The notes beneath the pieces are model-generated. The model was given only the letters and a program-made list of their open reading frames with translations. It searched no databases and was not told the DNA's origin. DNA of 64,000 bases, from contig CALXUB010000005.1 in the NCBI GenBank assembly GCA_944391565.1, forward strand, positions 35,864 through 99,863, given 5' to 3'. Shown here piece after piece: positions 1 through 64,000 of this stretch (the stretch's first letter is position 1; each line of letters starts with the position of its first letter). This DNA is from an uncultured Alphaproteobacteria bacterium. Lineage in GTDB: Bacteria > Pseudomonadota > Alphaproteobacteria > CAAHEQ01 > UBA3637. Position numbers and translations under genes: made by a program.

Positions 1-2
1 TG

Positions 3-311
3 AATGTGGAAGGAACGGCGGCAGTCGGCACCATCGGCGGTGCGGTTGCGGGCGGTGCGGCCGGTTCAATGATCGGCGGCAACACGGCTGTCAATATTAT
101 CGGCGGCACGGCCGGTGCGATTTTGGGCGGCATGATCGGCAACACAGCTGAAAAAGCCATTACCAAAGACACGGCAATGCAGTTTTTAGTGCGTTTGTCA
201 AACGGCCAGACAACCGCCGTGGTGCAATCGAACGAGTTAAACTTCCGTGTCGGAGACAAAGTGTTGCTGATTACGACGGACGGAACGACTCGGCTGCAGT
301 ACGCGAATTAG
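3..311 (+). CDS. SlyB-like glycine-zipper protein (5' end missing)
   Basis: The reading frame is open to the left edge, so the N-terminus (probably a signal or lipobox) lies outside the window; the GTG at position 6 is likely internal. About 45 Gly/Ala-rich residues with repeated GxxxG spacing, such as VGTIGGAVAGG and GAILGGMIG, form a glycine zipper of the 2TM type. A short beta-rich tail follows, with VRLSNGQTTAVVQ and VGDKVLLI. This matches the SlyB/Pcp outer-membrane lipoprotein layout. The 3' end overlaps the convergent MATE gene by 41 bp. Family assignment is fairly secure; the role in envelope integrity is inferred from the family. Confidence 0.6.
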   Translation, partial: NVEGTAAVGTIGGAVAGGAAGSMIGGNTAVNIIGGTAGAILGGMIGNTAEKAITKDTAMQFLVRLSNGQTTAVVQSNELNFRVGDKVLLITTDGTTRLQYAN

Positions 312-1641
312 GCAGTGTGCGCAGAAAATACACGAACAAGCTGACGGACAACAGCACAGTTGTCACATCGGCGACGGGCTGAGCCCAAATATAGCCTTCA
401 AAGCCCCACCAGGCGTTGAACAAAAATAAAAACGGGATAAACAGCACGCATTGCCGCGCCAAAACAATCATAAAAGCCAACAGCGCCTTGCCGGTTGCCT
501 GAAACGTCATGGCAATCGTAAAATGCAGACCGAACAGCGGAATGGCGATTAAAAACGCCCGAAGCATCAAAGACCCGATGCGCGCCACTTCCCGGTTATC
601 CAAAAACCACAAGAACACCTGGTTGCTCAGCAGATAAAACACGCAACAGAAAAACACGGCCACACCGACCGCATAACCGAGTGTCACCCAAAATGCCTTT
701 TTGAGCCGCTTGATATTTCCGGCGCCGTAATTATACCCTGCAAAAGGCTGATATCCTTGTGAAATCCCCATAATCAGAAATAAAACAATACCAACGATAC
801 GCATCATAATGCCGTTGGCGGCAATGGTTTCATCGCCGTAGCGCATGGCTATGTTATTGGTTAGAATATGCGACACACTCATAATCAGGGCATTCAAAGC
901 CGCCGGCAAACCAATCGCCAGCACTTCAAACATCATATGCTTGTCCGGTCCCCAATAGCGTAAAGACAAGCTCAACAGGCTTCGTTTACCTTTAAAATAA
1001 AACAGATAATACACCACGCCGCAGGCATTGCCGGCCAAAGTCGCCCAAGCAGCGCCTTCGACTCCCCAGCCCCATCTCAGGATAAACAAATAATCCAGCA
1101 CGATATTCAGTCCCGTTCCGATGAAAATACCGTTCATAGCCTGCCGCGTGGCGCCTTCCGAACGAATAAGGCCTGCCAGAACGACCTGTAAAATCTGCAC
1201 AAAACTGAACAACGTTAAAATAGACAAGTAAGCCTGTGTATAACCGCGCGTGGCCGGTGACGTTCCCAACAAAGTCAAAACGGGCTTCATCAGAAAAAAC
1301 ACGGCAACGGTTGTGATGATACCGGATAACATAGACAAGTAAAACACGGTTGCGGTGGTTCGTTTGGCTTCATCGTAATTTTTGGCGCCCAGCTGACGGG
1401 AAATATAAGAGGCACCGCCGATCGCAAAGATGTTGCCGAGGGCTTGAATCAGCATGGCAAAAGGCATGGCCAGCGCAATGGCGGCAACCATATTGGCATC
1501 CCCCATTCGACCGATAAAAAACGTGTCCGTCAGGCCGTAAATCACCTGAACCAGCATGGCAAACATAGACGGCAGCGCCAGTCGCAAAATAGCGGCGGGA
1601 ACAGGTGTTTTTTCCAATAATTCCAGTTGTGCGGCTTTCAT
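271..1641 (-). CDS. MATE family multidrug/Na+ exporter
   Basis: A 456-residue integral membrane protein with about twelve hydrophobic segments in two similar halves, as in MATE (MatE domain) antiporters. The N-terminal half carries PSMFAMLVQVIYGLTDTFFIG, and a glycine-rich stretch follows near GNIFAIGGASYISRQLG, which is typical of DinF/NorM-like members. Length is normal. A clear AGGAGA ribosome site lies just upstream of the ATG at 1641. It is encoded downstream of the RND operon on the same strand with a 55-bp gap, so it could share that transcript. Substrate cannot be read from the sequence. Confidence 0.88.
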   Translation of the reverse strand: MKAAQLELLEKTPVPAAILRLALPSMFAMLVQVIYGLTDTFFIGRMGDANMVAAIALAMPFAMLIQALGNIFAIGGASYISRQLGAKNYDEAKRTTATVFYLSMLSGIITTVAVFFLMKPVLTLLGTSPATRGYTQAYLSILTLFSFVQILQVVLAGLIRSEGATRQAMNGIFIGTGLNIVLDYLFILRWGWGVEGAAWATLAGNACGVVYYLFYFKGKRSLLSLSLRYWGPDKHMMFEVLAIGLPAALNALIMSVSHILTNNIAMRYGDETIAANGIMMRIVGIVLFLIMGISQGYQPFAGYNYGAGNIKRLKKAFWVTLGYAVGVAVFFCCVFYLLSNQVFLWFLDNREVARIGSLMLRAFLIAIPLFGLHFTIAMTFQATGKALLAFMIVLARQCVLFIPFLFLFNAWWGFEGYIWAQPVADVTTVLLSVSLFVYFLRTLPNSRTAAESFRPS

Positions 1642-1696
1642 TTTATCTCCTGGAAAGGCACCTTAACACGGCTTTTTCGGAAAAGCAAGTCTTGCG

Positions 1697-3082
1697 CTAT
1701 TGAACGGTTCCCGTGGCTTTATAGAATTGAATGATATTCTGATAAATGGCTGCGTTGCTGTTAACCCAGTCGTTTTGAGCCGACAATCGCCGCAGTTCGG
1801 CGTCCAGCACATCGCTCATTTCCACAAGCCCCTGTTCATATTTTCCGCGTGTCAGACTGAGCACGTTGTCCATTTGTCGAAAAGCCCGTTCGGCCGAGGT
1901 ATTGCGGCGATATTCATTTTGAATGGCCGTCATGGCGTTTTTAATCTCATGAGCGGCCTGCAGCAACGTTTGCTGATAAGTGACGAGCTCTTCTTCTTTT
2001 TTGGCTTCCTGCAGCGCAACATTGTTTTTAAGAGCGCCCCAGTGGAAAATCGGCAGGCTGATTTCGGGTGCGTAAGAATAGGTCCAACTTCGTTTTTTTA
2101 ACAAATCCCGCATGTGAAAAGACTCAAAGCCCAACAAACCGCTCAACGACACTTTGGGATACAAATCGGCAATCGCCGCACCGACCAAGGCATTTTGCGC
2201 AATCAAGCTTTCTTCGGCGGCTTTGACGTCCGGTCGGTCGCGAACAACGGAAGCCGGTAATTCAAACAAATGCGCCAAGTTGTATTGAAACCGTTTGGCT
2301 GTTAAATTGCGCCCGCCGGCCAATTCGTTTTTTAAATCGCCGGGCAATCGTCCCAACAGCAGCGCCAGCGCATTGGCGCTTTCTTCTTTTTGAGTCTGAT
2401 ACTCAGGAATTTGCATTTGTGTCGTTTGAACGGCATAACCGGTCTGATCCAACGTCATTTCATCGGCCAAACCGGCTTCGAATTTTACCCGAACGGTTTG
2501 ATAGATGTCGGATTGAAGTTTCAGATTTTCCTGCGCGTTGTTCAACAACTGTTCGGCCGTGCGATAGGAAATATACTGATCGGCCACTTCGGCGGCCAGG
2601 GAAACATACACATTTTGCAAATTCGCCACAGCGGCACGCGCATTGGCGGCGGCAGCTTCCGTTTGGCGACGGATGGATCCGAAAATATCAATTTCCCATG
2701 ATGCGTCCAATCCGACTTGATATGTATCTTCATCATAAACCAATCCCAAGTTGCGGCTTTCTTTTACATAATTGTATTTCCCGCTGGCATCGATGGTAGG
2801 CAGCCCCGCCACTTTTTGAATGGACAGGCTGGCTCGTGCCTGCTTCAACCGTGTCAGCGCAATCCGGACTGTCGGCGCCTGACGCATGGCTTCTTCCAAC
2901 AGCTTGTTCAACGTCTTGTCCTGAAAGGCCAGATAAGAAATCTCGGGCGCTTTGGCGGCCACAGGTTTTAAATCCAACGATTGTTCCAACGCTTTATCAT
3001 CAAAGAAAGCCGGCTGCTCGTAATCCGGACCGACCGTGCAGGCCGTCAGAAGCATCAGCAAAATCAGCGCACGTTTCATCAT
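1697..3082 (-). CDS. RND efflux outer-membrane lipoprotein (OprM/NodT type)
   Basis: A 461-residue outer-membrane factor, the channel of a tripartite drug efflux pump. The N-terminus is a lipoprotein signal with lipobox LLTAC (Cys15), followed by the family start VGPDYEQP. The two TolC/OEP repeats are visible as long helical regions with [19 protein letters not shown] in the first and [16 protein letters not shown] beginning the second. The start overlaps the pump gene by 4 bp (ATGA), so it is the third gene of the operon. Length is normal and nothing is missing. Confidence 0.9.
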
Positions 3083-6000
3083 TTTCGACCTCCCGAACGA
3101 GCTTTTGAAACAGCAGGAGGCGGCGCAAACCGGCTTGCAAACGTGTCAAACAGCGCGAACAATGCCGGAATAAACACAATACCGACCAAAGTTGCCAAAA
3201 TCATGCCAAAAAACACCGACGTGCCGATGGCCCGCTGGCTGGCGGCCCCTGCCCCGGAAGCAATCACCATGGGAAACACACCCAAAATGAAGGTCAATGC
3301 TGTCATCAAAACGGCTCGGAACCGTTCAGAGGCTCCTTTCAGCGAGGCCTCCAAAATGCTCATCCCCTGCCGACGGAAGTCTAAAGTAAACTCGACAATC
3401 AAAATCGCGTTCTTGCTGGCCAACCCGATCAGCAGCACTAACCCCAGCTGCGCATAAATGCTGAGCGGATGCCCCATGATTTTCAATCCCAGCAACGCTC
3501 CCAAAATGGCAAACACGTTCGAAAACATCACCGCCAGCGCAATCAGCCAGCTTTCATACAATGCGACCAAAAACAAATAACCGAATACCACGGCCAAACT
3601 GATTAAAATCGCCGCCAACCCGCGGGTTTCGACTTCCTGCAACGACAATCCCGTCCAGGCAATTTCGTTTTGCCGTCCCAAATCGGCCGCCGCCAATCGT
3701 TCTACCGTGTCAATGGCCGTGCCGGTGCTGACTGAAGAAGCCGCTTGCGCCGTCACCGAAGCGGACATGTATTGGTTATAGCGATAGATGATTTTAGGCG
3801 ATAAAACCGTCTCGACGCGCGCAAAGCTTTTAACCGGCACATATTTTCCGTCAGCCGTTGGCACATGCAAATCCAACACATCCTGGATGCTTTTGCGATG
3901 GGTGTAGTCAGCTTGGACAATCACGCGGTTAATTTGACCTTCCAATGTAATGTTATTGACATATTGCGACCCCAGATTCGCCTGCAGCACATCAAACAAA
4001 GTCGATACGGGAATACCGTAGCTTTCCAACTTGGTGCGGTCAATGTCCAAAAACAAATGCGGCGTGCCGGAACTGAAGGTCGTAAAGGCATAAGACAAAT
4101 CCGGATTTTGATTCAATTTTTCCAAGAACGGCGCCAAAACGGCAAAAAACGACTCGGCAGACAGATTTTGATTCAGCTCCAGAACTTCAAAAGACAAACC
4201 GTCGCTGTTGCCGACACCCGGAATGGCCGGCAGAGCAAAAAAGTCAATCTGCGCACCGGACTGATCGGCAAACGTTTCATTCAGGCGAGCCATAATTCCT
4301 TGTAATGACAACGCCGCCGTTTTCCGTTCGGACCAATTTTCCAACCCGATAACGCCCAACGCAATGTTTTCACCACTGCCACCTAACAGGCTGGCACCGG
4401 CCACCGACATGAAATAAGACACTCCGTCAATTTGTCGGATTTCGGCGCCCATTTTGGTCAACAGCGCTTCGGTTTGGTTAATGCTGGCCGTTTCGGGTAA
4501 TTGAACGTTTGCAAAAACAATGCCTTGATCTTCTTGCGGCAAAAACGCCGTCGGCGTCACCCAAAACATCATTCCGATGCAACCGATGACAACCGCCATC
4601 AATACCGCTAAAACACCCAATCGCGCCGACAAAAAACCGACACCTTTTAAATACCAATCCCGGCTTTTATCCAAAACGCGGTTAAAGCCGTCAAAAAACG
4701 ACCGACGGCGGGACGGCCGGTTTTGATTTCTCAGAAAAATAGCGCACAAAGCCGGCGACAACGTCAAAGCGTTAAATGCCGAAAACACAACTGCCGTAGC
4801 AATGGTGACGGCAAACTGTTGATAAATCTTGCCCGTGATACCGGCCATCAAGCCGACCGGAATAAAAATAGACAACAGCACAAACGTCGTGGCTACAATC
4901 GCACTGCCGATTTGCTGCATGGCTTTGATGGCGGCCGCCTCGGCATCCAACCCTTCGTTGACCATCAGATACTGTGCGCGCTCGACCACGATAATGGCAT
5001 CGTCCACGACCAAACCGATGGCTAAAATCATGGCGAATAACGTCAAAATATTGATGTTAAATCCCAATACATAAATCACGGCAAATGTCGCAATCAAAGA
5101 TACGGGAATAGTAATGGTGGGAATCAAGGTGGATTTGGGATCCTGCAGGAAAATAAACACCACGGCAATCACCAAAGCAAAGGTGACAAACAACGTATCC
5201 ACGATGCTTTCAATGGAGGCACGCACGAAAGTCGTCGAGTCGTAAACAGGCGCGAGCTCCATGTCTTCCGGAAAGGTTCTGGAAAGCTTTTCAATTTCTT
5301 TGCGCACGGCTTTCATAATGGACAACGAGTTTGACCCCGGTGTTTGGGACAAACCGATCACCACGGCCGGCGCATCATCATAAGCGGCCGTCACATTATA
5401 CGAGTCGGCCCCGATTTCCACACGCGCCACATCTTTTAATCGAACAATTCCGCCGTTTTTACCGGTTGCCACGACAATTTGATTAAAATCTTTCACATCA
5501 TTCAGCAATCCTTTGGCCGTCAGCGATAACACCAATTCATTGCTTTTGGGACTGGGTGCCGCACCGATTTCACCGATGGAAGCTTCGGTGTTTTGGCTTT
5601 CGATGGCTTGAATGACATCTGAAACGGACAAGCCGAGGCTGGTCATTTTCTGGGGATTCAGCCACACCCGAATGCTATATTGCGGACCGTAAATCTGCAC
5701 GTCGCCGATGCCCGGCACACGGCTGAGCGGATTTAAAATCTGCGTATAAGCATAATTGCTTAAAAATAAATCACTTTGGCTGCCGCCGGGCGAACGAAGT
5801 ACCAGCATCGCCAAAATGTTGGCAGACTGCGTATCAACACTGATGCCTTCTTTGGTGACGATGGCCGGCAAATCGGCCGTCACTTGCTGCAGACGGTTTT
5901 CTACCTTGACCTGAGCTATATCGGGATCCGTGCCGATATCAAACGTGATGGTCAGCTTATAATCCCCCGCGTCGTCCGACGTCGAGTTCATGTAAAGCAT

Positions 6001-6228
6001 TCCTTCCACGCCGTTGATTTCATTTTCGATAGGCACCGCCACCGTATCCACCAGCACTTGAGCCGATGCGCCGGGATAACTGGCCTGCACGATAATCTGT
6101 GGCGGCGTAATGTCGGGATACTGCGCCACGGGCAGCACAACCAAACTCATCAAACCCAGCAAAATCATCACCACCGAAATCACGATGGCAAAACGCGGAC
6201 GGCGAATAAAGAACGCTGAAAAATTCAT
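3079..6228 (-). CDS. RND efflux inner-membrane pump (AcrB/MexB, HAE1 family)
   Basis: A 1049-residue proton-driven drug transporter, the usual HAE1 length. It starts with the family N-terminus [18 protein letters not shown] and has the two large periplasmic loops, each followed by clusters of membrane segments. The proton-relay paired aspartates are in [12 protein letters not shown], and the partner lysine in TM10 is in [13 protein letters not shown]. It is translationally coupled on both sides, with 4-bp overlaps to the adaptor gene upstream and the outer-membrane factor downstream. The three genes encode one complete envelope-spanning pump. Substrate range is unknown. Confidence 0.95.
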
Positions 6229-7403
6229 GAATCCCCCTCTTTGCCGGGATAACTCATGGCCGGCGGACGGGAAACGGCTTTTAATTTCATTTTAACGGTT
6301 TTATCCGGACTAAGGCGTGCGGGTGCCTCCAACACCACAAACGCCCCGTCTTCCAATCCGTCAAGCACCACATAGTTGGACTGAATGACCGGTCCCAATT
6401 CGATTTTGCGCGCCTCAACACGGTTATTTTCATTCACGACGGACACATAATTGCCGTCTTGTTTCATAGTGACGGCGCTTTGCGGCACCAAAATACCGTT
6501 CGGTACCTGTTTTTCGACCAGAACGTCCACATACGCATTGGACAACAGTTCTTTGTCGGGATTGTTAAAGTCCGCATACACCTGAACGGAGCTGGTTGAT
6601 TCGGCGACTTGGTTGTCCATGAACTGCACCGTGCCGGGAATATCGAACAATTCCCCGTCCGCCAACCGAAGCCGCACGGCGTCTTTTTGAAACAAAGTCG
6701 ACGAATCGGATCTTTTTTCCTGTAAGTATTCTTTATCCGTTATCGAAAACACTACCCGAATTGGCGACATTTGCACCAAATACGCCAAAGCCTGACCCGA
6801 CGGTCCCACGTAATCGCCTTTGGTGACATCAATATTGCCGACTAACCCGCTGATGGGCGCTTTGACCACCGTGTAATCATAATTCACCCGTGCTTGTTCC
6901 CAATTCGCCAACGCCGAAGCCAACGCCGCTTTTTCGGACAAATAATTTGCTTTGGCCTGGTCCAATTCCGACGGAGAAACAGCCTTGGCCCCTGCTTGTT
7001 TCATGCGGTTGTAATAAGTTTCAGCATTTGTGTAAGTCGCTGCGGCCTGTAAAATCGCTGCGTATCTGGCATCCAAAGCCGCTTTGTATTCATCCTGTTG
7101 CAGGACGAACAACACGTCACCGGCTTGAACACTTTGACCGCCCGACACACGCACCTCATCAACGAACCCGCTGATAAAAGGCAGAATATTCACTGAATGA
7201 ATGGGAATAACCGTGCCGATATAGGTCCGTGTCAAAACCAACGGCGCGGCTTCGATCCGCTGCACCACAACCGTCGGTTCTTCGACCGACCGCGGACTTT
7301 GTGCCGCTTTTGAGCGGCTTTCGTGCCGCCATACTGCCCATACCAGCGCCGCCGCCGCAATCAACACAACCAGCCCGATCAGGGCCTTCAGAATGCCTTT
7401 CAT
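6225..7403 (-). CDS. RND efflux periplasmic adaptor (HlyD/AcrA type)
   Basis: Membrane-fusion subunit that links the pump to the outer-membrane channel. I use the ATG at 7403 (392 residues) because a GGGGGAAAGG ribosome site precedes it; an in-frame TTG at 7427 would add eight residues over that site. Residues 1-25 are a membrane anchor. Next come a lipoyl half-motif ([16 protein letters not shown]), an alpha-hairpin with coiled coil, the second lipoyl half ([21 protein letters not shown]), and the beta-barrel and membrane-proximal domains. First gene of the efflux operon. Confidence 0.92.
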
Positions 7404-7430
7404 CTGCCTTTCCCCCTTTTCTCCCAAAGG

Positions 7431-7459
7431 GACATAGGGCGATCGACGGCGCTTTGCAA
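7431..7459 (-). promoter_or_regulatory. Probable promoter of the RND efflux operon
   Basis: On the minus strand, TTGCAA (7454-7459) and TATGTC (7431-7436) are separated by 17 bp and lie about 28 bp upstream of the adaptor start. The match is moderate. The site sits in the intergenic region shared with the divergent HTH gene, so that product could act here. Confidence 0.45.
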
Positions 7460-7556
7460 GCCGTTTTGTGCCGTTTCATACCCGCCGATGAGGCCGTGCA
7501 TATCCCGTGTATGTCTTTTTGTTCCCAACAAAATAGGTATTTATGAAAAATTCTAT

Positions 7557-7585
7557 TTGCTTTTATTGGAATGAATGAATATAAT
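7557..7585 (+). promoter_or_regulatory. Sigma70-like promoter of the small HTH gene
   Basis: TTGCTT (7557-7562) and a perfect TATAAT (7580-7585) are spaced 17 bp apart, about 37 bp upstream of the HTH start codon. An AAAGGA ribosome site follows at 7611-7616. Confidence 0.65.
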
Positions 7586-7622
7586 AGCACTCAGAGCATA
7601 AGTTTGAAGTAAAGGATTTCGC

Positions 7623-7835
7623 ATGACACCTTCACAAAAAGAACAAGTCCGCCAACTGAAACAATCCATGGCACGCCATATTGTTTCTCTGCGTGAAAAA
7701 AAGGGCTTGACCCGCCAACAAGTGCAAGAACAAGTCCCCGTTTCAGCCGAAATTTTGTCGCACTTGGAAGAGGCAAAAGGAAACGTAAACGCTTATTCCT
7801 TATACAAAGTGCTGCAATTTTTGGAAAAAGCATAG
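7623..7835 (+). CDS. Small XRE/Cro-type helix-turn-helix protein
   Basis: A 70-residue protein that is almost entirely one HTH_3-like domain. Helices 2-3 are recognisable in LREKKGLTRQQVQEQVPVSAE, followed by the characteristic ILSHLEEAKGNVNAYSLYKVLQFL. No other domain is present, so it is probably a DNA-binding regulator that dimerises through the same fold. It is transcribed divergently from the RND efflux operon across a 220-bp gap, making it a candidate local regulator, but nothing in the sequence proves that target. Good promoter and ribosome site. Confidence 0.75.
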   Translation: MTPSQKEQVRQLKQSMARHIVSLREKKGLTRQQVQEQVPVSAEILSHLEEAKGNVNAYSLYKVLQFLEKA

Positions 7836-8020
7836 ACCAAACAAATAAGCATATTGACTTATTCGGTCGATAAAAATAACGCATTATTTTATCTTTCTAA
7901 AAACATCAAATAAAAATGCTATTTACCCGTACAAATTCTCGTGCAGCATGGTTGCACTTTTTACAGGCTGGTATGGGACAAAGTATGTTTGTGAAACAAC
8001 ATGATTTTCGTTAAAAACCC

Positions 8021-8049
8021 TTGACAAAACACATAAAACGGCGTTAGGT
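8021..8049 (+). promoter_or_regulatory. Promoter of gatCAB
   Basis: A perfect TTGACA at 8021-8026 is followed after 17 bp by a weak -10 (TTAGGT, 8044-8049), some 35 bp before gatC. The 250-bp gap between the HTH gene and gatC holds nothing else that I can identify. Confidence 0.5.
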
Positions 8050-8084
8050 TAAAAGCCTTGTTTTATGAAAGGGATTAAACAAAA

Positions 8085-8378
8085 ATGACGAAAATTGATA
8101 AAGACACCATTAAAGAAATGGCTTTTTGGGTGCGTGTTCGCATTCCCGATGAAGAAGCCGAAGTCATGGCCAAAGAGTTTACCGAAACACTTTCCTGGAT
8201 CGGGGAAAGATTGAAAAACCCGGAAATTCAAACCGTTCCACCAATGGTCACTCCGTTTGACGAGCAAATCCCTTTACGACAAGACATCGTGACCGAAGGA
8301 CATCAAACCGCAGCCGTTTTATCCAATGCAACGGATGCGACCGATGAATTTTTCTCAGTTCCCAAAATGGTGGAGTAA
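8085..8378 (+). CDS. gatC: Asp/Glu-tRNA amidotransferase subunit C
   Basis: A 97-residue GatC, the small subunit that clamps GatA and GatB together in the heterotrimer converting misacylated Glu-tRNA(Gln) and/or Asp-tRNA(Asn) to the amide forms. The family pattern IKEMAFWVRVRIPDEEAEVMAKEF is present at the N-terminus, followed by the proline-containing linker PMVTPF. Length is typical. It is the first gene of a gatC-gatA-gatB operon with a 3-bp gap to gatA. The operon implies that the organism makes Gln-tRNA and/or Asn-tRNA by the indirect route. Confidence 0.92.
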   Translation: MTKIDKDTIKEMAFWVRVRIPDEEAEVMAKEFTETLSWIGERLKNPEIQTVPPMVTPFDEQIPLRQDIVTEGHQTAAVLSNATDATDEFFSVPKMVE

Positions 8379-8381
8379 AAA

Positions 8382-9767
8382 ATGACTGATTTAACTGAAT
8401 TGACATTAACAGACGCTTTAAAAGGTCTGGCAGAAAAAAAGTTTTCAAGCGTTGAACTGACAAAGGCTTATTTAACCAAAATGGAACAGCTGCGCCGCTT
8501 GAACGCATATATTACGGAAACCCCCGAAAAAGCGCTGGACATGGCCGAAAAATCGGATGCCCGCCGCGCCCGGGGTGAAGCCGGCAAACTGGACGGCATT
8601 CCTTTGGGAATCAAGGACATGTTCTGTACAAAAGGCACCAAAACAACAGCGGCCTCGCGCATTTTATCCAATTTTGTCCCCCCGTTTGAAGCCACGACAA
8701 CCCAACGTTTGTGGGACGCGGGTGCCGTCATGCTCGGCAAAACCAATACCGATGAGTTCGCCATGGGGTCTTCGACGATTACCAGCTATTACGGTGTGAC
8801 ACACAATCCGCATGATGAAAACAAAGTGCCGGGCGGTTCTTCGGGCGGATCGGCAGCAGCTGTCGCAGCACACATGTGCGCCGGCGCAACCGGAACAGAA
8901 ACTGGCGGCTCTATCCGCCATCCGGCGTCGTTTTGCAAAGTGTCCGGATTTAAGCCTACTTACGGACGTTGCTCCCGATATGGGGTGATTGCCTATGCGT
9001 CCAGCTTGGATGAGCCGGGCGTGCTGGCCCGCAGCGTAGAAGACTGCGCCCGCATGATTGAAGTCATGGCCGGACATGATCCCAAAGATTCAACCTCCTC
9101 TCATCGGGAAGTGCCTGAGTTTCATAAAATGCTGGACAAGAACATCAAAGGCATGAAAATCGGCATTCCGAAAGAGTATCAAGAATTGTTGCCGCCCAAC
9201 TGGGAAAAAGCTGTTCAATTTTTAAAAGATGAAGGAGCCGTTTTAATGGACGTCGACATGCCGCACACCGAAGAAGCCGGCATGGTGTATTACGTCATTT
9301 CCCAAGGGGAAGCAACAACCAACCTGGCCCGCTATGACGGGGCACGCTATGGTGTTCGGGAAGACGGGGCCACATTGGACGAAATGTACATGAACACGCG
9401 CATGAAGGGTTTTGGACAGGAAGTGCGCAACCGCATGATTTTGGGAACCTTCTTTACGTCGGCCAAAGGATATAACGATTACTTTGTTCCGGCACAAAAA
9501 ATGCGTTCCTTAATCAAGCAAGACTTTGACAAAGCTTTTGAAAAAGTCGATGTGTTGTTCAGCCCGGCCGTCCCCATTGAGCCTTTTACGATTGAAGAAG
9601 CCAAACACGGCGCTGCGAAAGGTCGCTTTAACGACAATTACCTGATGCCGTCTTGTTTAACCGGCGTGCCGGCAGGCTGCGCCAACAACGGGCTTCAGGT
9701 CATCGGCCGGATGTGGGATGATGCGACGGTTTTAAAAGTTTTGGATGTTGTGGAGATGTGCAAATGA
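8382..9767 (+). CDS. gatA: Asp/Glu-tRNA amidotransferase subunit A
   Basis: A 461-residue amidase-signature enzyme that releases ammonia from glutamine for tRNA-dependent transamidation. The catalytic Ser-cisSer-Lys set is visible: the lysine in [10 protein letters not shown], then [13 protein letters not shown], and the nucleophile region [13 protein letters not shown]. It is slightly shorter than the common ~485 residues, but the C-terminus ends normally ([11 protein letters not shown]). The stop codon overlaps the gatB ATG (ATGA). Confidence 0.95.
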
Positions 9768-11221
9768 CATATCATGTAGAAGGGAAAACAGGAACTTGGG
9801 AACTTGTCTGCGGACTGGAAGTTCACTGTGAAATTATTTCCAATTCAAAAGTCTTCAGCGGGGCTTCGGCCGAATTCGGCGGCGAACCGAATGATCATGT
9901 GGCTTTTTTGGACGCCGGCTTTCCGGGACAGCTGCCTGTTTTAAACGAAAAGTGCGTGGAACAGTGCATTAAAACCGGGTTTGGTTTGAATGCTAAGATT
10001 AACAAGCATTCGGTTTTTGACCGCAAAAATTATTTCTATGGCGACTTACCGACGGGCTATCAGATCACTCAGCTGTTTTATCCCATCGTGGGCGAAGGGT
10101 ATTTGGATGTCACCAATGAAGACGGCGGAATCAGCCGGATCGGCATCGAACGGCTTCATTTGGAACAGGACGCCGGAAAATCTATTCATGACATGCATCC
10201 CACGCGTTCTTACCTGGACTTTAACCGAGCGGGCGTGGGCTTGATGGAAATTGTTTCAAAGCCGGACATTCGTTCTCCGGAAGAAGCAGGCGATTATTTG
10301 CGCAAGTTGCGTTCGATCGTGCGGTATTTGGGTACGTGCGACGGCAACATGGACGAAGGTTCCATGCGCTGCGATATTAACGTTTCCGTCCGTAAAGTCG
10401 GAGAAGAAGGCTATCGCCACCGTGTGGAAATTAAGAATGTCAACTCGGTGAAGTTTGTCATGCAAGCCATTGATCTGGAAGTTCATCGTCAAATTGATTT
10501 ATATGAAAGAGGATTGGACTTCCCGCAGGAAACACGTTTGTTTGATCCGGAAAACATGGAAACACGCGCCATGCGCAGTAAAGAAAACGCATTGGATTAT
10601 CGGTATTTCCCCGATCCAGATTTGCCGCCTTTAGATATTACGGACGAATACATTGAACGCATCCGTCAAAATCTGCCGGAGCTGCCGGAAGCCAAAAAAG
10701 CCCGCTTTATGGATGAATTGGGATTGCCAGAATATGATGCACGGATTTTGGTGTCTGACCGTGAAACGGCGCTTTATTTTGAAGCGGCCGCCAAAGGGCG
10801 GGATGCCAAAAAAGTCGCAAACTGGGTCATGGGGGATTTATTTGCCGCCCTGAACCGAGACTATATTGCCATTGAAAACAGTCCTGTCGTTCCCGAACAC
10901 TTGGGCGCATTGGTGGACTTGATTACAGATGGCACGATTTCCGGCAAAATCGCTAAAGAAGTCTTTGAAATCATGTTCGAAACCAAACGCCATCCGGCCG
11001 AAATCGTGGAGGAAAAAGGATTAAAACAAGTTTCCGATACCGGCGCCATTGAAAAAATGATTGATGAAATTTTGGCTGCTAACCCGGATAAAGTGGCCGA
11101 AATCAAGGCAGGTAAAGAAAAACTGAAGGGCTGGTTTGTGGGACAGATTATGAAAGCGTCCCAAGGTAAAGTCAATCCGGCTTTAGCTAATGAGCTTTTG
11201 GAAAAGAAACTGGCTGATTAA
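9764..11221 (+). CDS. gatB: Asp/Glu-tRNA amidotransferase subunit B
   Basis: The kinase-like subunit that binds the misacylated tRNA and phosphorylates the side-chain carboxyl. The N-terminal signature [13 protein letters not shown], the central [17 protein letters not shown] and [11 protein letters not shown], and the helical YqeY-like tail ending [19 protein letters not shown] are all present; 485 residues. I prefer the ATG at 9764, 8 nt after GGAG, over an in-frame GTG at 9758. Third and last gene of the operon, followed by a hairpin. Confidence 0.95.
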
Positions 11222-11227
11222 GATAAA

Positions 11228-11257
11228 CCGCTGTCGTTTTAACAAAGGCGACAGCGG
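11228..11257. terminator. Hairpin between gatB and the radical SAM gene
   Basis: A perfect 9-bp inverted repeat, CCGCTGTCG/CGACAGCGG with a 12-nt loop, lies between two convergent stop codons. There is no long T-run on the plus strand; TTTAT follows on the minus strand. It probably serves as a bidirectional terminator. Confidence 0.6.
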
Positions 11258-11258
11258 C

Positions 11259-12635
11259 TTAAATACGCTCGATTCCCTGTATGATTTCTTTCAGCCGTCC
11301 TAATGTCGGCAAGGTTGGTGTTGCGACCGGTCGAATGACCGGTCGAACGGTTTTCAAGGCTCTTTGAACAGGTAAAGTGCTTTGATAACGGAAAATATCA
11401 TCCACTTGTTGCCAATCAAATCGGCCGGTTTGTTCGTTTAAACAATTCAGCCAAACCCGACCATCCGACTTAATCACCAGGTTGCGGGCTTCGGCAAAAC
11501 CATTTATTTGATAAGAGCCGTCAAGCGAATGTTGACGGACATAAGCCGTCCAACGACCATTCAAACATGGTTTTGCCGACGGAAAATGAAGGCCTTGGCA
11601 TTCAATTTGAGGGACGGTCTCAAGACCGCTTGTGGAATAATATCGTCCGCTGATTTGATCTATTGAGCCGCCATAACGACGATAAATATTGATGGTATTT
11701 AAAACACGGCGGACATTGCGTTGGATATTTTCTCCGGGCAACAACACGACCGACAACGAAATGGGAGACCGGCTCATGGCCATTTTGGCAATGGGAATCA
11801 CTTCTCGATTTGTGGCAATCCCTTTGGTCAGGAAAAAAACGGGTTCGCGATTTTGCAACGGAATCGTCGTTTTCAGAAAGTAAACCACGTCTGCCGCATC
11901 GGCACCAATGATAGGGTCTTCATAACTGATCGGATCGGAGTCTGCATAAATCATCTGGCCGTTCAATCCTTTTCCACCCAATTGATGCCCGAATGCTTCC
12001 ACAAGACGCAAAAAAATCGGATACGGCATGTGAGAAAGAACAGGCTTTGCTTCATAGCCGCAGTGAACACATTGATTATAACAACCGGTGCTGAGCGAAA
12101 CGGTCATGCGCGCTTTCAGGGCTGTAAAAGGTGCTTTTTCAATTTCAGGAAAAGAAATAAAATTGTTTAAATCCAACAAAAACTTGTTGGCTGCATAAAA
12201 AGCTTGACGCTTTAACGTTTGAGACACCGGCGGATGAAGAACGGCTTTTTGAAGCCGATGCAAAAGCTTTTCTCCCCGAGGTGACAGCAAATTCATCGTT
12301 TTGCATGCAACCGTCGAATGTGCCGGCAACGGGACAGAACAGGCTTGATAACCGGACAACACGCGCAACGCCCTTTTGACCCAAAACGTATCAATTTTGT
12401 CCTGAAGCACCAAATCCGACAAATGCGGACTTTCCTGAATAAACGAAGGCCATCCGGCTACAAAATCCTCAGGCAAAGACGATTGCCGCTCCGCCATCAT
12501 CCGGCAAAGCTGAGGCGTGTAAAATTCAAACAACATCCATTTCAAAAAATGTTTCTCGACGAAAGAAAAATCATCCCGGCGCTTATAAAAATCACCAGAA
12601 ACATAAGCATCAAGCGTGTCAAATTCCGAATACAT
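11259..12635 (-). CDS. Orphan radical SAM protein
   Basis: A 458-residue protein with the radical SAM iron-sulfur motif CYNQCVHC (Cys185, Cys189, Cys192). The residues after it (CGYEAKP) also fit the family. Residues 1-165 are helical and unlike known domains. Three further cysteines in the last third (IECQGL, KPCLNG, WLNCLN) and the segment NLVIKSDGRVWLNC recall SPASM-type auxiliary regions but do not give a full pattern. No peptide substrate, maturase partner or transporter gene is adjacent. The reaction is unknown. It has its own strong promoter and is flanked by the first repeat region. Confidence 0.75.
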   Translation of the reverse strand: MYSEFDTLDAYVSGDFYKRRDDFSFVEKHFLKWMLFEFYTPQLCRMMAERQSSLPEDFVAGWPSFIQESPHLSDLVLQDKIDTFWVKRALRVLSGYQACSVPLPAHSTVACKTMNLLSPRGEKLLHRLQKAVLHPPVSQTLKRQAFYAANKFLLDLNNFISFPEIEKAPFTALKARMTVSLSTGCYNQCVHCGYEAKPVLSHMPYPIFLRLVEAFGHQLGGKGLNGQMIYADSDPISYEDPIIGADAADVVYFLKTTIPLQNREPVFFLTKGIATNREVIPIAKMAMSRSPISLSVVLLPGENIQRNVRRVLNTINIYRRYGGSIDQISGRYYSTSGLETVPQIECQGLHFPSAKPCLNGRWTAYVRQHSLDGSYQINGFAEARNLVIKSDGRVWLNCLNEQTGRFDWQQVDDIFRYQSTLPVQRALKTVRPVIRPVATPTLPTLGRLKEIIQGIERI

Positions 12636-12653
12636 GTTTTTCCTTTCTCAGAA

Positions 12654-12682
12654 AAGATATCCCAAAACCGTTGTTTTGTCAA
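12654..12682 (-). promoter_or_regulatory. Promoter of the radical SAM gene
   Basis: On the minus strand, a perfect TTGACA (12677-12682), 17-bp spacer and TATCTT (12654-12659) lie about 18 bp upstream of the ATG, with AGAAAGGA as ribosome site. Confidence 0.7.
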
Positions 12683-12953
12683 GTTTTTTACTCTGAAGAC
12701 AAACGAACCGGACGATGCCCCAAAACCGCATACTGAGATGAATGATCTTAAAACAAAGACGGCTAACAAAAATCTTCGTGCGGAGCCAACCTTTATGAAA
12801 AGCAGGCTTTCTGGTTTTTAGGGGGGCACAGGGGGCGGGCGAGTCATATTGCTTTATCTCTGGAAAAAGGGCTTTTTTGGTTTGAGTTCGGGGGCAGCAA
12901 AAGGCCCTTTTTCGCTATGAATTTGCCTATTTATTAAATAAAGCTGCAACACA

Positions 12954-12990
12954 GGCCGCCCGCGAAAATTTTCGCGCGGCGCGGGCGGCC
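12954..12990. repeat. GGCCGCCCGCG nested palindrome, copy 1
   Basis: Outer arms GGCCGCCCGCG and CGCGGGCGGCC pair perfectly (11 bp). The interior contains a second palindrome CGCGAAAATTTTCGCG that overlaps the arms, so two alternative hairpins are possible. Related copies lie at 27454-27489, 63472-63498 and 63798-63833. Confidence 0.85.
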
Positions 12991-13009
12991 TCAAACAACA
13001 TTTATCAAA

Positions 13010-13053
13010 AGCGCGCTTCCTGGTTTTTCATAGGCGCGGGCAGAAAGCGCGCT
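13010..13053. repeat. AGCGCGCTTCCTG inverted repeat, copy 1
   Basis: 13-bp arms at 13010-13022 and 13041-13053 with one mismatch. The second copy at 63634-63675 has a perfect stem. The loop carries an inner CCTG...CAGG-like palindrome that is better preserved in the 63.6-kb copy. Confidence 0.8.
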
Positions 13054-13193
13054 AAAACACAAAAAACTGATAAGAAAAATTAAATTAATTCATTCCTTAC
13101 TTGGGCTTTTTTTAAGTTGGGGTGTCATCCCAAGCCCGCCCCCTGATTTTCAAGGGGCCCACCGGCTATTCTGTTAAATAAAAAGCTTTTCTT

Positions 13194-13250
13194 GATCAAA
13201 AAGGGCCTTTTTGCCGCCCCCAAACCCAATTCAAAAAGGCCCTTTTTAAA
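13194..13250. repeat. AAAAAGGGCC-type hairpin element
   Basis: Arms AAAAAGGGCCTTTTTG and CAAAAAGGCCCTTTTT flank a loop containing GCCCCCAAACCCAAT. Copies are at 27334-27388 and 63366-63420, plus an inverted copy at 12862-12913. Each ends in a T-run, so each could work as a rho-independent terminator upstream of the cysteine-rich genes. Confidence 0.8.
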
Positions 13251-13351
13251 TAATATAATTGTCTGCGTGCCACAAAAATTTCACAGGCGGCCTCTCCTTC
13301 AAAAACAACACACACACTTCAACACAAATTCTCTTGTCAAAAAAATAATCA

Positions 13352-13381
13352 TAGACAAACAAACTACAAATCTGCTATCAT
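13352..13381 (+). promoter_or_regulatory. Conserved promoter of the phase-variable cysteine-rich gene 1
   Basis: TAGACA (13352-13357), an 18-bp spacer and TATCAT (13376-13381) sit in a leader of about 110 bp (13298-13411) that is nearly identical upstream of the 27610 gene. An AAAGGAGC ribosome site follows. The same leader reappears at the right edge of the window. Confidence 0.65.
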
Positions 13382-13411
13382 ACCTTCAGAACACATGAAA
13401 GGAGCTTAATC

Positions 13412-14028
13412 ATGTTCACTTTAACCAAAATTACCCCCCCCCCCCCCCTGTTCTCCTCGTTAACCTAACCATCTGCCTCTGTTTCTCTCTCCCCGTCCAA
13501 GCTAAAATCATTCAAAGAAAAATGCACATGGTCTGTCAAGAGCATGAGTCTGCTTATTGGGACGGATCTAAAGGTGTCTGCTGTGACAAATCAATCAAAC
13601 AAGTTGCCAATGAAAACAGGTATGCTTGCTGCGAAGAATGGCAAAACGCTTATCTTTACAACAACGCCGTCGTTTGCTGCAACCAAGACCCAAACACGAC
13701 ACCGGCACACAAATGCTGCACGGAAGAAAACGCTCAACCGTATTACAAAGATATTTACTCGGATTGTGCCACTTGCGGTGAAGTAGATTGCTGTACCGGA
13801 ACTGTTTATTGCACAGGAAATTTGTTCGGTGAGGTGTGTGGTGGCTGGAGTGAACATCAATATGCGTGCTGTCCGGCGGGAGGAACCGTATTTGCCAGCT
13901 TAGGAGATGACAGTGATGGGTTTATTTTTGCCTACAACTGTTGTCCGACGGGCAAAACGATCGGTGAAAAAACCTATATGGATTTCGGTGAGGGCCCCAC
14001 GTCCCAATGGTCAAGAAGTTGTTTTTAA
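13412..14028 (+). CDS. Cysteine-rich secreted protein 1, poly-C tract out of frame (OFF)
   Basis: The ATG at 13412 has an AAAGGAGC site and the same first residues as the 27610 paralog (MFTLTKIT), then enters a run of 15 C (13434-13448). In the current frame translation stops at 13466. Adding one C or removing two joins it to the downstream frame, which reads through a convincing signal peptide (LLVNLTICLCFSLPVQA) into KIIQRKMHMVCQEHE and a cysteine-rich mature part of ~170 residues with repeated CC pairs. The first ~28 mature residues are almost identical to paralog 2; the rest differs. It is a slipped-strand contingency gene in the OFF state, unless the tract length is an assembly error. 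Function is unknown; a disulfide-rich exported protein is inferred. Confidence 0.8.
13434..13448 (+). repeat. Poly-C tract (15 C) after the start codon
   Basis: Fifteen consecutive C begin 22 nt into the coding sequence, encoding prolines. Homopolymers this long are prone to replication slippage; 13 or 16 C would put the gene in frame. Confidence 0.9.
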
Positions 14029-14040
14029 AACATTGTTGAT

Positions 14041-14068
14041 GTGAACTGTCCGGTAAAGGACAGTTCAC
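14041..14068. terminator. Terminator between cysteine-rich gene 1 and thrS
   Basis: A perfect 11-bp stem GTGAACTGTCC/GGACAGTTCAC with a 6-nt loop separates two convergent genes. A T-rich stretch follows on the plus strand (TCTGTTTATTT). Confidence 0.75.
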
Positions 14069-14075
14069 GATCTGT

Positions 14076-16007
14076 TTATTTATCTTGTGAGGGCATTTGA
14101 GCTTCTTTTGCCAAAGCAGCCACGAACGCATCCAGCGTCATGACTTCCTGTTTATCAGAGCCCAAACGGCGCACTGTCACTGTCCGGTTTTCTTTTTCTT
14201 TACCGCCGACCACAGCAATAACCGGCACTTTGGCCAGCGAATGCGTCCGAATTTTATAGTTGATTTTTTCATTCGACAAATCAGCGGATGCTGTCAAGCC
14301 GGCTTTTTTCAAAGCCTCGACGACTTCCAGTGCATATCCGTCAAAGTCCGAGACAATCGGAGCGACCACTACTTGTTCCGGAGACAACCACAGCGGCAGA
14401 TGTCCGGCGTAGTTTTCGATCAAAATCCCCAAAAACCGTTCAATTGACCCGAACAAAGCCCGATGCAGCATAACCGGCTGATGTTTTTCACCGTCCTCGC
14501 CAATGTAGGAAATATCAAACCGTTGCGGCAGGTTCATATCCATCTGCACGGTACCGCACTGCCATTCCCGACCGATAGCGTCTTTTAAAATAAACTCCAG
14601 CTTCGGACCATAGAACGCTCCTTCGCCCGGATTGATTTCATACGCATAGCCGTGATGTTCCAACGCGTTAGCCAATGCTTTTTCCGACATATCCCACACT
14701 TCGTCCGAACCGATCCGGTAAATGCTGTCCGGTCGCGTTGACAAATAGATTTTAACATCCTTGAAACCGAAGTCTTTATAAATATCCAAAATCAGTTTAA
14801 TGGTGCGAACGCATTCTTCTTCCATTTGTTCGGGAGTGCAGAAAATGTGCGCATCGTCCTGAGTAAACTCACGCACCCGCATCAAGCCCATCAATGATCC
14901 CGATGCCTCATACCGGTTGACCATTCCGAATTCTGCCATGCGTAGCGGTAAATCGCGGTAAGATTTAATGCCTTGTTTATAAATCAACAAACCGCCCGGA
15001 CAGTTCATCGGCTTGACACAGAACATTTTGTCGTCCTCGGTTTTGCCCGAATAGTTGTGCGCGCCGTATTTATCCCAATGTCCCGATGTTTCCCACAAAC
15101 AACGATCCATAATCCGCGGCGTTGCGACTTCGACATAGCCGTTGTTTTCTTGACGTTTACGCATATAGTCAATCAATTTTCGGTAGATTTTATAACCTTT
15201 GTCATGCCAAAACACGGCGCCGGGCGCGTATTCGGGTTCAAAATGGAACAAATCCATGTCTTTGCCGATTTTACGATGATCGCGTTTTTCGGCTTCTTCC
15301 AGCATGGTCAAATAAGCCTTTAACTCTTTTTGATCCGCAAAAGCCGTTCCGTAAATGCGCTGCAGCATTTCATTTTTGGCATCGCCGCGCCAGTAAGCAC
15401 CCGCGACTTTCATCAGCTTGAATGCTTTGCCGAGCTTGCCCGTTGACGGCAAGTGCGGTCCGCGGCACAAATCAATGTAATCTCCTTGACGATAGACGGA
15501 TATTTCGGCATCTTGCGGTAAATCGTTAATGATTTCCACTTTGTAATGCTCGCCTTTGCCCGAAAAATAAGCAACGGCTTTATCGCGCGACCAAACTTCC
15601 CGCTCAATCGGCAGATTGCGATCCACGATGTCGGCCATACGCGCTTCAATGCGAGCCAAATCATCCGTGCTGAACGGTTCTTTTTTTGCAAAGTCGTAGT
15701 AAAAACCGTTTTCAATCACAGGCCCGATGGTCACTTGAGTTCCCGGGAACAATTCCTGTACCGCCTGCGCCATGATATGAGACGCCGTATGACGCAGCAC
15801 TTCCAGCCCTTCTGTCGTTTTTGCGGTCACAATTTTGATCGTTGCATCCGTGGTGATCGGCGTTGTCAAATCTTGCAATTTTCCGTTGACTGTGACAGCA
15901 AAAGCGGCATCAGCCAACCCTTTACTGATTTTCATAGCGATATCCCGCCCCGAGACGGGTTCCTCGAAGGAAAGGACCGAGGCATCCGGTAATTGAATGT
16001 TAATCAT
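14076..16007 (-). CDS. thrS: Threonyl-tRNA synthetase
   Basis: A 643-residue class II synthetase with the full bacterial layout: TGS domain (about 1-60), the editing domain with HTASHIMAQ and RGPHLPSTG, the catalytic domain with motif 2 (RYEASGSLMGLMRVREFTQDD) and the zinc cysteine in VKPMNCPGG, and a C-terminal anticodon-binding domain (VVVAPIVSDFDGYA onward). Length is normal. It attaches Thr to tRNA(Thr) in the cytoplasm. It has its own promoter just upstream, so it need not depend on the lipoprotein gene before it. Confidence 0.97.
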   Translation of the reverse strand: MINIQLPDASVLSFEEPVSGRDIAMKISKGLADAAFAVTVNGKLQDLTTPITTDATIKIVTAKTTEGLEVLRHTASHIMAQAVQELFPGTQVTIGPVIENGFYYDFAKKEPFSTDDLARIEARMADIVDRNLPIEREVWSRDKAVAYFSGKGEHYKVEIINDLPQDAEISVYRQGDYIDLCRGPHLPSTGKLGKAFKLMKVAGAYWRGDAKNEMLQRIYGTAFADQKELKAYLTMLEEAEKRDHRKIGKDMDLFHFEPEYAPGAVFWHDKGYKIYRKLIDYMRKRQENNGYVEVATPRIMDRCLWETSGHWDKYGAHNYSGKTEDDKMFCVKPMNCPGGLLIYKQGIKSYRDLPLRMAEFGMVNRYEASGSLMGLMRVREFTQDDAHIFCTPEQMEEECVRTIKLILDIYKDFGFKDVKIYLSTRPDSIYRIGSDEVWDMSEKALANALEHHGYAYEINPGEGAFYGPKLEFILKDAIGREWQCGTVQMDMNLPQRFDISYIGEDGEKHQPVMLHRALFGSIERFLGILIENYAGHLPLWLSPEQVVVAPIVSDFDGYALEVVEALKKAGLTASADLSNEKINYKIRTHSLAKVPVIAVVGGKEKENRTVTVRRLGSDKQEVMTLDAFVAALAKEAQMPSQDK

Positions 16008-16047
16008 TTTTCTTTTTTCCTTTTCTACTTAAACAAAGAAGGCTTGG

Positions 16048-16076
16048 ATTTTACCAAACCTTCCGAACGTCGTCAA
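16048..16076 (-). promoter_or_regulatory. Promoter of thrS
   Basis: On the minus strand, TTGACG (16071-16076), a 17-bp spacer and TAAAAT (16048-16053), about 40 bp upstream of the ATG. The same box pair is used by the gene ending at 18921. Confidence 0.65.
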
Positions 16077-16090
16077 GGGAAACAAAGGCT

Positions 16091-16930
16091 TTATCGTCGA
16101 CCGCCCTGATCCCTTGACCACACAACTGTTCGCGGCGTCGTCAATCCGCGCATCACCAGCTCCAAAGCCTGACGACGGTCTTTGTTGGTTTGCTCACGCA
16201 CACCCTGTTGAGGATCAATGGTCGGATTCACCTTGGCAAAGGTCCCCGTTGAAATATCCATGTTGTTGATAAACTGACGCCACGCCTCTTCATTTTCCGA
16301 CACGGGCAAGGACAACGCATTGGCTGCCTTGACCAAATTTGTGTAAGAAGCCAATTTACCGCCCGTCCGTGTATACACGTCCATCAACGCGGCCCGCACG
16401 GCAGCCGGCTTTTGTGCGAAATCCGGCACCAGTTTTTCCACCTCGGGTATGTTTTTACGCAAATAAGACAGAGTATAAGAACGAATGGCGTTGTTTTCGA
16501 TCCTAAAGTTGGCAAATTCTTCCAACACCCGATCGGGCAGTCCCGGAATCGGTTCCAACAAGTGTTTATAAATCATGCGTTTGATGGCAGGCACATTTTT
16601 GCGGCCCAACCCGTCAAAGCTGGATCTCAAAGAAACAAAGTCCGCTTCGGAAATGGGTGTGCCGAAACCGATTAAAACAGTCGGTTTGTCCTGAAAAACA
16701 CCCTTTCGAGGATAATAAGAAAACTGGCCGTCCAAACTTTGCAATGCCTGATAGGTTGCCAGCAAATGCTCCCGCGCGGGATCTTTGGGTCGGGCCGACA
16801 CTTTTTGTGTTTGCTTAACGGGTTGAGGTGCGTTCGAAACGGCGTCTTTGCATCCGGCCGCCGTTAAAGCCGTTGCGGCGGCAAGCCCCACCGGCATGAC
16901 CGTTTTTAAAATTTTTTTCTTAAGCGTCAT
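16091..16930 (-). CDS. Predicted lipoprotein of unknown function
   Basis: 279 residues from the ATG at 16930, chosen because AGAGGA lies 9 nt upstream; the frame is open to 16984. The N-terminus is a lipoprotein signal with lipobox TAAGC (Cys27). The remainder is mostly helical and soluble with no motif I recognise; Lys/Arg and Pro residues dominate the linker after the lipid anchor. It lies between the muramidase gene and thrS on the same strand and has its own promoter overlapping the muramidase 3' end. A periplasm-facing, membrane-anchored role is inferred only from the signal. Confidence 0.65.
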   Translation of the reverse strand: MTLKKKILKTVMPVGLAAATALTAAGCKDAVSNAPQPVKQTQKVSARPKDPAREHLLATYQALQSLDGQFSYYPRKGVFQDKPTVLIGFGTPISEADFVSLRSSFDGLGRKNVPAIKRMIYKHLLEPIPGLPDRVLEEFANFRIENNAIRSYTLSYLRKNIPEVEKLVPDFAQKPAAVRAALMDVYTRTGGKLASYTNLVKAANALSLPVSENEEAWRQFINNMDISTGTFAKVNPTIDPQQGVREQTNKDRRQALELVMRGLTTPRTVVWSRDQGGRR

Positions 16931-16955
16931 TGTTATATCCTCTTTCATTGAATTC

Positions 16956-16984
16956 AAGCTAGCATACATTTTCACGTTTGTCAA
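16956..16984 (-). promoter_or_regulatory. Promoter of the lipoprotein gene
   Basis: Minus strand TTGACA (16979-16984), 17-bp spacer, TAGCTT (16956-16961). The TTGACA begins 3 bp past the muramidase stop codon. Confidence 0.6.
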
Positions 16985-16987
16985 AGC

Positions 16988-17851
16988 CTAACGCTGTTGA
17001 ATTGTTCGGCGCAGGGGCAAATGCTGTTGCTCGGCGGTTTTGTTAATTAAAGTGTCCAATTGCAAAACACGACGTTTTCCTCCATTTTTAAACAGCTGCG
17101 CAATGGCGGCATTTCGCTCTTTTGAAATACCTTTGCGACCGGATTCCTCAGCCATTTTGGCATAGTCTTTTTTGGCAACTCCCAATGTCCAAAAGTTTTG
17201 ATACGCTTTGGTGGAAAAACCGGCCGCGCCCAAGTTATATTCCATATCCATCATGGCATATTGGGCCTCTAAAGCCAAATCATAAAACCCGACACCGACC
17301 GAACGGCATTTTTTTTCCAAACTGGCCAGGCAAGATTGCAGTTTTTGAGTTTCTCGTTTGTCCAAACTGGCCGGCGTTGCCTCGTACACACACAGATTTT
17401 TGTAATATTTAGCCTGATAATTAAAGCCTTTTTTAGCTTGTCGCGCCCGCAGTTGATACAAGCTTTTAAAATACAGGGCTTTTTGTTCCCGCGAAAGGAT
17501 TTTGCCGTCTTTTGTTTGAAAGTCCAAGCTGTCAAACTCGGCCCACATGGAAATATTCAGACCGCGCCCGACAGTCAAATAGCCTTTGGTGTCAAAATAA
17601 GGATGCGCCACTTGCCCCTCATGTTGAGCGATTTCCCGTTTCATCAGATTGATTAACGCCGTTTGGCGCTGCGCTTTCATTTTCAACAGCTGTTGATACA
17701 GGTTTTGTGTTTTTTGAACGGTTTTGGGCGCGGATTGAGCCGCCGGCTTTTCGGCGGCCTGACCGGTCAGACCGGCAACACTCACCAACCCGGACAACAT
17801 CACGGGCGCCCAGCGTTTTAATCCTCGTTTTTTCAAAAAATCCTTCAGCAT
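16988..17851 (-). CDS. Exported GH24-like muramidase
   Basis: 287 residues with an N-terminal signal peptide (hydrophobic about 14-32). Residues 71-100 contain the T4-lysozyme catalytic triad with the exact family spacing: Glu78 in AQHEG, Asp87 in YFDTKG and Thr93 in LTVGRG (E-x8-D-x5-T). The later motif YNLGAAGFSTKAYQNF is the second conserved GH24 region. It should cleave N-acetylmuramic-N-acetylglucosamine bonds in the periplasm. It is longer than phage lysozymes, with an insert around residues 105-190. No holin, spanin or other phage gene is nearby, so a cellular cell-wall role is more likely than a prophage. Confidence 0.72.
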   Translation of the reverse strand: MLKDFLKKRGLKRWAPVMLSGLVSVAGLTGQAAEKPAAQSAPKTVQKTQNLYQQLLKMKAQRQTALINLMKREIAQHEGQVAHPYFDTKGYLTVGRGLNISMWAEFDSLDFQTKDGKILSREQKALYFKSLYQLRARQAKKGFNYQAKYYKNLCVYEATPASLDKRETQKLQSCLASLEKKCRSVGVGFYDLALEAQYAMMDMEYNLGAAGFSTKAYQNFWTLGVAKKDYAKMAEESGRKGISKERNAAIAQLFKNGGKRRVLQLDTLINKTAEQQHLPLRRTIQQR

Positions 17852-17872
17852 GCTTTTCTCTCCATGAGCATC

Positions 17873-17901
17873 AGTATAGCATAAAACGCGTCAAATAGCA
17901 A
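17873..17901 (-). promoter_or_regulatory. Promoter of the muramidase gene
   Basis: Minus strand TTGCTA (17896-17901), 17-bp spacer, TATACT (17873-17878), about 22 bp upstream of the start codon. Confidence 0.6.
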
Positions 17902-18000
17902 CTTTTAATATGAGTTTATGCAAGAAACTTGACTTTTTAATTTAAAAACACGACATAGCAAGTGGTCTATTTCATTTTTAAATAAAAAGGGAGAAAAAAA

Positions 18001-18204
18001 ATGGAAATTTTTACAAAAATTTGTTTGTGGATCAGCTTGATCGGTGCTTTCAGCTGGGGGTTGATCGGTGTGTTCGGACTGGATTTGATTGCTTTGGTGT
18101 TCGGCACCATGTCTTTATTCACACGCATCATCTACATCATTGTCGGTTTGACGGCGATCTGGGTCGCGCTCAGAGAACTCAACCTGATTCCCAGCCAAGA
18201 CTAA
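18001..18204 (+). CDS. DUF378 family small membrane protein
   Basis: 67 residues with two hydrophobic helices (about 5-28 and 36-58). The pattern LIGAFSWGLIGVFGLDLIALVFG followed by RIIYIIVGLTAIW is the DUF378 signature. Length is normal. It stands alone with its own hairpin terminator and is divergent from the muramidase gene. Molecular function of the family is unknown. Confidence 0.85.
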   Translation: MEIFTKICLWISLIGAFSWGLIGVFGLDLIALVFGTMSLFTRIIYIIVGLTAIWVALRELNLIPSQD

Positions 18205-18227
18205 AACACGCCGGCATGCATGCCGAA

Positions 18228-18257
18228 AACCGTCGGGAAAGTTTCCGGCGGTTTTTT
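18228..18257 (+). terminator. Rho-independent terminator after the DUF378 gene
   Basis: An imperfect stem AACCGTCGG...CCGGCGGTT is followed by a run of T (18252-18258), 25 bp after the stop codon. A perfect CGGCATGCATGCCG palindrome lies just before it (18212-18225). Confidence 0.8.
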
Positions 18258-18302
18258 TATAAAATACTTGTTTGACAAACCGCAATCCGCTATGCTGACA
18301 GT

Positions 18303-18956
18303 ATGATCCGCACGCTTTTTATTGATTGGAATCGCACACTCAGTTTCGGACGGTTTTGGGGACCGGCGGCCGAACGGAATCCTGTGCTTTTTCAGCTGTT
18401 GGAGAAAAGGTTGTTTCAGGACAATCGACCGCTTTTGGAAGATTGGATGCGCGGTCGTTTGTCTTATGAAACGGTCTGCACCCGCATGGCTGATGCCGAT
18501 TTATCCGCGGATACCGTTGACCAAGCCTTTCGAGAAGGATTTGACGCCCTTTTTATTGCGCCGGCGATACAAACCGCACTGAAAACGCTTCGCCGAACCG
18601 GTCTGCCGATTTGGGTTGCCACCAATCATATGGATGTGTTCGGTCGCTTTATTTATCCGCGTTTCAGCCATTTGTTTGACGGTTATTTGTGTTCGGCCGA
18701 CATCGGCTTTTTTAAAGAAGAGCTTAGCGTGAACGACCGGCCGTTGTTTTTCAATTCGTTTTTTAAAAAAACGGGCATTATGCCCGAACAAACTGCCTTG
18801 ATTGACAACACATCCAAAGTGACGAATGCCTGCGCTCGCTGCGGCATGCACACATATCTGATTGAAAGCCCGGGAGATGTCCTGCGCACGCTGACAACAC
18901 TTCATGCAGAAGAAACACGCTCAACGACGGACGGAACGAGCCGAGGCCATGGCTAA
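18303..18956 (+). CDS. HAD-like hydrolase
   Basis: 217 residues. Motif I is FIDWNRT with nucleophile Asp8; the usual second aspartate of DxD is Asn10, a variant seen in some HAD proteins. Motif II Thr is in WVATNH, the motif III lysine lies in the FFKEEL/FFKKTG region, and motif IV is weak (ALIDNTSKVTNACARCGM). A phosphatase-like role is expected but the Asn may alter acid-base chemistry. The 3' end overlaps the convergent gene by 36 bp. Confidence 0.7.
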   Translation: MIRTLFIDWNRTLSFGRFWGPAAERNPVLFQLLEKRLFQDNRPLLEDWMRGRLSYETVCTRMADADLSADTVDQAFREGFDALFIAPAIQTALKTLRRTGLPIWVATNHMDVFGRFIYPRFSHLFDGYLCSADIGFFKEELSVNDRPLFFNSFFKKTGIMPEQTALIDNTSKVTNACARCGMHTYLIESPGDVLRTLTTLHAEETRSTTDGTSRGHG

Positions 18957-20129
18957 CAGTTGCGGATTGGCTTTTTGACTGAGCTTTTGAAAGAAATTGA
19001 CCCCCAGATCGGATTTTTGCTGAGCCGTCAACATTTGGGGCAGTTTGCGCTCCAATTCCTGCCATTCTTCGGGTTCCAGGCTTCTTATGTTCATGACTTC
19101 CCCTTTGTCATCATGGTGGTAAACATTAGCAAAAATCTTTTGAGAAGAATTGATTTCCACAGTGTCTTTCCCTTGCGTCAGCAATAAACACACATGATTA
19201 AAGTGCGGATTTTTGATGATTTCCACATCTGAGAATCGTTCAAATGTGATCAAAGATGCTATTCGCTGCGCTTCTTTTTGTGCCAACAGCTGCTGTTTTT
19301 GACGCTGTGCCAGTTCTTGTGCCTGGCGTTCTTTTTCGCGAATTTGATATTGAGCCACGGCTTTGGCTTTATTTTGATCAAACTCTTTTCGTTCTTCCTT
19401 TGCCAACGCCGGCAGATTTTGCATATGCTTAAGCACATCTTTTTTATAAGACTTGGCAAACTGTTCCACAACCGTGTTTTGCAGGCTCTTTAAAAATAAA
19501 GGTTGAACACTGAGCGCCAGTGCTTTTCCTGTCGCGCCACCGATTCGTTGAGCATATTTTTGAATCATTTTTTTGACATCTATGACGTCTTCCGAGTTGC
19601 AGGCGCTGAAAGCCGCCAAGCTTTTGTCAAAAACAACATCCAGCTCCGCTTTTTGTGCCGGCCGGCGCCGACCGTTTTCCTCAACGACAATCTCGGGATA
19701 AGAGGAACGAAACGTCCATTCGTTCGGATTGTCGGGTTTTTGAGAAGAAACCTTTTCCCCCCGATCCATGGCGATCAACGTGCCGATCAGGCTTTCCAAC
19801 ACTTCCCGCGGCATTAAAACCAATATGTTTTTGGTCCCATCTTTCACAACAAGGCCTGTTTCCGCCCCTTTAAAATAAAAATCCACATCCTTTAACGCCT
19901 TGTTTGTCTTTTGTTTTTGCCGAAACAAAGGAGTGTCAAACGATAAACCGTTGTAAGTGATTTTCCGGTTTTGTTGAATGTACGATAAAAGACTGTTTTG
20001 ATCCACCTTTTGAACGGCAGCCGGCGGCCGCGCATCCTGAACGGCATCCGGCGTCATGGCACCCGCCCCCAAACTGACGGCCGCCGAGGCAATTAACAGA
20101 TGTCGTTTCAATTGGTCTTTCAAAGCCAT
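18921..20129 (-). CDS. Exported protein of unknown function
   Basis: 402 residues starting MALKDQLKRHLLIASAAVSL, a clear Sec signal peptide with likely cleavage after residue ~24. A predicted coiled coil rich in Gln, Lys, Glu and Ala (about 245-285, including RQKQQLLAQKEAQRIA) splits an N-terminal mixed region from a C-terminal domain with a DDKGEVMNIRSLEPEEWQEL segment. I recognise no family. It has a good promoter and an AGGAGA ribosome site. It is convergent with the HAD gene. A periplasmic location is inferred from the signal only. Confidence 0.6.
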   Translation of the reverse strand: MALKDQLKRHLLIASAAVSLGAGAMTPDAVQDARPPAAVQKVDQNSLLSYIQQNRKITYNGLSFDTPLFRQKQKTNKALKDVDFYFKGAETGLVVKDGTKNILVLMPREVLESLIGTLIAMDRGEKVSSQKPDNPNEWTFRSSYPEIVVEENGRRRPAQKAELDVVFDKSLAAFSACNSEDVIDVKKMIQKYAQRIGGATGKALALSVQPLFLKSLQNTVVEQFAKSYKKDVLKHMQNLPALAKEERKEFDQNKAKAVAQYQIREKERQAQELAQRQKQQLLAQKEAQRIASLITFERFSDVEIIKNPHFNHVCLLLTQGKDTVEINSSQKIFANVYHHDDKGEVMNIRSLEPEEWQELERKLPQMLTAQQKSDLGVNFFQKLSQKANPQLLAMASARSVRR

Positions 20130-20148
20130 AGTTGTCTCCTATTTTTTT

Positions 20149-20177
20149 ATTTTAGCAAAAAACGGCTTATTCGTCAA
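20149..20177 (-). promoter_or_regulatory. Promoter of the exported-protein gene
   Basis: Minus strand TTGACG (20172-20177), 17-bp spacer, TAAAAT (20149-20154), about 20 bp upstream of the ATG. Confidence 0.65.
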
Positions 20178-20308
20178 ACCGTATGTTTTAGGTTGAAAAA
20201 CCAAACTTATCGGATGATTTTTAAAACTCAACTGAGATTTTGATTATCTTTAAAATTAAACGGGTTTTGTTAGGTTTGAACAGACAAAAATCATACGTGT
20301 GAGCAAAA

Positions 20309-20396
20309 TCGGGTTCAAGCCCCTCACGACTTCCAATAAAAAAACCGTCCCAAAGGACGGACTTTCTCTTCAAGCGGCAAACGGGCGAAGGGATTT
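20309..20396. repeat. Duplicated tRNA-Gly 3' flank (distal copy)
   Basis: Bases 20309-20360 repeat 20505-20556 with a single mismatch, and both include the same CCGTCC/GGACGG terminator hairpin. Farther on, 20382-20396 exactly repeats 15 bases of the 3' end of the tRNA-Gly gene (20572-20586). This is a partial copy of the tRNA end plus terminator. The 20397-20504 spacer has two small GC hairpins (one at 20444-20457) and no convincing gene. Confidence 0.75.
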
Positions 20397-20532
20397 GTCA
20401 ATCGGCCAAGGCACGATTGATCCCATCGCTGATGCTCGGGACTGTCGCCTGAGCGACATCCTGCCCTCAGACACCTTCGGCGTCTTCGGTCACGTCCCCT
20501 CTTCTCGGGTTCAAGCCCCTCACAACTTCCAA

Positions 20533-20557
20533 TAAAAAAACCGTCCCAAAGGACGGT
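20533..20557 (-). terminator. Rho-independent terminator of tRNA-Gly
   Basis: On the minus strand, ACCGTCC-TTTG-GGACGGT is followed by seven T, starting 10 bp after the encoded CCA. Confidence 0.9.
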
Positions 20558-20566
20558 ATTTTTTAT

Positions 20567-20641
20567 TGGAGCGGGCGAAGGGATTTGAACCCTCGACATC
20601 AACCTTGGCAAGGTTGCGCTCTACCCCTGAGCTACACCCGC
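20567..20641 (-). tRNA. tRNA-Gly (anticodon GCC)
   Basis: Minus strand. Acceptor arms GCGGGTG and CGCCCGC pair with one G-U. The D-arm region is TAGCTCAGGGGTAGAGC, the anticodon loop reads CTTGCCAAGG region with GCC at its centre, the T-arm is GAGGGTTCAAATCCCTT, the discriminator is T, and CCA is encoded. The gene is 75 nt. A strong terminator follows. Confidence 0.95.
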
Positions 20642-20770
20642 AAATCCGAATGCCCTTTTTTATGCCACACCTTATCGTAAAAATCAAGCTTTTTTTCGAA
20701 AAAAATATCAAAAACAATTAACCTTTTGTTTTTTAAGCCTTTTCAAAAAATCTTTTTCTGTTTTTTCCGG

Positions 20771-20798
20771 TTGAAAAAAATCCAAAAAAGCGTATAAT
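20771..20798 (+). promoter_or_regulatory. Promoter of mnmG
   Basis: TTGAAA (20771-20776), 16-bp spacer and perfect TATAAT (20793-20798), 24 bp before the ATG, with an AAGGAAAAG ribosome site. Confidence 0.75.
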
Positions 20799-20822
20799 AG
20801 CGGCCTTACGAAGGAAAAGAAA

Positions 20823-22685
20823 ATGGATTTTGATGTTATTGTGGTCGGCGGCGGTCATGCCGGTTGCGAAGCCGCAGCAGCAGCAGCCCGTGTCGGCGCA
20901 CGCACTGCTTTAATCACGCATCGCATCGGTTCGATCGGTGATATGTCTTGCAATCCGGCTATCGGCGGTTTGGGCAAAGGGACGGTCGTGCGTGAAATCG
21001 ACGCTTTGGACGGATTGATGGGACGCATCATTGATGCGGCAGGATTGCAATTTCGTATGTTGAATCTTTCCAAAGGCCCCGCTGTTCAGGGCCCCAGGGC
21101 ACAAGCCGACAAAGACCTTTACAAACAATTGATGCAGGAAGCTTTATTGACTTACCCGAATCTAACGGTTTTGGAAAACGCCGTCGAAGGGATTTTGTTT
21201 GATGCCGCCGCCCGAACGGTTCAAGGCGTCACATGCGCGGATGGCACCGAACTGAAAAGCGGCGCTGTCGTCATCACGACGGGAACATTCTTAAACGGTT
21301 TGATGCATCAGGGGGAACAAAAAACAACGGGCGGCCGATGGGGAGACCCGGCCTGCACGGGCATTACGCCGGACCTAAAGCGCATGGGTTTGACCGTCGG
21401 GCGATTAAAAACCGGAACACCGGCACGATTAGATCGCGACAGCATTGATTGGCGCCAAACAACCATACAACCGGGCGATGCCGTGCCGCAGCCTTTTTCT
21501 TTTATGACACCGGCGATCACCCAACCGCAAGTGCCTTGTTTTTTGACACGGACAACGCCTCAGACACATGCGATTATTCAGGCAAACTTATCCCGCGCGC
21601 CCATGTATTCGGGTCAGATTAAATCCATCGGCCCGCGTTATTGCCCCAGCATTGAAGACAAAATCGTCCGTTTTGCGCAACGAGACAGTCATCATATTTT
21701 TTTAGAGCCGGAAACACGCAACGGCCCGTCCATTTATCCCAACGGCATTTCAACCAGCCTGCCCGTTGATGTTCAGGACGCTTTTTTACGCACCATTCCC
21801 GGCCTTGAAAAAGTGCGTGTTTTACGCTATGCATACGCGATTGAGTATGATTTTGTCGATCCGCGCGAAGTCAAACGCACATTGGAAACCAAAAAAATCA
21901 AAAACCTGTTTTTGGCAGGACAGATTAACGGCACAACCGGCTATGAGGAAGCAGCGGGACAAGGTTTGGTGGCCGGTGTCAATGCGGCGTTAAAGGCGGG
22001 AGGCGGGGACAAAGAGCTGACGCTTGATCGCACGGACAGCTATATCGGCGTGATGATTGACGACATTACCACCTTCGGGGTCGACGAACCTTACCGACTG
22101 TTTACCTCCCGCGCCGAGTATCGGTTGACAATTCGGGCGGACAACGCAGATTTGCGATTGACAAAGCTTGGGCTTCGGGCGGGCTGTGTTTCCCAAGCAC
22201 GGCAGCAGGCTTTTGAAGCCAAGAAAAAAGCTTACGATGCGTTAAAAGAAGAAATGACTCACACTTTTGTAAGTCCCAAAGAATTGATTGCCCAAGGGTT
22301 TGATTTGCCGGTGCGTGGGACAAAGCACTGTTTGTTCGAACTGTTGGGGTATCCCTTTGTCACGTGGGAGACGCTCAGCCGTGCTTTCCCCCATTTGGCG
22401 GACCGACGAACCGATGTGGTGCAGCAGGTGATGATTGAAGGCCGCTATCAAGGCTATTTGGCACGACAGGCAGCAGATATCGAAGCTTTCCGCAAAGACG
22501 AGTCGGTTAAAATCCCCGACGATTTAAACTACGAGGACGTCGGCGGGCTTTCTATTGAAATTCGCGGGCGACTGACGCGCGCTCGACCGGCCACCATCGG
22601 TGCGGCCGCCCGGCTGCCCGGCATAACACCGGCAGCGGTGACGGCTTTACTGGGCCATTTGAAAAGTCGCAAAAAAGGAGCATAA
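20823..22685 (+). CDS. mnmG: tRNA uridine-5-carboxymethylaminomethyl synthesis enzyme
   Basis: A 620-residue FAD protein (GidA/MnmG) that with MnmE modifies U34 of several tRNAs. The Rossmann motif [12 protein letters not shown] is at residue ~7. The signatures [33 protein letters not shown] and [25 protein letters not shown] [14 protein letters not shown] are intact, as is the helical C-terminal domain. Length is normal. In many alphaproteobacteria mnmG is followed by rsmG and parAB; here a glycosyltransferase follows after 1 bp, so the usual neighbourhood is lost. Confidence 0.96.
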
Positions 22686-22686
22686 C

Positions 22687-23532
22687 ATGTCAATTCCTTT
22701 GGTTTACATAACAGACGACGGATATGTGCTGCCCACGGCGGTCAGCATAACTTCAGCCGCACTGAACAAAGCCCCCGATACCGTTTATGACATTTATGTC
22801 ATCGGCTATCAGCTCAGCAACGGCTTGGACGAAGCGTTCGCACTGTTAAACGCGCCGGGTGTTCGCATTCATTTTTTAGCTTATCAAACCGACCAGGCTT
22901 TGGAAAATATCACCTCGGACACTTATGTGACCAGTACGGCCCTGCTGAAGTTCAAAATCCCCGATTTGTTGCCGGAATTGAATAAAGTCATTTACATCGA
23001 CGGCGATACATTGGTGCAAAAAGATTTAACCGCCCTTTATGAAACGCCGTTGGACGGCAAAGCATTGGGAGCCGTCAAAGATCATGCCTGCATCGAGTTG
23101 TTTCATGACAATATGAACTTGCCGACTTATTTTAACAGCGGTGTCTTGCTGATGGATTTGGCTGTGTGGCGCCGACAAAACCTGGGCGCACAAATGATGA
23201 CCTATAAACAAACGCATGACGGGCTGCATTATATGGATCAGGATGTATTCAATTTAGTGCTGGAAGACGCCTATCAAAAACTGCCGGTTATTTACAACGC
23301 CATGATGCCGAATTTCAGGGGTTATGCCGTGCCGATGCCGGATTTGAACGCCTTTTACGGAACAGATTTCACCGATTACGCCGACATTTTAAACAAAGCC
23401 GCCATTATTCACATTACCAACACCTACAAACCGTGGCTTTACAAAGATGTTTATTTGTCTGACATGTGGCTGGCCTACTTAAAGCAAAGCCCGTTTCGGG
23501 ACATTCAATTATCGTTAAGAAGCCCAAAATAA
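22687..23532 (+). CDS. Family 8 glycosyltransferase
   Basis: 281 residues with the GT8 fold signatures: N-terminal VYITDDGYVLPTAVSI, the metal-binding DxD at Asp105-Asp107 (VIYIDGDTLVQKDL), the acceptor-site NSGVLLMDL, and the C-terminal HITNTYKPW. It is expected to transfer a hexose, typically galactose or glucose, to LPS core or a surface glycan. It is probably translated from the mnmG transcript. The end overlaps the convergent acyltransferase by 28 bp. Donor and acceptor cannot be read from sequence. Confidence 0.87.
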   Translation: MSIPLVYITDDGYVLPTAVSITSAALNKAPDTVYDIYVIGYQLSNGLDEAFALLNAPGVRIHFLAYQTDQALENITSDTYVTSTALLKFKIPDLLPELNKVIYIDGDTLVQKDLTALYETPLDGKALGAVKDHACIELFHDNMNLPTYFNSGVLLMDLAVWRRQNLGAQMMTYKQTHDGLHYMDQDVFNLVLEDAYQKLPVIYNAMMPNFRGYAVPMPDLNAFYGTDFTDYADILNKAAIIHITNTYKPWLYKDVYLSDMWLAYLKQSPFRDIQLSLRSPK

Positions 23533-24449
23533 TCATAGAATTGGAAAAAAGCGGCGGGATAGGCCAAAATCAATGCTTCCAAAAAATCGGCATAAGCTTG
23601 TGCAACGCCGGCTTCGGGCGCACGGCGCGTAAACAAAGTATATGTATCCGGTGCCGTTTTCACACAGGCGATAAAGAAAACCGGACTTTCCATCAAGCGA
23701 GCAAACGTAAAAACGCCATGAGGCAGCGGCACCCGGCGATCCAACATTCGAACCGTCACCTGACGTCCCGGCGCATTTTTAGAAATACGATCGGCAGCCA
23801 TCATCACCAGCTCGCCTTTATCCAAAAACTGTTTCATTTCAGCCGCGGTCGCCACATCAACCGCATCGGTCGGATGAATAAAGACACGCGGATCATGACA
23901 ATGCGCCCGATAAAAATCAAAGAAAATTCGACTTTGCGCCGTGTCCTGAAAAGCATGCATGACACGTGGCGGAAAAGCCGACACCTGTGTGTATAAGCTT
24001 TGTAAAATCTCAATGCTGCCGACATGCGAACACAAAAAGAAAACACCGTGATGCGCTTTGATTTCAGCCAACAGCTGATTAAAATCGCCTTTTTGATCAA
24101 TCTCAAGACACAATTTTTGTTTGCGAAGCGCCGCCGCATCAACTTTATCGAACAAAGCCGTCACATACGCCAAAACATGGGCGCGTCCCGACAACGGTGT
24201 TATCGGCCAGCCCCGCCGTTTTTGTGCCGCCTTTAAAACGACTCGATAGGCACGGGAAGCTTCCCTGGCCGGTCCGGCCACCATCCAAATCGCCGTTCCC
24301 ACAATCGATAATGCCCCGCGAAACAACCATAGCGGACAAAACCGATACAATGCCCACAGCACAGCCAGCCGCCAGCGGCCGGCACTTTGCTCTTTTTGAG
24401 AAAACCAGGCTTGCGTCCGTTTGCTTTTTCGCTTACACTCTTTTGTCAT
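23505..24449 (-). CDS. Lipid A biosynthesis-type lauroyl/myristoyl acyltransferase
   Basis: LpxL/HtrB-like membrane acyltransferase. It has an N-terminal hydrophobic anchor (LAVLWALYRFCPLWLFRGAL) and the catalytic H-x4-E in CSHVGSIEI. The region MMAADRISKNAPGRQV matches the second conserved block, and ESPVFFIACVKT a later one. I give the ATG at 24449 (314 residues); a TTG 36 bp upstream is possible. No strong ribosome site is seen for either. The ATG overlaps by two bases the ATG of the divergent phosphopantetheinyl transferase gene. Substrate may be lipid A or another amphiphile. Confidence 0.72.
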   Translation of the reverse strand: MTKECKRKSKRTQAWFSQKEQSAGRWRLAVLWALYRFCPLWLFRGALSIVGTAIWMVAGPAREASRAYRVVLKAAQKRRGWPITPLSGRAHVLAYVTALFDKVDAAALRKQKLCLEIDQKGDFNQLLAEIKAHHGVFFLCSHVGSIEILQSLYTQVSAFPPRVMHAFQDTAQSRIFFDFYRAHCHDPRVFIHPTDAVDVATAAEMKQFLDKGELVMMAADRISKNAPGRQVTVRMLDRRVPLPHGVFTFARLMESPVFFIACVKTAPDTYTLFTRRAPEAGVAQAYADFLEALILAYPAAFFQFYDYFGLLNDN

Positions 24450-25119
24450 GGAACTTTTTATAGCAGATTTGGACGCCGTCGGCAAGGAAGAAGAAAAGGC
24501 CTATGCGGCTTTGTTAAACGCGGACGAAACCGTTCGACTGACACGCATGTCCGTGTGGCGGCGCAAAACTTTTTTAACGGGACGCGCCTTGGTGCGGGAT
24601 GTATTGGGTCAAATCATGGGATTGCCTCCGGCAGCGGTCGAGCTGCGATTGTTGGCGGGCGGCGCACCGGTTTTAAAAGAGGACGGCCCTTTTTTTAATC
24701 TGTCGCATAGCGGTCATTTTGTACTGATGGCCGTTGATGACACACCCGTGGGCGTGGACATTGAAAACAGCCGTTCAAACCGAAATATTGACGGCATGGT
24801 GCGGGAATACTTCGATGAAGCGGCAAAAGCGGCTTATTTTCTGTTAGATCCCAAAGAGCGGCGATCGTTCTTTTATCGGCTGTGGACAATGAAAGAAGCG
24901 GCGTTAAAACTGAAAGGCTGCGGCGGCACCGATATTCCGTTGATGCAGGGGCTGAAAGAAGCGCCGACGGAACCTGTTCATTTTTATTCGGGCCGCTTGT
25001 TTGATTATTTTTTTGCTGTCGCAGGCAAAGACCCGCTGCGAACAATGCAGTTGATTTTAAAAACACCGTTAAAAGGGCGGGAAAGCTTCTTGACGCCCGA
25101 AAGCACACTGCTCAGCTAA
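24448..25119 (+). CDS. 4'-phosphopantetheinyl transferase (Sfp type)
   Basis: 223 residues from ATG 24448. It attaches the phosphopantetheine arm of CoA to a carrier-protein serine. The three family motifs are visible: NLSHSGHFVLMAV, VGVDIE with the Mg-binding Asp/Glu pair, and the WTMKEAALKLKG block. Length fits the Sfp class rather than the ~120-residue AcpS class. The start codon overlaps that of the divergent acyltransferase. The end overlaps the mazF-like gene by 4 bp. Its carrier substrate is not in this window. Confidence 0.88.
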   Translation: MELFIADLDAVGKEEEKAYAALLNADETVRLTRMSVWRRKTFLTGRALVRDVLGQIMGLPPAAVELRLLAGGAPVLKEDGPFFNLSHSGHFVLMAVDDTPVGVDIENSRSNRNIDGMVREYFDEAAKAAYFLLDPKERRSFFYRLWTMKEAALKLKGCGGTDIPLMQGLKEAPTEPVHFYSGRLFDYFFAVAGKDPLRTMQLILKTPLKGRESFLTPESTLLS

Positions 25120-25415
25120 AGCGCGAACATTTGAGATAAAATGTGGCTGATTTCCTGATGACTGGTTTCGGGCAGCACGCCGATTTTGCGAACAAGTGCC
25201 GTTTTGGAAACGGTTCGAAGCTTTTCCAGGGCAATTTGACCGTCCCGTCCCTTCATTTCAATCATCACACGATAAGGCAGCGCCCGCACGCGTCCCGTAA
25301 TCGGAGCCACCATCACATAAGGCAACACGGCATTCAGCTCGTTAGGCGACACCACCACACACGGTTTTTGCACGCCGGCGTCCTCCATTTCATAAACCAT
25401 AAAACGCTTTACCAT
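25116..25415 (-). CDS. MazF/PemK-like endoribonuclease toxin
   Basis: 99 residues from the ATG at 25415, which has GAGGAGG 10 nt upstream; the open frame extends to 25478 but over the antitoxin gene. The fold signatures are KPCVVVSPNELN and YVMVAPITGRVR, followed by the basic LPYRVMIEM and the DGQIALEKLRTVSK strand-helix. These match the PemK/MazF RNase family. It overlaps the upstream antitoxin by 7 bp. Target sequence specificity is unknown. Confidence 0.85.
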   Translation of the reverse strand: MVKRFMVYEMEDAGVQKPCVVVSPNELNAVLPYVMVAPITGRVRALPYRVMIEMKGRDGQIALEKLRTVSKTALVRKIGVLPETSHQEISHILSQMFAL

Positions 25416-25627
25416 TCCCAGTCGCCCTCCTCTTGCCACGGCGCCGTTTCGTTTTCCAAAACCGACAGCTCTTCCCAACCGCGGCGTGTCGTATCCGCCG
25501 CCGTCAAAACCAAAGACCGGCCTTTGACTTCCACATTCAAAGTGTCTTCAAACCGACACTGTTTTATCAAGGACGCCGGAATGCGGATCCCTTGTGAATT
25601 GCCGATTTTAATTAAAGGCAGTTTCAT
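25409..25627 (-). CDS. MazE-like antitoxin (AbrB/SpoVT fold)
   Basis: 72 residues. The first 45 form a swapped-hairpin AbrB DNA-binding domain (IKIGNSQGIRIPASLIKQ, then VEVKGRSLVLTA). The acidic, Trp-rich C-terminal tail should fold around the toxin. It overlaps the toxin gene by 7 bp and the upstream coiled-coil gene by 4 bp, so three proteins come from one mRNA. The operon promoter region carries alternating palindromes suitable for autoregulation. Confidence 0.88.
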   Translation of the reverse strand: MKLPLIKIGNSQGIRIPASLIKQCRFEDTLNVEVKGRSLVLTAADTTRRGWEELSVLENETAPWQEEGDWEW

Positions 25628-27186
25628 GCCGCGCCTCCTTTCTTACCCAAAGCTTGTTTTAAAATCATGTAAAGCCGGCCGGCATCGGAACCAATTAAAA
25701 CCGGCAGTAAAACGTCTTTTTTCTCGTTGTTTTTAGCCTTTTGCGCCAATGCATCAAACTCGGACAAATAACGCGTGACAGCCACACGAACGGCATTATT
25801 TTCCTGATACAAGGCCTTAAACTTGTCCATTTTGTCCTTGGGCAAAGCCGTCATCAAATAGCGCATAAACGCCCCGTTGTCGCCCGCATAGTATTTTTTC
25901 CATTGTTCTTCTTCGGCTTTGGGCGTAAACACATGCACAATGTCAATGGAAAACAGCGACAGATGTTCCAAAATCAACCGCGCGTCTTTCATAAACTGAT
26001 CCGTTTGGGTCGAAGCCAAATCAGCTTTCAACTCTTTCAAATAAGTTTCGGTCGACCGACTGACCTCCATCAGTTTTTCGGCTTGTTTTTCAAGGCCGAG
26101 CGTACCCAACTCATGCAGCTTGGCATCGACAGAACCCAAGGCCTCTCCCATTAAATCCGCCTGCGTTGCAAACTGCGCGCCGACATCGCCCAAGTGCCGA
26201 ATCGCCTGATCCGACAGTTGAAAAACCGCCTGCGTGTGTTCGGCCGCCTGCTCGGCCGCACCGGTCAGCTTGTGCAAGGTTTTTTCCACTTCCTGATCCA
26301 ACAACGTACCTTGTGTCTTCAGGATCGTTAAAATCTTTTCGGCATTGGCGAACAAACGATCATTATATGTTTGTGTCTGAGCCTCATATTGGCTTAAAAT
26401 CCCTTCCAGCCGATCCATGTGCGTTTGAAAATGCACTGCCGTTCCATCGGCCGCCGTCACAATTTGCTGCGTCTTTTGCGCTGCATCCTTTAACGTATCC
26501 GTCACGCGATCAATGGATTTCATATTCTCGGTCAATACACCGGCCACACCCCCCAGCGTGCGCGCGACTTTTTCAGACGTCGCCTGCAAAACCATCGCCC
26601 GTTCGGATAAATCTTCGGTAATGCCGCGCGTGCTTTCGTTTGCTTTTTGCGTGGATTTGGCCAATACTTGCACATGATGCGCCATCTCTTTGATAGACGC
26701 CAGCGTTTGCGTATCCACATGATCAATCACGGTTGCTAAATCTTTAATCCACAATTTTAAGTCATCTCGCACGCCATTGGTTTGATCCGCCACTTCGGCA
26801 AAAACTTTTTTAAACTCACGGATCTGCGCCCGAAGCGCATCCGTCAGCGACTTTGTGTAAACAGCCCCCTCCTCGGTCGGATACATCAGCTGATTCATAT
26901 AACGGCGCAGCGTTTGTGTTTCCTGACGCAGTTGATCCCGCCGTTCAATCCACGCCACCACAAACCAAATCAGCGCAAGCGGCACCAGCTGGCTGAGCAC
27001 CAAACCCATAAATTCCGCCGGCACCAACCGATAGCGGCTTGACCACCATCCCGTTCTGATAAAATAATCCGCCGCTAAAAACAGCCACAAAACACTCAGC
27101 AAAACCCCCAGCCAATAAATCGGTTTGCGATACCAGGCAAAGCGTTTTTTCAAAGCCGTTTCATCAAAAGTATCTTGTTGTCGCAT
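25624..27186 (-). CDS. Membrane-anchored coiled-coil protein leading the mazEF operon
   Basis: 520 residues, no family recognised. Two hydrophobic segments (about 23-46 and 62-82) place it in the inner membrane. About 300 residues of helical, Gln/Thr/Ala-rich sequence with heptad spacing (about 85-400) follow. A compact C-terminal domain of ~110 residues begins near LILEHLSLFSIDIVHVF. It resembles the cytoplasmic rod layout of methyl-accepting proteins but lacks the conserved hairpin-tip motif. It is translationally coupled (ATGA) to the antitoxin. Whether it is a third component of the toxin-antitoxin unit is untested. Confidence 0.65.
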   Translation of the reverse strand: MRQQDTFDETALKKRFAWYRKPIYWLGVLLSVLWLFLAADYFIRTGWWSSRYRLVPAEFMGLVLSQLVPLALIWFVVAWIERRDQLRQETQTLRRYMNQLMYPTEEGAVYTKSLTDALRAQIREFKKVFAEVADQTNGVRDDLKLWIKDLATVIDHVDTQTLASIKEMAHHVQVLAKSTQKANESTRGITEDLSERAMVLQATSEKVARTLGGVAGVLTENMKSIDRVTDTLKDAAQKTQQIVTAADGTAVHFQTHMDRLEGILSQYEAQTQTYNDRLFANAEKILTILKTQGTLLDQEVEKTLHKLTGAAEQAAEHTQAVFQLSDQAIRHLGDVGAQFATQADLMGEALGSVDAKLHELGTLGLEKQAEKLMEVSRSTETYLKELKADLASTQTDQFMKDARLILEHLSLFSIDIVHVFTPKAEEEQWKKYYAGDNGAFMRYLMTALPKDKMDKFKALYQENNAVRVAVTRYLSEFDALAQKAKNNEKKDVLLPVLIGSDAGRLYMILKQALGKKGGAA

Positions 27187-27210
27187 AAGCCTCTCCTTCT
27201 TGATAAAGCC

Positions 27211-27239
27211 AGCTTAACGCTCTTTTTTCATTTTGACAA
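27211..27239 (-). promoter_or_regulatory. Promoter of the coiled-coil/mazEF operon
   Basis: Minus strand TTGTCA (27234-27239), 17-bp spacer, TAAGCT (27211-27216), about 25 bp before the ATG, with AAGGAGAGG as ribosome site. Confidence 0.5.
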
Positions 27240-27244
27240 GAAGA

Positions 27245-27262
27245 AATTACATTGTAATTACA
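27245..27262. promoter_or_regulatory. Alternating palindrome, candidate MazE(F) operator
   Basis: AATTACA-T-TGTAATT (27245-27259) is a perfect 15-bp palindrome, and TGTAATTACA (27253-27262) is a second, overlapping one. They sit just upstream of the operon -35 box. The E. coli mazEF promoter is controlled through an alternating palindrome of this kind, so an autoregulatory site is a reasonable inference. Confidence 0.45.
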
Positions 27263-27333
27263 TTTTATGGAATTGAAAAGCTGATCAAAGGGCTCGCCGG
27301 AAGTTCTGTTAAATAAGTAAAAAGCTTTTTTTT

Positions 27334-27388
27334 GATCAAAAAGGGCCTTTTTGCCGCCCCCAAACCCAATCCAAAAAGGCCCTTTTTC
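27334..27388. repeat. AAAAAGGGCC-type hairpin, copy in region B
   Basis: Nearly identical to 13194-13250 including the loop GCCCCCAAACCCAAT, ending in CCTTTTTC. Confidence 0.8.
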
Positions 27389-27453
27389 AAATTGCTGATT
27401 TATTTAAAAAAAACACGCTTGTTTAAATAAAGAGACGCTTAAATATTAAAGAA

Positions 27454-27489
27454 GGCCGCCCGCGCACCGCAAAAATTTCGCGGGCGGCC
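27454..27489. repeat. GGCCGCCCGCG palindrome, copy in region B
   Basis: Arms GGCCGCCCGCG and CGCGGGCGGCC with a 14-nt loop; the inner palindrome seen in copy 1 is partly degraded. Confidence 0.8.
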
Positions 27490-27549
27490 TTTCATTCAAA
27501 AACAACACATCCGCTTCAATACAAATTCTCTTGTCAAAAAAAATAATGA

Positions 27550-27579
27550 TGGACAAATAAACTACAAATCCGCTATCAT
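27550..27579 (+). promoter_or_regulatory. Conserved promoter of cysteine-rich gene 2
   Basis: TGGACA (27550-27555), 18-bp spacer, TATCAT (27574-27579), within the leader shared with gene 1. AAAGGAGC precedes the ATG at 27610. Confidence 0.65.
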
Positions 27580-27609
27580 ACCTTTAGAACATATGAAAGG
27601 AGCTTAATC

Positions 27610-28440
27610 ATGTTCACTTTAAACAAAATTACCCCCCCCCCCCCTGCTTTAAATAACCTTTTCAACTACTTAATCCTCTTCTCCATCATTACCCTTCCCG
27701 CTCAAGCCAAAATCATTCAAAGAAAAATGCACATGGTCTGTCAAGAACATGAATCTGCTTATTGGGATGGATCGAAAGGTGTCTGTTGTGATGGAAACGT
27801 ATATCAACCTGATACTGAAAACACCTCTTTTGCATGTTGTCCTACTGGAAAAGAAGTCTCTATTGTCCAAGGTAAAGAAAACCTCAACCACTGTTGCTCA
27901 GAAGGACAAAAGGCTTATTGGAACGGATCTTCTGCCCAGTGCTGTGCGACCGCAACGCATCAGATCGTCACTAACTATATCAGTGGACAAACCGATACCG
28001 CTTACGCATGCTGCGAAATTAAAGAAGATACATATTCAGAAAGAATAGACACAGAATTTGATGAAAAATACACTAACTCATTTACTGGTTATACCGTCGC
28101 TGGCGCCATCAACAACTCTTGCTGCGGCGGATACTCTGCAATCAGAGCCGAAAGACTTACCAATAGTTCAGGAAAACTTCAGGCTTTTGACGACTATAGT
28201 TCTAGCTATAAAATCAGAGAAAACGGTGGTGTTTACTATTGTGCTGAAGAAACTGACTGGTTGGACAGTTTGATAAGCGAAGCTCGTCGTGAGAAAGGAA
28301 TGTATATAAGCGATTCAAAATATTGCATCTCATACGATACCATACACAACAGCACAATTTTTTCTTCTTACACTGAGTGTCGATGTTCTGATAAAGATGA
28401 TCCCAGAGTTTCATCCACAGCCACTTTTTGTGATCTGTAA
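27610..28440 (+). CDS. Cysteine-rich secreted protein 2, poly-C tract in frame (ON)
   Basis: 276 residues. The start MFTLNKITPPPP includes a 13-C tract (27632-27644) that keeps the frame. A hydrophobic signal segment (NLFNYLILFSIITLPAQA) ends with a good cleavage site before KIIQRKMHMVCQEHE. The mature part carries repeated CC pairs spaced about 20-35 residues apart (GVCCD, FACCPTGK, HCCSEGQ, QCCA, ACCE, SCCGG). They suggest a disulfide-stabilised repeat. The first mature ~28 residues match the 13412 paralog; the remainder diverges. No known family. Likely exported and surface-exposed; function unknown. A 70-bp gap separates it from the convergent lolA. Confidence 0.8.
   Translation: MFTLNKITPPPPALNNLFNYLILFSIITLPAQAKIIQRKMHMVCQEHESAYWDGSKGVCCDGNVYQPDTENTSFACCPTGKEVSIVQGKENLNHCCSEGQKAYWNGSSAQCCATATHQIVTNYISGQTDTAYACCEIKEDTYSERIDTEFDEKYTNSFTGYTVAGAINNSCCGGYSAIRAERLTNSSGKLQAFDDYSSSYKIRENGGVYYCAEETDWLDSLISEARREKGMYISDSKYCISYDTIHNSTIFSSYTECRCSDKDDPRVSSTATFCDL
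27632..27644 (+). repeat. Poly-C tract (13 C) after the start codon
   Basis: Thirteen C in the codons for the proline stretch. Change by one or two bases would shift the frame and shut off the product. Confidence 0.9.
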
Positions 28441-28511
28441 AAAAAGATTAAACAAAAAAGGCAGTTTGACCTTTGATGAAAAGAAAGATAGCCTTTTTAA
28501 CTGCTCCCGTT

Positions 28512-29129
28512 TTAATTCTTTGGCGGAACGAAAACGAACAGATCAGCTTTAATCGGAACGTTTTGTTCGATTTCATACAAACCGACCGTTGATTTAATAC
28601 CTTTCATATCCACCAACTCCCACTGTTTCAGCTCGACAGGATCCTGGGAAACAATCAGTGTCAATTCGCCCAATTCCGGTTCGTCTTTTTTGATCGCCGT
28701 AATGCGGTACTCATCCAGTTCTTCCTGCACATTTGTCACCAAAAATTCGGGATCGTTAAAAGAAAAGCCGGGCTTTAGCAAAATTGCGGCCGGTGTTTGA
28801 TTGATTTCCAGATAAGAAACCTGATCGAAATCCTTGTCATGATAAATAAAATACTGACCGTCAGCAATAAACTCCAACGGTGTCGGCGCGTCATAAACGA
28901 GCCGCATCCGATTAGGTCTGGCCAAATAAAAATCTCCGTGCTTCATGTAATCGCCGTCCTTGGAGGAAAACTCGGAAAAACGGCTTTTCATTGTCGTAAT
29001 GCCGTCTAAAAGTTTTTCTACTTTCCCCAAAATAGCTTTATTTTCAGGTGTTTGCAACTCGGGCAGCACATCAGCACGCACGGTTGCGGCGCACAGAGCC
29101 AAACCCACGACCCAAATCCATTTTTTCAT
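28512..29129 (-). CDS. lolA: Outer-membrane lipoprotein carrier protein
   Basis: 205 residues from ATG 29129, with GGGAGA 9 nt upstream. It has a signal peptide ending VRA before DVLPEL. The LolA pattern follows: KVEKLLDGITTMKSRFSEF, GDFYLARPNRMRLVYDAP and YFIYHDKDFDQVSYL. It ferries lipoproteins through the periplasm from LolCDE to the outer membrane. Its ATG overlaps the GNAT stop codon (ATGA), completing a LON-ftsK-GNAT-lolA operon. Confidence 0.88.
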   Translation of the reverse strand: MKKWIWVVGLALCAATVRADVLPELQTPENKAILGKVEKLLDGITTMKSRFSEFSSKDGDYMKHGDFYLARPNRMRLVYDAPTPLEFIADGQYFIYHDKDFDQVSYLEINQTPAAILLKPGFSFNDPEFLVTNVQEELDEYRITAIKKDEPELGELTLIVSQDPVELKQWELVDMKGIKSTVGLYEIEQNVPIKADLFVFVPPKN

Positions 29130-29701
29130 GATTGTTTCTCCCACTCAGATTTCAGTTTTGAATAAAACATCAGATCTCGAAACGCATTCAAAGTTGTATT
29201 AAACTGACTTTGACGGCATATTCCTTCAAACTTATAGCCACATCGTATGGCCACATTTTCGCTGGCTTTATTTTCAACGTCCATAACAATTTGTATTCTG
29301 TTCAACCCGCGCGCAAAAAATTCATTTTCCAGGGCATGAACGGCCTCGGCCATATAGCCTTTTCCGGTTTGATTTTGCGCCAACATATAGCCGATTTCAC
29401 CCTTTTGCGCCTCCCAGTGAATGTGTATCAAGCTGCACGATCCGATCAGCACGCCTTCCCGTGTCCAAAGTCCATATTGGGCGTCTTTATGACTTTCCCA
29501 GGCAGCAACGGCCTTCTCCAAAAAAGCAAATTCATCTTCTGCCGAACGAACATCGTTTAAAGGGAATAAATAACGGGTCAGAAAATCTCGATTTTCCGTA
29601 ATCAATCGGAAAAAAGCCTCTGCCTGTGCAAAAGTCGCCTCGAAAGGTTTTATCAACAACCGATCCGTTTCCAATTCCCGAAAAGCAAAAGGTTCCATCA
29701 A
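29126..29701 (-). CDS. GNAT family N-acetyltransferase (RimJ/RimL-like)
   Basis: 191 residues. It begins with the RimL-type FRELETDRLLIKPFE. The acetyl-CoA loop is near NQTGKGYMAEAV (Q/RxxGxG/A), and the C-terminal strand NVAIRCGYKFEGICRQ is typical. It acetylates an amino group, possibly an N-terminus or a small molecule; the substrate is not readable. It is coupled by 4-bp overlaps to ftsK upstream and lolA downstream. Confidence 0.88.
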   Translation of the reverse strand: MMEPFAFRELETDRLLIKPFEATFAQAEAFFRLITENRDFLTRYLFPLNDVRSAEDEFAFLEKAVAAWESHKDAQYGLWTREGVLIGSCSLIHIHWEAQKGEIGYMLAQNQTGKGYMAEAVHALENEFFARGLNRIQIVMDVENKASENVAIRCGYKFEGICRQSQFNTTLNAFRDLMFYSKLKSEWEKQS

Positions 29702-31827
29702 TTTTCTCCTATCAAAATCTCACGCCGACCGGTAGGAGATGCTTTGGAAATGACGCCTTCGGCCTCCATTCGATCAATTAAATCCGCGGCACGATTATAG
29801 CCGATTCGCAACTGACGCTGCACATAGCTGATAGAAGGTTTTTTATCCCGAAGCACGATAGCTTTGGCTTTTTCGTATAAATCCCCTTCGCCGCCCATCT
29901 CAGAACGATCAAAAACGGCTCCTTCATCAAAGCTGTCTTCCTCTTCCATGGTGACGGCTTCAACATATTGCGCTTCGCCTTGTTCTTTCAAGAACGAAAC
30001 CACCCGTTCGACCTCCTCGTCACTGACAAACGGACCGTGCAGACGCACCGGCCGCATGCCGGCCGCCATAAACAACATGTCCCCGCGACCTAACAACTGT
30101 TCCGCCCCTTTGTCACCGATAATGGTGACGCTGTCAAACTTACTGGTCACCTGGAACGAAATTCGTGACGGGAAATTTGCCTTAATCGTACCGGTAATGA
30201 CATCCACGGACGGACGCTGTGTCGCCATAATCATATGAATGCCGGCCGCCCGCGCTTTGGCAGCTATCCGGCTGACCGCGATTTCAATGTCTTTTCCTGC
30301 CGTCAACATCAAATCTGCCATTTCATCCACGATCACGACAATATAAGGCATGGGCGTCAAATCCATATTCTGTGTTTCAATAATCGGTCGCCCTGTTTCA
30401 GGATCAAAGCCGGTTTGAACTTGTCGTGTCAATGTTTTGCCGGCGGCCAGAGTTTCGGCAATTTTTTTGTTGTAAAGCTCAATATTACGCACACCCAAGT
30501 TTGCCATTTGACGATAACGATCATCCATTTCCCGCACAGTCCATTTCAAAGCCACTACGGCTTTGCCGGGTTCGGTCACCACGGGCGTCAGCAGGTGCGG
30601 AATGCCATTGTAAACCGATAACTCCAACATTTTCGGATCAACCATGATTAAGCGGCATTCATCGGGCGTAAAACGATACAGCAATGATAAAATCATGGTA
30701 TTGATACCGACGGATTTTCCCGAACCGGTTGTCCCCGCCACCAACAAATGCGGCATTTTGGCCAAATCCGCAAAATAAGGGCTGCCCCCGATATTTTTTC
30801 CCAAAATCAAAGGCAAAGCGCCCGTATGCTCGGCAAAAGCGGGTAAATCTATCAATTCTTTGATAAACACGGTTTGTCGGTTTTTATTGGGCATTTCAAT
30901 TCCGATGACGGACGAACCGGGAATAACGGCCATTCGAACGGAAACCACGCTCATGGCACGGGCAATATCCTCAGCCAACCCGATAACCCGTGCGGTTTTA
31001 ACACCGGCAGCCGGTTCAAATTCATACAAAGTGACAACAGGGCCGGGACTGACGCGTTGAATAGAACCTTTTACGCCGAATTGCGCCAAAACAGCCTCCA
31101 ATCGACGAGACGTGTTGTCCATCATATCCTTGGTCAGAGCCTCTTTATTTTGTGCTTTCGGTTCATCCAGCAACGAAGCCGGCGGTAAATTAAAGCCGTT
31201 CGCCTGATGGCGTTTTTTCATGGGTGCCGGTGGTTTTAAAGCTGCTTTCACGGCTTTTTTGGGTAAAGCCGCCGGTGTTGGTTTCGGTTCAAGCCGCTGA
31301 TCGGGTTCCCGAACGCGATGCGGCCAGGAAAAGTGCGGCAGTCGCAATCCCGTCAAGCGACGCAGACCCGCGCCGACCGGCACACGGAACACCCACAGGG
31401 CCAAACACACCCACACCGTCCACAAAATCACCTGCCCGCCCCATGGCACGGGAGGCATCAGCCGAAAACTGAAAAAACCAACGACACCGCCTTGATCAAT
31501 GGGTCCGCGCAACATGGCAGCCGTCAACACCAATACCGCAAAACCAAAGCCTCGCCAAACGGGATGCGCACTCGAATGACCGACGGCAGTCCAGAAACTT
31601 TTAATAAAACAGCCCAATGCCAAAAGCCAAGCAGCTTGTCCCAATCCTTGGAACAGAAAATCTGCCGTGTATGCTCCCGCCCGACCGGCCCAGTTCAGAA
31701 CGGGCGCCGTGCTGGTCGTGTTCAAAGACGGATCCGTCGAATGATAACCGGCAAGAGCTGCGGCAATAAATATCCCCAAGGCCAGCCATAAACCCGCTTT
31801 GAACCACTGTTCGATTCGTTTTAACAT
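29698..31827 (-). CDS. ftsK: FtsK-type DNA translocase
   Basis: 709 residues, a compact SpoIIIE/FtsK. Four N-terminal membrane helices (about 1-150) anchor it at the septum, a short Pro/Lys-rich linker (~170-215) follows, and then the alpha-beta motor with Walker A GTTGSGKS (about 365-372), Walker B VIVDEMADLM and the MATQRPSVDVITG block. The C-terminal winged-helix gamma domain (SISYVQRQLRIGYNRAADLIDRME) reads KOPS-type polarity sites. It pumps chromosome ends apart at division. An AAGGA site precedes the ATG. Confidence 0.95.
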   Translation of the reverse strand: MLKRIEQWFKAGLWLALGIFIAAALAGYHSTDPSLNTTSTAPVLNWAGRAGAYTADFLFQGLGQAAWLLALGCFIKSFWTAVGHSSAHPVWRGFGFAVLVLTAAMLRGPIDQGGVVGFFSFRLMPPVPWGGQVILWTVWVCLALWVFRVPVGAGLRRLTGLRLPHFSWPHRVREPDQRLEPKPTPAALPKKAVKAALKPPAPMKKRHQANGFNLPPASLLDEPKAQNKEALTKDMMDNTSRRLEAVLAQFGVKGSIQRVSPGPVVTLYEFEPAAGVKTARVIGLAEDIARAMSVVSVRMAVIPGSSVIGIEMPNKNRQTVFIKELIDLPAFAEHTGALPLILGKNIGGSPYFADLAKMPHLLVAGTTGSGKSVGINTMILSLLYRFTPDECRLIMVDPKMLELSVYNGIPHLLTPVVTEPGKAVVALKWTVREMDDRYRQMANLGVRNIELYNKKIAETLAAGKTLTRQVQTGFDPETGRPIIETQNMDLTPMPYIVVIVDEMADLMLTAGKDIEIAVSRIAAKARAAGIHMIMATQRPSVDVITGTIKANFPSRISFQVTSKFDSVTIIGDKGAEQLLGRGDMLFMAAGMRPVRLHGPFVSDEEVERVVSFLKEQGEAQYVEAVTMEEEDSFDEGAVFDRSEMGGEGDLYEKAKAIVLRDKKPSISYVQRQLRIGYNRAADLIDRMEAEGVISKASPTGRREILIGEN

Positions 31828-32465
31828 GAGCCGCGTCCTTTACCGGAATCCGGAACGGCTTCCATTTTTAAAATCGTCAAAAGCGTCGCCGCACACTCGT
31901 TTAAATCTTCTTTTTCCATCAATGCCTGTTTTTCCGAAGGGTCAAATGGCAATAAAGACACCAAAACGGCGACCAGCCGTTGGGCCGACAAACCCCGAAA
32001 CAATGCCGAGTCAATATCCAACCGTTTTGCCCGCGCATAAACATCCAGCGCAAATAAAACCGCTCCCGTGTCAAACAATGGTTCCGTGTCCTGAAAATCC
32101 TTTTGAAACGGCGCATAAGTGACATCTGCCATTTCATGCCCGTCTTTTGAAAAACACTCCAAAACCCGAAAACGACACACACCAGCCAAATGCAGCATCA
32201 ATGAGTCTGTTTCGCCTTCCATAAAACCGGCAATCCGGCCGGCACAGCCGACACCGTAAATCCCCTTGCCATGTTCTTTTCTTTGAACAATGCCGATCAT
32301 GCGTCCGTGAGCCAAGGCCCAAAAAACCATCATCATTTGTTTGGGGTCAATCAGTCGGATCGACAATTTCCCTCCCGGCATCAGCACCGTTCCCGGCAGA
32401 CTGAGCAACGGTATTTTTGTCGGCAATTCCCCCATATTCAAATCAAAAAGCTTTACTGGCGTCAT
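31821..32465 (-). CDS. LON substrate-binding domain protein
   Basis: 214 residues from ATG 32465, with AAGGA ~9 nt upstream; the open frame runs to 32504. It consists of the N-terminal domain of Lon alone: IPLLSLPGTVLMPGGKLSIRL, then IGIVQRK, VGCAGRIAGFMEGETDSLML and GVCRFRVLE. There is no AAA+ or protease domain. Such stand-alone LAN proteins are common beside alphaproteobacterial housekeeping genes and are of unclear function. It overlaps ftsK by 7 bp. Confidence 0.87.
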   Translation of the reverse strand: MTPVKLFDLNMGELPTKIPLLSLPGTVLMPGGKLSIRLIDPKQMMMVFWALAHGRMIGIVQRKEHGKGIYGVGCAGRIAGFMEGETDSLMLHLAGVCRFRVLECFSKDGHEMADVTYAPFQKDFQDTEPLFDTGAVLFALDVYARAKRLDIDSALFRGLSAQRLVAVLVSLLPFDPSEKQALMEKEDLNECAATLLTILKMEAVPDSGKGRGSC

Positions 32466-32556
32466 TCTTTTTTCCTTTTTTCTTATCATAAAAGAAAAAA
32501 TCACCGATTGTCCAGGAAAAAAGCGTTTTCGTATTTTCCTTCTTTTGAAAAAAGCT

Positions 32557-33846
32557 TCAAGAAAGTGTTGTCATTTGTGTCGGCACGGCTTGGGCCGTTA
32601 TGGCGCCGACGGGACAAACGCTTTGACACTTACCGCAGCCGATGCAACTCAGCACGTCATAAGCCGGCACACGCTGTCCCCGAACAACGGACAACGCTTT
32701 TTTGGGGCACACGCGCACACATTCATAGCACCCGATGCAGGTCAGGCGGTCAAACTGCATCACACTGATTCGCAGTTTTTGTTTTTGAGACAGACTTAAT
32801 CGCTGCAGCGCGCCGGTCGGACACACCTGTGAACAACGATGGCAATCCAATCGACAATAGCTGTGATTAAACTGCACCGACGGCACCCCGAAGCTTTCAT
32901 CTGCCGGGCGAATAATGTTTTGCGGACAATTTTGAACACATGCGCCGCAATTCGTGCAATGATTTAAAAATCGATCCACACTACCGGCACCGGGTGGTAA
33001 AATCCGCGCCGTCACGGCCTGTGCCGTCTGTCGAACCCATCGTCCCGCCGCAACAGCACCGGCGCACAAAACACCTAAACCAACGACTTTCAGCAAACGC
33101 CGCCGATCTGCTTGAAAAACAGGTTGAACCGGCGCTTTTTTTGCAGGCGCCAGGCGTACCGCACCCACCGGACACACCGAAAGACATTTTAAACAACGCA
33201 CACAGCGCGTGTTATCCACCTGTCCTTCAGCCGGGCGCATGCAACCCGCGGGGCAGTTTTGCTCACACCGCCCGCAATGCACACACGCTGTTGTGATCTG
33301 AATCTGCACTCGCGCAAAACGAGACAACGCCCCCAAAACTGCCCCGACGGGGCACACATGTGTGCAAAAAAAGCGCCCCGCCGGCACCGTCACAAGGGCA
33401 ATCAAGCCAATCCCGATCAGGCCTGTCATCCCCAGCGTCAGCGCGTTTCCCGTCATCGAATAAGGCTCAACCAAGCGCAAAAAAGCCGTTGTTCCGCCTA
33501 ACAGGCTGCCCCATAAGGCAAGAGCCACACCCCAGCGGAAAAGCGGACCGGCCCACGATACACCGCGCCGCCTGTGCAACAGCAGCATTTCCACTTCCTG
33601 AAACAACCCGAGCGGACAAACCAAACCGCAGTAAAACCGACCGAACAGCAACGTCACCAATACCCATCCCCCGACCACGGCGGCGGTTGACCAAGCGGGA
33701 TGCGCAGCCAGGCGCAACAGCGCCGGGCCCATTTGCGTTTTCAAAAAAAATGCACTGTTTGTCACGCCCGTAAACGCCATCAGGCAAAAAGCGCCCGCTG
33801 TTCCTGCGGCGATCAATCGAATAAAGTAAGCTTTTTGCCGGCGCAT
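32557..33846 (-). CDS. Membrane polyferredoxin (NapH-like plus NapG-like fusion)
   Basis: 429 residues. The N-terminal half has about four or five membrane helices and the NapH/MauN-type loops FYCGLVCPLGLFQ and FFCTHVCPVGAV. Two 4Fe-4S ferredoxin clusters follow (CVHCGRCEQNCP, CVRCLKCLSVCP). A second hydrophobic segment is preceded by DRRRLLK (about 255-280), and then come more clusters (CTNCGACVQNCP, CHRCSQVCP, CIGCYECVRVCP, CIGCGKCQSVCP). It should carry electrons from quinol or across the membrane to a periplasmic or cytoplasmic acceptor. No terminal reductase is adjacent, so the acceptor is unknown. Confidence 0.83.
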   Translation of the reverse strand: MRRQKAYFIRLIAAGTAGAFCLMAFTGVTNSAFFLKTQMGPALLRLAAHPAWSTAAVVGGWVLVTLLFGRFYCGLVCPLGLFQEVEMLLLHRRRGVSWAGPLFRWGVALALWGSLLGGTTAFLRLVEPYSMTGNALTLGMTGLIGIGLIALVTVPAGRFFCTHVCPVGAVLGALSRFARVQIQITTACVHCGRCEQNCPAGCMRPAEGQVDNTRCVRCLKCLSVCPVGAVRLAPAKKAPVQPVFQADRRRLLKVVGLGVLCAGAVAAGRWVRQTAQAVTARILPPGAGSVDRFLNHCTNCGACVQNCPQNIIRPADESFGVPSVQFNHSYCRLDCHRCSQVCPTGALQRLSLSQKQKLRISVMQFDRLTCIGCYECVRVCPKKALSVVRGQRVPAYDVLSCIGCGKCQSVCPVGAITAQAVPTQMTTLS

Positions 33847-33925
33847 CCCGCCCTCCTTCGGCTGCGTTTATTAAACCTTCTTTTGTTTTAAAAGAAAGGC
33901 CGTTTTTTTACAAGCTTCTTTTCGT

Positions 33926-35104
33926 TCATCCATTGATCAGATGACCGTTTGAAACACCTTCATAACTGGCGATATCGCCGCCGGAACAACCGGCTTCTGT
34001 CAAATTTTCCACCGGACAGCATCTTTTTTCCCGAGAACAGTAAGTCTCTTCACTGTCGACGACATAGCCTTGATAGCCATCGGGGCAACAGGTTTTCAAA
34101 TCTGTATTCCAGCAATTTTGGCTTCCTTCCAACGGAATGACCGTATCCAAATGATAATTTTGATGAACGGGGCAGCAAAACCCGTTATAGCCGGAAGAAT
34201 AACCGACATATCCGTCAGCGCAACACACATTTATGACGACACTTTTATCCAAATCATAGAAATGCTGGTCGGCGCAGCATTTTGTTTGCGTACAACTTTG
34301 GATGAAGGGTTGAAATCCTGACGGACAACAGGCAGACAGCGCTGTCCCCCAACAGTTGCTTTGTATTTGTGTCAACACAGATGACGGTGGACAACAAGCC
34401 GTACCGCAAAACGCATTGGCATAAGCCGTTTCCCCTTTTTCGCAACAAATACTGACAACCGTACCGGTGAAACTGAAACTTTCACAACAAGCACCGTCTT
34501 CATTCAATTCTTCACAACACAACCCGTTGTTGCCGGCTTTTTGTCCGGCCGGGCAAGTTGCTTGACAGGTGCCGTCAACGGCCAAAGGTCGATCGGCGGG
34601 ACATCCGCATCCGCCGGCGAACAAAGCCACTTTATCATCCGCGCACGGAGCCAACGCATCCCATGTACCGGAAAGCGTTTTTTCCAACAAAATCTCGACA
34701 GGTTCAAAAGCACAGGCGGCTTCATCGCCGTTCCACAACGCGTCATTCACCCAAATTCGGTAATCGTTTTGAAGCAACGGCAGTAAAATGCGGCAGACAC
34801 CGGAAGAAACAGGCGGCGGTGACAACACAAACGCTTCAGAGGAAAGGGCAAAAACCTCAATCGACTCACTTTCTTCGATCAAAGCCCCTTCTTGCCAATG
34901 GCTGCGGTTTTCCACGGTCAGCATGTCTTGCGTTAAACGCGTGCAGGCAAAAGCAAGCTCATTGGCTTCCTGACGCACCCGAAAATATCGAATGCCCCAA
35001 AACGCACTCAGCGTCAACAAAGCAACAATTGCCAAAACGCCCAGCATTTCAATCATACTCCGCCCGGCGGATGATAAAGTGGCTTTGACGGATAAACGAA
35101 GCAT
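33926..35104 (-). CDS. Pilin-like protein with cysteine-rich CC repeats
   Basis: 392 residues. A short basic leader ends at Gly14, followed by RSMIEMLGVLAIVALL, a class III/type IV pilin-like N-terminus with Glu at +5 but Arg instead of Phe at +1. A ~130-residue domain is followed by about 200 residues packed with CC pairs and CCP/CC-x-G units (CCEKGETA, CCPSGFQ, CCADGYVGY, CCPDGYQGY), the same style as the two secreted cysteine-rich proteins. AAAGGAG precedes the ATG. It is transcribed from a promoter with a 15-G spacer tract. Surface or pseudopilus exposure is inferred; no pilus assembly genes are nearby. Confidence 0.75.
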   Translation of the reverse strand: MLRLSVKATLSSAGRSMIEMLGVLAIVALLTLSAFWGIRYFRVRQEANELAFACTRLTQDMLTVENRSHWQEGALIEESESIEVFALSSEAFVLSPPPVSSGVCRILLPLLQNDYRIWVNDALWNGDEAACAFEPVEILLEKTLSGTWDALAPCADDKVALFAGGCGCPADRPLAVDGTCQATCPAGQKAGNNGLCCEELNEDGACCESFSFTGTVVSICCEKGETAYANAFCGTACCPPSSVLTQIQSNCWGTALSACCPSGFQPFIQSCTQTKCCADQHFYDLDKSVVINVCCADGYVGYSSGYNGFCCPVHQNYHLDTVIPLEGSQNCWNTDLKTCCPDGYQGYVVDSEETYCSREKRCCPVENLTEAGCSGGDIASYEGVSNGHLING

Positions 35105-35162
35105 TTTTTCTCCTTTTTAAAAAAATGTTTCACATCACAACCCAAAAAGGGCGACTCAATAG

Positions 35163-35195
35163 AGTATACTTTCCCCCCCCCCCCCCCAATGTCAA
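35163..35195 (-). promoter_or_regulatory. Phase-variable promoter: poly-G between -35 and -10
   Basis: On the minus strand a perfect TTGACA (35190-35195) and TATACT (35163-35168) are separated by 21 bp made of TT, 15 G and AAAG. The optimal 17 bp would need 11 G. Promoter strength should therefore depend on tract length, as known for porA of Neisseria meningitidis. In the present state the spacing is long, so expression is probably low. Confidence 0.8.
35173..35187 (-). repeat. Poly-G/C tract (15 nt) in promoter spacer
   Basis: Fifteen C on the plus strand (G on the transcribed-direction strand). It is the third long G/C homopolymer of the window; all three belong to cysteine-rich exported-protein genes. 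Confidence 0.9.
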
Positions 35196-35198
35196 GAC

Positions 35199-35236
35199 AA
35201 AAAACGGACTTTTTTTATAAAAACAGTCCGTTTTTT
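35199..35236 (-). terminator. Terminator of the flavodoxin operon, abutting the phase-variable promoter
   Basis: A perfect 12-bp stem AAAAAACGGACT/AGTCCGTTTTTT with a 14-nt loop, with the T-run on both strands. On the minus strand it ends 3-4 bp before the TTGACA box, shielding that promoter from read-through. Confidence 0.88.
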
Positions 35237-35275
35237 CTTAATTTAATGTTAATTCAGTCAACTTAAAATTTGTGA

Positions 35276-35821
35276 TTATTTGCTCAGCTTTTCAAGCCAT
35301 TCCTGAATGTCTTTTTCATCAGGCGAGGATGTGCCGTAGCCGACATAAGCTTCCGCCACTTGACAACCCGTGCATTGGGCCGTTAAATCCTTAACCGTAT
35401 TTTGGACATACCCGCCGCCGTGAGTGATAAACGGAACGACTGTTTTTCCACTGAGGTTTTCGGCGGCCAAAAAGCTGGAAACAGCAGGCGCGATGGTTCC
35501 CCACCAGTTAGGGCTTCCCACGAACACGACGTCATAACCCGTCACATCCGGCAAAGGCGTCACCAAGGCCGGTCGATAGCCGTCGGCAATTTCTTTTTTG
35601 GCCTGATCGACCGTTGCCTGATAAGCGGCCGGATAAGGCGTCACGGTTTGAATTTCAAACAAAGTGCCGCCGGTTTGTTTTTGAATTTCCTCGGCCACGG
35701 CGCGGGTATTGCCGCTCCAGGAATAATAGGCAATCAAAGTTTTGGATGGTGTCATTTGTGCTTGTCCTCCCGTTGTCCACAATGTTAATAAGCCTGCCAA
35801 GGCTAACCAAGTTTTTTTCAT
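35276..35821 (-). CDS. Exported flavodoxin-like protein
   Basis: 181 residues. Residues 1-21 are a signal peptide (LLTLWTTGGQA before QMTPSK). The FMN phosphate loop SWSGNTRAVAEEI is intact, and the isoalloxazine loops are visible at GSPNWWGTIAPAV and THGGGYV. An exported flavodoxin is unusual: it probably receives electrons in the periplasm or is membrane-attached. Its ATG overlaps the LarC-like stop by 4 bp, so it is the last gene of a DUF362-LarC-flavodoxin operon. Confidence 0.85.
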   Translation of the reverse strand: MKKTWLALAGLLTLWTTGGQAQMTPSKTLIAYYSWSGNTRAVAEEIQKQTGGTLFEIQTVTPYPAAYQATVDQAKKEIADGYRPALVTPLPDVTGYDVVFVGSPNWWGTIAPAVSSFLAAENLSGKTVVPFITHGGGYVQNTVKDLTAQCTGCQVAEAYVGYGTSSPDEKDIQEWLEKLSK

Positions 35822-36579
35822 TTTTCCTCCTTTGTTGTTAATTGAAAAACGCGCAGGATATTCGGTTGTCCGAAATCCCGTTTGCCGGCACCGACACCGA
35901 CAGCCGTAATTGTCGCTTGTTCCGGTTTTTGCGTATTCGCCAACGCAGCTGCAATGGCAATACCGGTCGGTGTGACATGTTCACCTTGTTCCTCTAAAAA
36001 ACGCAGAGGAACACGGTAAGCTCTGGCAATTTCGGCCACGGCCGGAACAGGCACGGGCAGCCATCCGTGCTGACACATCACGCTTCCTGTTCCTTCGGCC
36101 AGCGGCGAAAAAGCAATTTGCTCCATTCCCAGCTGATCAATTAAATAAGCCGCGGAAACAATGTCCGCAATGGAATCCAGCGCGCCGACTTCGTGAAAAT
36201 GCACATCAGACACCGATTTGCCATGCACGCGCGCTTCGGCTTCGGCCACAATCCGAAAGATTTTTTTGGCCAATTCGGCAGCACGCTCAGATAAGGGAGC
36301 CGCGTCAATCACGGATTCGACATCTGCCAGATTTCGATGCATGTGTGCATGTCCGGCCTCATGTTCATGAGCAGGCTTAGGCAGTCGAACATCAAAATCC
36401 GTCGCTTCGATTCCATGTGAATTGACCCGACCGATCTGAATCTGAGCGCCTTTTAACGGCAAGGCGGCCAATATTTTTTCCAAACCCTTTTTGTCTTGGC
36501 TTAAATCCAACAGAGCAGCCACGACCATATCGCCGCTGATGCCCCGACCGGCATCAAAATAGTAAACCGTGCGGGCCAT
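35818..36579 (-). CDS. LarC N-terminal domain protein (short)
   Basis: 253 residues. It matches the first part of LarC, the nickel insertase that makes the nickel-pincer cofactor: YYFDAGRGISGDMVVAALLDL, a His-rich HEHEAGHAHMHR (about 73-84), the VHFHEVGALDSIADIV block and the boundary GVGAGKRDFGQPNILRV. Standard LarC has about 400 residues. Here the stop comes right after the first domain, and the flavodoxin gene begins at once, so the C-terminal domain is absent rather than frameshifted. No larA, larB or larE is in the window. It may be a stand-alone metal-handling protein. Confidence 0.8.
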   Translation of the reverse strand: MARTVYYFDAGRGISGDMVVAALLDLSQDKKGLEKILAALPLKGAQIQIGRVNSHGIEATDFDVRLPKPAHEHEAGHAHMHRNLADVESVIDAAPLSERAAELAKKIFRIVAEAEARVHGKSVSDVHFHEVGALDSIADIVSAAYLIDQLGMEQIAFSPLAEGTGSVMCQHGWLPVPVPAVAEIARAYRVPLRFLEEQGEHVTPTGIAIAAALANTQKPEQATITAVGVGAGKRDFGQPNILRVFQLTTKEEK

Positions 36580-36580
36580 T

Positions 36581-37585
36581 TTAAACCTCGATCAATTCAT
36601 ACGCATCCGTTCCCAATCCCAGGTTTTTCATGGCCGTCAGCTGGTGTAAACCTTCACGACTTTCAATGCGTTCTTTTAAATCATGCAACTCGTCTTCGGG
36701 CAGTTGATACACCAAATCAATAGACGCTTTATCAATCGCCAACAAATCCGTCGATGCCAAAATACCGATATTTCGCGTTTTGGGCGGAGCCGCCCCCACG
36801 CCGGCACAGTCGCAATCCACGCTCATATTGCGCAAAACGTTAATATAAACAATGTGTGGTGCAAAATAATCCACAGTCGCTTTGGCGGAATCGGCCATGT
36901 TTTCCATAAACCGTGCGCCGGTGCGCCATTTTGAATAATCATCGTTGTTGTCCGGCGCTTCGTGTACCATTTTTTTGCCGATCGGACCATCCGCACAGCC
37001 GATGGCAATGTTTTTCATCGACCCGCCGAAGCCGCCCATGGCATGCCCCTTAAAGTGTGTCAAAACAACCATCGAATCGTAATCTAACATATGTTTGCCG
37101 ACAGACATTTCTTTGAAATGCTTACCGCCTTTGACAGGCAGCATCACGGCGCCGTCTTCGTCCATAATATCCACCGGACAGAAATCCCATCCGTTGATTG
37201 CCAATGTTTGACGATGTTGCTTGGTTGTTTGTCGTTCACCTGCATAAAGGGTGTTTGTTTCCACCAACGCACTGTTGGGAATATGTGCCTGTAAAGCTTT
37301 GACCATCTCACGCGGAATGATGTTGGGTCCGTGCGGTTCGCCCGAATGCCACTTAATGGCGACTTTGCCGGCAATGGGTCCTTTGATTTTATCATAAAGT
37401 TTCACCAAGCTTTCCGGACTGATTTCACGTGAAAAATAAACCGTTGCCTTCGGGGATGCTGCGGCTGTCCCGTTTGTCGGCAACATACCGACGGCGGCGG
37501 CAGCTTTTTGAACGCCGGCCACTTTGCCAATCAGCCCCAAAAATAAAAAGCTGGATGTTAATTTTAAAAAATCTCGTCTTTTCAT
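36581..37585 (-). CDS. DUF362 protein with Tat-type signal
   Basis: 334 residues from ATG 37585, preceded by AAGGAGA. It begins MKRRDFLKLTSSFLFLG, a twin-arginine-like signal, then a DUF362 domain: KVAIKWHSGEPHGPN, NTLYAGERQTTKQHRQT, VLTHFKGHAMGGFGGSMKN and IGCADGPIGKK. DUF362 proteins are often iron-sulfur proteins or ferredoxin partners. Cysteines in CDCAG may bind a metal. It is 1 bp from the LarC-like gene in one operon with an exported flavodoxin, suggesting a periplasmic redox or metal function. The exact reaction is unknown. Confidence 0.8.
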   Translation of the reverse strand: MKRRDFLKLTSSFLFLGLIGKVAGVQKAAAAVGMLPTNGTAAASPKATVYFSREISPESLVKLYDKIKGPIAGKVAIKWHSGEPHGPNIIPREMVKALQAHIPNSALVETNTLYAGERQTTKQHRQTLAINGWDFCPVDIMDEDGAVMLPVKGGKHFKEMSVGKHMLDYDSMVVLTHFKGHAMGGFGGSMKNIAIGCADGPIGKKMVHEAPDNNDDYSKWRTGARFMENMADSAKATVDYFAPHIVYINVLRNMSVDCDCAGVGAAPPKTRNIGILASTDLLAIDKASIDLVYQLPEDELHDLKERIESREGLHQLTAMKNLGLGTDAYELIEV

Positions 37586-37628
37586 GGCTTTCTCCTTTAT
37601 CTTATCAGATACAGTCATGATAAAACTT

Positions 37629-37647
37629 AGAGTTTACTCTCAGTCAA
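37629..37647 (-). promoter_or_regulatory. Palindrome in the DUF362 operon promoter
   Basis: Minus strand TTGACT (37642-37647) is followed at once by the near-perfect palindrome AGAGTAAACTCT (37629-37640), lying where the spacer of a promoter would be. No good -10 is visible. It could be an operator; evidence is thin. Confidence 0.3.
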
Positions 37648-37701
37648 GAACTTTTTAAAAAAATAATTTGTTTGACATAAAAGGGGGATCAAGATAGAAA
37701 A

Positions 37702-37740
37702 AGCCTCCTTTTCCGCCGCAGTCGGCGGAGGCGGGAGGCT
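37702..37740 (-). terminator. Terminator of the lysS-DUF4282 operon
   Basis: Long hairpin with outer arms AGCCTCC/GGGAGGCT and inner CCGCCG/CGGCGG, followed on the minus strand by TTTTTC, 17 bp beyond the DUF4282 stop. Confidence 0.85.
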
Positions 37741-37756
37741 GTAAAGCGCAATGTTT

Positions 37757-38113
37757 TTATTTTTTCTTAGGCGCAGGTTTGGCTTTGGAAGCCTCGGCGG
37801 GCAGTGCTTTAGGCTCGGCTTTTTTCTCAGCGGTGCCGGCCAGAATTTCACACAGCATTCTGAAGACCACAAAAGCTACAAAAACGCTTAAAAAACCACC
37901 CAGCATTGCCGAAACGTTCGGGAATTTAAACAAGGCCACCAGGGCATAAATCGCCAACACGATCAATCCAGCGACGTAAACAAATTCGATGTGTGCCTTT
38001 AACATCGGCCCGATTTTGGAGGTCAAAATCGGTTCTTTCACATCCTTGAATTGTCCCAAAAAGTCCCCGACTTTTTTGGCTTCTTTTTTGAAATCGAATT
38101 TCTTTTTTTCCAT
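37757..38113 (-). CDS. DUF4282-type small membrane protein
   Basis: 118 residues. A charged N-terminus (FDFKKEAKKVGDFLGQF) is followed by two hydrophobic helices (about 44-65 and 71-92), with a Lys/Ala/Pro-rich C-terminal tail. The layout matches DUF4282. It lies 11 bp downstream of lysS with its own AGGAGA and shares its terminator, so it is cotranscribed. The function of the family is unknown. Confidence 0.7.
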   Translation of the reverse strand: MEKKKFDFKKEAKKVGDFLGQFKDVKEPILTSKIGPMLKAHIEFVYVAGLIVLAIYALVALFKFPNVSAMLGGFLSVFVAFVVFRMLCEILAGTAEKKAEPKALPAEASKAKPAPKKK

Positions 38114-38124
38114 GTATCTCTCCT

Positions 38125-39609
38125 TTATTTTTTACGCATCGTCGGGAACGCAATCACATCCCGAATAGACAGCGAACCGGTCAAAATCATCACAATTCGA
38201 TCGATTCCCATGCCAAGCCCTCCGGTGGGCGGCATTCCGTGCTCCAGCGCCGTGACAAAGTCTTCATCCATCATATTGGCTTCTTCATCGCCGGCTTCCC
38301 GAGCCTTAACTTGTTCTTCCAACCGTTCACGCTGATCCAGCGGGTTGGTCAGCTCGGAGTACGCATTGCCGAGCTCCCATGTGTTGATATAAGGTTCAAA
38401 CCGTTCCACCAACCGTTTATCGGCACGATGTTCCTTGGTCAGTGGTGAAATATCCTTGGGATGATCAATCACAAAGACGGGTCCCGTCAACTTGTGTTCG
38501 CATTTTTCCTCGAACACGGCCGCCACCACATGCCCCCAAGACGCATTGTCCGGCACCTCGACATGCAGTTGTTTGGCAGCTGCCACCGCTTCGGCGCTTG
38601 TTTCAAAAGCATTAAAATCAATACCGGTTTCTTCCTTAACCAAATCCAACATCGGTCGACGAGGCCAATGACCGCCCAACTCAAACGTTTTGCCGTCAAA
38701 AGTAATCGTGGTTGTCCCCAACACTTTCATGGCCGCATATTGAACAATTTGTTCAAACAAGTCCATCATGTCGTTATAGTCTTTATAAACCCAGTAAAGC
38801 TCCATCATGGTAAACTCGGGATTATGGCGGGTATCCATGCCTTCGTTGCGGAAGTTGCGACCAATTTCATACACGGCCGGCATGCCGCCGATAATCAAGC
38901 GTTTCAAATACAGTTCGGGAGCAATTCGCAAATACAACTCCATATCCAACGTGTTGTGATGCGTGATAAACGGTTTGGCGTTCGCACCGCCCAAAATCGG
39001 ATGCAAAATAGGTGTTTCCACTTCCAAAAAACCCAACCCGTTTAAAAATTCGCGAATAGCCTGAATAATCTGACTGCGCATCACCAGCGTGCGCGTGGTG
39101 TCGGGATTGGTCATCATATCCAAATAGCGTTGACGATATTTGGTATCCTGATCCTGCAGACCATGGAACTTTTCGGGCAAAACCCGAAGCGATTTGGCCA
39201 ACACATCCAAATGCGTGGCCGCGACGGACAACTCGCCGCGTTTGGTGCGCCGCACGGTGCCGGTGACACCGATAATGTCCCCCAAATCCAGCAGAGCCAA
39301 GACGTCTTTTTCGTTTTGCGGCAGATTTTCCAAAGACGAAAAAATTTGGATCTTTCCGGTATCGTCATACAAATCCATAAACATGCCCGAGTTGCGAATG
39401 GCTCGAACACGACCGGCAACTTTAACGACATCGTCGGTTTGTTCTTCGTTCGCCAGCGCGGCATACTTTTCGTTCAAAGCCTTGGCCGTAAAATCGGGGT
39501 TAAAAACGGGCGGATAAGCGTTAATGCCCATGCTTTCCAGTTTTTTCAGTTTTTCCAGACGGACAGCGCGTTGATCCAACCCCGCCTGGGCGATATTTTC
39601 AGTTGTCAT
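38125..39609 (-). CDS. lysS: Lysyl-tRNA synthetase, class II
   Basis: 494 residues. It has the OB-fold anticodon-binding domain (about 60-150, with VAGRVRAIRNSGMFMDLYDDTGKIQ) and the class II core: motif 1 near LGFLEVETPILHPILGGANAKPF, motif 2 NFRNEGMDTRHNPEFTMMELY and motif 3 GLGMGIDRIVMIL. Length is standard. It charges tRNA(Lys). Confidence 0.97.
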   Translation of the reverse strand: MTTENIAQAGLDQRAVRLEKLKKLESMGINAYPPVFNPDFTAKALNEKYAALANEEQTDDVVKVAGRVRAIRNSGMFMDLYDDTGKIQIFSSLENLPQNEKDVLALLDLGDIIGVTGTVRRTKRGELSVAATHLDVLAKSLRVLPEKFHGLQDQDTKYRQRYLDMMTNPDTTRTLVMRSQIIQAIREFLNGLGFLEVETPILHPILGGANAKPFITHHNTLDMELYLRIAPELYLKRLIIGGMPAVYEIGRNFRNEGMDTRHNPEFTMMELYWVYKDYNDMMDLFEQIVQYAAMKVLGTTTITFDGKTFELGGHWPRRPMLDLVKEETGIDFNAFETSAEAVAAAKQLHVEVPDNASWGHVVAAVFEEKCEHKLTGPVFVIDHPKDISPLTKEHRADKRLVERFEPYINTWELGNAYSELTNPLDQRERLEEQVKAREAGDEEANMMDEDFVTALEHGMPPTGGLGMGIDRIVMILTGSLSIRDVIAFPTMRKK

Positions 39610-39637
39610 TTTTAAATATTCCTTTCTGTTAAGCCTT

Positions 39638-39665
39638 ATCCTAGCATTTTTCTGACATTCGTCAA
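39638..39665 (-). promoter_or_regulatory. Probable promoter of lysS
   Basis: Minus strand TTGACG (39660-39665), 16-bp spacer, TAGGAT (39638-39643), about 30 bp before the ATG. Confidence 0.45.
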
Positions 39666-39737
39666 TATTTTATTATGGGTTCATCGTGACTTTTTGCGTT
39701 CTTTTGACCAGAAGCGGACAATCGGCGTGTAATTTTG

Positions 39738-39766
39738 TTGAAAACGTGCGCGAAAAAAAGTATAGT
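39738..39766 (+). promoter_or_regulatory. Promoter of the membrane-protein/RNA methyltransferase operon
   Basis: TTGAAA (39738-39743), 17-bp spacer, TATAGT (39761-39766), 21 bp before the ATG with CGGAGG as ribosome site. Confidence 0.65.
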
Positions 39767-39786
39767 GATGAAAAAACGGAGGAAAA

Positions 39787-40923
39787 ATGTTATCACTTTA
39801 CGATGCCGCGAAGTTTTCGGTTCACAAACGCACGTTCCAAGGCGGATTTTGGATGACTTGGGTTTTTGTGGCATTCTTTTTGTTGGCGGCACTCGTCAGC
39901 CACGGTGTTTTGATGAAAGTACCGGCGTTTCGAATGCTGACGGCGCTGCCTTTGGATTCCGCAGCAGCGGTGGTGCGGTTTGTTTTGGGTTTTTGGGCCA
40001 TTTTGTCCGCCAACACTTATTTGATTTTTATTGTGCTGCAAGTCAGTGCACTGATGCTTTTTTTCATGGCACTGACGCATTTGATTTTCTTTAATTATTA
40101 TTTTGCGCGGGCAAAACGGGATTTGTTTCAATATCCGCCGACCATTCATTTTTGGTTTTTTGTCCGATTGTTGGGCAAAGCCATGCTGTTCAGTTTTCCG
40201 GTTTTGGCCGGAATTTATGCCCTTTTGGATGAACAGGTCAGACGGATTTTCACGCTGGCGGCGGCACCGTCTTTGGCGGCGCAGGCGCATTTGCCGCAGC
40301 CTTTCGGCGCAGGCGTGTTCATCGCCGCGGGTTTAGGTCTTTTACTGTATTTTGCTTATGCATATCCGCTGTTTGCCGAACGCTTCGCATTCAGAAGCGT
40401 GGTCTGTATCAAAACTGTTTTTCAAAACAGACGTACTTTTGCCGAATTGTTGGGATGGACGTTGGTGACAACATTGATTTTTGCAGGATTAAAAGGCCTT
40501 GTCGCATTAGTGTTCTTACATGCGGATCATTTGACGGTCAGTTTCTTTTTCATGACGGCCTATGTGCTGATGATGGTGTTGTTTGCACCGGCACGCATCT
40601 GGTTTTGTTTGCCGATTGTGCCGTTCGGTTTGTTGTGGCTGGCGCTGGATCATTATTTGCCGACGGGTTCGAGCGGGCTTGTGGTGCCGCTGATGACGAG
40701 TGTGTTCGGCCTGTTTTTCATCTTCTTTTTGTGGAGCGCTTATTTTGCCGTCATCGCGCATTTGTTTGCTCAAACGGGTTTTGTGTATCAAAAGCAAAAA
40801 ACGCCCAAAAATGACGTCAAAGCCATGCATCCCGAGCGTCTGGAGCCCATCGAGGACCAATACGATACTTTCCTGGATGCGCACAACAACAAAGAGCAAG
40901 CCAATTATTTTCATCATTTGTAA
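39787..40923 (+). CDS. Polytopic membrane protein of unknown function
   Basis: 378 residues with about eight or nine hydrophobic helices, very rich in Phe. An amphipathic N-terminus (LYDAAKFSVHKRTFQGGF) and a soluble tail of ~50 residues rich in Lys, Asp and Glu end in YFHHL. No motif I recognise. The next gene, 10 bp away, is a second Phe-rich membrane protein that also starts with an SFLKSLFKDA-type amphipathic helix. The two may form a complex. Confidence 0.6.
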   Translation: MLSLYDAAKFSVHKRTFQGGFWMTWVFVAFFLLAALVSHGVLMKVPAFRMLTALPLDSAAAVVRFVLGFWAILSANTYLIFIVLQVSALMLFFMALTHLIFFNYYFARAKRDLFQYPPTIHFWFFVRLLGKAMLFSFPVLAGIYALLDEQVRRIFTLAAAPSLAAQAHLPQPFGAGVFIAAGLGLLLYFAYAYPLFAERFAFRSVVCIKTVFQNRRTFAELLGWTLVTTLIFAGLKGLVALVFLHADHLTVSFFFMTAYVLMMVLFAPARIWFCLPIVPFGLLWLALDHYLPTGSSGLVVPLMTSVFGLFFIFFLWSAYFAVIAHLFAQTGFVYQKQKTPKNDVKAMHPERLEPIEDQYDTFLDAHNNKEQANYFHHL

Positions 40924-40933
40924 AGGAGGCCAC

Positions 40934-41668
40934 ATGTCTTTTTTGAAATCATTGTTTAAAGATGCCTGCGGGCGCCCCGTTCCGGGATGGACGGGTGTTT
41001 TTTTGCTGATCAACCTGTTTTTATTGTTTCTGTTTACGCGACCGTATTTTCAGGAGTTGACAATGGAAACATTGTTTTTGGAACAACTCATCAGCTTGTT
41101 TGTCTTTTGGACGGCTTCTGTTTTTTTCCTGGGCCACGGCTTGATGTTTGCCGTCCGCGCCATGGAAAACCGCAAAAATCCCTGGGCGGAGATTTCCTCG
41201 AAACAAATCATAAAAACAGGCTTATCGTTTGTGTTTTGCCAAACGGGATTAACGGTGTTGGGTGTTTGCCTGGTGCTGCCGCTCAGCCTGACGATGCCGC
41301 AAATCGCCGCACTGGTTCTGTTGGCGTATTTGATCGTGGTTGTCGTGCCGTATGATTTGTTGTTTCTTCAACGTCAACCGGAAGGGCGTCTGCCGGCGCT
41401 TCGACACACACTGTTTTATTTTCGAAAAAACTGGCTGCGTGTTTTGGATATTTTAGGAGCAGCCGTGGTTATCAGCCTGATTTTGGCAGCTATCGGCAAC
41501 GGATTGAATGACTTGTCCCGAATGCTGGCTCGTCCCGATCAAGCAGCTTTGTTTTGGAGCATAAACGTGCTTTTTATGGTGCTTGATCTTCTGTTGCGCG
41601 TGTATTCATTTTTTGTTTTCATGCGCTTTGCGGGTGCGGTTGCCGCGCAAACCCGGGAGGCTGCATGA
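40934..41668 (+). CDS. Polytopic membrane protein of unknown function
   Basis: 244 residues from ATG 40934, with a strong AAAGGAGG site. About six hydrophobic helices follow the amphipathic SFLKSLFKDACG. No family recognised. The stop overlaps the RNA methyltransferase start (ATGA), so three genes share an operon. Confidence 0.65.
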   Translation: MSFLKSLFKDACGRPVPGWTGVFLLINLFLLFLFTRPYFQELTMETLFLEQLISLFVFWTASVFFLGHGLMFAVRAMENRKNPWAEISSKQIIKTGLSFVFCQTGLTVLGVCLVLPLSLTMPQIAALVLLAYLIVVVVPYDLLFLQRQPEGRLPALRHTLFYFRKNWLRVLDILGAAVVISLILAAIGNGLNDLSRMLARPDQAALFWSINVLFMVLDLLLRVYSFFVFMRFAGAVAAQTREAA

Positions 41669-42651
41669 GTCTGTGTCCTTTTTTCGGGCGCTGCGGCGGC
41701 TGTTTGTTTCAAGACAAAGCGCCGGCGGATTACTTTGCCATGAAAAAGAACGTTGTGATTGAAGCCTTGCGTCATCGCGGCTTGACGCCGCCGGTTGACG
41801 ACGTGATTGCCATTCCGGCCGGAACGCGTCGCAGGGCGACGTTTGCCGCAAAAAACGGCGTTTTCGGTTTTAATGCCTTAAAAAGCCACACGATTGTTCC
41901 CGTCACGACCTGCCCCGTGTTGACAAAAAACCTGGAACAGCTGATTAAACCGCTGGCCGAACTGGCGCGAACACTGCACGCGACGGGAGACGTCGCCGTC
42001 ACAGACACCCCGCTGGGGGTCGATATTGTTTGGAAAGATAAAAATCCTGATTTGCCTTTATCGAAATTGGAAACACTGACGGCTTTTTGCCAAACACATG
42101 CCGTCGCGCGGTTTTATTATCGAGACGAACCGATTTACCAACCGCATCCGCTGCCATTTCCGCCCGGTGTATTTTTACAACCGTCCGAAGAGGGACAAGC
42201 TGTTCTGACACAACGGGTGCTGAAGGGAGTTGAGGGGTGTCGCCGCGTGTTGGATTTATTTTGTGGTCAGGGGACATTCACGCGTCCGCTGCACGCGGCC
42301 GGTTTGACAGTCAAAGGGTATGATTCCACGGCCGAATCGATTGCTGCGCTTGTGCAAAGCGGCATTGCGGCCGAAGTCAGGGACTTGTTTCGAAATCCTC
42401 TGACACCGTCCGAGCTTCAAGATGCCGAGGCCGTTGTGTTGGATCCGCCTCGGGCGGGTGCCGAAGCACAATGCCGCCGGTTGGCCGACTCGACGGTTCC
42501 TCGCTGTGTCATGGTTTCCTGTAATCCGCAAACCTTTGCCAGAGATGCGGCGATTTTAACGGCCGGCGGCGCACGGCTTTGCTCTGTGACGCCCGTGGAT
42601 CAATTTATTTATTCCAAACACATAGAAGTCGTGGGCATTTTCCTTCGATAA
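41665..42651 (+). CDS. RlmD/TrmA-family RNA 5-methyluridine methyltransferase
   Basis: 328 residues. The N-terminal iron-sulfur cysteines are CPFFGRCGGCLFQ. The SAM-binding core starts at VLDLFCGQGTFTRPL, the catalytic proline-rich loop is VVLDPPRAGAE and the nucleophile region is SCNPQTFARDA. There is no TRAM domain, so it is shorter than E. coli RlmD and closer to compact alphaproteobacterial members. It methylates a uridine in 23S rRNA or tRNA; the exact site cannot be told. Confidence 0.87.
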   Translation: MSLCPFFGRCGGCLFQDKAPADYFAMKKNVVIEALRHRGLTPPVDDVIAIPAGTRRRATFAAKNGVFGFNALKSHTIVPVTTCPVLTKNLEQLIKPLAELARTLHATGDVAVTDTPLGVDIVWKDKNPDLPLSKLETLTAFCQTHAVARFYYRDEPIYQPHPLPFPPGVFLQPSEEGQAVLTQRVLKGVEGCRRVLDLFCGQGTFTRPLHAAGLTVKGYDSTAESIAALVQSGIAAEVRDLFRNPLTPSELQDAEAVVLDPPRAGAEAQCRRLADSTVPRCVMVSCNPQTFARDAAILTAGGARLCSVTPVDQFIYSKHIEVVGIFLR

Positions 42652-42660
42652 AGATTCTTG

Positions 42661-42689
42661 TTGACAAGCATTTCAAAATCCTGTATTTT
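42661..42689 (+). promoter_or_regulatory. Promoter of rpmJ
   Basis: A perfect TTGACA (42661-42666), 17-bp spacer and TATTTT (42684-42689), about 40 bp upstream of the small ribosomal protein gene. Confidence 0.75.
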
Positions 42690-42729
42690 ACCCTCTCAAG
42701 TTTCCGATAAAATGAAGTAAGGTGGTATT

Positions 42730-42870
42730 ATGAAAATCGTTAACTCTTTAAAGGCGGCATTTAAACGCGATAAAAACAACAAGATTGTGAAAAGAAAAGG
42801 CCGTGTTTTTATTATTAACAAGGTGAACCCGCGCTATAAAGCACGTCAGGGAAGACCAACCAAACACTAA
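42730..42870 (+). CDS. rpmJ: 50S ribosomal protein L36
   Basis: A 46-residue basic protein starting [17 protein letters not shown]. The L36 pattern [21 protein letters not shown] is clear. As in other alphaproteobacterial L36 proteins, the usual zinc cysteines are absent, giving the zinc-free type. It has its own promoter and terminator. AAGGTGG lies before the ATG. Confidence 0.9.
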
Positions 42871-42889
42871 ACGTGACAATTTTGGTGGA

Positions 42890-42914
42890 AACGCTCCGTT
42901 CGGGGCGTTTTTTT
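42890..42914 (+). terminator. Terminator of rpmJ
   Basis: Stem AACGCTCCG/CGGGGCGTT with one G-U pair and a 2-nt loop, followed by seven T. Confidence 0.88.
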
Positions 42915-42925
42915 ATATCTGCGCC

Positions 42926-43954
42926 TTACCGCCGTCCGGCCAAAAACTTCTTCCCGGCCGCCGTCAGCCCCGTTAAAGCGCGATTGCACACCAAATCGGC
43001 AGGCAGACCCGACTTGACGTTTTTTTCGGCCGTCAGCATTAAATCCAATGCTTCCATGGCATAGCTTTCGGGCCAACTGAGCACGATGCGTTTCCACAAC
43101 GCACCGTACTTAAAGGGAATAAAGGGAGGAGTCCCGCGAATGGCCGTGTCGACCGGCTCGCCCTTTTTCATTTTGGATAACACGATCAACAGCTGGTTCA
43201 ACTTCATGACAAAAGCGCGCGTCAACTGAGCCGATGCCGTTCCTTCCAGCAACAACAACTCAAAATCCCGCTGCGCCGGACCGGCCTGGCCCGACAGCAC
43301 ATGCATGATCAAATCATCCACCGAGACGGCGGAACCGTTGCCGACAGCCGCTTCGGCATGTGCCAGCGTCACTTGTTTTTCATCCCCCATGAACAACATC
43401 AGCTTTTGAATCTCGGACAAGGTAATGCCTTTGTCGGCACCCAAGTTTTGAGCCAAATAAACCAAAGCTTCGGGGGCGACGATAAACCCGTTTTCCGATA
43501 AAATCCCCGCGATTGTCGCACGAACGTCGTTTTCTTCCTGAGGATAGCATCCCAAAGAGCCCATGCGATCGGCGCCGTCCGCCAATTTGACCAATGCCGA
43601 CTTGGTATTTAAATTGTCGGCCGTCATCAACACAAAAGCATCTCCCGTATCGGCATTCAGATAGGCTTCCATTTCTTTGACAAAAGTATCCGACGGGTTT
43701 TTAAAACGAATCAACCGACGGTCGCCGAACATGGACAAAGCCCCCACCTCGTCCCAAAACAACGTCGGTGTTTCCCGCAGCCGGTCTGCCGTCAAATCGG
43801 TCACGGCCAACGGTTTTTGATCCGCCAGCATTTTTTGAATACGGCAGGCGGCTTCGTCAATCGCGCCCGTGTCCGTTCCGTAAATCAAAAAAGCTTTGAA
43901 AGAAGACGTTAAATCGGATGCCAAAGCTTTTAACTGACCGGCTTTGATTTTCAT
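42926..43954 (-). CDS. holA: DNA polymerase III subunit delta
   Basis: 342 residues. It matches HolA: N-terminal SFKAFLIYGTDTGAIDEAACRIQ, the LRETPTLFWDEVGALSMFGDRRLIRFKNP region, and the helical domain with FIVAPEALVYLAQNLGADKGITLSEIQKL. It opens the beta clamp as part of the clamp loader. It follows lptE with a 4-bp overlap (ATGA), the conserved alphaproteobacterial order. Confidence 0.88.
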   Translation of the reverse strand: MKIKAGQLKALASDLTSSFKAFLIYGTDTGAIDEAACRIQKMLADQKPLAVTDLTADRLRETPTLFWDEVGALSMFGDRRLIRFKNPSDTFVKEMEAYLNADTGDAFVLMTADNLNTKSALVKLADGADRMGSLGCYPQEENDVRATIAGILSENGFIVAPEALVYLAQNLGADKGITLSEIQKLMLFMGDEKQVTLAHAEAAVGNGSAVSVDDLIMHVLSGQAGPAQRDFELLLLEGTASAQLTRAFVMKLNQLLIVLSKMKKGEPVDTAIRGTPPFIPFKYGALWKRIVLSWPESYAMEALDLMLTAEKNVKSGLPADLVCNRALTGLTAAGKKFLAGRR

Positions 43955-44460
43955 GGTTTTTGTTTTCCTTTGAAGTAATTAGCCATTCGAAGCGCAATCG
44001 AGTCGGCCAGCAGTTCGGCCAACCGGCGGCGTGTGGTTTGTTCAGCCGTCAACGTCGCATAAGGTGCCGTTAAAATGTTATAACTGGAAACCGTATAGGC
44101 GGTATCGGACAACAAAACCTGCTGCGAGCTTAAATCCTTCAACGTATAAGCCGCCGTCAGGCGCATCGTCGCCCGCGTCGCCGTGTTATCGCCCAAAATA
44201 CCCTGATCACTGTTAACGGTTTCGCTTAAGTGAATGCTCAGCTCATATTTTTTGGGAACATCCGTGTTGTCGGGATTTAAATTACTGTTTAACGTCCGCA
44301 CCAAAATGCGACCGGTTTCCTCGGGCACTCGAGCCACCCGAATTTGCGCCGTTTCATCCACAACGGAAGCGTTTTGCTCGGTTTTTAAATAAACGGGCGT
44401 CCAACCGCAAGCAGCAGTCAACAACAGCACACTGATACAAATCACAGACTTAAACGACAA
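43951..44460 (-). CDS. lptE: LPS assembly lipoprotein LptE
   Basis: 169 residues. Lipobox LLTAAC with Cys18, then GWTPVY, the typical LptE start. It has alternating beta strands and a C-terminal helix (TTRRRLAELLADSIALRMANYF). It plugs the LptD barrel that inserts LPS in the outer membrane. It lies between the LeuS-like gene and holA with overlaps on both sides. Confidence 0.87.
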   Translation of the reverse strand: MSFKSVICISVLLLTAACGWTPVYLKTEQNASVVDETAQIRVARVPEETGRILVRTLNSNLNPDNTDVPKKYELSIHLSETVNSDQGILGDNTATRATMRLTAAYTLKDLSSQQVLLSDTAYTVSSYNILTAPYATLTAEQTTRRRLAELLADSIALRMANYFKGKQKP

Positions 44461-45190
44461 AATTCACTCCCTTTGACGGTATTATTTTCACGGCCCGAAC
44501 GGCACGTCCTTTTATTTTACGTTGAACGAGGGGAAAAGACAAGGCCTCTTTTTCAATTTGTCGGGCATCCAAGCTGCCCGGCACAAAATCCGCGACACGT
44601 TTGCCGTTGACTTCGATAAACAGCACCGGCGGCGGCAAAACGGTTTGCCACTGCGCGCGATAAGCCGGCATGCGTTCATGCACATCAGGCACCAAATGTG
44701 TCACCAAATGCGGAACAAAAGGATATAAAAGCACCGCCAAAGCCGGCCGCGGCCCCGCATGAAACAGGCTTTTCAGCTGAACCAACAAAGCCGTCAAGTC
44801 GTCTTTTTGCAAAGCCTGAAGCGCCGGGCCTAATGCCGGATCCCGCCAATCGGGAGCCTGTCCCGCGCAATCCCGCAATCCCAGCCACAACGCGTTCATC
44901 CAACGCCAAGCGCCCGTCAAAGCCGCATCGGACAAACCGCCCGGCTGCAACATTGTCACACGCACCGCATCGGCGCCATAGCTGTCAATCAGCTCAAAAG
45001 GCGGTTGTTCCTTGCAAACCGGCGTCAGCACGCCCCACGTCCGTCCGGGGGCTTCCCGAGCCGTCCAAGCGGCTCCCGTCAGACGCGCCGTCACGTCATC
45101 TGCCAACGAATCACCCTGTGCCCACCCTTTGTTGCGCCAGGTCGCTTGAACCGTTGTTTCCACATATCGAAAAGCATATCTGTCCGTCAT
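44450..45190 (-). CDS. LeuS-derived protein lacking the catalytic core
   Basis: 246 residues from ATG 45190. The first ~20 residues (RYAFRYVETTVQATWRNKGW) look like the LeuS N-terminus. The middle keeps the block after KMSKS, FELIDSYGADAVRVTML, and the end has the LeuS C-terminal domain (VNGKRVADFVPG, LVQRKIKGRAVRAVKII, GVNFVV). The HIGH motif, the editing domain and KMSKS are gone: where KMSKSKGNVVDP should be it reads LTPVCKEQPP. Standard LeuS has about 850 residues. It stands in the usual leuS-lptE-holA position, overlapping lptE by 11 bp. It cannot be an aminoacyl-tRNA synthetase as written; a tRNA-binding or accessory role, or a decaying remnant, are the alternatives. Confidence 0.72.
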   Translation of the reverse strand: MTDRYAFRYVETTVQATWRNKGWAQGDSLADDVTARLTGAAWTAREAPGRTWGVLTPVCKEQPPFELIDSYGADAVRVTMLQPGGLSDAALTGAWRWMNALWLGLRDCAGQAPDWRDPALGPALQALQKDDLTALLVQLKSLFHAGPRPALAVLLYPFVPHLVTHLVPDVHERMPAYRAQWQTVLPPPVLFIEVNGKRVADFVPGSLDARQIEKEALSFPLVQRKIKGRAVRAVKIIPSKGVNFVV

Positions 45191-45249
45191 GGCGGACAGT
45201 ATAACCGACTTTAAGGATTTTTTAAACAAAAAGAACATAAAATAAGCAC

Positions 45250-46116
45250 ATGAAAGCCAAAATGTTTGTCATCGCCGGTCCGACCGCGTCCGGCAAATCC
45301 GCCTTCAGCCTCCGATTGGCCAAAGCCGTCGGCGGCGTTGTCATCAATGCCGATTCGTTGCAAGTTTATGAGGACGTGCCGATTTTGACCGCTCGACCAA
45401 CTCCGGCGGAACAAGACGGCGTCCCGCACGAATTATATGGTTTCTTGGATGCTTTTCAAAAAAGTTCAGTCGCTTTATGGCTGGAAAAAGTCAAAGAAGT
45501 CCTGTCAAAAACCCAACCAGCCGTTTTTGTGGGCGGAACGGGCCTTTACCTTAACGCATTGTTGAACGGTTTATCTCCCGTTCCCGACATTCCGCCCGAT
45601 ATCCGCCGGACCGTGCGAGAAATGCCGCTGGAAGAAGTCCGACAAAAAGTCCAAGACCGGCGGTTTGCCGATCCGCAACGTCTGCGCCGCGCGCTGGAAG
45701 TCGAACAAGCCACAGGTAAGACTTTGGCCTACTGGCAGACACAACCGACTCATCCCCTGCTGACAGAGCCCGTTCAGCGGTTTTTAATCTTACCGTCCAG
45801 AGAAAAACTGTATGCACAATGTAATTACCGTTTTACGCAAATGATGGCGGCGGGCGCCTTAATGCAAGTGGCTGAATTACTGAAAAAAAATCCGGAAAAG
45901 TCCGGCGGTGTGTTTCAGGCAATCGGTGTATCGGAGCTGTCTCAAGTGCTGGCCGGCACTTTGTCCGAAGCCGAGGCGATTGCACATGCGCAGCAAATGA
46001 CCCGCAACTACGCCAAGCGGCAAGCCACCTGGTTTCGGCATCAATTTCGCGCGGACACTGTTTTGGAAAGCCCTGATTTCTCGCTTTCTTTGCTAAAAGA
46101 TGTAGATACAATGTAA
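45250..46116 (+). CDS. miaA: tRNA dimethylallyltransferase
   Basis: 288 residues. Walker A IAGPTASGKS, the dimethylallyl-pyrophosphate site INADSLQVYEDVPILTARPT and the VGGTGLYLNALLNGL block are present. It adds isopentenyl to A37 of tRNAs reading UNN codons; miaB, which completes the modification, is at 58972. It is slightly shorter than the usual ~310 residues but ends normally (KRQATWFRHQF). Divergent from the LeuS-like gene. Confidence 0.93.
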   Translation: MKAKMFVIAGPTASGKSAFSLRLAKAVGGVVINADSLQVYEDVPILTARPTPAEQDGVPHELYGFLDAFQKSSVALWLEKVKEVLSKTQPAVFVGGTGLYLNALLNGLSPVPDIPPDIRRTVREMPLEEVRQKVQDRRFADPQRLRRALEVEQATGKTLAYWQTQPTHPLLTEPVQRFLILPSREKLYAQCNYRFTQMMAAGALMQVAELLKKNPEKSGGVFQAIGVSELSQVLAGTLSEAEAIAHAQQMTRNYAKRQATWFRHQFRADTVLESPDFSLSLLKDVDTM

Positions 46117-46168
46117 TTATGTTTTTCGGACAAACTCAGATAAACGAAGGCTCGGTGTTTTTTTAGAC

Positions 46169-46197
46169 TTGCAACCGGTCGACAAAGCGCTTATTTT
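46169..46197 (+). promoter_or_regulatory. Promoter of the 46219 pilin-like gene
   Basis: TTGCAA (46169-46174), 17-bp spacer, TATTTT (46192-46197); the start codon is about 22 bp downstream. No homopolymer tract is present here. Confidence 0.5.
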
Positions 46198-46218
46198 ATT
46201 GATCAAGGAGAAATAAAA

Positions 46219-46629
46219 GTGCAAACCGGACGTTCCATGTTAGAGATGTTGGCTGTTCTAGCCATTATGGGGGCTTTGTCTATCGGCGGTCTGTGGGGAT
46301 TGGCGCAAGCGCGCACCAGCGGACAGGCCATCCATATTGCTTCGGAAGTCAGCTATGCCACCAAAGAAATGATTTTGCGCGATGATTGGCGCGGCTTGGA
46401 GACCGGCAGTTCTTATCGGTTATCTGATGTTGAAGTGCTGGACATCACGATTGAATCGCCTTATCGGTTCAGCATGGCGACGACGGTGCCTTGGAAAGTC
46501 TGTCGTGCGGTTTTGCCAAAGCTGGAAAAAACGCATACGCAGCACGTGAACGGGACGCTTTTTACCGGTAGCACCGATATTTGCGGCACGGATGAAGATG
46601 TGGTCCTTGTTTTTACCTATACGGAATAA
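46219..46629 (+). CDS. Pilin-like protein with GRSM(I/L)E signature
   Basis: 136 residues, GTG start with AAGGAG 8 nt upstream. A 4-residue leader ends at Gly4; RSMLEMLAVLAIMGALSIGGL forms the hydrophobic spine with Glu at +5. The globular part has two cysteines (VCRAVL, DICGTD) that may form a loop as in pseudopilins. The Arg at +1 replaces the usual Phe/Met. Same N-terminal signature as 33926-35104 and 49938-50405. No assembly genes are nearby. Confidence 0.72.
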   Translation: MQTGRSMLEMLAVLAIMGALSIGGLWGLAQARTSGQAIHIASEVSYATKEMILRDDWRGLETGSSYRLSDVEVLDITIESPYRFSMATTVPWKVCRAVLPKLEKTHTQHVNGTLFTGSTDICGTDEDVVLVFTYTE

Positions 46630-46632
46630 AGC

Positions 46633-47790
46633 CTAAACTTTCTTTCGGTCCAAAAACACCATCTTGTGAGCGGCGGGATCAAAAACCAATGCCAACCGGC
46701 CGGCTTTAAATGCCGTCGCGGGTCGACCGAACAGTTCATACCGAAACCCTTTCATGGCGGGAATATCCGGATTATCGGAACGCGCCAAAGCGTCCAAATC
46801 TTCGGATGATGCCACGACTTTGGGCGCCACGCCCGCCTGTTCGCACACCACGGTTAACAACAAACGCAACATTTCTTTGACGTTTTTCTGAGCCGCCGTC
46901 AGCGGTTTGGGCTTTGTGACCCGCGGCCATGTGTCCGAAGGGCTTGCCAAAACGGCCGAGATAACGGATAAAATCTCACTGCCGTGCTTTTTGACGACAC
47001 CGGCCGGCATCTGACGCATCTGCGTCAAATCCTCGAGCGTCTGCGGCCGGGAAGCTGCCAGCTCCAATAACGCTTCGTCTTTTAAAATCAGCCGCCGCGG
47101 CCGATTCAACGTTTGAGCCAATCGCTCACGCCAAGCGCACAACGCCTGCAACAACGCCACAAACAACGGCTGATCGGTTGTGCGTTTGATGCGTTGATAA
47201 ACATTCATCGGATCAACGTCATACAAAACCGGATCAATCAAATGATCCATTTCGTTTTGCACCCATGACGTCCGGTCGCGCTGCGCCAGCCGCTGTGTCA
47301 TTTCGCGGTAAATCGGCACCAAATGCGTGACGTCCGATAAGGCGTATGTCATTTGTTTTTTCGTCAGCGGCCGATGTGACCAATCCGTAAAGCGGGCGGA
47401 TTTATCCAGCTCGATATTCAAAAAGGCATGCACCAACGTTTGATATGACACGCTTCCCCCCAACCCCAGCACCATAGCGCCGATTTGTGTATCAAACACG
47501 GGAGATGGCACGGCCTGCATCAGGTGATAGAAGATTTCAATATCCTGACGCCCGGCGTGAAAAACTTTCAACACGCGCGGGTTTTTCATCAAGGCCAGCA
47601 GCGGTGTCAAGTCCAATTCCGGCGCCAGCGGATCCACGCAAGCGGCTTCGTTTTCATCGGCAATTTGGATCAGGCACAATTCGGGCCAATAAGTCCGTTC
47701 GCGGATAAACTCGGTATCAACGGCGACAAAAGGCGACTGTTCCAAACGGGCACACAATGCCGCCAGCTTTTCATTTGTATCAATCATCAT
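46633..47790 (-). CDS. rnd: Ribonuclease D
   Basis: 385 residues. The DEDD exonuclease motifs are VAVDTEFIRE, FHAGRQDIEIFY and YALSDVTHLVPIY. An HRDC domain (about 205-285; ALCAWRERLAQTLNRPRRLILKDEALLELA) follows. It trims 3' ends of tRNA precursors. Length and order are standard. Confidence 0.92.
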   Translation of the reverse strand: MMIDTNEKLAALCARLEQSPFVAVDTEFIRERTYWPELCLIQIADENEAACVDPLAPELDLTPLLALMKNPRVLKVFHAGRQDIEIFYHLMQAVPSPVFDTQIGAMVLGLGGSVSYQTLVHAFLNIELDKSARFTDWSHRPLTKKQMTYALSDVTHLVPIYREMTQRLAQRDRTSWVQNEMDHLIDPVLYDVDPMNVYQRIKRTTDQPLFVALLQALCAWRERLAQTLNRPRRLILKDEALLELAASRPQTLEDLTQMRQMPAGVVKKHGSEILSVISAVLASPSDTWPRVTKPKPLTAAQKNVKEMLRLLLTVVCEQAGVAPKVVASSEDLDALARSDNPDIPAMKGFRYELFGRPATAFKAGRLALVFDPAAHKMVFLDRKKV

Positions 47791-47805
47791 TTTTCTGTTA
47801 TACGC

Positions 47806-48543
47806 CTATGCGCAGTCAGATTCAAGCGCTAAATAGCCTTCGTCCGCCAACAGGCTGCAAGCAATCGACATATCGCGGCCGAATTTACCGGCGATGAAAA
47901 AAGGCAGCTCATCAAATGCCACGGCCACGACGTCATCGTATTCGTCCTCGACGGCATTTAAATGCGCCGATTTAACGCCGAAAGCCGACAAAGAAACATC
48001 TGCCCGCATCACCAGCGCATAATGTGTGCCTTCCGCGGTAGGTTCGATAATCAACGCCGAACGGTCTAAATCACTTAACTGATCCGCGTCGATGTTCAGT
48101 TCGTTTTTCAATGCGATTAAAAACGATTTGACATAGTCGATACAACCGTCATGTGAAAAAACATCCGGTTTGATATAGCTGGAAGGCAAAAATCCCCACT
48201 CATTGGCGCGCGTGGCCACCCATTCCGGCCGTCTGCCGAACAAAACGCCGTCTTTACAGGTCAAAAAGCCCATCACCGACACGGGATTGATGTTCAAAAC
48301 AGGCTTGAGCCGCGGATCCATCCTTTGTGCGATCAAATAGCGGTATTCCACAAACGAACCCGAAATTCGGTCAGGCGCCGCTGCGTCTGCCGAAAAAACC
48401 AACCCATTAAAAAGGCGGCTGTTCGATGTCGAAAGAGCCGCCTGCCATAACTCGTTCACCCGAGCCTCCGTTTCGGAGGAATAACGGGACGTGTCATGTT
48501 GCAAAAGTTGAAACTCGGAAGACAAAGTCTGAATCGAAATCAT
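47806..48543 (-). CDS. Hypothetical protein, possibly Nudix-fold without a Nudix box
   Basis: 245 residues with no recognised family. A stretch near the middle, VSVMGFLTCKDGVLFGRRPEW followed by EWGFLPSSYIKPD and a helix ending ALKNELNID, is reminiscent of a Nudix beta-strand/loop/helix. The required GX5EX7REUXEEXGU box is not present, so hydrolysis is doubtful. It is the gene before RNase D on the same strand, 15 bp away. Confidence 0.45.
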   Translation of the reverse strand: MISIQTLSSEFQLLQHDTSRYSSETEARVNELWQAALSTSNSRLFNGLVFSADAAAPDRISGSFVEYRYLIAQRMDPRLKPVLNINPVSVMGFLTCKDGVLFGRRPEWVATRANEWGFLPSSYIKPDVFSHDGCIDYVKSFLIALKNELNIDADQLSDLDRSALIIEPTAEGTHYALVMRADVSLSAFGVKSAHLNAVEDEYDDVVAVAFDELPFFIAGKFGRDMSIACSLLADEGYLALESDCA

Positions 48544-48776
48544 GATATGGCCTTTCTAAACATATAGAGGTTGACATAACATGAGTTTATTTCTTAACAC
48601 ATTTTTAACGAAATGTCAAATCTAGTATCATTAAGACGCGAAACACACAACCTATAGTATTTAAAAACAGCTGTTTTGCATGATCAGGACTCCTTAAAAG
48701 AAGATAAAATCGTCTTTTCACGCAAAAGCAAAAAAACGACTCGGCTTTTGAAGCAAAAAGCGTTAGGATAAAGCCT

Positions 48777-49913
48777 ATGATGAAAAACATGTTGGACAAT
48801 TTGGCGGCGCAGCAGATTTTAACCGCGTTGGACGGGCAAGCTTATTTTGTCGGCGGCGCCGTGCGGGATTTTTTGTTGGCTGCTCCCGCCACGGATATAG
48901 ACATGGCAACGCCGCTTTTACCCGAAGAAGTGACGGAAAAGCTGAAAGCGACCGGTTGCACGGTTGTGCCGACGGGACTGGCGTTCGGCACGGTGACGGT
49001 GATTTATAAAAAGCATCGCGTGGAACTGACAACTTTTCGACAAGACGTTCGTTGTGACGGCCGACATGCCGAAGTGCTTTTCGGTACCTCCATGAAAAGC
49101 GACGCGGCACGACGGGATTTCACCATCAATGCGCTTTACATGAACCGGGACGGCACGCTTTTTGATTTTTTTCACGGACGACGAGATTTGAAAAAAGGCC
49201 GAGTTCGTTTCATCGGCAGTCCCGAAGCCCGCATTCAGGAAGACACCCTGCGTGTGTTGCGTTTTTTTCGGTTTTGGGGACGCTTCGGACGGGGTAAGCC
49301 TGATCCCGCCGCGCTTAAAGCCTGTCGTGCCGCCCGCAAAAAACTGACGAAACTATCACTGCAACGGCGGCATGATGAAATGATAAAAATCCTGGCCGGA
49401 CCGCGGGCAGACGTGGTTTTACGTTATATGGCCCGCGCGGGCGTGCTGAAACCGCTGATCAAAGGCCCGTGGGATTTCAAAGCACTGCGCCGGGTCATTA
49501 TCCGCGAACGGCGGCTCGGTTATACAGACACCCCGCATGTGGTGACACGGTTATGCGCGTTTCAGCCTCAGGGCGATCCGCCGATGTGGCTGCAGCACAA
49601 AGAACGCCGAGCCTTTATGGATCTGCGAAAAGCCCTGGCCGTCCCTGACCGACCGCGCGCATTGTTTCTTTACGGCAAAAAAGCCGTTCAGCAAAAAGAA
49701 CTGATGAACCGCCCGCGACTGACACGACGGAGCTTTGAGGATATCAAAAAATGGCGCGAACCCAAGTTCCCCATCACTTCAGGCGATGTCATCCGCCGCG
49801 AAAAAGTCGAAGGAAAAGCCTTAAGCCTGGCTTTCAAACGTTATCGCGAAACTTGGCTGGATTTGGGCTGCCCGCGTGAAAAAGAGGTTGTCTTTCGGGC
49901 GCTTTCAGGTTAA
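48777..49913 (+). CDS. CCA tRNA nucleotidyltransferase / poly(A) polymerase family
   Basis: 378 residues. The nucleotidyltransferase motifs are YFVGGAVRDFL, the metal-binding DIDMAT, and RRDFTINALY. RIQEDTLRVLRFFRFWGRFG starts the tRNA-binding helical domain. It adds or repairs the CCA end of tRNAs (class II type). The tRNA-Gly in this window encodes its own CCA, so a repair or poly(A) role is possible. No CCA/PAP division can be made from the sequence. Confidence 0.9.
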   Translation: MMKNMLDNLAAQQILTALDGQAYFVGGAVRDFLLAAPATDIDMATPLLPEEVTEKLKATGCTVVPTGLAFGTVTVIYKKHRVELTTFRQDVRCDGRHAEVLFGTSMKSDAARRDFTINALYMNRDGTLFDFFHGRRDLKKGRVRFIGSPEARIQEDTLRVLRFFRFWGRFGRGKPDPAALKACRAARKKLTKLSLQRRHDEMIKILAGPRADVVLRYMARAGVLKPLIKGPWDFKALRRVIIRERRLGYTDTPHVVTRLCAFQPQGDPPMWLQHKERRAFMDLRKALAVPDRPRALFLYGKKAVQQKELMNRPRLTRRSFEDIKKWREPKFPITSGDVIRREKVEGKALSLAFKRYRETWLDLGCPREKEVVFRALSG

Positions 49914-49937
49914 ACTGGAAAAAAAAGGAGAACACAC

Positions 49938-50405
49938 ATGACACACCACACCCAAAACGGACGAAGCATGATTGAAATGCTGGCAGTTTTAATGATCATC
50001 GGGTTCATTGCCATCGGTGCGCTGGCCGGTTTCGGACAGGCCCGGTTAAAGCTCAGAAGCAGTCAATTGCATGATTCGATTTCTTATATCGGTGACGAAA
50101 CAGCCAAACTTTACGCCTGGCGGCGGTCCTATCCGGCCGTTAATTTACAACAGCTGTGCGAAAACGACATTTTCCCGGAAGGCTGCACCGATCATGTTCC
50201 CAACGCCAATCCGTTCGGCGGGGAATACTGCCTGAGCAGCACATCAGATTCCTTTACCGTCAGCGCCTCGGGCATTCCGGCCGACGAATGCACGCTGTTG
50301 ACGACACGCGATTGGTCCTACGCATCCAGCGTCAGCTGCTCCACGGGATCAGGCAACTGCACGTCTTCGGATGACTTAAAAACCTTGACGGTCACGTTTC
50401 AATAA
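49938..50405 (+). CDS. Pilin-like protein with GRSM(I/L)E signature
   Basis: 155 residues, AAAGGAG 8 nt upstream. Leader ends at Gly8; RSMIEMLAVLMIIGFIAIGAL is the hydrophobic segment with Glu at +5. The mature part has seven cysteines (LCENDIFPEGC, EYCLSS, DECTLL, SCSTGSGNC), fitting one or more disulfide loops. It follows the CCA transferase by 24 bp and is probably cotranscribed. Third member of this class in the window. Confidence 0.72.
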   Translation: MTHHTQNGRSMIEMLAVLMIIGFIAIGALAGFGQARLKLRSSQLHDSISYIGDETAKLYAWRRSYPAVNLQQLCENDIFPEGCTDHVPNANPFGGEYCLSSTSDSFTVSASGIPADECTLLTTRDWSYASSVSCSTGSGNCTSSDDLKTLTVTFQ

Positions 50406-50982
50406 GGGTTTCAAAATCGGCTAAAAAAGCACGCATGGCGCGGCCGCGATGGGAAATACGGTTTTTCACATCGGCCGGCAGTTCGGCAAATGTCTGTTGA
50501 TAGCCTTTGGGTTCAAACACGGGATCGAAACCGAAACCGTCCGCGCCGCGCGGCGGCACGATTTGACCATCGCAGCGCCCTTCGTACGTCTTGACGGAAC
50601 CGTTCGGAAACGCCAATGCGATGACACAGGCAAAATGAGCCGTCTGATCTTTTTTACCAACCAGATTTTTTAATAAATCGGCAAAAGCCGCTTCATACCC
50701 GCCGCACTTTTGCGCATATCGCGCGGTCAACACGCCCGGCGCATTCTTCAGCGCATGCACGCACAACCCTGAATCGTCCGCCAAAGCCGGTAATCCGCTG
50801 GCCGCCGCAGCAGCCGTCGCCTTCAAAGCCGCATTTTGGGCAAAAGTTTCACCCGTTTCCGGTGTTTCAGGCAGATCCGCTTCATCGGCCGAAAGCACCT
50901 CCACCCCCATGGGTTTCAGCAAGCTTCGTATCTCTTTGATTTTCCCGGCGTTATGAGAGGCAAAAATCAACTGTTTTGTCAT
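50392..50982 (-). CDS. rdgB: XTP/dITP diphosphatase (RdgB/HAM1)
   Basis: 196 residues. The substrate loop [15 protein letters not shown], the metal site [11 protein letters not shown] and the C-terminal [10 protein letters not shown] are intact. It hydrolyses non-canonical purine triphosphates. It is coupled to rph (4-bp overlap). The 3' end overlaps the convergent pilin-like gene by 14 bp. Confidence 0.93.
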
Positions 50983-51698
50983 AAAGCAGCCTCCAACACT
51001 TGTTGTTGCAGACGAGCCAATTCACCGGTACCTTTTTTGGCCAGCTCCAACAGCGTTAAAAACTCTGCTTCCGAAAAGGGAGCCCCTTCGGCCGTTCCCT
51101 GAATCTCCACAAGCCCGCCCTTGCCCGTTATGACAAAGTTTGCATCCGTGCCGGCATGCGAGTCTTCTTCGTAATTCAAGTCCAACACGGCTTCGCCGCC
51201 GCAAATGCCGCAGGAAACAGCCGCTACCGTGGTGGTCAGAGGATTTTTCGTCAAAACGCCCGTTTCAACCAACTTGCGACACGCCAGCGCCAACGCCACA
51301 AACCCGCCCGTAATCGAGGCCGTCCGCGTCCCGCCGTCGGCCTGCAGCACATCGCAATCGACTTTGATGGCCACTTCACCCATGGCTTTTAAATCCACGG
51401 CCGCCCGCAATGCCCGTCCGATCAGCCGTTGAATTTCATGCGTTCGGCCTGTTTGACCTTTTTTGGCTTCGCGATCGGTGCGCGTTCCCGTTGCCCGCGG
51501 CAGCATACCGTATTCAGCCGTCACCCAGCCCGTTCCCGTGCCTTTCACCCAAGCCGGCACGCGTTCTTCCAGTGACGCCGTGCACAAAACATGGGTGTCG
51601 CCGCATTTAATCAGGCAAGACCCTTCGGCATATCGGTTGACATGCGTTGTCAGGGTGACCGGTCGCATTTCATTGGCTTTTCGATTATCTGCTCTCAT
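50979..51698 (-). CDS. rph: Ribonuclease PH
   Basis: 239 residues from ATG 51698, with AAGGA upstream. It starts [16 protein letters not shown], and the PH-domain signatures [48 protein letters not shown] and [15 protein letters not shown] are all present. It trims tRNA 3' ends by phosphorolysis. The longer open frame to 52295 is an antisense artefact over grpE and is rejected. Confidence 0.94.
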
Positions 51699-51721
51699 TT
51701 TTAATCCTTTTAACAATAAAT

Positions 51722-51750
51722 CTTGCAAAATGTGAAAACTTTTCCTACAT
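51722..51750 (+). promoter_or_regulatory. Possible heat-shock (RpoH-type) promoter of grpE
   Basis: CTTG (51722-51725) and CCTACATAT (51744 onward) with ~18 bp between, close to the alphaproteobacterial sigma32 pattern CTTG-N17-CYTATnT. About 35 bp upstream of grpE. A weak sigma70 reading is also possible. Confidence 0.4.
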
Positions 51751-51785
51751 ATAGTCATATCAAGCTGTTTTGAAAAGGATAAACC

Positions 51786-52364
51786 ATGACACAGAAAAAT
51801 CAAGAAAAACACATCAAAAAAGAAGAAAAAAAACAACCGCAGCCAACCCCCGCGTCCGCACCGGCAGAAGAAAAAGTCGCCCCTGCGCCCGAGGAAACAT
51901 TGGAAAAACTGCAAAAAGAAGCGGCCGAAATGCGCGATAAGTTCATGCGCACGTATGCCGAAATGGAAAATATCAAAAAACGCTGTCAGGCGGAAATTGA
52001 AAAAAACGCCAAAATCGCCATTGCTGACTTTGCGCTGGCACTTTTGCCCGTGGCGGATAATCTGGCCCGGGCGCTGGCGCTGCCCATTCCGGCCGAACTG
52101 GAAGACAACGCTTACCTGAAAAGCCTGTTCGAAGGCATTGTCATGACCCAAAAAGAACTGCGCACGGCGTTGGAAAAAAACGGCGTCAAAGAAATCGACT
52201 CGGAAGGCAAACCGTTTGATCCCAACTTTCAAAAAGCCATTCAGGAAGTCGTCGATCCCGAAAAACCGGCCGGCACCGTCCTGCAGGAATGGCAAAAAGG
52301 CTATACCATCGGCGGCGACCGTGTGCTGCGCGAAGCCCTGGTCATTGTCTCACGCAAAGAATAA
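51786..52364 (+). CDS. grpE: Nucleotide exchange factor GrpE
   Basis: 192 residues. It has a charged, Gln/Lys-rich N-terminus, a long helix ([25 protein letters not shown]) and the beta-domain block [20 protein letters not shown] / [18 protein letters not shown]. It exchanges ADP on DnaK. Length is standard. dnaK is not adjacent. Confidence 0.95.
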
Positions 52365-52448
52365 AAACACGCGTGAAACGGGAAAGAAAAAAATCCCCCT
52401 TGATTTTTGGGGGAAATGATGTTATCTTATTCCTGTAAAGGAGTTTTT

Positions 52449-52895
52449 ATGTCACACGATACAAAGCCGCCCACTGCGGGGAAAGCTGTGCCGGCGGCTC
52501 AACAGAGTCTTTCCCATCTCAAAGAATTAACTTTTGATGATCTTCAACAACAAATAAAAACGCTTCAAGCTCAAAACAAACGCCTGCGGGCTCAAATTTC
52601 AACATGCCGCGCCGAAGAAGTCGAAAAAAACGGTGCCAGTCCTGATGCGCCGATTTCTAACGACGACGTCATGGTACGCGTTAAAAAAATGTATGGCAAT
52701 CCGATCCGTGCATTTGATTTGGCTCGAGACAGTCTGGCCGAAATGGCCGCCTGGCGCAAGCTGTATTTTGAACGGTGCAAACATGTGCGCCTGACATTGG
52801 AACTGGAACGGCGCCGACAACTGAAACGCCCGTCCATCTTACAAAAATGGCGGACCAAAGGCTTGCAACTCTTGGAACAGCGGCTTCACTTTTAA
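52449..52895 (+). CDS. Small coiled-coil protein of unknown function
   Basis: 148 residues from ATG 52449 with AAAGGAG upstream. A disordered start is followed by a coiled coil (LKELTFDDLQQQIKTLQAQN), an acidic linker, then a basic helical part (ELERRRQLKRPSILQKWR). No family recognised. It is 84 bp downstream of grpE. The end overlaps the ankyrin gene by 4 bp. Confidence 0.55.
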   Translation: MSHDTKPPTAGKAVPAAQQSLSHLKELTFDDLQQQIKTLQAQNKRLRAQISTCRAEEVEKNGASPDAPISNDDVMVRVKKMYGNPIRAFDLARDSLAEMAAWRKLYFERCKHVRLTLELERRRQLKRPSILQKWRTKGLQLLEQRLHF

Positions 52896-53365
52896 CGTGT
52901 ATGACCGAACACGATTCTTTTAACGGTCGGCGTCAGACGCGGCCGGTGAGTTGATGTTTGCAACAAATGCATGCATGTGCGCGCTTCGGCTTCTCGGCCC
53001 GCGAAACGCAAAGAACGCATGTAAGCGCGAGGTGTGCGGCCGTGACTGTCCTTTAAATCCGCGCGGGCGCCGTGTGTCAACAACAGACGAATCATCTGTT
53101 CATTGGCTTGATGTGCCGCCAGATGCAGGGGGGTAAACCGACCTTTACTCTGCGCATTGACGTCGGCGCCATGCTCGATTAAATAAGCCGCCAACGACCG
53201 CATGCCCAAAAACACGGCCATGTGCAACAAAGAAAATCCTTGGCAATCCGTCGAGTCGGGTTGAACACCGGCGCGGACTTGTTTCCAGACCCGCCGCATT
53301 TTCTTTTGGAACAAATCAAAAACCAATGTATTGTCCAATAATGGAGAAGAAATTGTTTGCTTCAT
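52892..53365 (-). CDS. Ankyrin-repeat protein
   Basis: 157 residues from ATG 53365, with GAGGAGG upstream; the open frame extends to 53422. Two clear ankyrin repeats: DCQGFSLLHMAVFLGMRSLAAYLIEHGADVNA-type (about 41-72) and GRFTPLHLAAHQANEQMIRLLLTHGARAD (about 77-105), then a degenerate third (DSHGRTPRAYMRS). It probably binds a protein partner in the cytoplasm; no signal or membrane segment is seen. Ankyrin proteins are frequent in host-associated alphaproteobacteria. Confidence 0.85.
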   Translation of the reverse strand: MKQTISSPLLDNTLVFDLFQKKMRRVWKQVRAGVQPDSTDCQGFSLLHMAVFLGMRSLAAYLIEHGADVNAQSKGRFTPLHLAAHQANEQMIRLLLTHGARADLKDSHGRTPRAYMRSLRFAGREAEARTCMHLLQTSTHRPRLTPTVKRIVFGHTR

Positions 53366-53488
53366 CTCAACCTCCTCAAAAAAAATGCACCCGAGTGTTT
53401 TGTAGCGCAAGAAAATCAACAAGTCAATTTTTTTTCGTTTTTTTTACCCGTCCGATCCTTTTGCCGTCCGAGCGGAAAATCAATCATC

Positions 53489-53518
53489 AAAAAAAGCCCC
53501 GCTTGCGCGAGGCTTTTT
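53489..53518. terminator. Terminator between the proline-rich and ankyrin genes
   Basis: AAAAAGCC...GGCTTTTT stem with a GC core (CCCGCTTGCGCGAGG). T-runs on both strands make it bidirectional; it lies downstream of the 53535 gene and upstream of the ankyrin gene. Confidence 0.82.
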
Positions 53519-53534
53519 CTGTACCCGGATTCGT

Positions 53535-54389
53535 TTACGGATAAACCTTTTTGAAGGTCGGCGTCACCATGCGTTTCATGGTCACTTTCGCCGCCCAGCG
53601 CGTATAAGCACAAGCTTTGGCATCTTTTGTTTTCGGCAAACAAACCGTTGTTCCCACATAGTAAGAACCGGGAGCCAAATCTTTAAACGCGAAATGGCCG
53701 TCTTTATCGGTTTTCACCATTTTGTTAAACGGAATGACACGTTGATCCGCCGTTGCCAAATATTCGCGACCGGCCCAGCCACGACGATACCATTCATCGG
53801 AATAGCTGGTGACAGGGTTGATAAACACGGTCGTATTGGCAAAGCATTTTTCCGAACCGTCTGCCAAGGGGAAACACAATTTCCCCTGGATGGATGCATT
53901 GCCTTTTTGCGCATAAGGAGCGTATTCGGCCTCAATATATTTTGCCTTGCGCGGCACAGGCGGCGGGCAAGCCGGCGCTTTGGTTGTGACGGCCGGCATA
54001 TCTTTGGCCGTAAAAGGCTTTTTCACGACATTTTTTTGCACCCCACGTTGCATGCCCGGAGCGGGCCGAGCCGGTTGTCCCGGACGCACGCCATGCGGAT
54101 GAGCTTTTCCCGGCTGAACCCTTTGATGCGGCATCGGCGCGGGCGGACGCAGGCGGCGCATTTGTTCACGACGCAATGCTTGAGCCACATAAGGCCGGCA
54201 GTCGTTTTTAGACCGGAACGACACGTCATATTTAAAACAAACCACACTCAGCACCACAAATTCAAACAACAGAAAAATCACCAGCAAATAAGCCAGCCCT
54301 TTATAAGACGGCTCGGGTGTTTTGACTTGCTCTTTTGCCGTCGGCCGAACGTCGACGGACGAAGTTTTTTTCTCTTTTTTCAAAACCAT
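53535..54389 (-). CDS. Membrane-anchored proline-rich protein with a carboxypeptidase-regulatory-like domain
   Basis: 284 residues. One membrane helix (about 30-52) follows a charged start. A Pro/Arg/Gln-rich region (about 80-145) is followed by a beta-sandwich-like domain: ASIQGKLCFPLADGSEKC, AGREYLATADQRVIPFNKMV, DKDGHFAFKDLAPGSYYVGT. The latter pattern is the carboxypeptidase-regulatory/SD-repeat-like fold. Cysteine pairs in that domain suggest disulfides, so it faces the periplasm. Function unknown. Confidence 0.65.
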   Translation of the reverse strand: MVLKKEKKTSSVDVRPTAKEQVKTPEPSYKGLAYLLVIFLLFEFVVLSVVCFKYDVSFRSKNDCRPYVAQALRREQMRRLRPPAPMPHQRVQPGKAHPHGVRPGQPARPAPGMQRGVQKNVVKKPFTAKDMPAVTTKAPACPPPVPRKAKYIEAEYAPYAQKGNASIQGKLCFPLADGSEKCFANTTVFINPVTSYSDEWYRRGWAGREYLATADQRVIPFNKMVKTDKDGHFAFKDLAPGSYYVGTTVCLPKTKDAKACAYTRWAAKVTMKRMVTPTFKKVYP

Positions 54390-54446
54390 AAGAACCTCCC
54401 TTTCATGTCGATGGTTTTTCTATGATAAAAAGCTTTTGAACGGCTG

Positions 54447-55166
54447 TCAAGGGGTAAGCGCGGCGCTGGCCGTTTCGATGCGTTTTTCCAGCTCGGCCAA
54501 AAACGCGCGGCGAGGCAATCCCGGCTCGATGGGCGGCAAAAATTCAAACGTGCACACACCGGGGTAGCGCCAAAAAGAGTTCTTCGGCCAAAAATAGCCC
54601 GTGTTCAGGGCCACCGGCACAACCGGCACCCGACATTCGTCATAAATCAACGCCACACCGGGATTGTAGTGTGTCGGCGCGCGCGGCTTCATCCGCGTGC
54701 CTTCGGGGAAAATCATAATGTTAAAACCGTCCTTTAACCGAGCCTTGGACTTTTCCAACAAATACCGCATGGCGGCCGTTCCGGCTTTGCGATCAATGGC
54801 TATGCTGCCCGTTTTGAAAAAATACCAACCGGCCACCGGTATCCATAACAAGACTTTTTTCAACACATAAATCCCGTTCGGCACCATCATATGAAACAGC
54901 ACCGTTTCCATGGCCGACTCGTGTTTGGAGGCCACAATATAGCCGTCTTGCCGCGGCAAGTTTTCCAATCCTTTGATTTCCACGCGAATGCCGCAGATCC
55001 ACCGAAGCGTCCAACGATTCATGTGCGCCCAGCTGCGCGGCACCCAGTTCGCGGCCTTTGCCGTTCCGAAAAAAGCCGCGACACAAGCTACGCCCCACAA
55101 CAGGGTATAACTGTAAAAGAACACCATGAAAATCAATGAACGAATAACAATGCCTGTTTTTTTCAT
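54447..55166 (-). CDS. plsC: 1-acyl-sn-glycerol-3-phosphate acyltransferase (PlsC-like)
   Basis: 239 residues. One N-terminal membrane segment is followed by the acyltransferase motifs: IVASKHESAMET (H-x4-E, instead of H-x4-D), GSIAIDRK, and FPEGTRMKP; then VPVVPVALNTG. It makes phosphatidic acid from lysophosphatidate. It shares a 4-bp overlap with the DUF218 gene and belongs to the ftsE-ftsX-DUF218-plsC operon. Confidence 0.9.
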   Translation of the reverse strand: MKKTGIVIRSLIFMVFFYSYTLLWGVACVAAFFGTAKAANWVPRSWAHMNRWTLRWICGIRVEIKGLENLPRQDGYIVASKHESAMETVLFHMMVPNGIYVLKKVLLWIPVAGWYFFKTGSIAIDRKAGTAAMRYLLEKSKARLKDGFNIMIFPEGTRMKPRAPTHYNPGVALIYDECRVPVVPVALNTGYFWPKNSFWRYPGVCTFEFLPPIEPGLPRRAFLAELEKRIETASAALTP

Positions 55167-55738
55167 ATAAATAAGCTCCTTAAAAATGACCTTAACACCA
55201 CGACCAAAAATTTGTTATATTCGACGAACAACAGCCAAAAATGCCGCGTATGGACAAGCTGCGTATCCATCTTTTTGGGAAAAACGGGATAGGGATAAAC
55301 CACCAACCGCGGAATACGCGTTTCGATTTCAAACAAGCTGCGCGGCATATGGTAAAAACTGGTCACCAACAGCACCGAACGCACGTCGTTTTTTTGAATC
55401 CACATATCGGTTTCCATCGCATTTTCATAAGTGTTATCCGCCAAATATCCCAAATGAATCTTCGGCACCAAAGCATCGTCCGTTTCCGAAAACAACGCGC
55501 CCAGGGAAACTTTGCTGTTGACACCCGAAATAAACAAAGCATCGGCTTTGCCTTCGCGCAACAGGTCAACCGCGCGACTGATGCGATCAGCACCGCCGGT
55601 CAGCACAACAATCGCATCCACATTCGGCACTGTCGTGTATTTCAGGCTGAACGCATACAAACAAAACAGGCAAAACCCCAAAATCCAGCTTGTCAACGCC
55701 ACCACGCCGCCGTAAAAAACATAAGATTTCAGCTTCAT
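55163..55738 (-). CDS. DUF218/YdcF-like membrane protein
   Basis: 191 residues from ATG 55738; the frame is open to 55831 over ftsX. One membrane segment (about 7-30) precedes the DUF218 motifs AIVVLTGGADRISRAVDLL, ADALFISG, ADNTYENAMETDMWI and LLVTSFYHMPRSL. ElyC/SanA-type proteins of this fold affect peptidoglycan and envelope integrity; the biochemical activity is unclear. It is coupled by ATGA to both neighbours, in an operon with division genes. Confidence 0.85.
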   Translation of the reverse strand: MKLKSYVFYGGVVALTSWILGFCLFCLYAFSLKYTTVPNVDAIVVLTGGADRISRAVDLLREGKADALFISGVNSKVSLGALFSETDDALVPKIHLGYLADNTYENAMETDMWIQKNDVRSVLLVTSFYHMPRSLFEIETRIPRLVVYPYPVFPKKMDTQLVHTRHFWLLFVEYNKFLVVVLRSFLRSLFI

Positions 55739-56631
55739 ACCACGGCCTTCAGCTTTTTCAAAACTGTCATAAGCGCCGTCACAAACGACAACACTGCCGC
55801 CAAAAACGGCACCGACAACACCGTCACCCATTGCATTGCATGAAAACTGCCGGCTGCCAAAATCGGCTCTTGCAGCGGGTTAATCATGCTGGCCACCACC
55901 CACACGATCGGCAGGGCCAAAATAAATCCCACACAACCGCCCATAAAGGCCTTTATAAAACTGCGAGACGCATATTGCAGCGCAATCGTCGTGTCCCGCG
56001 CCCCCATCATGTGCAGCAATTTCAGCACCGGCCCTTGAACCGCCAGGCTGGACAACGTCGTCCAAATCACCGTAAAAGAGGTCGTTAAAATCAACAGCCC
56101 CAAAATAAACACAATCATGTTTTGAATCCCGCGCGCCATGTCAATCAGATGCGTCAACCACATGCGATGCGAATCCACCTGCGCCGCCGGAACAGTTTCG
56201 CTTAACGTTTGTTGAAAGGCCGCGAAATCAAACGCTTGATCTTTCTTTAACCGGACATCAATCAGTTTCGGTATGGGCAGCTCTTCGACTTTATCCAACA
56301 CACCCAACCACGGCTCCATCAGCGTGGCCATGTCGTCATCCGTCAGAACATCGGCGCCGGCCACACCGGCAGTTGTCTGCAACACCGCCAACACGCCGTC
56401 GACATCTGCCTGAACAGCCTCTGAGCGCGGCATGCCGGATACGTCATAAGTCGGCACTTGGATCGTCAAAGATCCCGCCACGGCCCGGTTCCAGGTCTGA
56501 ATGATATTGGTCAGGCTCAGACTGCCAAACAACGTCAGCGAAGCAATAAACACCATCAGCATTGTCATCCAGGATAAAAAAAGCGTGGATTGATCATGAA
56601 AAGGCAAAGCCCGTTTATGCGTGAACATCAT
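55735..56631 (-). CDS. ftsX: Cell division protein FtsX
   Basis: 298 residues with four membrane helices (about 14-40, 167-195, 220-245, 265-290) and a large periplasmic loop between the first two. The permease-type block LVVQGPVLKLLHMMGARDTTIALQYASRS-like (AVQGPVLKLLHMMGARD) is typical. It works with FtsE to control septal wall hydrolases. Start taken as ATG 56631, with a second ATG three bases later at better spacing from GGAGG. It overlaps ftsE by 17 bp. Confidence 0.88.
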   Translation of the reverse strand: MMFTHKRALPFHDQSTLFLSWMTMLMVFIASLTLFGSLSLTNIIQTWNRAVAGSLTIQVPTYDVSGMPRSEAVQADVDGVLAVLQTTAGVAGADVLTDDDMATLMEPWLGVLDKVEELPIPKLIDVRLKKDQAFDFAAFQQTLSETVPAAQVDSHRMWLTHLIDMARGIQNMIVFILGLLILTTSFTVIWTTLSSLAVQGPVLKLLHMMGARDTTIALQYASRSFIKAFMGGCVGFILALPIVWVVASMINPLQEPILAAGSFHAMQWVTVLSVPFLAAVLSFVTALMTVLKKLKAVV

Positions 56632-57343
56632 TTTCCTCCGTTGCATAAGTCAAAGCCGGCGGAATCAACTCCAAATGCCCTTGCGCCAAATGCAGCTGCG
56701 GCATGCCGAACTGGCGAATCAATGCTTGGTTGTGCGTGGCAATCAAAAGAGTCGTGCCTTGACGGTTCAGCTCCATAAACAAGCGCAAAATCCGGCCGGC
56801 CATGGCATCGTCCACATTGCCGGTGGGTTCGTCGGCCAACAGTAAATCCGGCTGGTTGATAACGGCGCGGGCAATCGCGATGCGCTGTTTTTCGCCCCCC
56901 GACAGCGTGACCGGCGATTGATCAATGCATTTTTCCAATCCGACCCAAGCCAACAATTCGACTACTCGTTTTTTGATTTCCGCCTCCCGCATGCCGATAA
57001 TCCGAAGCGGCAGAGCGACATTGTCAAACGTTGACAGATAATCCAACAATCGAAAATCCTGGAACACGACACCGATTTTTCGACGCAGCAAGGGCATTTT
57101 GCGGCGTTTTACTTCAGACAAATCCTGACCGAATAACTGAATACGACCCGCCGTCGGCCGCTGGTCCAGATACATCAGGCTCAACAGGCTGGTTTTGCCG
57201 GCGCCGCTGTCCCCCGTGACGAAGTGAAAAGAGCCGCGTTCCAATGAAAATTGGATATTCTTCAGCACTTCGGGACCGTCGTCATATTTTAAAAACACGC
57301 GATGGAAGTCCACAACCGGCATCAAAGAGGGCCTTGTCAACAT
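56615..57343 (-). CDS. ftsE: Cell division ATP-binding protein FtsE
   Basis: 242 residues. Walker A TGDSGAGKTSLL, Q-loop VFQDFRLL, signature LSGGEKQRIAIARA, Walker B LLLADEPTGNVD and H-loop IATHNQ. The FtsE-specific segment GVVFQDFRLLDYLSTFDNVALPLR is clear. It powers the FtsEX complex at the septum. Confidence 0.94.
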   Translation of the reverse strand: MLTRPSLMPVVDFHRVFLKYDDGPEVLKNIQFSLERGSFHFVTGDSGAGKTSLLSLMYLDQRPTAGRIQLFGQDLSEVKRRKMPLLRRKIGVVFQDFRLLDYLSTFDNVALPLRIIGMREAEIKKRVVELLAWVGLEKCIDQSPVTLSGGEKQRIAIARAVINQPDLLLADEPTGNVDDAMAGRILRLFMELNRQGTTLLIATHNQALIRQFGMPQLHLAQGHLELIPPALTYATEENDVHA

Positions 57344-57357
57344 TTTCTATTTCATCC

Positions 57358-57386
57358 TTGTCAAACGCTTCTTTTTCATTTATCGT
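57358..57386 (+). promoter_or_regulatory. Promoter of the zinc-ribbon gene
   Basis: TTGTCA (57358-57363), 17-bp spacer, TATCGT (57381-57386), about 44 bp upstream of the start, opposite ftsE. Confidence 0.5.
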
Positions 57387-57429
57387 AAGAAGAACAGTAA
57401 AACATTTTTAAAAAAAGAGCAATACTTTA

Positions 57430-58233
57430 ATGTTCACGATGTGTCCGAACTGCCACCGCATTTACGACGTCCCGGCTGAAAAAATCAAGCCCGGGCGGCA
57501 AAGCTTTCATTGCATGGCCTGCGACTTTACGTTTGAACAACAAACACAATCCGAAGAAGAACCCGATATCGTTCAGGAAACACCCGTCGATGAGTTGACA
57601 CCGCAACAAACACCGGCACAACCCGATCAGCTGGACACCCGCGAACGCGAAGAAGCGGCAACCGCTTCGGAAGAAGAACCGCGACCGGATTTCGGACCAA
57701 AGCTGCCCTCTTTTTTAACGGACAATCCCCTGTCTGAACCCTTACCCGAAACGCCGGACGCATTTGAACCCGTGACACAAAGAGCGCCGAAACATCGAAT
57801 AAGACAAGGGGCGGGTTGGATTTTAACCGCTGTTGTCCTGTTGATTTCCTTATTGATTGTCGGTCGATACGACGTTGTTCGTCACTTTCCGGCAATACAG
57901 CCGGTTTATACGCTGATCGGCCTGGAAACCGAACCGCTCGGCAACGGATTGGACTTCAAAGACACTTTTTTTGATATCATGCGGGAAGACGGAGTTCAGA
58001 CGCTGTTGGTCAAAGGCACGGTTGTCAATGTGTCGGACACGGACAAAAAAATGCCGTTTATTTGGCTGATTTTAACGGACGAAGCAGGAAACATCACCGA
58101 AGAACAAACGCTGGCGCCCGTCAAAGAAACCATCGCGCCGGGTGAAGTTTTGCCTTTTGAAACCAAAATAAAACCGATGAACCGGCTGACACGACAAATC
58201 GAGGTCACTTTTAAAAAGACGGAGGGCGCATGA
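57430..58233 (+). CDS. MJ0042-type zinc-ribbon membrane protein
   Basis: 267 residues. Residues 1-40 form a zinc ribbon: CPNCHRIYDVPAEKI and CMACDFTFEQ. An acidic linker (about 45-110) is followed by one membrane helix (about 128-148) and a beta-rich periplasmic DUF3426-like domain (DGVQTLLVKGTVVNVSDTDK, MPFIWLILTDEAGNI). This is a common architecture upstream of alphaproteobacterial operons; its function is unknown. It overlaps the next gene by 4 bp. Confidence 0.78.
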   Translation: MFTMCPNCHRIYDVPAEKIKPGRQSFHCMACDFTFEQQTQSEEEPDIVQETPVDELTPQQTPAQPDQLDTREREEAATASEEEPRPDFGPKLPSFLTDNPLSEPLPETPDAFEPVTQRAPKHRIRQGAGWILTAVVLLISLLIVGRYDVVRHFPAIQPVYTLIGLETEPLGNGLDFKDTFFDIMREDGVQTLLVKGTVVNVSDTDKKMPFIWLILTDEAGNITEEQTLAPVKETIAPGEVLPFETKIKPMNRLTRQIEVTFKKTEGA

Positions 58234-58979
58234 ACATCAAATGGATCGGCTGTCTGATGACGGGAAGTTTGCTGGCACTGCCGGCCGGCGCGGCTTGCTT
58301 GTTCGGCGACGCTTACCTGGCCCGCGGACAATATGAACAAGCCCGCCAAGTTTATGAAAACTGTGCAAAAGAGCAAAACGACCCGGGGGCACAATATGCT
58401 TTGGGACAGCTGTACCAAAACGGCACCGGCACACCGCAAAATATCAAACGCGCGTTGTTTTATTATCGGTTTGCGGCGGAAAACGGTTTGGCTTCAGCAC
58501 AACGGGCGTTGGCACAGCTGATGATGGATCTGGAACGAATGGGGGCGCCGGGTCGGGTCGCCTTACAGGACTATGAAACCAAAATCGGCGAGTTGAAAGA
58601 AACACAAAAAACAACAGCGGAACCGATCAAGGCGCGCGAAATGTCGGCCTATGCCTGGATGCTGTTGGCGGCGGAAAAAGCGGATAACAAATGGTTTTAT
58701 CCGGCCGGCGGTGACCAGGATCAACAAGCCGTTCGTCTGTTGCCCGGTTTGGAAAGTCGATACGGCAAATCCGCACGGGAACAGGCTGTGCGTCAGGCGT
58801 CCGCCTGGAAAGAGGACAAACTGCTGCGGGCGGCTAAAGCCGCATTGTCGGACAGCGAATATGCGACCTTTACCGACACATTGTACCCGCGTCAGGGCAA
58901 ACCTGACCCGGCCCGCCGATTGTTGGAGGTCAGCAAACTGAAACAACGCCTAACCGGCGAAGGACAATCTCATGACTAA
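58230..58979 (+). CDS. Sel1/TPR-repeat secreted protein
   Basis: 249 residues. A signal peptide (MTGSLLALPAGAA before CLFGD) is followed by one TPR-like helix pair (AYLARGQYEQARQVYENCAKE) and two Sel1-like repeats (PGAQYALGQLYQNGTGTPQN, ALFYYRFAAENGLASAQRALAQL). The C-terminal half is helical and unassigned. It probably scaffolds a periplasmic protein. It overlaps miaB by 8 bp. Confidence 0.8.
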   Translation: MNIKWIGCLMTGSLLALPAGAACLFGDAYLARGQYEQARQVYENCAKEQNDPGAQYALGQLYQNGTGTPQNIKRALFYYRFAAENGLASAQRALAQLMMDLERMGAPGRVALQDYETKIGELKETQKTTAEPIKAREMSAYAWMLLAAEKADNKWFYPAGGDQDQQAVRLLPGLESRYGKSAREQAVRQASAWKEDKLLRAAKAALSDSEYATFTDTLYPRQGKPDPARRLLEVSKLKQRLTGEGQSHD

Positions 58980-60321
58980 AAAAGTATTCATGAATACCAT
59001 GGGCTGCCAAATGAATGTTTATGACAGCACACGCATGCTGGACGCGTTGGCGGCTTTAGGCTGGACAGAAACACAAACGCCCGAAGAGGCTGACCTTTTG
59101 ATGGTCAACACCTGCTACATTCGCGAAAAAGCGGCGGATAAAGTGTTTTCCTGTCTGGGACGCTTTCAAGAAATTAAACAAGCGCGCGCCCGAAAAGGCC
59201 AAGACACTTTAATCGCCGTGGCAGGCTGTGTGGTGCAGGCGTTGGGAGACGCTGTCTTGAAAAAAGCGCACAGCGTGGATATTGCTGTCGGACCGCAGTC
59301 ATATCACAAACTGCCCGAACTTGTGACGCGGTTCAATCGCAAAACCGGCCGCAAAACCGTTGCCGAGTTCACCAGCGTTGAAAAGTTTGATACTTTGGCA
59401 CCGCCGGTTTCCCACGGATGCACGGCGTTTTTGGCCATTCAGGAAGGTTGTGACAATTTTTGCTCTTATTGCGTTGTGCCCTACACACGGGGATGTGAAT
59501 ATTCCCGTTCCGCACAAGCAGTGTTGGACGAAGCACGCGCTTTGGCGGACACCGGCGCCAAGGAAATAATGCTGCTGGGTCAAAACGTGGATTGTTGGCA
59601 CGGCGCGGGGCCGGACGGCAAACCGTGGCATTTGGCGCGATTGATCGAACGATTGGCCGAAATCGACGGATTGCAGCGAATTCGCTATACCACCAGCTAT
59701 CCCGTGGATATCACGGACGATATGATTGCCGCCCATCGTGATATTCCGAAATTGATGCCTTACATTCACTTGCCCATTCAATCGGGGAGCGATGCGGTTC
59801 TCAAGGCCATGAATCGGCGCTATAACGTTTCACAATATCTGGCGGTTGTGGATAAATTACGAACAGCGCGCCCCGATATTGCCGTTTCATCGGATTTTAT
59901 CGTGGGTTTTCCGGGGGAAACCGATGCGGATTTTGAACAAACGTTGGCGGTTGTGGATCAAGTGCGCTATGCTCAAAGTTATTCATTTAAATACTCGCCG
60001 CGGCCCGGCACACCGGCCAGCCTGATGAAAAATCAGGTACCGGAAGCCGTCAAAGCCGAGCGACTGTGCGTTTTGCAAACCAAATTACTGGCATTGCAAA
60101 AGGCCTACAATCTTCGGTTTGTGGGTCAAACGCTTCCTGTTTTATTAACCGAACACGGCAAAGAAAAAGGCCAACTGAACGGCTACAGCCCTTATTTGCA
60201 AAACGTGCATGTCTGCCTGCCCGAAAACCGGCTGGGCGACATCGTCGACTTGCACATCACGGGTGCAACGGCCAGCAGCCTGTCTGCCGAACCGGCTTCA
60301 TTGTCATCAAAGAGGAACTAA
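58972..60321 (+). CDS. miaB: tRNA-2-methylthio-N6-dimethylallyladenosine synthase
   Basis: 449 residues. It has three domains: UPF0004 with the first cluster (TMGCQMN, VNTCYIR, VAGCVVQ), the radical SAM domain with CDNFCSYC, and a C-terminal TRAM (VLLTEHGKEKGQLNGYSPYLQ...). It adds methylthio to i6A37 made by MiaA. Length and order match the family. Coupled to phoH. Confidence 0.95.
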   Translation: MTKKVFMNTMGCQMNVYDSTRMLDALAALGWTETQTPEEADLLMVNTCYIREKAADKVFSCLGRFQEIKQARARKGQDTLIAVAGCVVQALGDAVLKKAHSVDIAVGPQSYHKLPELVTRFNRKTGRKTVAEFTSVEKFDTLAPPVSHGCTAFLAIQEGCDNFCSYCVVPYTRGCEYSRSAQAVLDEARALADTGAKEIMLLGQNVDCWHGAGPDGKPWHLARLIERLAEIDGLQRIRYTTSYPVDITDDMIAAHRDIPKLMPYIHLPIQSGSDAVLKAMNRRYNVSQYLAVVDKLRTARPDIAVSSDFIVGFPGETDADFEQTLAVVDQVRYAQSYSFKYSPRPGTPASLMKNQVPEAVKAERLCVLQTKLLALQKAYNLRFVGQTLPVLLTEHGKEKGQLNGYSPYLQNVHVCLPENRLGDIVDLHITGATASSLSAEPASLSSKRN

Positions 60322-60322
60322 C

Positions 60323-61273
60323 ATGCAAATTACCAAAGAATTTCAAGATAATCGTGCGTTTTCAGGCCTTGTCGGTCCGCAAAACAGCCATCTGAAACAA
60401 ATCGAAACCGACATGGGCGTCACCATGCACATGCGCGGCAACCAAGTGACCATTGAAGGGTCTTCCCGCGATGTGCCGATGGTATCGGATTTATTGGATA
60501 TGCTGTATGAACGGGCACGAACGGCCGGCGACATTACGAATGAAGACATCGGTCGCGCGTTGCAAAAAATCATGGGCGGCGCTCCGGCCGGCAATTCGGG
60601 TGATTTAACTTTGCGCACCAAAAAACGGCATATCAATCCGCGCACACAGACTCAGGCCGATTTTATCGAAGCCATGAACCAATATGAAATGGTGTTCGGT
60701 TTGGGGCCCGCGGGAACCGGAAAAACCTTCCTGGCCGTTGCCAAAGCCGTTTCCATGATGTTGGAAGGCCGCGCGGAAAAAATCATTTTAACTCGTCCGG
60801 CAGTGGAAGCCGGGGAAAACTTGGGTTTTTTGCCGGGCGACCTGAAGGAAAAAATTGACCCGTATTTGCGACCGCTGTATGATGCGTTATATGACATGCT
60901 GCCGGCCGATCAGGTGGATAAAAAGTTGGAATCCGGTGAAATTGAAGTGGCACCGTTGGCTTACATGCGGGGACGAACATTGGCACACGCCGTCGTCATT
61001 TTGGACGAAGCGCAAAACACCACACCCATGCAGATGAAAATGTTTTTAACCCGCTTGGGCGAAGGATCACGCATGGTCATTAACGGCGATTTATCCCAAA
61101 CCGACCTGCCGCGCGGCGTCACATCGGGCTTGGCGGACGCTATTCAGGTCGTGCGGCATATTCCCGAAATCAAAATCGTCGAATTCAGTGAAAAAGACGT
61201 TGTCCGGCACGGGCTCGTGTCCAAAATCGTCAAAGCTTATGACGCAAGGAATAAAGATCAAAATGCCCTCTGA
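60323..61273 (+). CDS. PhoH-family ATPase
   Basis: 316 residues from ATG 60323, with AGAGGA upstream. The PhoH ATPase motifs are GPAGTGKTFLAVA (Walker A) and HAVVILDEAQN (Walker B), with PRTQTQADFIEAM before and GDLSQTDLPRGVTSGL after. An N-terminal KH-like part is present. RNA-linked ATPase in the miaB-phoH-ybeY operon. The frame upstream of the ATG is the wrong frame for a start. Confidence 0.92.
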   Translation: MQITKEFQDNRAFSGLVGPQNSHLKQIETDMGVTMHMRGNQVTIEGSSRDVPMVSDLLDMLYERARTAGDITNEDIGRALQKIMGGAPAGNSGDLTLRTKKRHINPRTQTQADFIEAMNQYEMVFGLGPAGTGKTFLAVAKAVSMMLEGRAEKIILTRPAVEAGENLGFLPGDLKEKIDPYLRPLYDALYDMLPADQVDKKLESGEIEVAPLAYMRGRTLAHAVVILDEAQNTTPMQMKMFLTRLGEGSRMVINGDLSQTDLPRGVTSGLADAIQVVRHIPEIKIVEFSEKDVVRHGLVSKIVKAYDARNKDQNAL

Positions 61274-61745
61274 CGGATTAGGACTGCAAATAAAAACCCC
61301 CGCCTGGCGACAAGCCGTGCCGCAGGTGCGTCAGTTGGTGCGCCGCGTTTTAAGCGCTGTTATTGATTTATCGCAGCATGAAGTCAGTGTCGTTTTAGCC
61401 GATGATGCTTTTGTGCAGACGCTTAACCGAACTTATCGCGGGGTGGACAAACCCACGAATGTGCTGAGCTTTCCTTTGCCGGCTTCGGATGTCCCGATGG
61501 CACCGCTGGGCGATATTGTGCTGGCTTTTGAAACCTGTCAGCGCGAAGCTCAAGCGCAAGGATTGACTTTGACCGCCCATACGGCGCATTTAGTGCTGCA
61601 TGGCGGGTTGCATTTGCTGGGATACGACCATATCTTGGAAAAAGAGGCCGTTCAAATGGAACATCTGGAAAGTTTAAAAATGCTGGAACTCGGGTTTGAT
61701 GACCCGTATCAAGGGGAAAAAACATGTCATTCATCGACAAAATGA
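61263..61745 (+). CDS. ybeY: Endoribonuclease YbeY
   Basis: 160 residues from ATG 61263, overlapping phoH by 11 bp; AAGGA lies ~12 nt upstream. The zinc site HGGLHLLGYDH (three His) is intact, as are TYRGVDKPTNVLSFPL and LGDIVLAFE. It matures 16S rRNA 3' ends and ribosome quality. It overlaps corC by 22 bp. Confidence 0.93.
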   Translation: MPSDGLGLQIKTPAWRQAVPQVRQLVRRVLSAVIDLSQHEVSVVLADDAFVQTLNRTYRGVDKPTNVLSFPLPASDVPMAPLGDIVLAFETCQREAQAQGLTLTAHTAHLVLHGGLHLLGYDHILEKEAVQMEHLESLKMLELGFDDPYQGEKTCHSSTK

Positions 61746-62587
61746 AGGAAAATCGCCGCCATAAACAAGAAGAAGATTCTGTTTTGGACGCACTGGAACA
61801 AATCATCGACGAACGTGAAGAACGCGGCGAACAACATCTGGTGGATCAACGGGAAATCCCGATGCTGAAAAACATTTTCCGCTTACGGGACATGCGCGTC
61901 CACAACATCATGACACCGCGTGTCGATATGGCCGCCGTTTCGCTGAACATCACGGCAGCACAGCTGAATAAGTCTATTTTAAAAGAAAAATTCACACGTT
62001 ATCCGGTGTTTGACGGATCATTGGACAACATTGTCGGCATTTTGAACGTCAAGGATGTTTTATTTGCGCTGATGAAAAAGAAAAAAGCCATCGTGGCCGA
62101 TTTAATGAAGCCGGACGTGTTGTTTGTTTCGCCGGCCATGCGGGCCCTGGACTTGCTGAAAGAAATGCAAAGTCGCCAAAGTCAAATGGCGATTGTCATA
62201 GACGAACATGGCGGTGCGGACGGATTGGTGTCGATGGAAGACCTGTTGGAAATGATTGTCGGCGAAATTGATGACGAACATGACGAACCCGGTGCCGTCT
62301 TAATCGAAGAAGTCAAAAAAGGCGTCATTGAAGCGGACGCCAAAGCTCGACTGGAGGCCGTGGAAGCCCTGTTAGGTCCCATTGCCACACCGGAAGAACG
62401 GGACAACCCCGATATCGACACCATCGGCGGATGGGTGGCCAACCTGGCGGGCCGCGTTCCGGCAAAGGGCGAGGTTATTCATCATCCGGCCAGCGGTTTT
62501 CGCTTTACAATCCTTAGCTCCGATCCGTCTCACATTCGCCGCATCCGCATTACGGGCAACCGAAAAAAACAAGAAGAAAAATCATGA
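61724..62587 (+). CDS. CBS-domain CorC/TlyC-type protein
   Basis: 287 residues. Two CBS domains (about 65-185; VHNIMTPRVDMAAVSLN, FTRYPVFDGSLDNIVGILNVKDVL, SQMAIVIDEHGGADGLVSMEDLLEMIVGEI) and a CorC_HlyC C-terminal domain (GGWVANLAGRVPAKGEVI). This matches the soluble CorC subfamily linked to magnesium/cobalt efflux. Fourth gene of the miaB operon; lnt usually follows here but is replaced by a transglutaminase-like gene. Confidence 0.9.
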   Translation: MSFIDKMKENRRHKQEEDSVLDALEQIIDEREERGEQHLVDQREIPMLKNIFRLRDMRVHNIMTPRVDMAAVSLNITAAQLNKSILKEKFTRYPVFDGSLDNIVGILNVKDVLFALMKKKKAIVADLMKPDVLFVSPAMRALDLLKEMQSRQSQMAIVIDEHGGADGLVSMEDLLEMIVGEIDDEHDEPGAVLIEEVKKGVIEADAKARLEAVEALLGPIATPEERDNPDIDTIGGWVANLAGRVPAKGEVIHHPASGFRFTILSSDPSHIRRIRITGNRKKQEEKS

Positions 62588-63318
62588 AAAAATGGATTAT
62601 TGCTTTGTGTTTGCTGCTGACGGCCCTGCCGGTCGCCGCCAAAAGCTATTCTCGTTTGGACAGAAAAGCTCAAACCGTGCCGACAAACCAAACGGAAACG
62701 CTGCCGCAGCTTGTGAACTACCTGACCCAAGGATTGACCTCGGAAGAAGACAAAGCGCGGGTTTTGCTGGCCTGGATTGTCTATAACGTAGATTATGACG
62801 CATATAAAAGCAAAGAAGTCATTGAACATGCTTATACACCGCGGGCCGCTCGCAAACTGAACCTGAGCACCGGCGATATATTCGTCACCCGCATCGGCGT
62901 CGCCGAAGATTTTGCCGAACTTTACCAGCGCATGGCAGCTATGGCCGGATTGGACGCCATGACCGTGACAGGTTATGCCGGCCGAGGCGTCACTACACGC
63001 AACATGGAACAATATCGCCATGTGTGGAATGTCGTTAAAATCGACGGAAAATGGGAATTGGTCGACCCCGTCTGGGCCATGCGAGGCGATACCAATGCCC
63101 TGCAAGACGCCGTTTCAGATCGTCAACATCAACGTGAAATAAAAAAACGCGAAGCCGGCAGCCGTGACGCAACACGCAAACGGCGCAATCGCAACATTGA
63201 CGACCGCTGGTTTATGAGCGATCCCAAAGACTTCATCCAAACCCACTACCCCGATGACAGCCGTTTTCAACTGCTGACAACACCGGTACGCATCGGACGG
63301 TGGTTGAATTATCAATAA
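62584..63318 (+). CDS. Exported transglutaminase-like protein lacking the catalytic cysteine
   Basis: 244 residues. Residues 1-20 are a signal peptide ending PVAA. The transglutaminase-like fold is recognisable: KARVLLAWIVYNVDYD, then IGVAEDFAELYQRMAAMAGLDAMTVTGYA, and the His/Asp part YRHVWNVVKIDGKWELVDPVWAM. In active members the second block reads GxCxxFA; here it is GVAEDFA, with Ala in place of the nucleophile Cys. The His and Asp are kept. It is probably a non-catalytic binding protein. Translated from the corC transcript. Confidence 0.72.
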   Translation: MKKWIIALCLLLTALPVAAKSYSRLDRKAQTVPTNQTETLPQLVNYLTQGLTSEEDKARVLLAWIVYNVDYDAYKSKEVIEHAYTPRAARKLNLSTGDIFVTRIGVAEDFAELYQRMAAMAGLDAMTVTGYAGRGVTTRNMEQYRHVWNVVKIDGKWELVDPVWAMRGDTNALQDAVSDRQHQREIKKREAGSRDATRKRRNRNIDDRWFMSDPKDFIQTHYPDDSRFQLLTTPVRIGRWLNYQ

Positions 63319-63487
63319 ACAGCCCTTTGAATTCCAAGGGACTCGTCGGGTGTTTCTTCACTTTTGATCAAAAAGAGCCTTTTTGCGCCCCCCAAACCCA
63401 ATCCAAAAAGGCCCTTTTTAAATGATGAAATTAAATAAAGGAACGCTTAAATATGAAGGAAGGCCGCCCGCGCCGCGCGAAGATTTC

Positions 63488-63591
63488 CGCGGGCGGCCTA
63501 TCAAAATACTTAAGTTGGATAGGAGAACATAAAAAAATCTCCTCATCCCAAACCCGCTCCCTGAAATTCAGGGGGGCACAGGGGACGGGCT
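63488..63591. repeat. 104-bp direct repeat, first copy
   Basis: Contains the AGGAGA/TCTCCT hairpin (63521-63543) and the ACCCGCTCCCTG element (63552-63591) with an inner CCCTGAAATTCAGGG palindrome. The second copy at 63823-63927 differs by one insertion and one substitution. Confidence 0.88.
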
Positions 63592-63633
63592 GTTTGTCTA
63601 AAAAAAACTTTTTTGCTCATTCATCTTAAAACA

Positions 63634-63675
63634 AGCGCGCTTCCTGATTTTCAGGGGCGCGGCAGGAAGCGCGCT
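63634..63675. repeat. AGCGCGCTTCCTG inverted repeat, copy 2
   Basis: A perfect 13-bp stem (63634-63646 with 63663-63675) enclosing a loop with CCTGATTTTCAGG, an inner palindrome. It resembles 13010-13053. Confidence 0.85.
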
Positions 63676-63822
63676 TTAACACAAAAAAACTGATAAAAAA
63701 TTAAAATAATTCATTCCTCACTTGGGCTTTTTTAAGTTAGGGTGTCATCTTAACCCGCTGGGTGTCTTTTTAAAATGACATCTTTTCCGGCGCAACAGGC
63801 CGCCCGCGCGCCGCGAAGAATT

Positions 63823-63927
63823 CGCGGGCGGCCTATCAAAATACTTAAGTTGGATAGGAGAACATAAAAAAATCTCCTCATCCCAAACCCGCTCCCTGAA
63901 ATTCAGGGGGGGCACAGGGGGCGGGCT
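63823..63927. repeat. 104-bp direct repeat, second copy
   Basis: Nearly identical to 63488-63591 and placed immediately upstream of the conserved leader at the window end. Confidence 0.88.
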
Positions 63928-63933
63928 AAAACA

Positions 63934-64000
63934 AAAAACAACACACCCATTTAAATACAAGTTCTCTTATCAAAAAAATAATGATAGACAAATAAACTAC
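63934..64000 (+). promoter_or_regulatory. Start of a third conserved leader at the window edge
   Basis: The bases match the leaders of the two poly-C genes, from AAAACAACAC through CTCTTATCAAAAAAATAATGATAGACAAATAAACTAC-type sequence up to the -35 region (TAGACA). The -10 box and the gene lie outside the window. A further cysteine-rich family member is expected immediately downstream. Confidence 0.75.

Follow-up and report, generated by a model that had tools for sequence, protein, structure and literature searches.

Homopolymeric C-tracts in gene leaders and promoter spacers suggest phase variation of pilin-like and cysteine-rich predicted secreted proteins in an uncultured alphaproteobacterium

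Introduction

Random on/off switching of surface genes by homopolymeric tracts is best known from Neisseria and Campylobacter. The window analyzed here, a stretch of 64 kb from an uncultured alphaproteobacterium, contains two paralogous genes with long poly-C tracts shortly after the start codon, one in frame and the other out of frame. The question raised by this locus is whether such tracts switch the genes on and off, whether the out-of-frame copy is decaying, or whether the runs have another explanation.

Leader tracts in the window

Both genes lie on the forward strand, encode cysteine-rich predicted secreted proteins, and are preceded by a Shine-Dalgarno-like AAAGGAG sequence (13398..13404 and 27596..27602, respectively). 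The first gene (13412..14028) carries a leader tract of 15 C (13434..13448) and is predicted to be OFF, as its reading frame runs for 18 codons from the ATG and then meets a TAA at 13466. Beyond the tract, an intact frame of 192 codons (13450..14025) includes a signal-peptide-like start and the cysteine pattern of the family, and, with frames counted at three run lengths, it joins the ATG at 16 C and hence also at 13 C. The second gene (27610..28440) has a tract of 13 C (27632..27644) and is in frame, with an open product of 276 amino acids. In both paralogs the run begins 22 nt past the A of the ATG. This shared placement, the two tract lengths, and the state of each frame had been proposed in an earlier note on this DNA, and all were recovered in the present analysis. 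On the forward strand of the window, three C-runs of at least nine were found (13, 15, and 15 nt), against approximately 0.27 expected from base composition, and the tracts are therefore not attributed to chance; no G-run of at least eight was found on the same strand.

Comparison of the out-of-frame gene with nine relatives over 34 to 61 aligned N-terminal codons gave dN/dS values of 0.11 to 0.51, indicating that coding constraint has acted on the gene, without giving the date of its last ON state. An ON allele was not seen among the sequences compared, and the only close database relative (P0039, 86% identity, four members) starts at an internal methionine. The protein of the in-frame gene has a relative of 97% identity (P0003) with an interrupted proline tract. 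The earlier note had argued for reversible switching and against decay. Frame switching at the leader was retained as the best reading, given the shared leader design, the length differences between congeners described below, and the coding constraint; that it is reversible is what we infer.

Intact and constrained frames in out-of-frame genes would also be explained if RNA polymerase or the ribosome slipped on the C-run, as long homopolymers can cause, such that one genotype would yield a fixed mixture of frames with no switching in the genome. This explanation makes no provision for tracts outside reading frames or for tract lengths that differ between close relatives, both of which were observed in the wider survey.

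Genome-wide distribution of tracts

The genome that holds the window (1.27 Mb in 37 contigs, 94% complete) contained 61 C-runs of at least nine, counted on both strands, where at least one locus was counted twice, because one leader with its tract appears at the ends of both contig C35 and contig C6. Run lengths were concentrated at 12 to 15 (49 of 61), with a mode of 13, and three runs were unusually long at 19, 20, and 25 C. Two main classes accounted for 39 of the 61 tracts: 17 readable leader tracts and 22 tracts located in promoter spacers. The remaining 22, about a third of all tracts, were contig-end fragments or unclassed, and a few runs formed the loops of hairpins.

Tracts were strongly associated with the ends of contigs. 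Based on the known lengths of 36 of the 37 contigs, 36 of the 61 tracts were no more than 350 nt from a contig end, compared to 1.2 expected, and 35 of the 74 contig ends had a tract within this distance. Breakage of the assembly at tracts may reflect heterogeneous tract lengths, repeats shared by paralogues, or difficulty in sequencing long runs, each of which is possible. The noisy contig ends at tracts, together with the runs of 19, 20, and 25 C, also raise the alternative that the tract lengths and the ON/OFF calls are errors of sequencing or assembly. This is extremely unlikely, since the same design was found at internal tracts with clean flanks (at 13434, 27632, 35173, and others) and runs recurred at matching positions in congeners that were assembled separately.

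Leader tracts across the genome

The 17 leader tracts were obtained from 20 rows of the script output by removing L038 (C25 beside a noisy stretch), L051 (assigned to the promoter class), and L052 (a frame of only 53 amino acids). Weaker rows that were kept included L041, with a TTG start and a noisy flank, and L058, with a run of only nine C, and a contig end cuts off the frame in five of the 17. Seven tracts were in frame and ten were out of frame. Their products comprised 11 cysteine-rich proteins, five pilin-like proteins, and one family 2 glycosyltransferase (PF00535; L069), the last with a tract of 13 C and predicted to be out of frame. The same leader design recurred in 11 readable paralogues, with 12 to 15 C and with both in-frame and out-of-frame copies. 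A further member of this family, L050, was missed by the Shine-Dalgarno filter of the script. A long homopolymer near the 5' end of the open reading frame, followed by an intact frame, was thus found, the arrangement expected of translational switching.

The alternative that out-of-frame copies are pseudogenes, with tracts that expanded neutrally in a small repeat-rich genome, perhaps under weakened mismatch repair, draws on several features of these loci. Some copies contain extra stops or frameshifts, including several pilin copies, and interrupted tracts exist. For example, the paralogue at L082:672-686 has a C8-A-C6 tract, is out of frame, and includes an extra stop, while the paralogue at L046:595-607 has a C7-T-C5 tract and is in frame; these are apparently copies locked OFF and ON, respectively. 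Against decay, six of the ten out-of-frame leader copies keep frames of 205 to 426 codons and three are open to the contig end; the remaining one, L044, has a best frame that stops after 52 codons. Also against decay, tracts recur at two functional positions, the second of which lies mostly upstream of pilin-like genes where these are readable.

Promoter-spacer tracts and pilin-like genes

The third tract of the window (35173..35187) lies outside the region 13412..28440, and the promoter-spacer class was absent from the earlier note. It reads as 15 G on the coding strand of a third gene (33926..35104, reverse strand), which encodes a type IV pilin-like protein of 392 amino acids with the motif GRSMIEMLGVLAIV. 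The run is flanked on the same strand by a candidate -35 element TTGACA (35190..35195) and a candidate -10 element TATACT (35163..35168), both recognized as consensus matches, which would leave a spacer of 21 nt. Two other pilin-like genes of the window (46192-46626 and 49923-50402) had no tract within 500 nt upstream.

Across the genome, 22 runs were bordered, directly or at a short distance, by TTGACA or a similar hexamer, and in 11 of them an exact TTGACA was in direct contact with the run. An extended -10 (TGNTA within 14 nt past the run) was found for 15 of the 22, compared to 3.0% of random sites. The tract thus lay between the -35 and -10, as in porA, and spacers to the extended -10 were 16 to 20 nt, near 17. 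Among the 15 promoter tracts with at least 282 nt of downstream sequence, 13 had a type IV pilin-like motif within 1,200 nt downstream, compared to 3.1% and 5.9% of random sites. Three of these 13 pilin frames break off after 42 to 49 amino acids (L047, L063, and L065), and such broken frames count slightly toward decay. In L051 the pilin motif is only 7 nt past the run, and the promoter reading is doubtful. The two promoter tracts with no pilin motif precede an ankyrin-like open reading frame, as judged by eye (L033), and an unnamed one (L067). Since no reading frame is involved at these sites, slippage of RNA polymerase or the ribosome leaves them unexplained.

Type IV pilins carry a G|xxxxE processing motif and a hydrophobic helix near the N terminus, and both were found in the proteins considered here. 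The domain model of one member (pLDDT 65.6, moderate) showed strands after a long helix at the N terminus, and all 12 of its 12 best matches from VIA-align were type IV pilins, in agreement with a pilin fold. These proteins were named pilin-like because no Pfam or NCBIfam pilin model matched among the three members tested, two per library. The genome also encoded a pilus or secretion ATPase (PF00437) and a prepilin peptidase (PF01478), both over the cut-off, and beside the ATPase were a GspF/PilC-like protein, which fell below the cut-offs, and a match to PilP over the cut-off. An assembly ATPase, a platform protein, and a prepilin peptidase were therefore all scored as present.

Tract lengths and mismatch repair in relatives

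Across the family (43 genomes), runs of at least ten numbered 59 in the genome that holds the window, 69 in a genome of another genus (G007), 11 and 8 in two congeners, and 0 to 12 in the others. In G007, promoters or leaders of comparable design were seen at several of the loci L108-L120, among them a pilin-like open reading frame of 714 amino acids (L109).

The earlier note had called for tract lengths to be compared in related strains, and the comparison revealed variation. Over a stretch of 13 kb, the congeners G011 and G012 share 99% identity. Five of their tracts could be paired by context, and four of these pairs differed in length: C12/C10, C12/C11, C13/C12, and C13/C14, with C12/C12 unchanged (identity over the aligned stretches of 97.8, 98.5, 87.3, 88.3, and 96.0%, respectively). 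The flanks (94 to 300 nt, 83 to 98% identity) contained only zero to two gaps each, and the tracts are therefore the variable part. This comparison covers loci of the congeners only. Three of the five pairs belonged to the leader class; those differing in length included two of these three, one hairpin tract, and one unclassed tract, and none of the five was of the TTGACA class. The C13/C12 leader pair changed from a predicted OFF to a predicted ON state, while the other two leader pairs stayed OFF. RNA polymerase or ribosome slippage does not explain length differences between such close congeners, and it appears improbable as an account of the tracts.

A mutS gene was not found in the assembly of the genome that holds the window, whereas it was present in 40 of the 43 family genomes; mutL was present. 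This absence favors decay. The gene next to mutS in a congener likewise had no ortholog in the assembly, and a gap in the assembly at mutS is therefore possible. G007 showed the reverse, with mutS present and the MutL domain absent. The same leader design recurred in both congeners, and congeners with mutS retain it, which argues against decay, for which we see little probability.

Proposed mechanism and known systems

The 61 runs very probably represent phase variation by homopolymer slippage, mainly of genes for pilin-like and cysteine-rich predicted secreted proteins where the genes are readable. This reading is built on the observed tracts, their repeated positions, the frames and spacings around them, and the length differences between congeners. 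Slippage during replication would likely add or remove bases in the runs, and each gene would be switched independently. At leader tracts, gain or loss of one or two C would place the ATG into or out of the frame of the downstream coding sequence, while in the promoter class, where the run forms most of the -35/-10 spacer, one G more or less would adjust the level of transcription, for which the usual spacer optimum is about 17. Switching would thus act at translation in the secreted family and mostly at transcription in the pilins. With type IV pilin-like fibres and secreted proteins as the predicted products, some with a common cysteine-rich module, each cell would display a random subset, which would probably vary what a host, phage, or neighbor meets.

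Gene switching by homopolymers is established both within reading frames and within the -35/-10 spacer. The latter is reported for the poly-G tract of porA in Neisseria meningitidis, where it was faster in a mutS mutant (PMC3639595). The present tracts resemble this system, as far as the cited portion describes it, in placing a homopolymer inside the spacer upstream of a surface protein gene. They differ in including 22 tracts of one design, mostly at pilin-like genes where readable and with 11 touching TTGACA, at promoters predicted from sequence. In Campylobacter jejuni, a median of 20 phase-variable tracts per genome was reported for a draft-genome set, with 81 in one isolate (PMC6321876). 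As in its poly-G phasome, many G/C mononucleotide tracts occur here in one small genome. In contrast to that median, about 60 tracts are present, although one C. jejuni isolate exceeds this number, and the leader tracts are poly-C on the coding strand, encoding poly-proline, with pilin-like and cysteine-rich products in an alphaproteobacterium. Simple-repeat phase variation in other bacterial classes includes the 115 genes for which it is indicated in N. meningitidis (PMC5084427) and the homopolymeric tracts of Bordetella pertussis (PMC1891110), as far as the cited parts of these reports go.

The earlier note knew of no described case in this kind of alphaproteobacterium. This stood for the lineage and its protein families, for which the literature searches found no report, and needs qualification for the class as a whole, as proteins with poly(G-C) tracts that are possibly phase variable are mentioned in the alphaproteobacterium Ehrlichia (PMC4885862). 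The likeness drawn from that mention consists of genes with G/C tracts and proposed phase variation in an alphaproteobacterium. The mechanism is hence known, while the lineage, the families, and the cysteine module common to pilins and secreted proteins appear to be new.

If this reading is correct, the phasome is about three times the C. jejuni median and evolved independently outside the classic mucosal pathogens, and it is aimed at fibres and at secreted cysteine-rich proteins that match no named family. The evolution of contingency loci could then be tested within one family, where runs of at least ten range from 0 to 69, and the tracts may explain assembly breaks in such genomes.

Cysteine-rich proteins and hairpin loci

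The earlier note had suggested searching related genomes for the cysteine-rich family and for poly-C in each leader, and such leaders were found. Of 37 matches in the protein database, some of which derive from contigs of the same genome, 14 had a proline-tract leader, 21 begin at an internal methionine, and two had no tract. Internal starts are what a gene caller would give for an out-of-frame or truncated gene. Within the genome itself, 32 matches were found, with more than one in some genes. For the family, no model of Pfam or NCBIfam exceeded its cut-off. The model of the 27610 protein was confident from about residue 80 onward and all-beta in this part, and no clear known structural relative of it was found.

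Modules of the AYWDGSKGVCC type were also found in one pilin-like protein of the same genome and in one of G007, and judging from these sequences a cysteine-rich module would be common to fibres and secreted proteins in at least these two cases. More tentatively, a layered phasome can be considered, in which one such module is carried on promoter-switched fibres and frame-switched secreted proteins, a group of runs lies in hairpin loops, and tracts expanded with the loss of a mismatch-repair gene; as a whole this scheme is possible, on balance rather unlikely.

In the hairpin arrangement, the C-run forms the loop of an A/T-rich hairpin of approximately 15-16 bp, as at L076:1470-1535 in the genome that holds the window (z of -4.96) and at L103:2856-2925 in a congener (z of -3.31). 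A similarly flanked run was observed in L090, and likewise in L093, where the 3' arm is altered. No pilin motif was found within 600 nt of the congener loci L090 and L103, and a hairpin with no linked pilin counts slightly toward decay. In L076, a pilin motif follows 131 nt after the run, but its reading frame diverges from the family after a short distance.

Additionally, a frame of 990 codons on contig C29 (L085:207-3176), predicted to be secreted, includes many CC-containing modules and is related to the cysteine-rich family. Among the database homologues, the members of each of the pairs P0013/P0017 and P0005/P0020 match in one part but not in the remainder, a pattern that resembles an exchange of C-terminal parts between paralogues.
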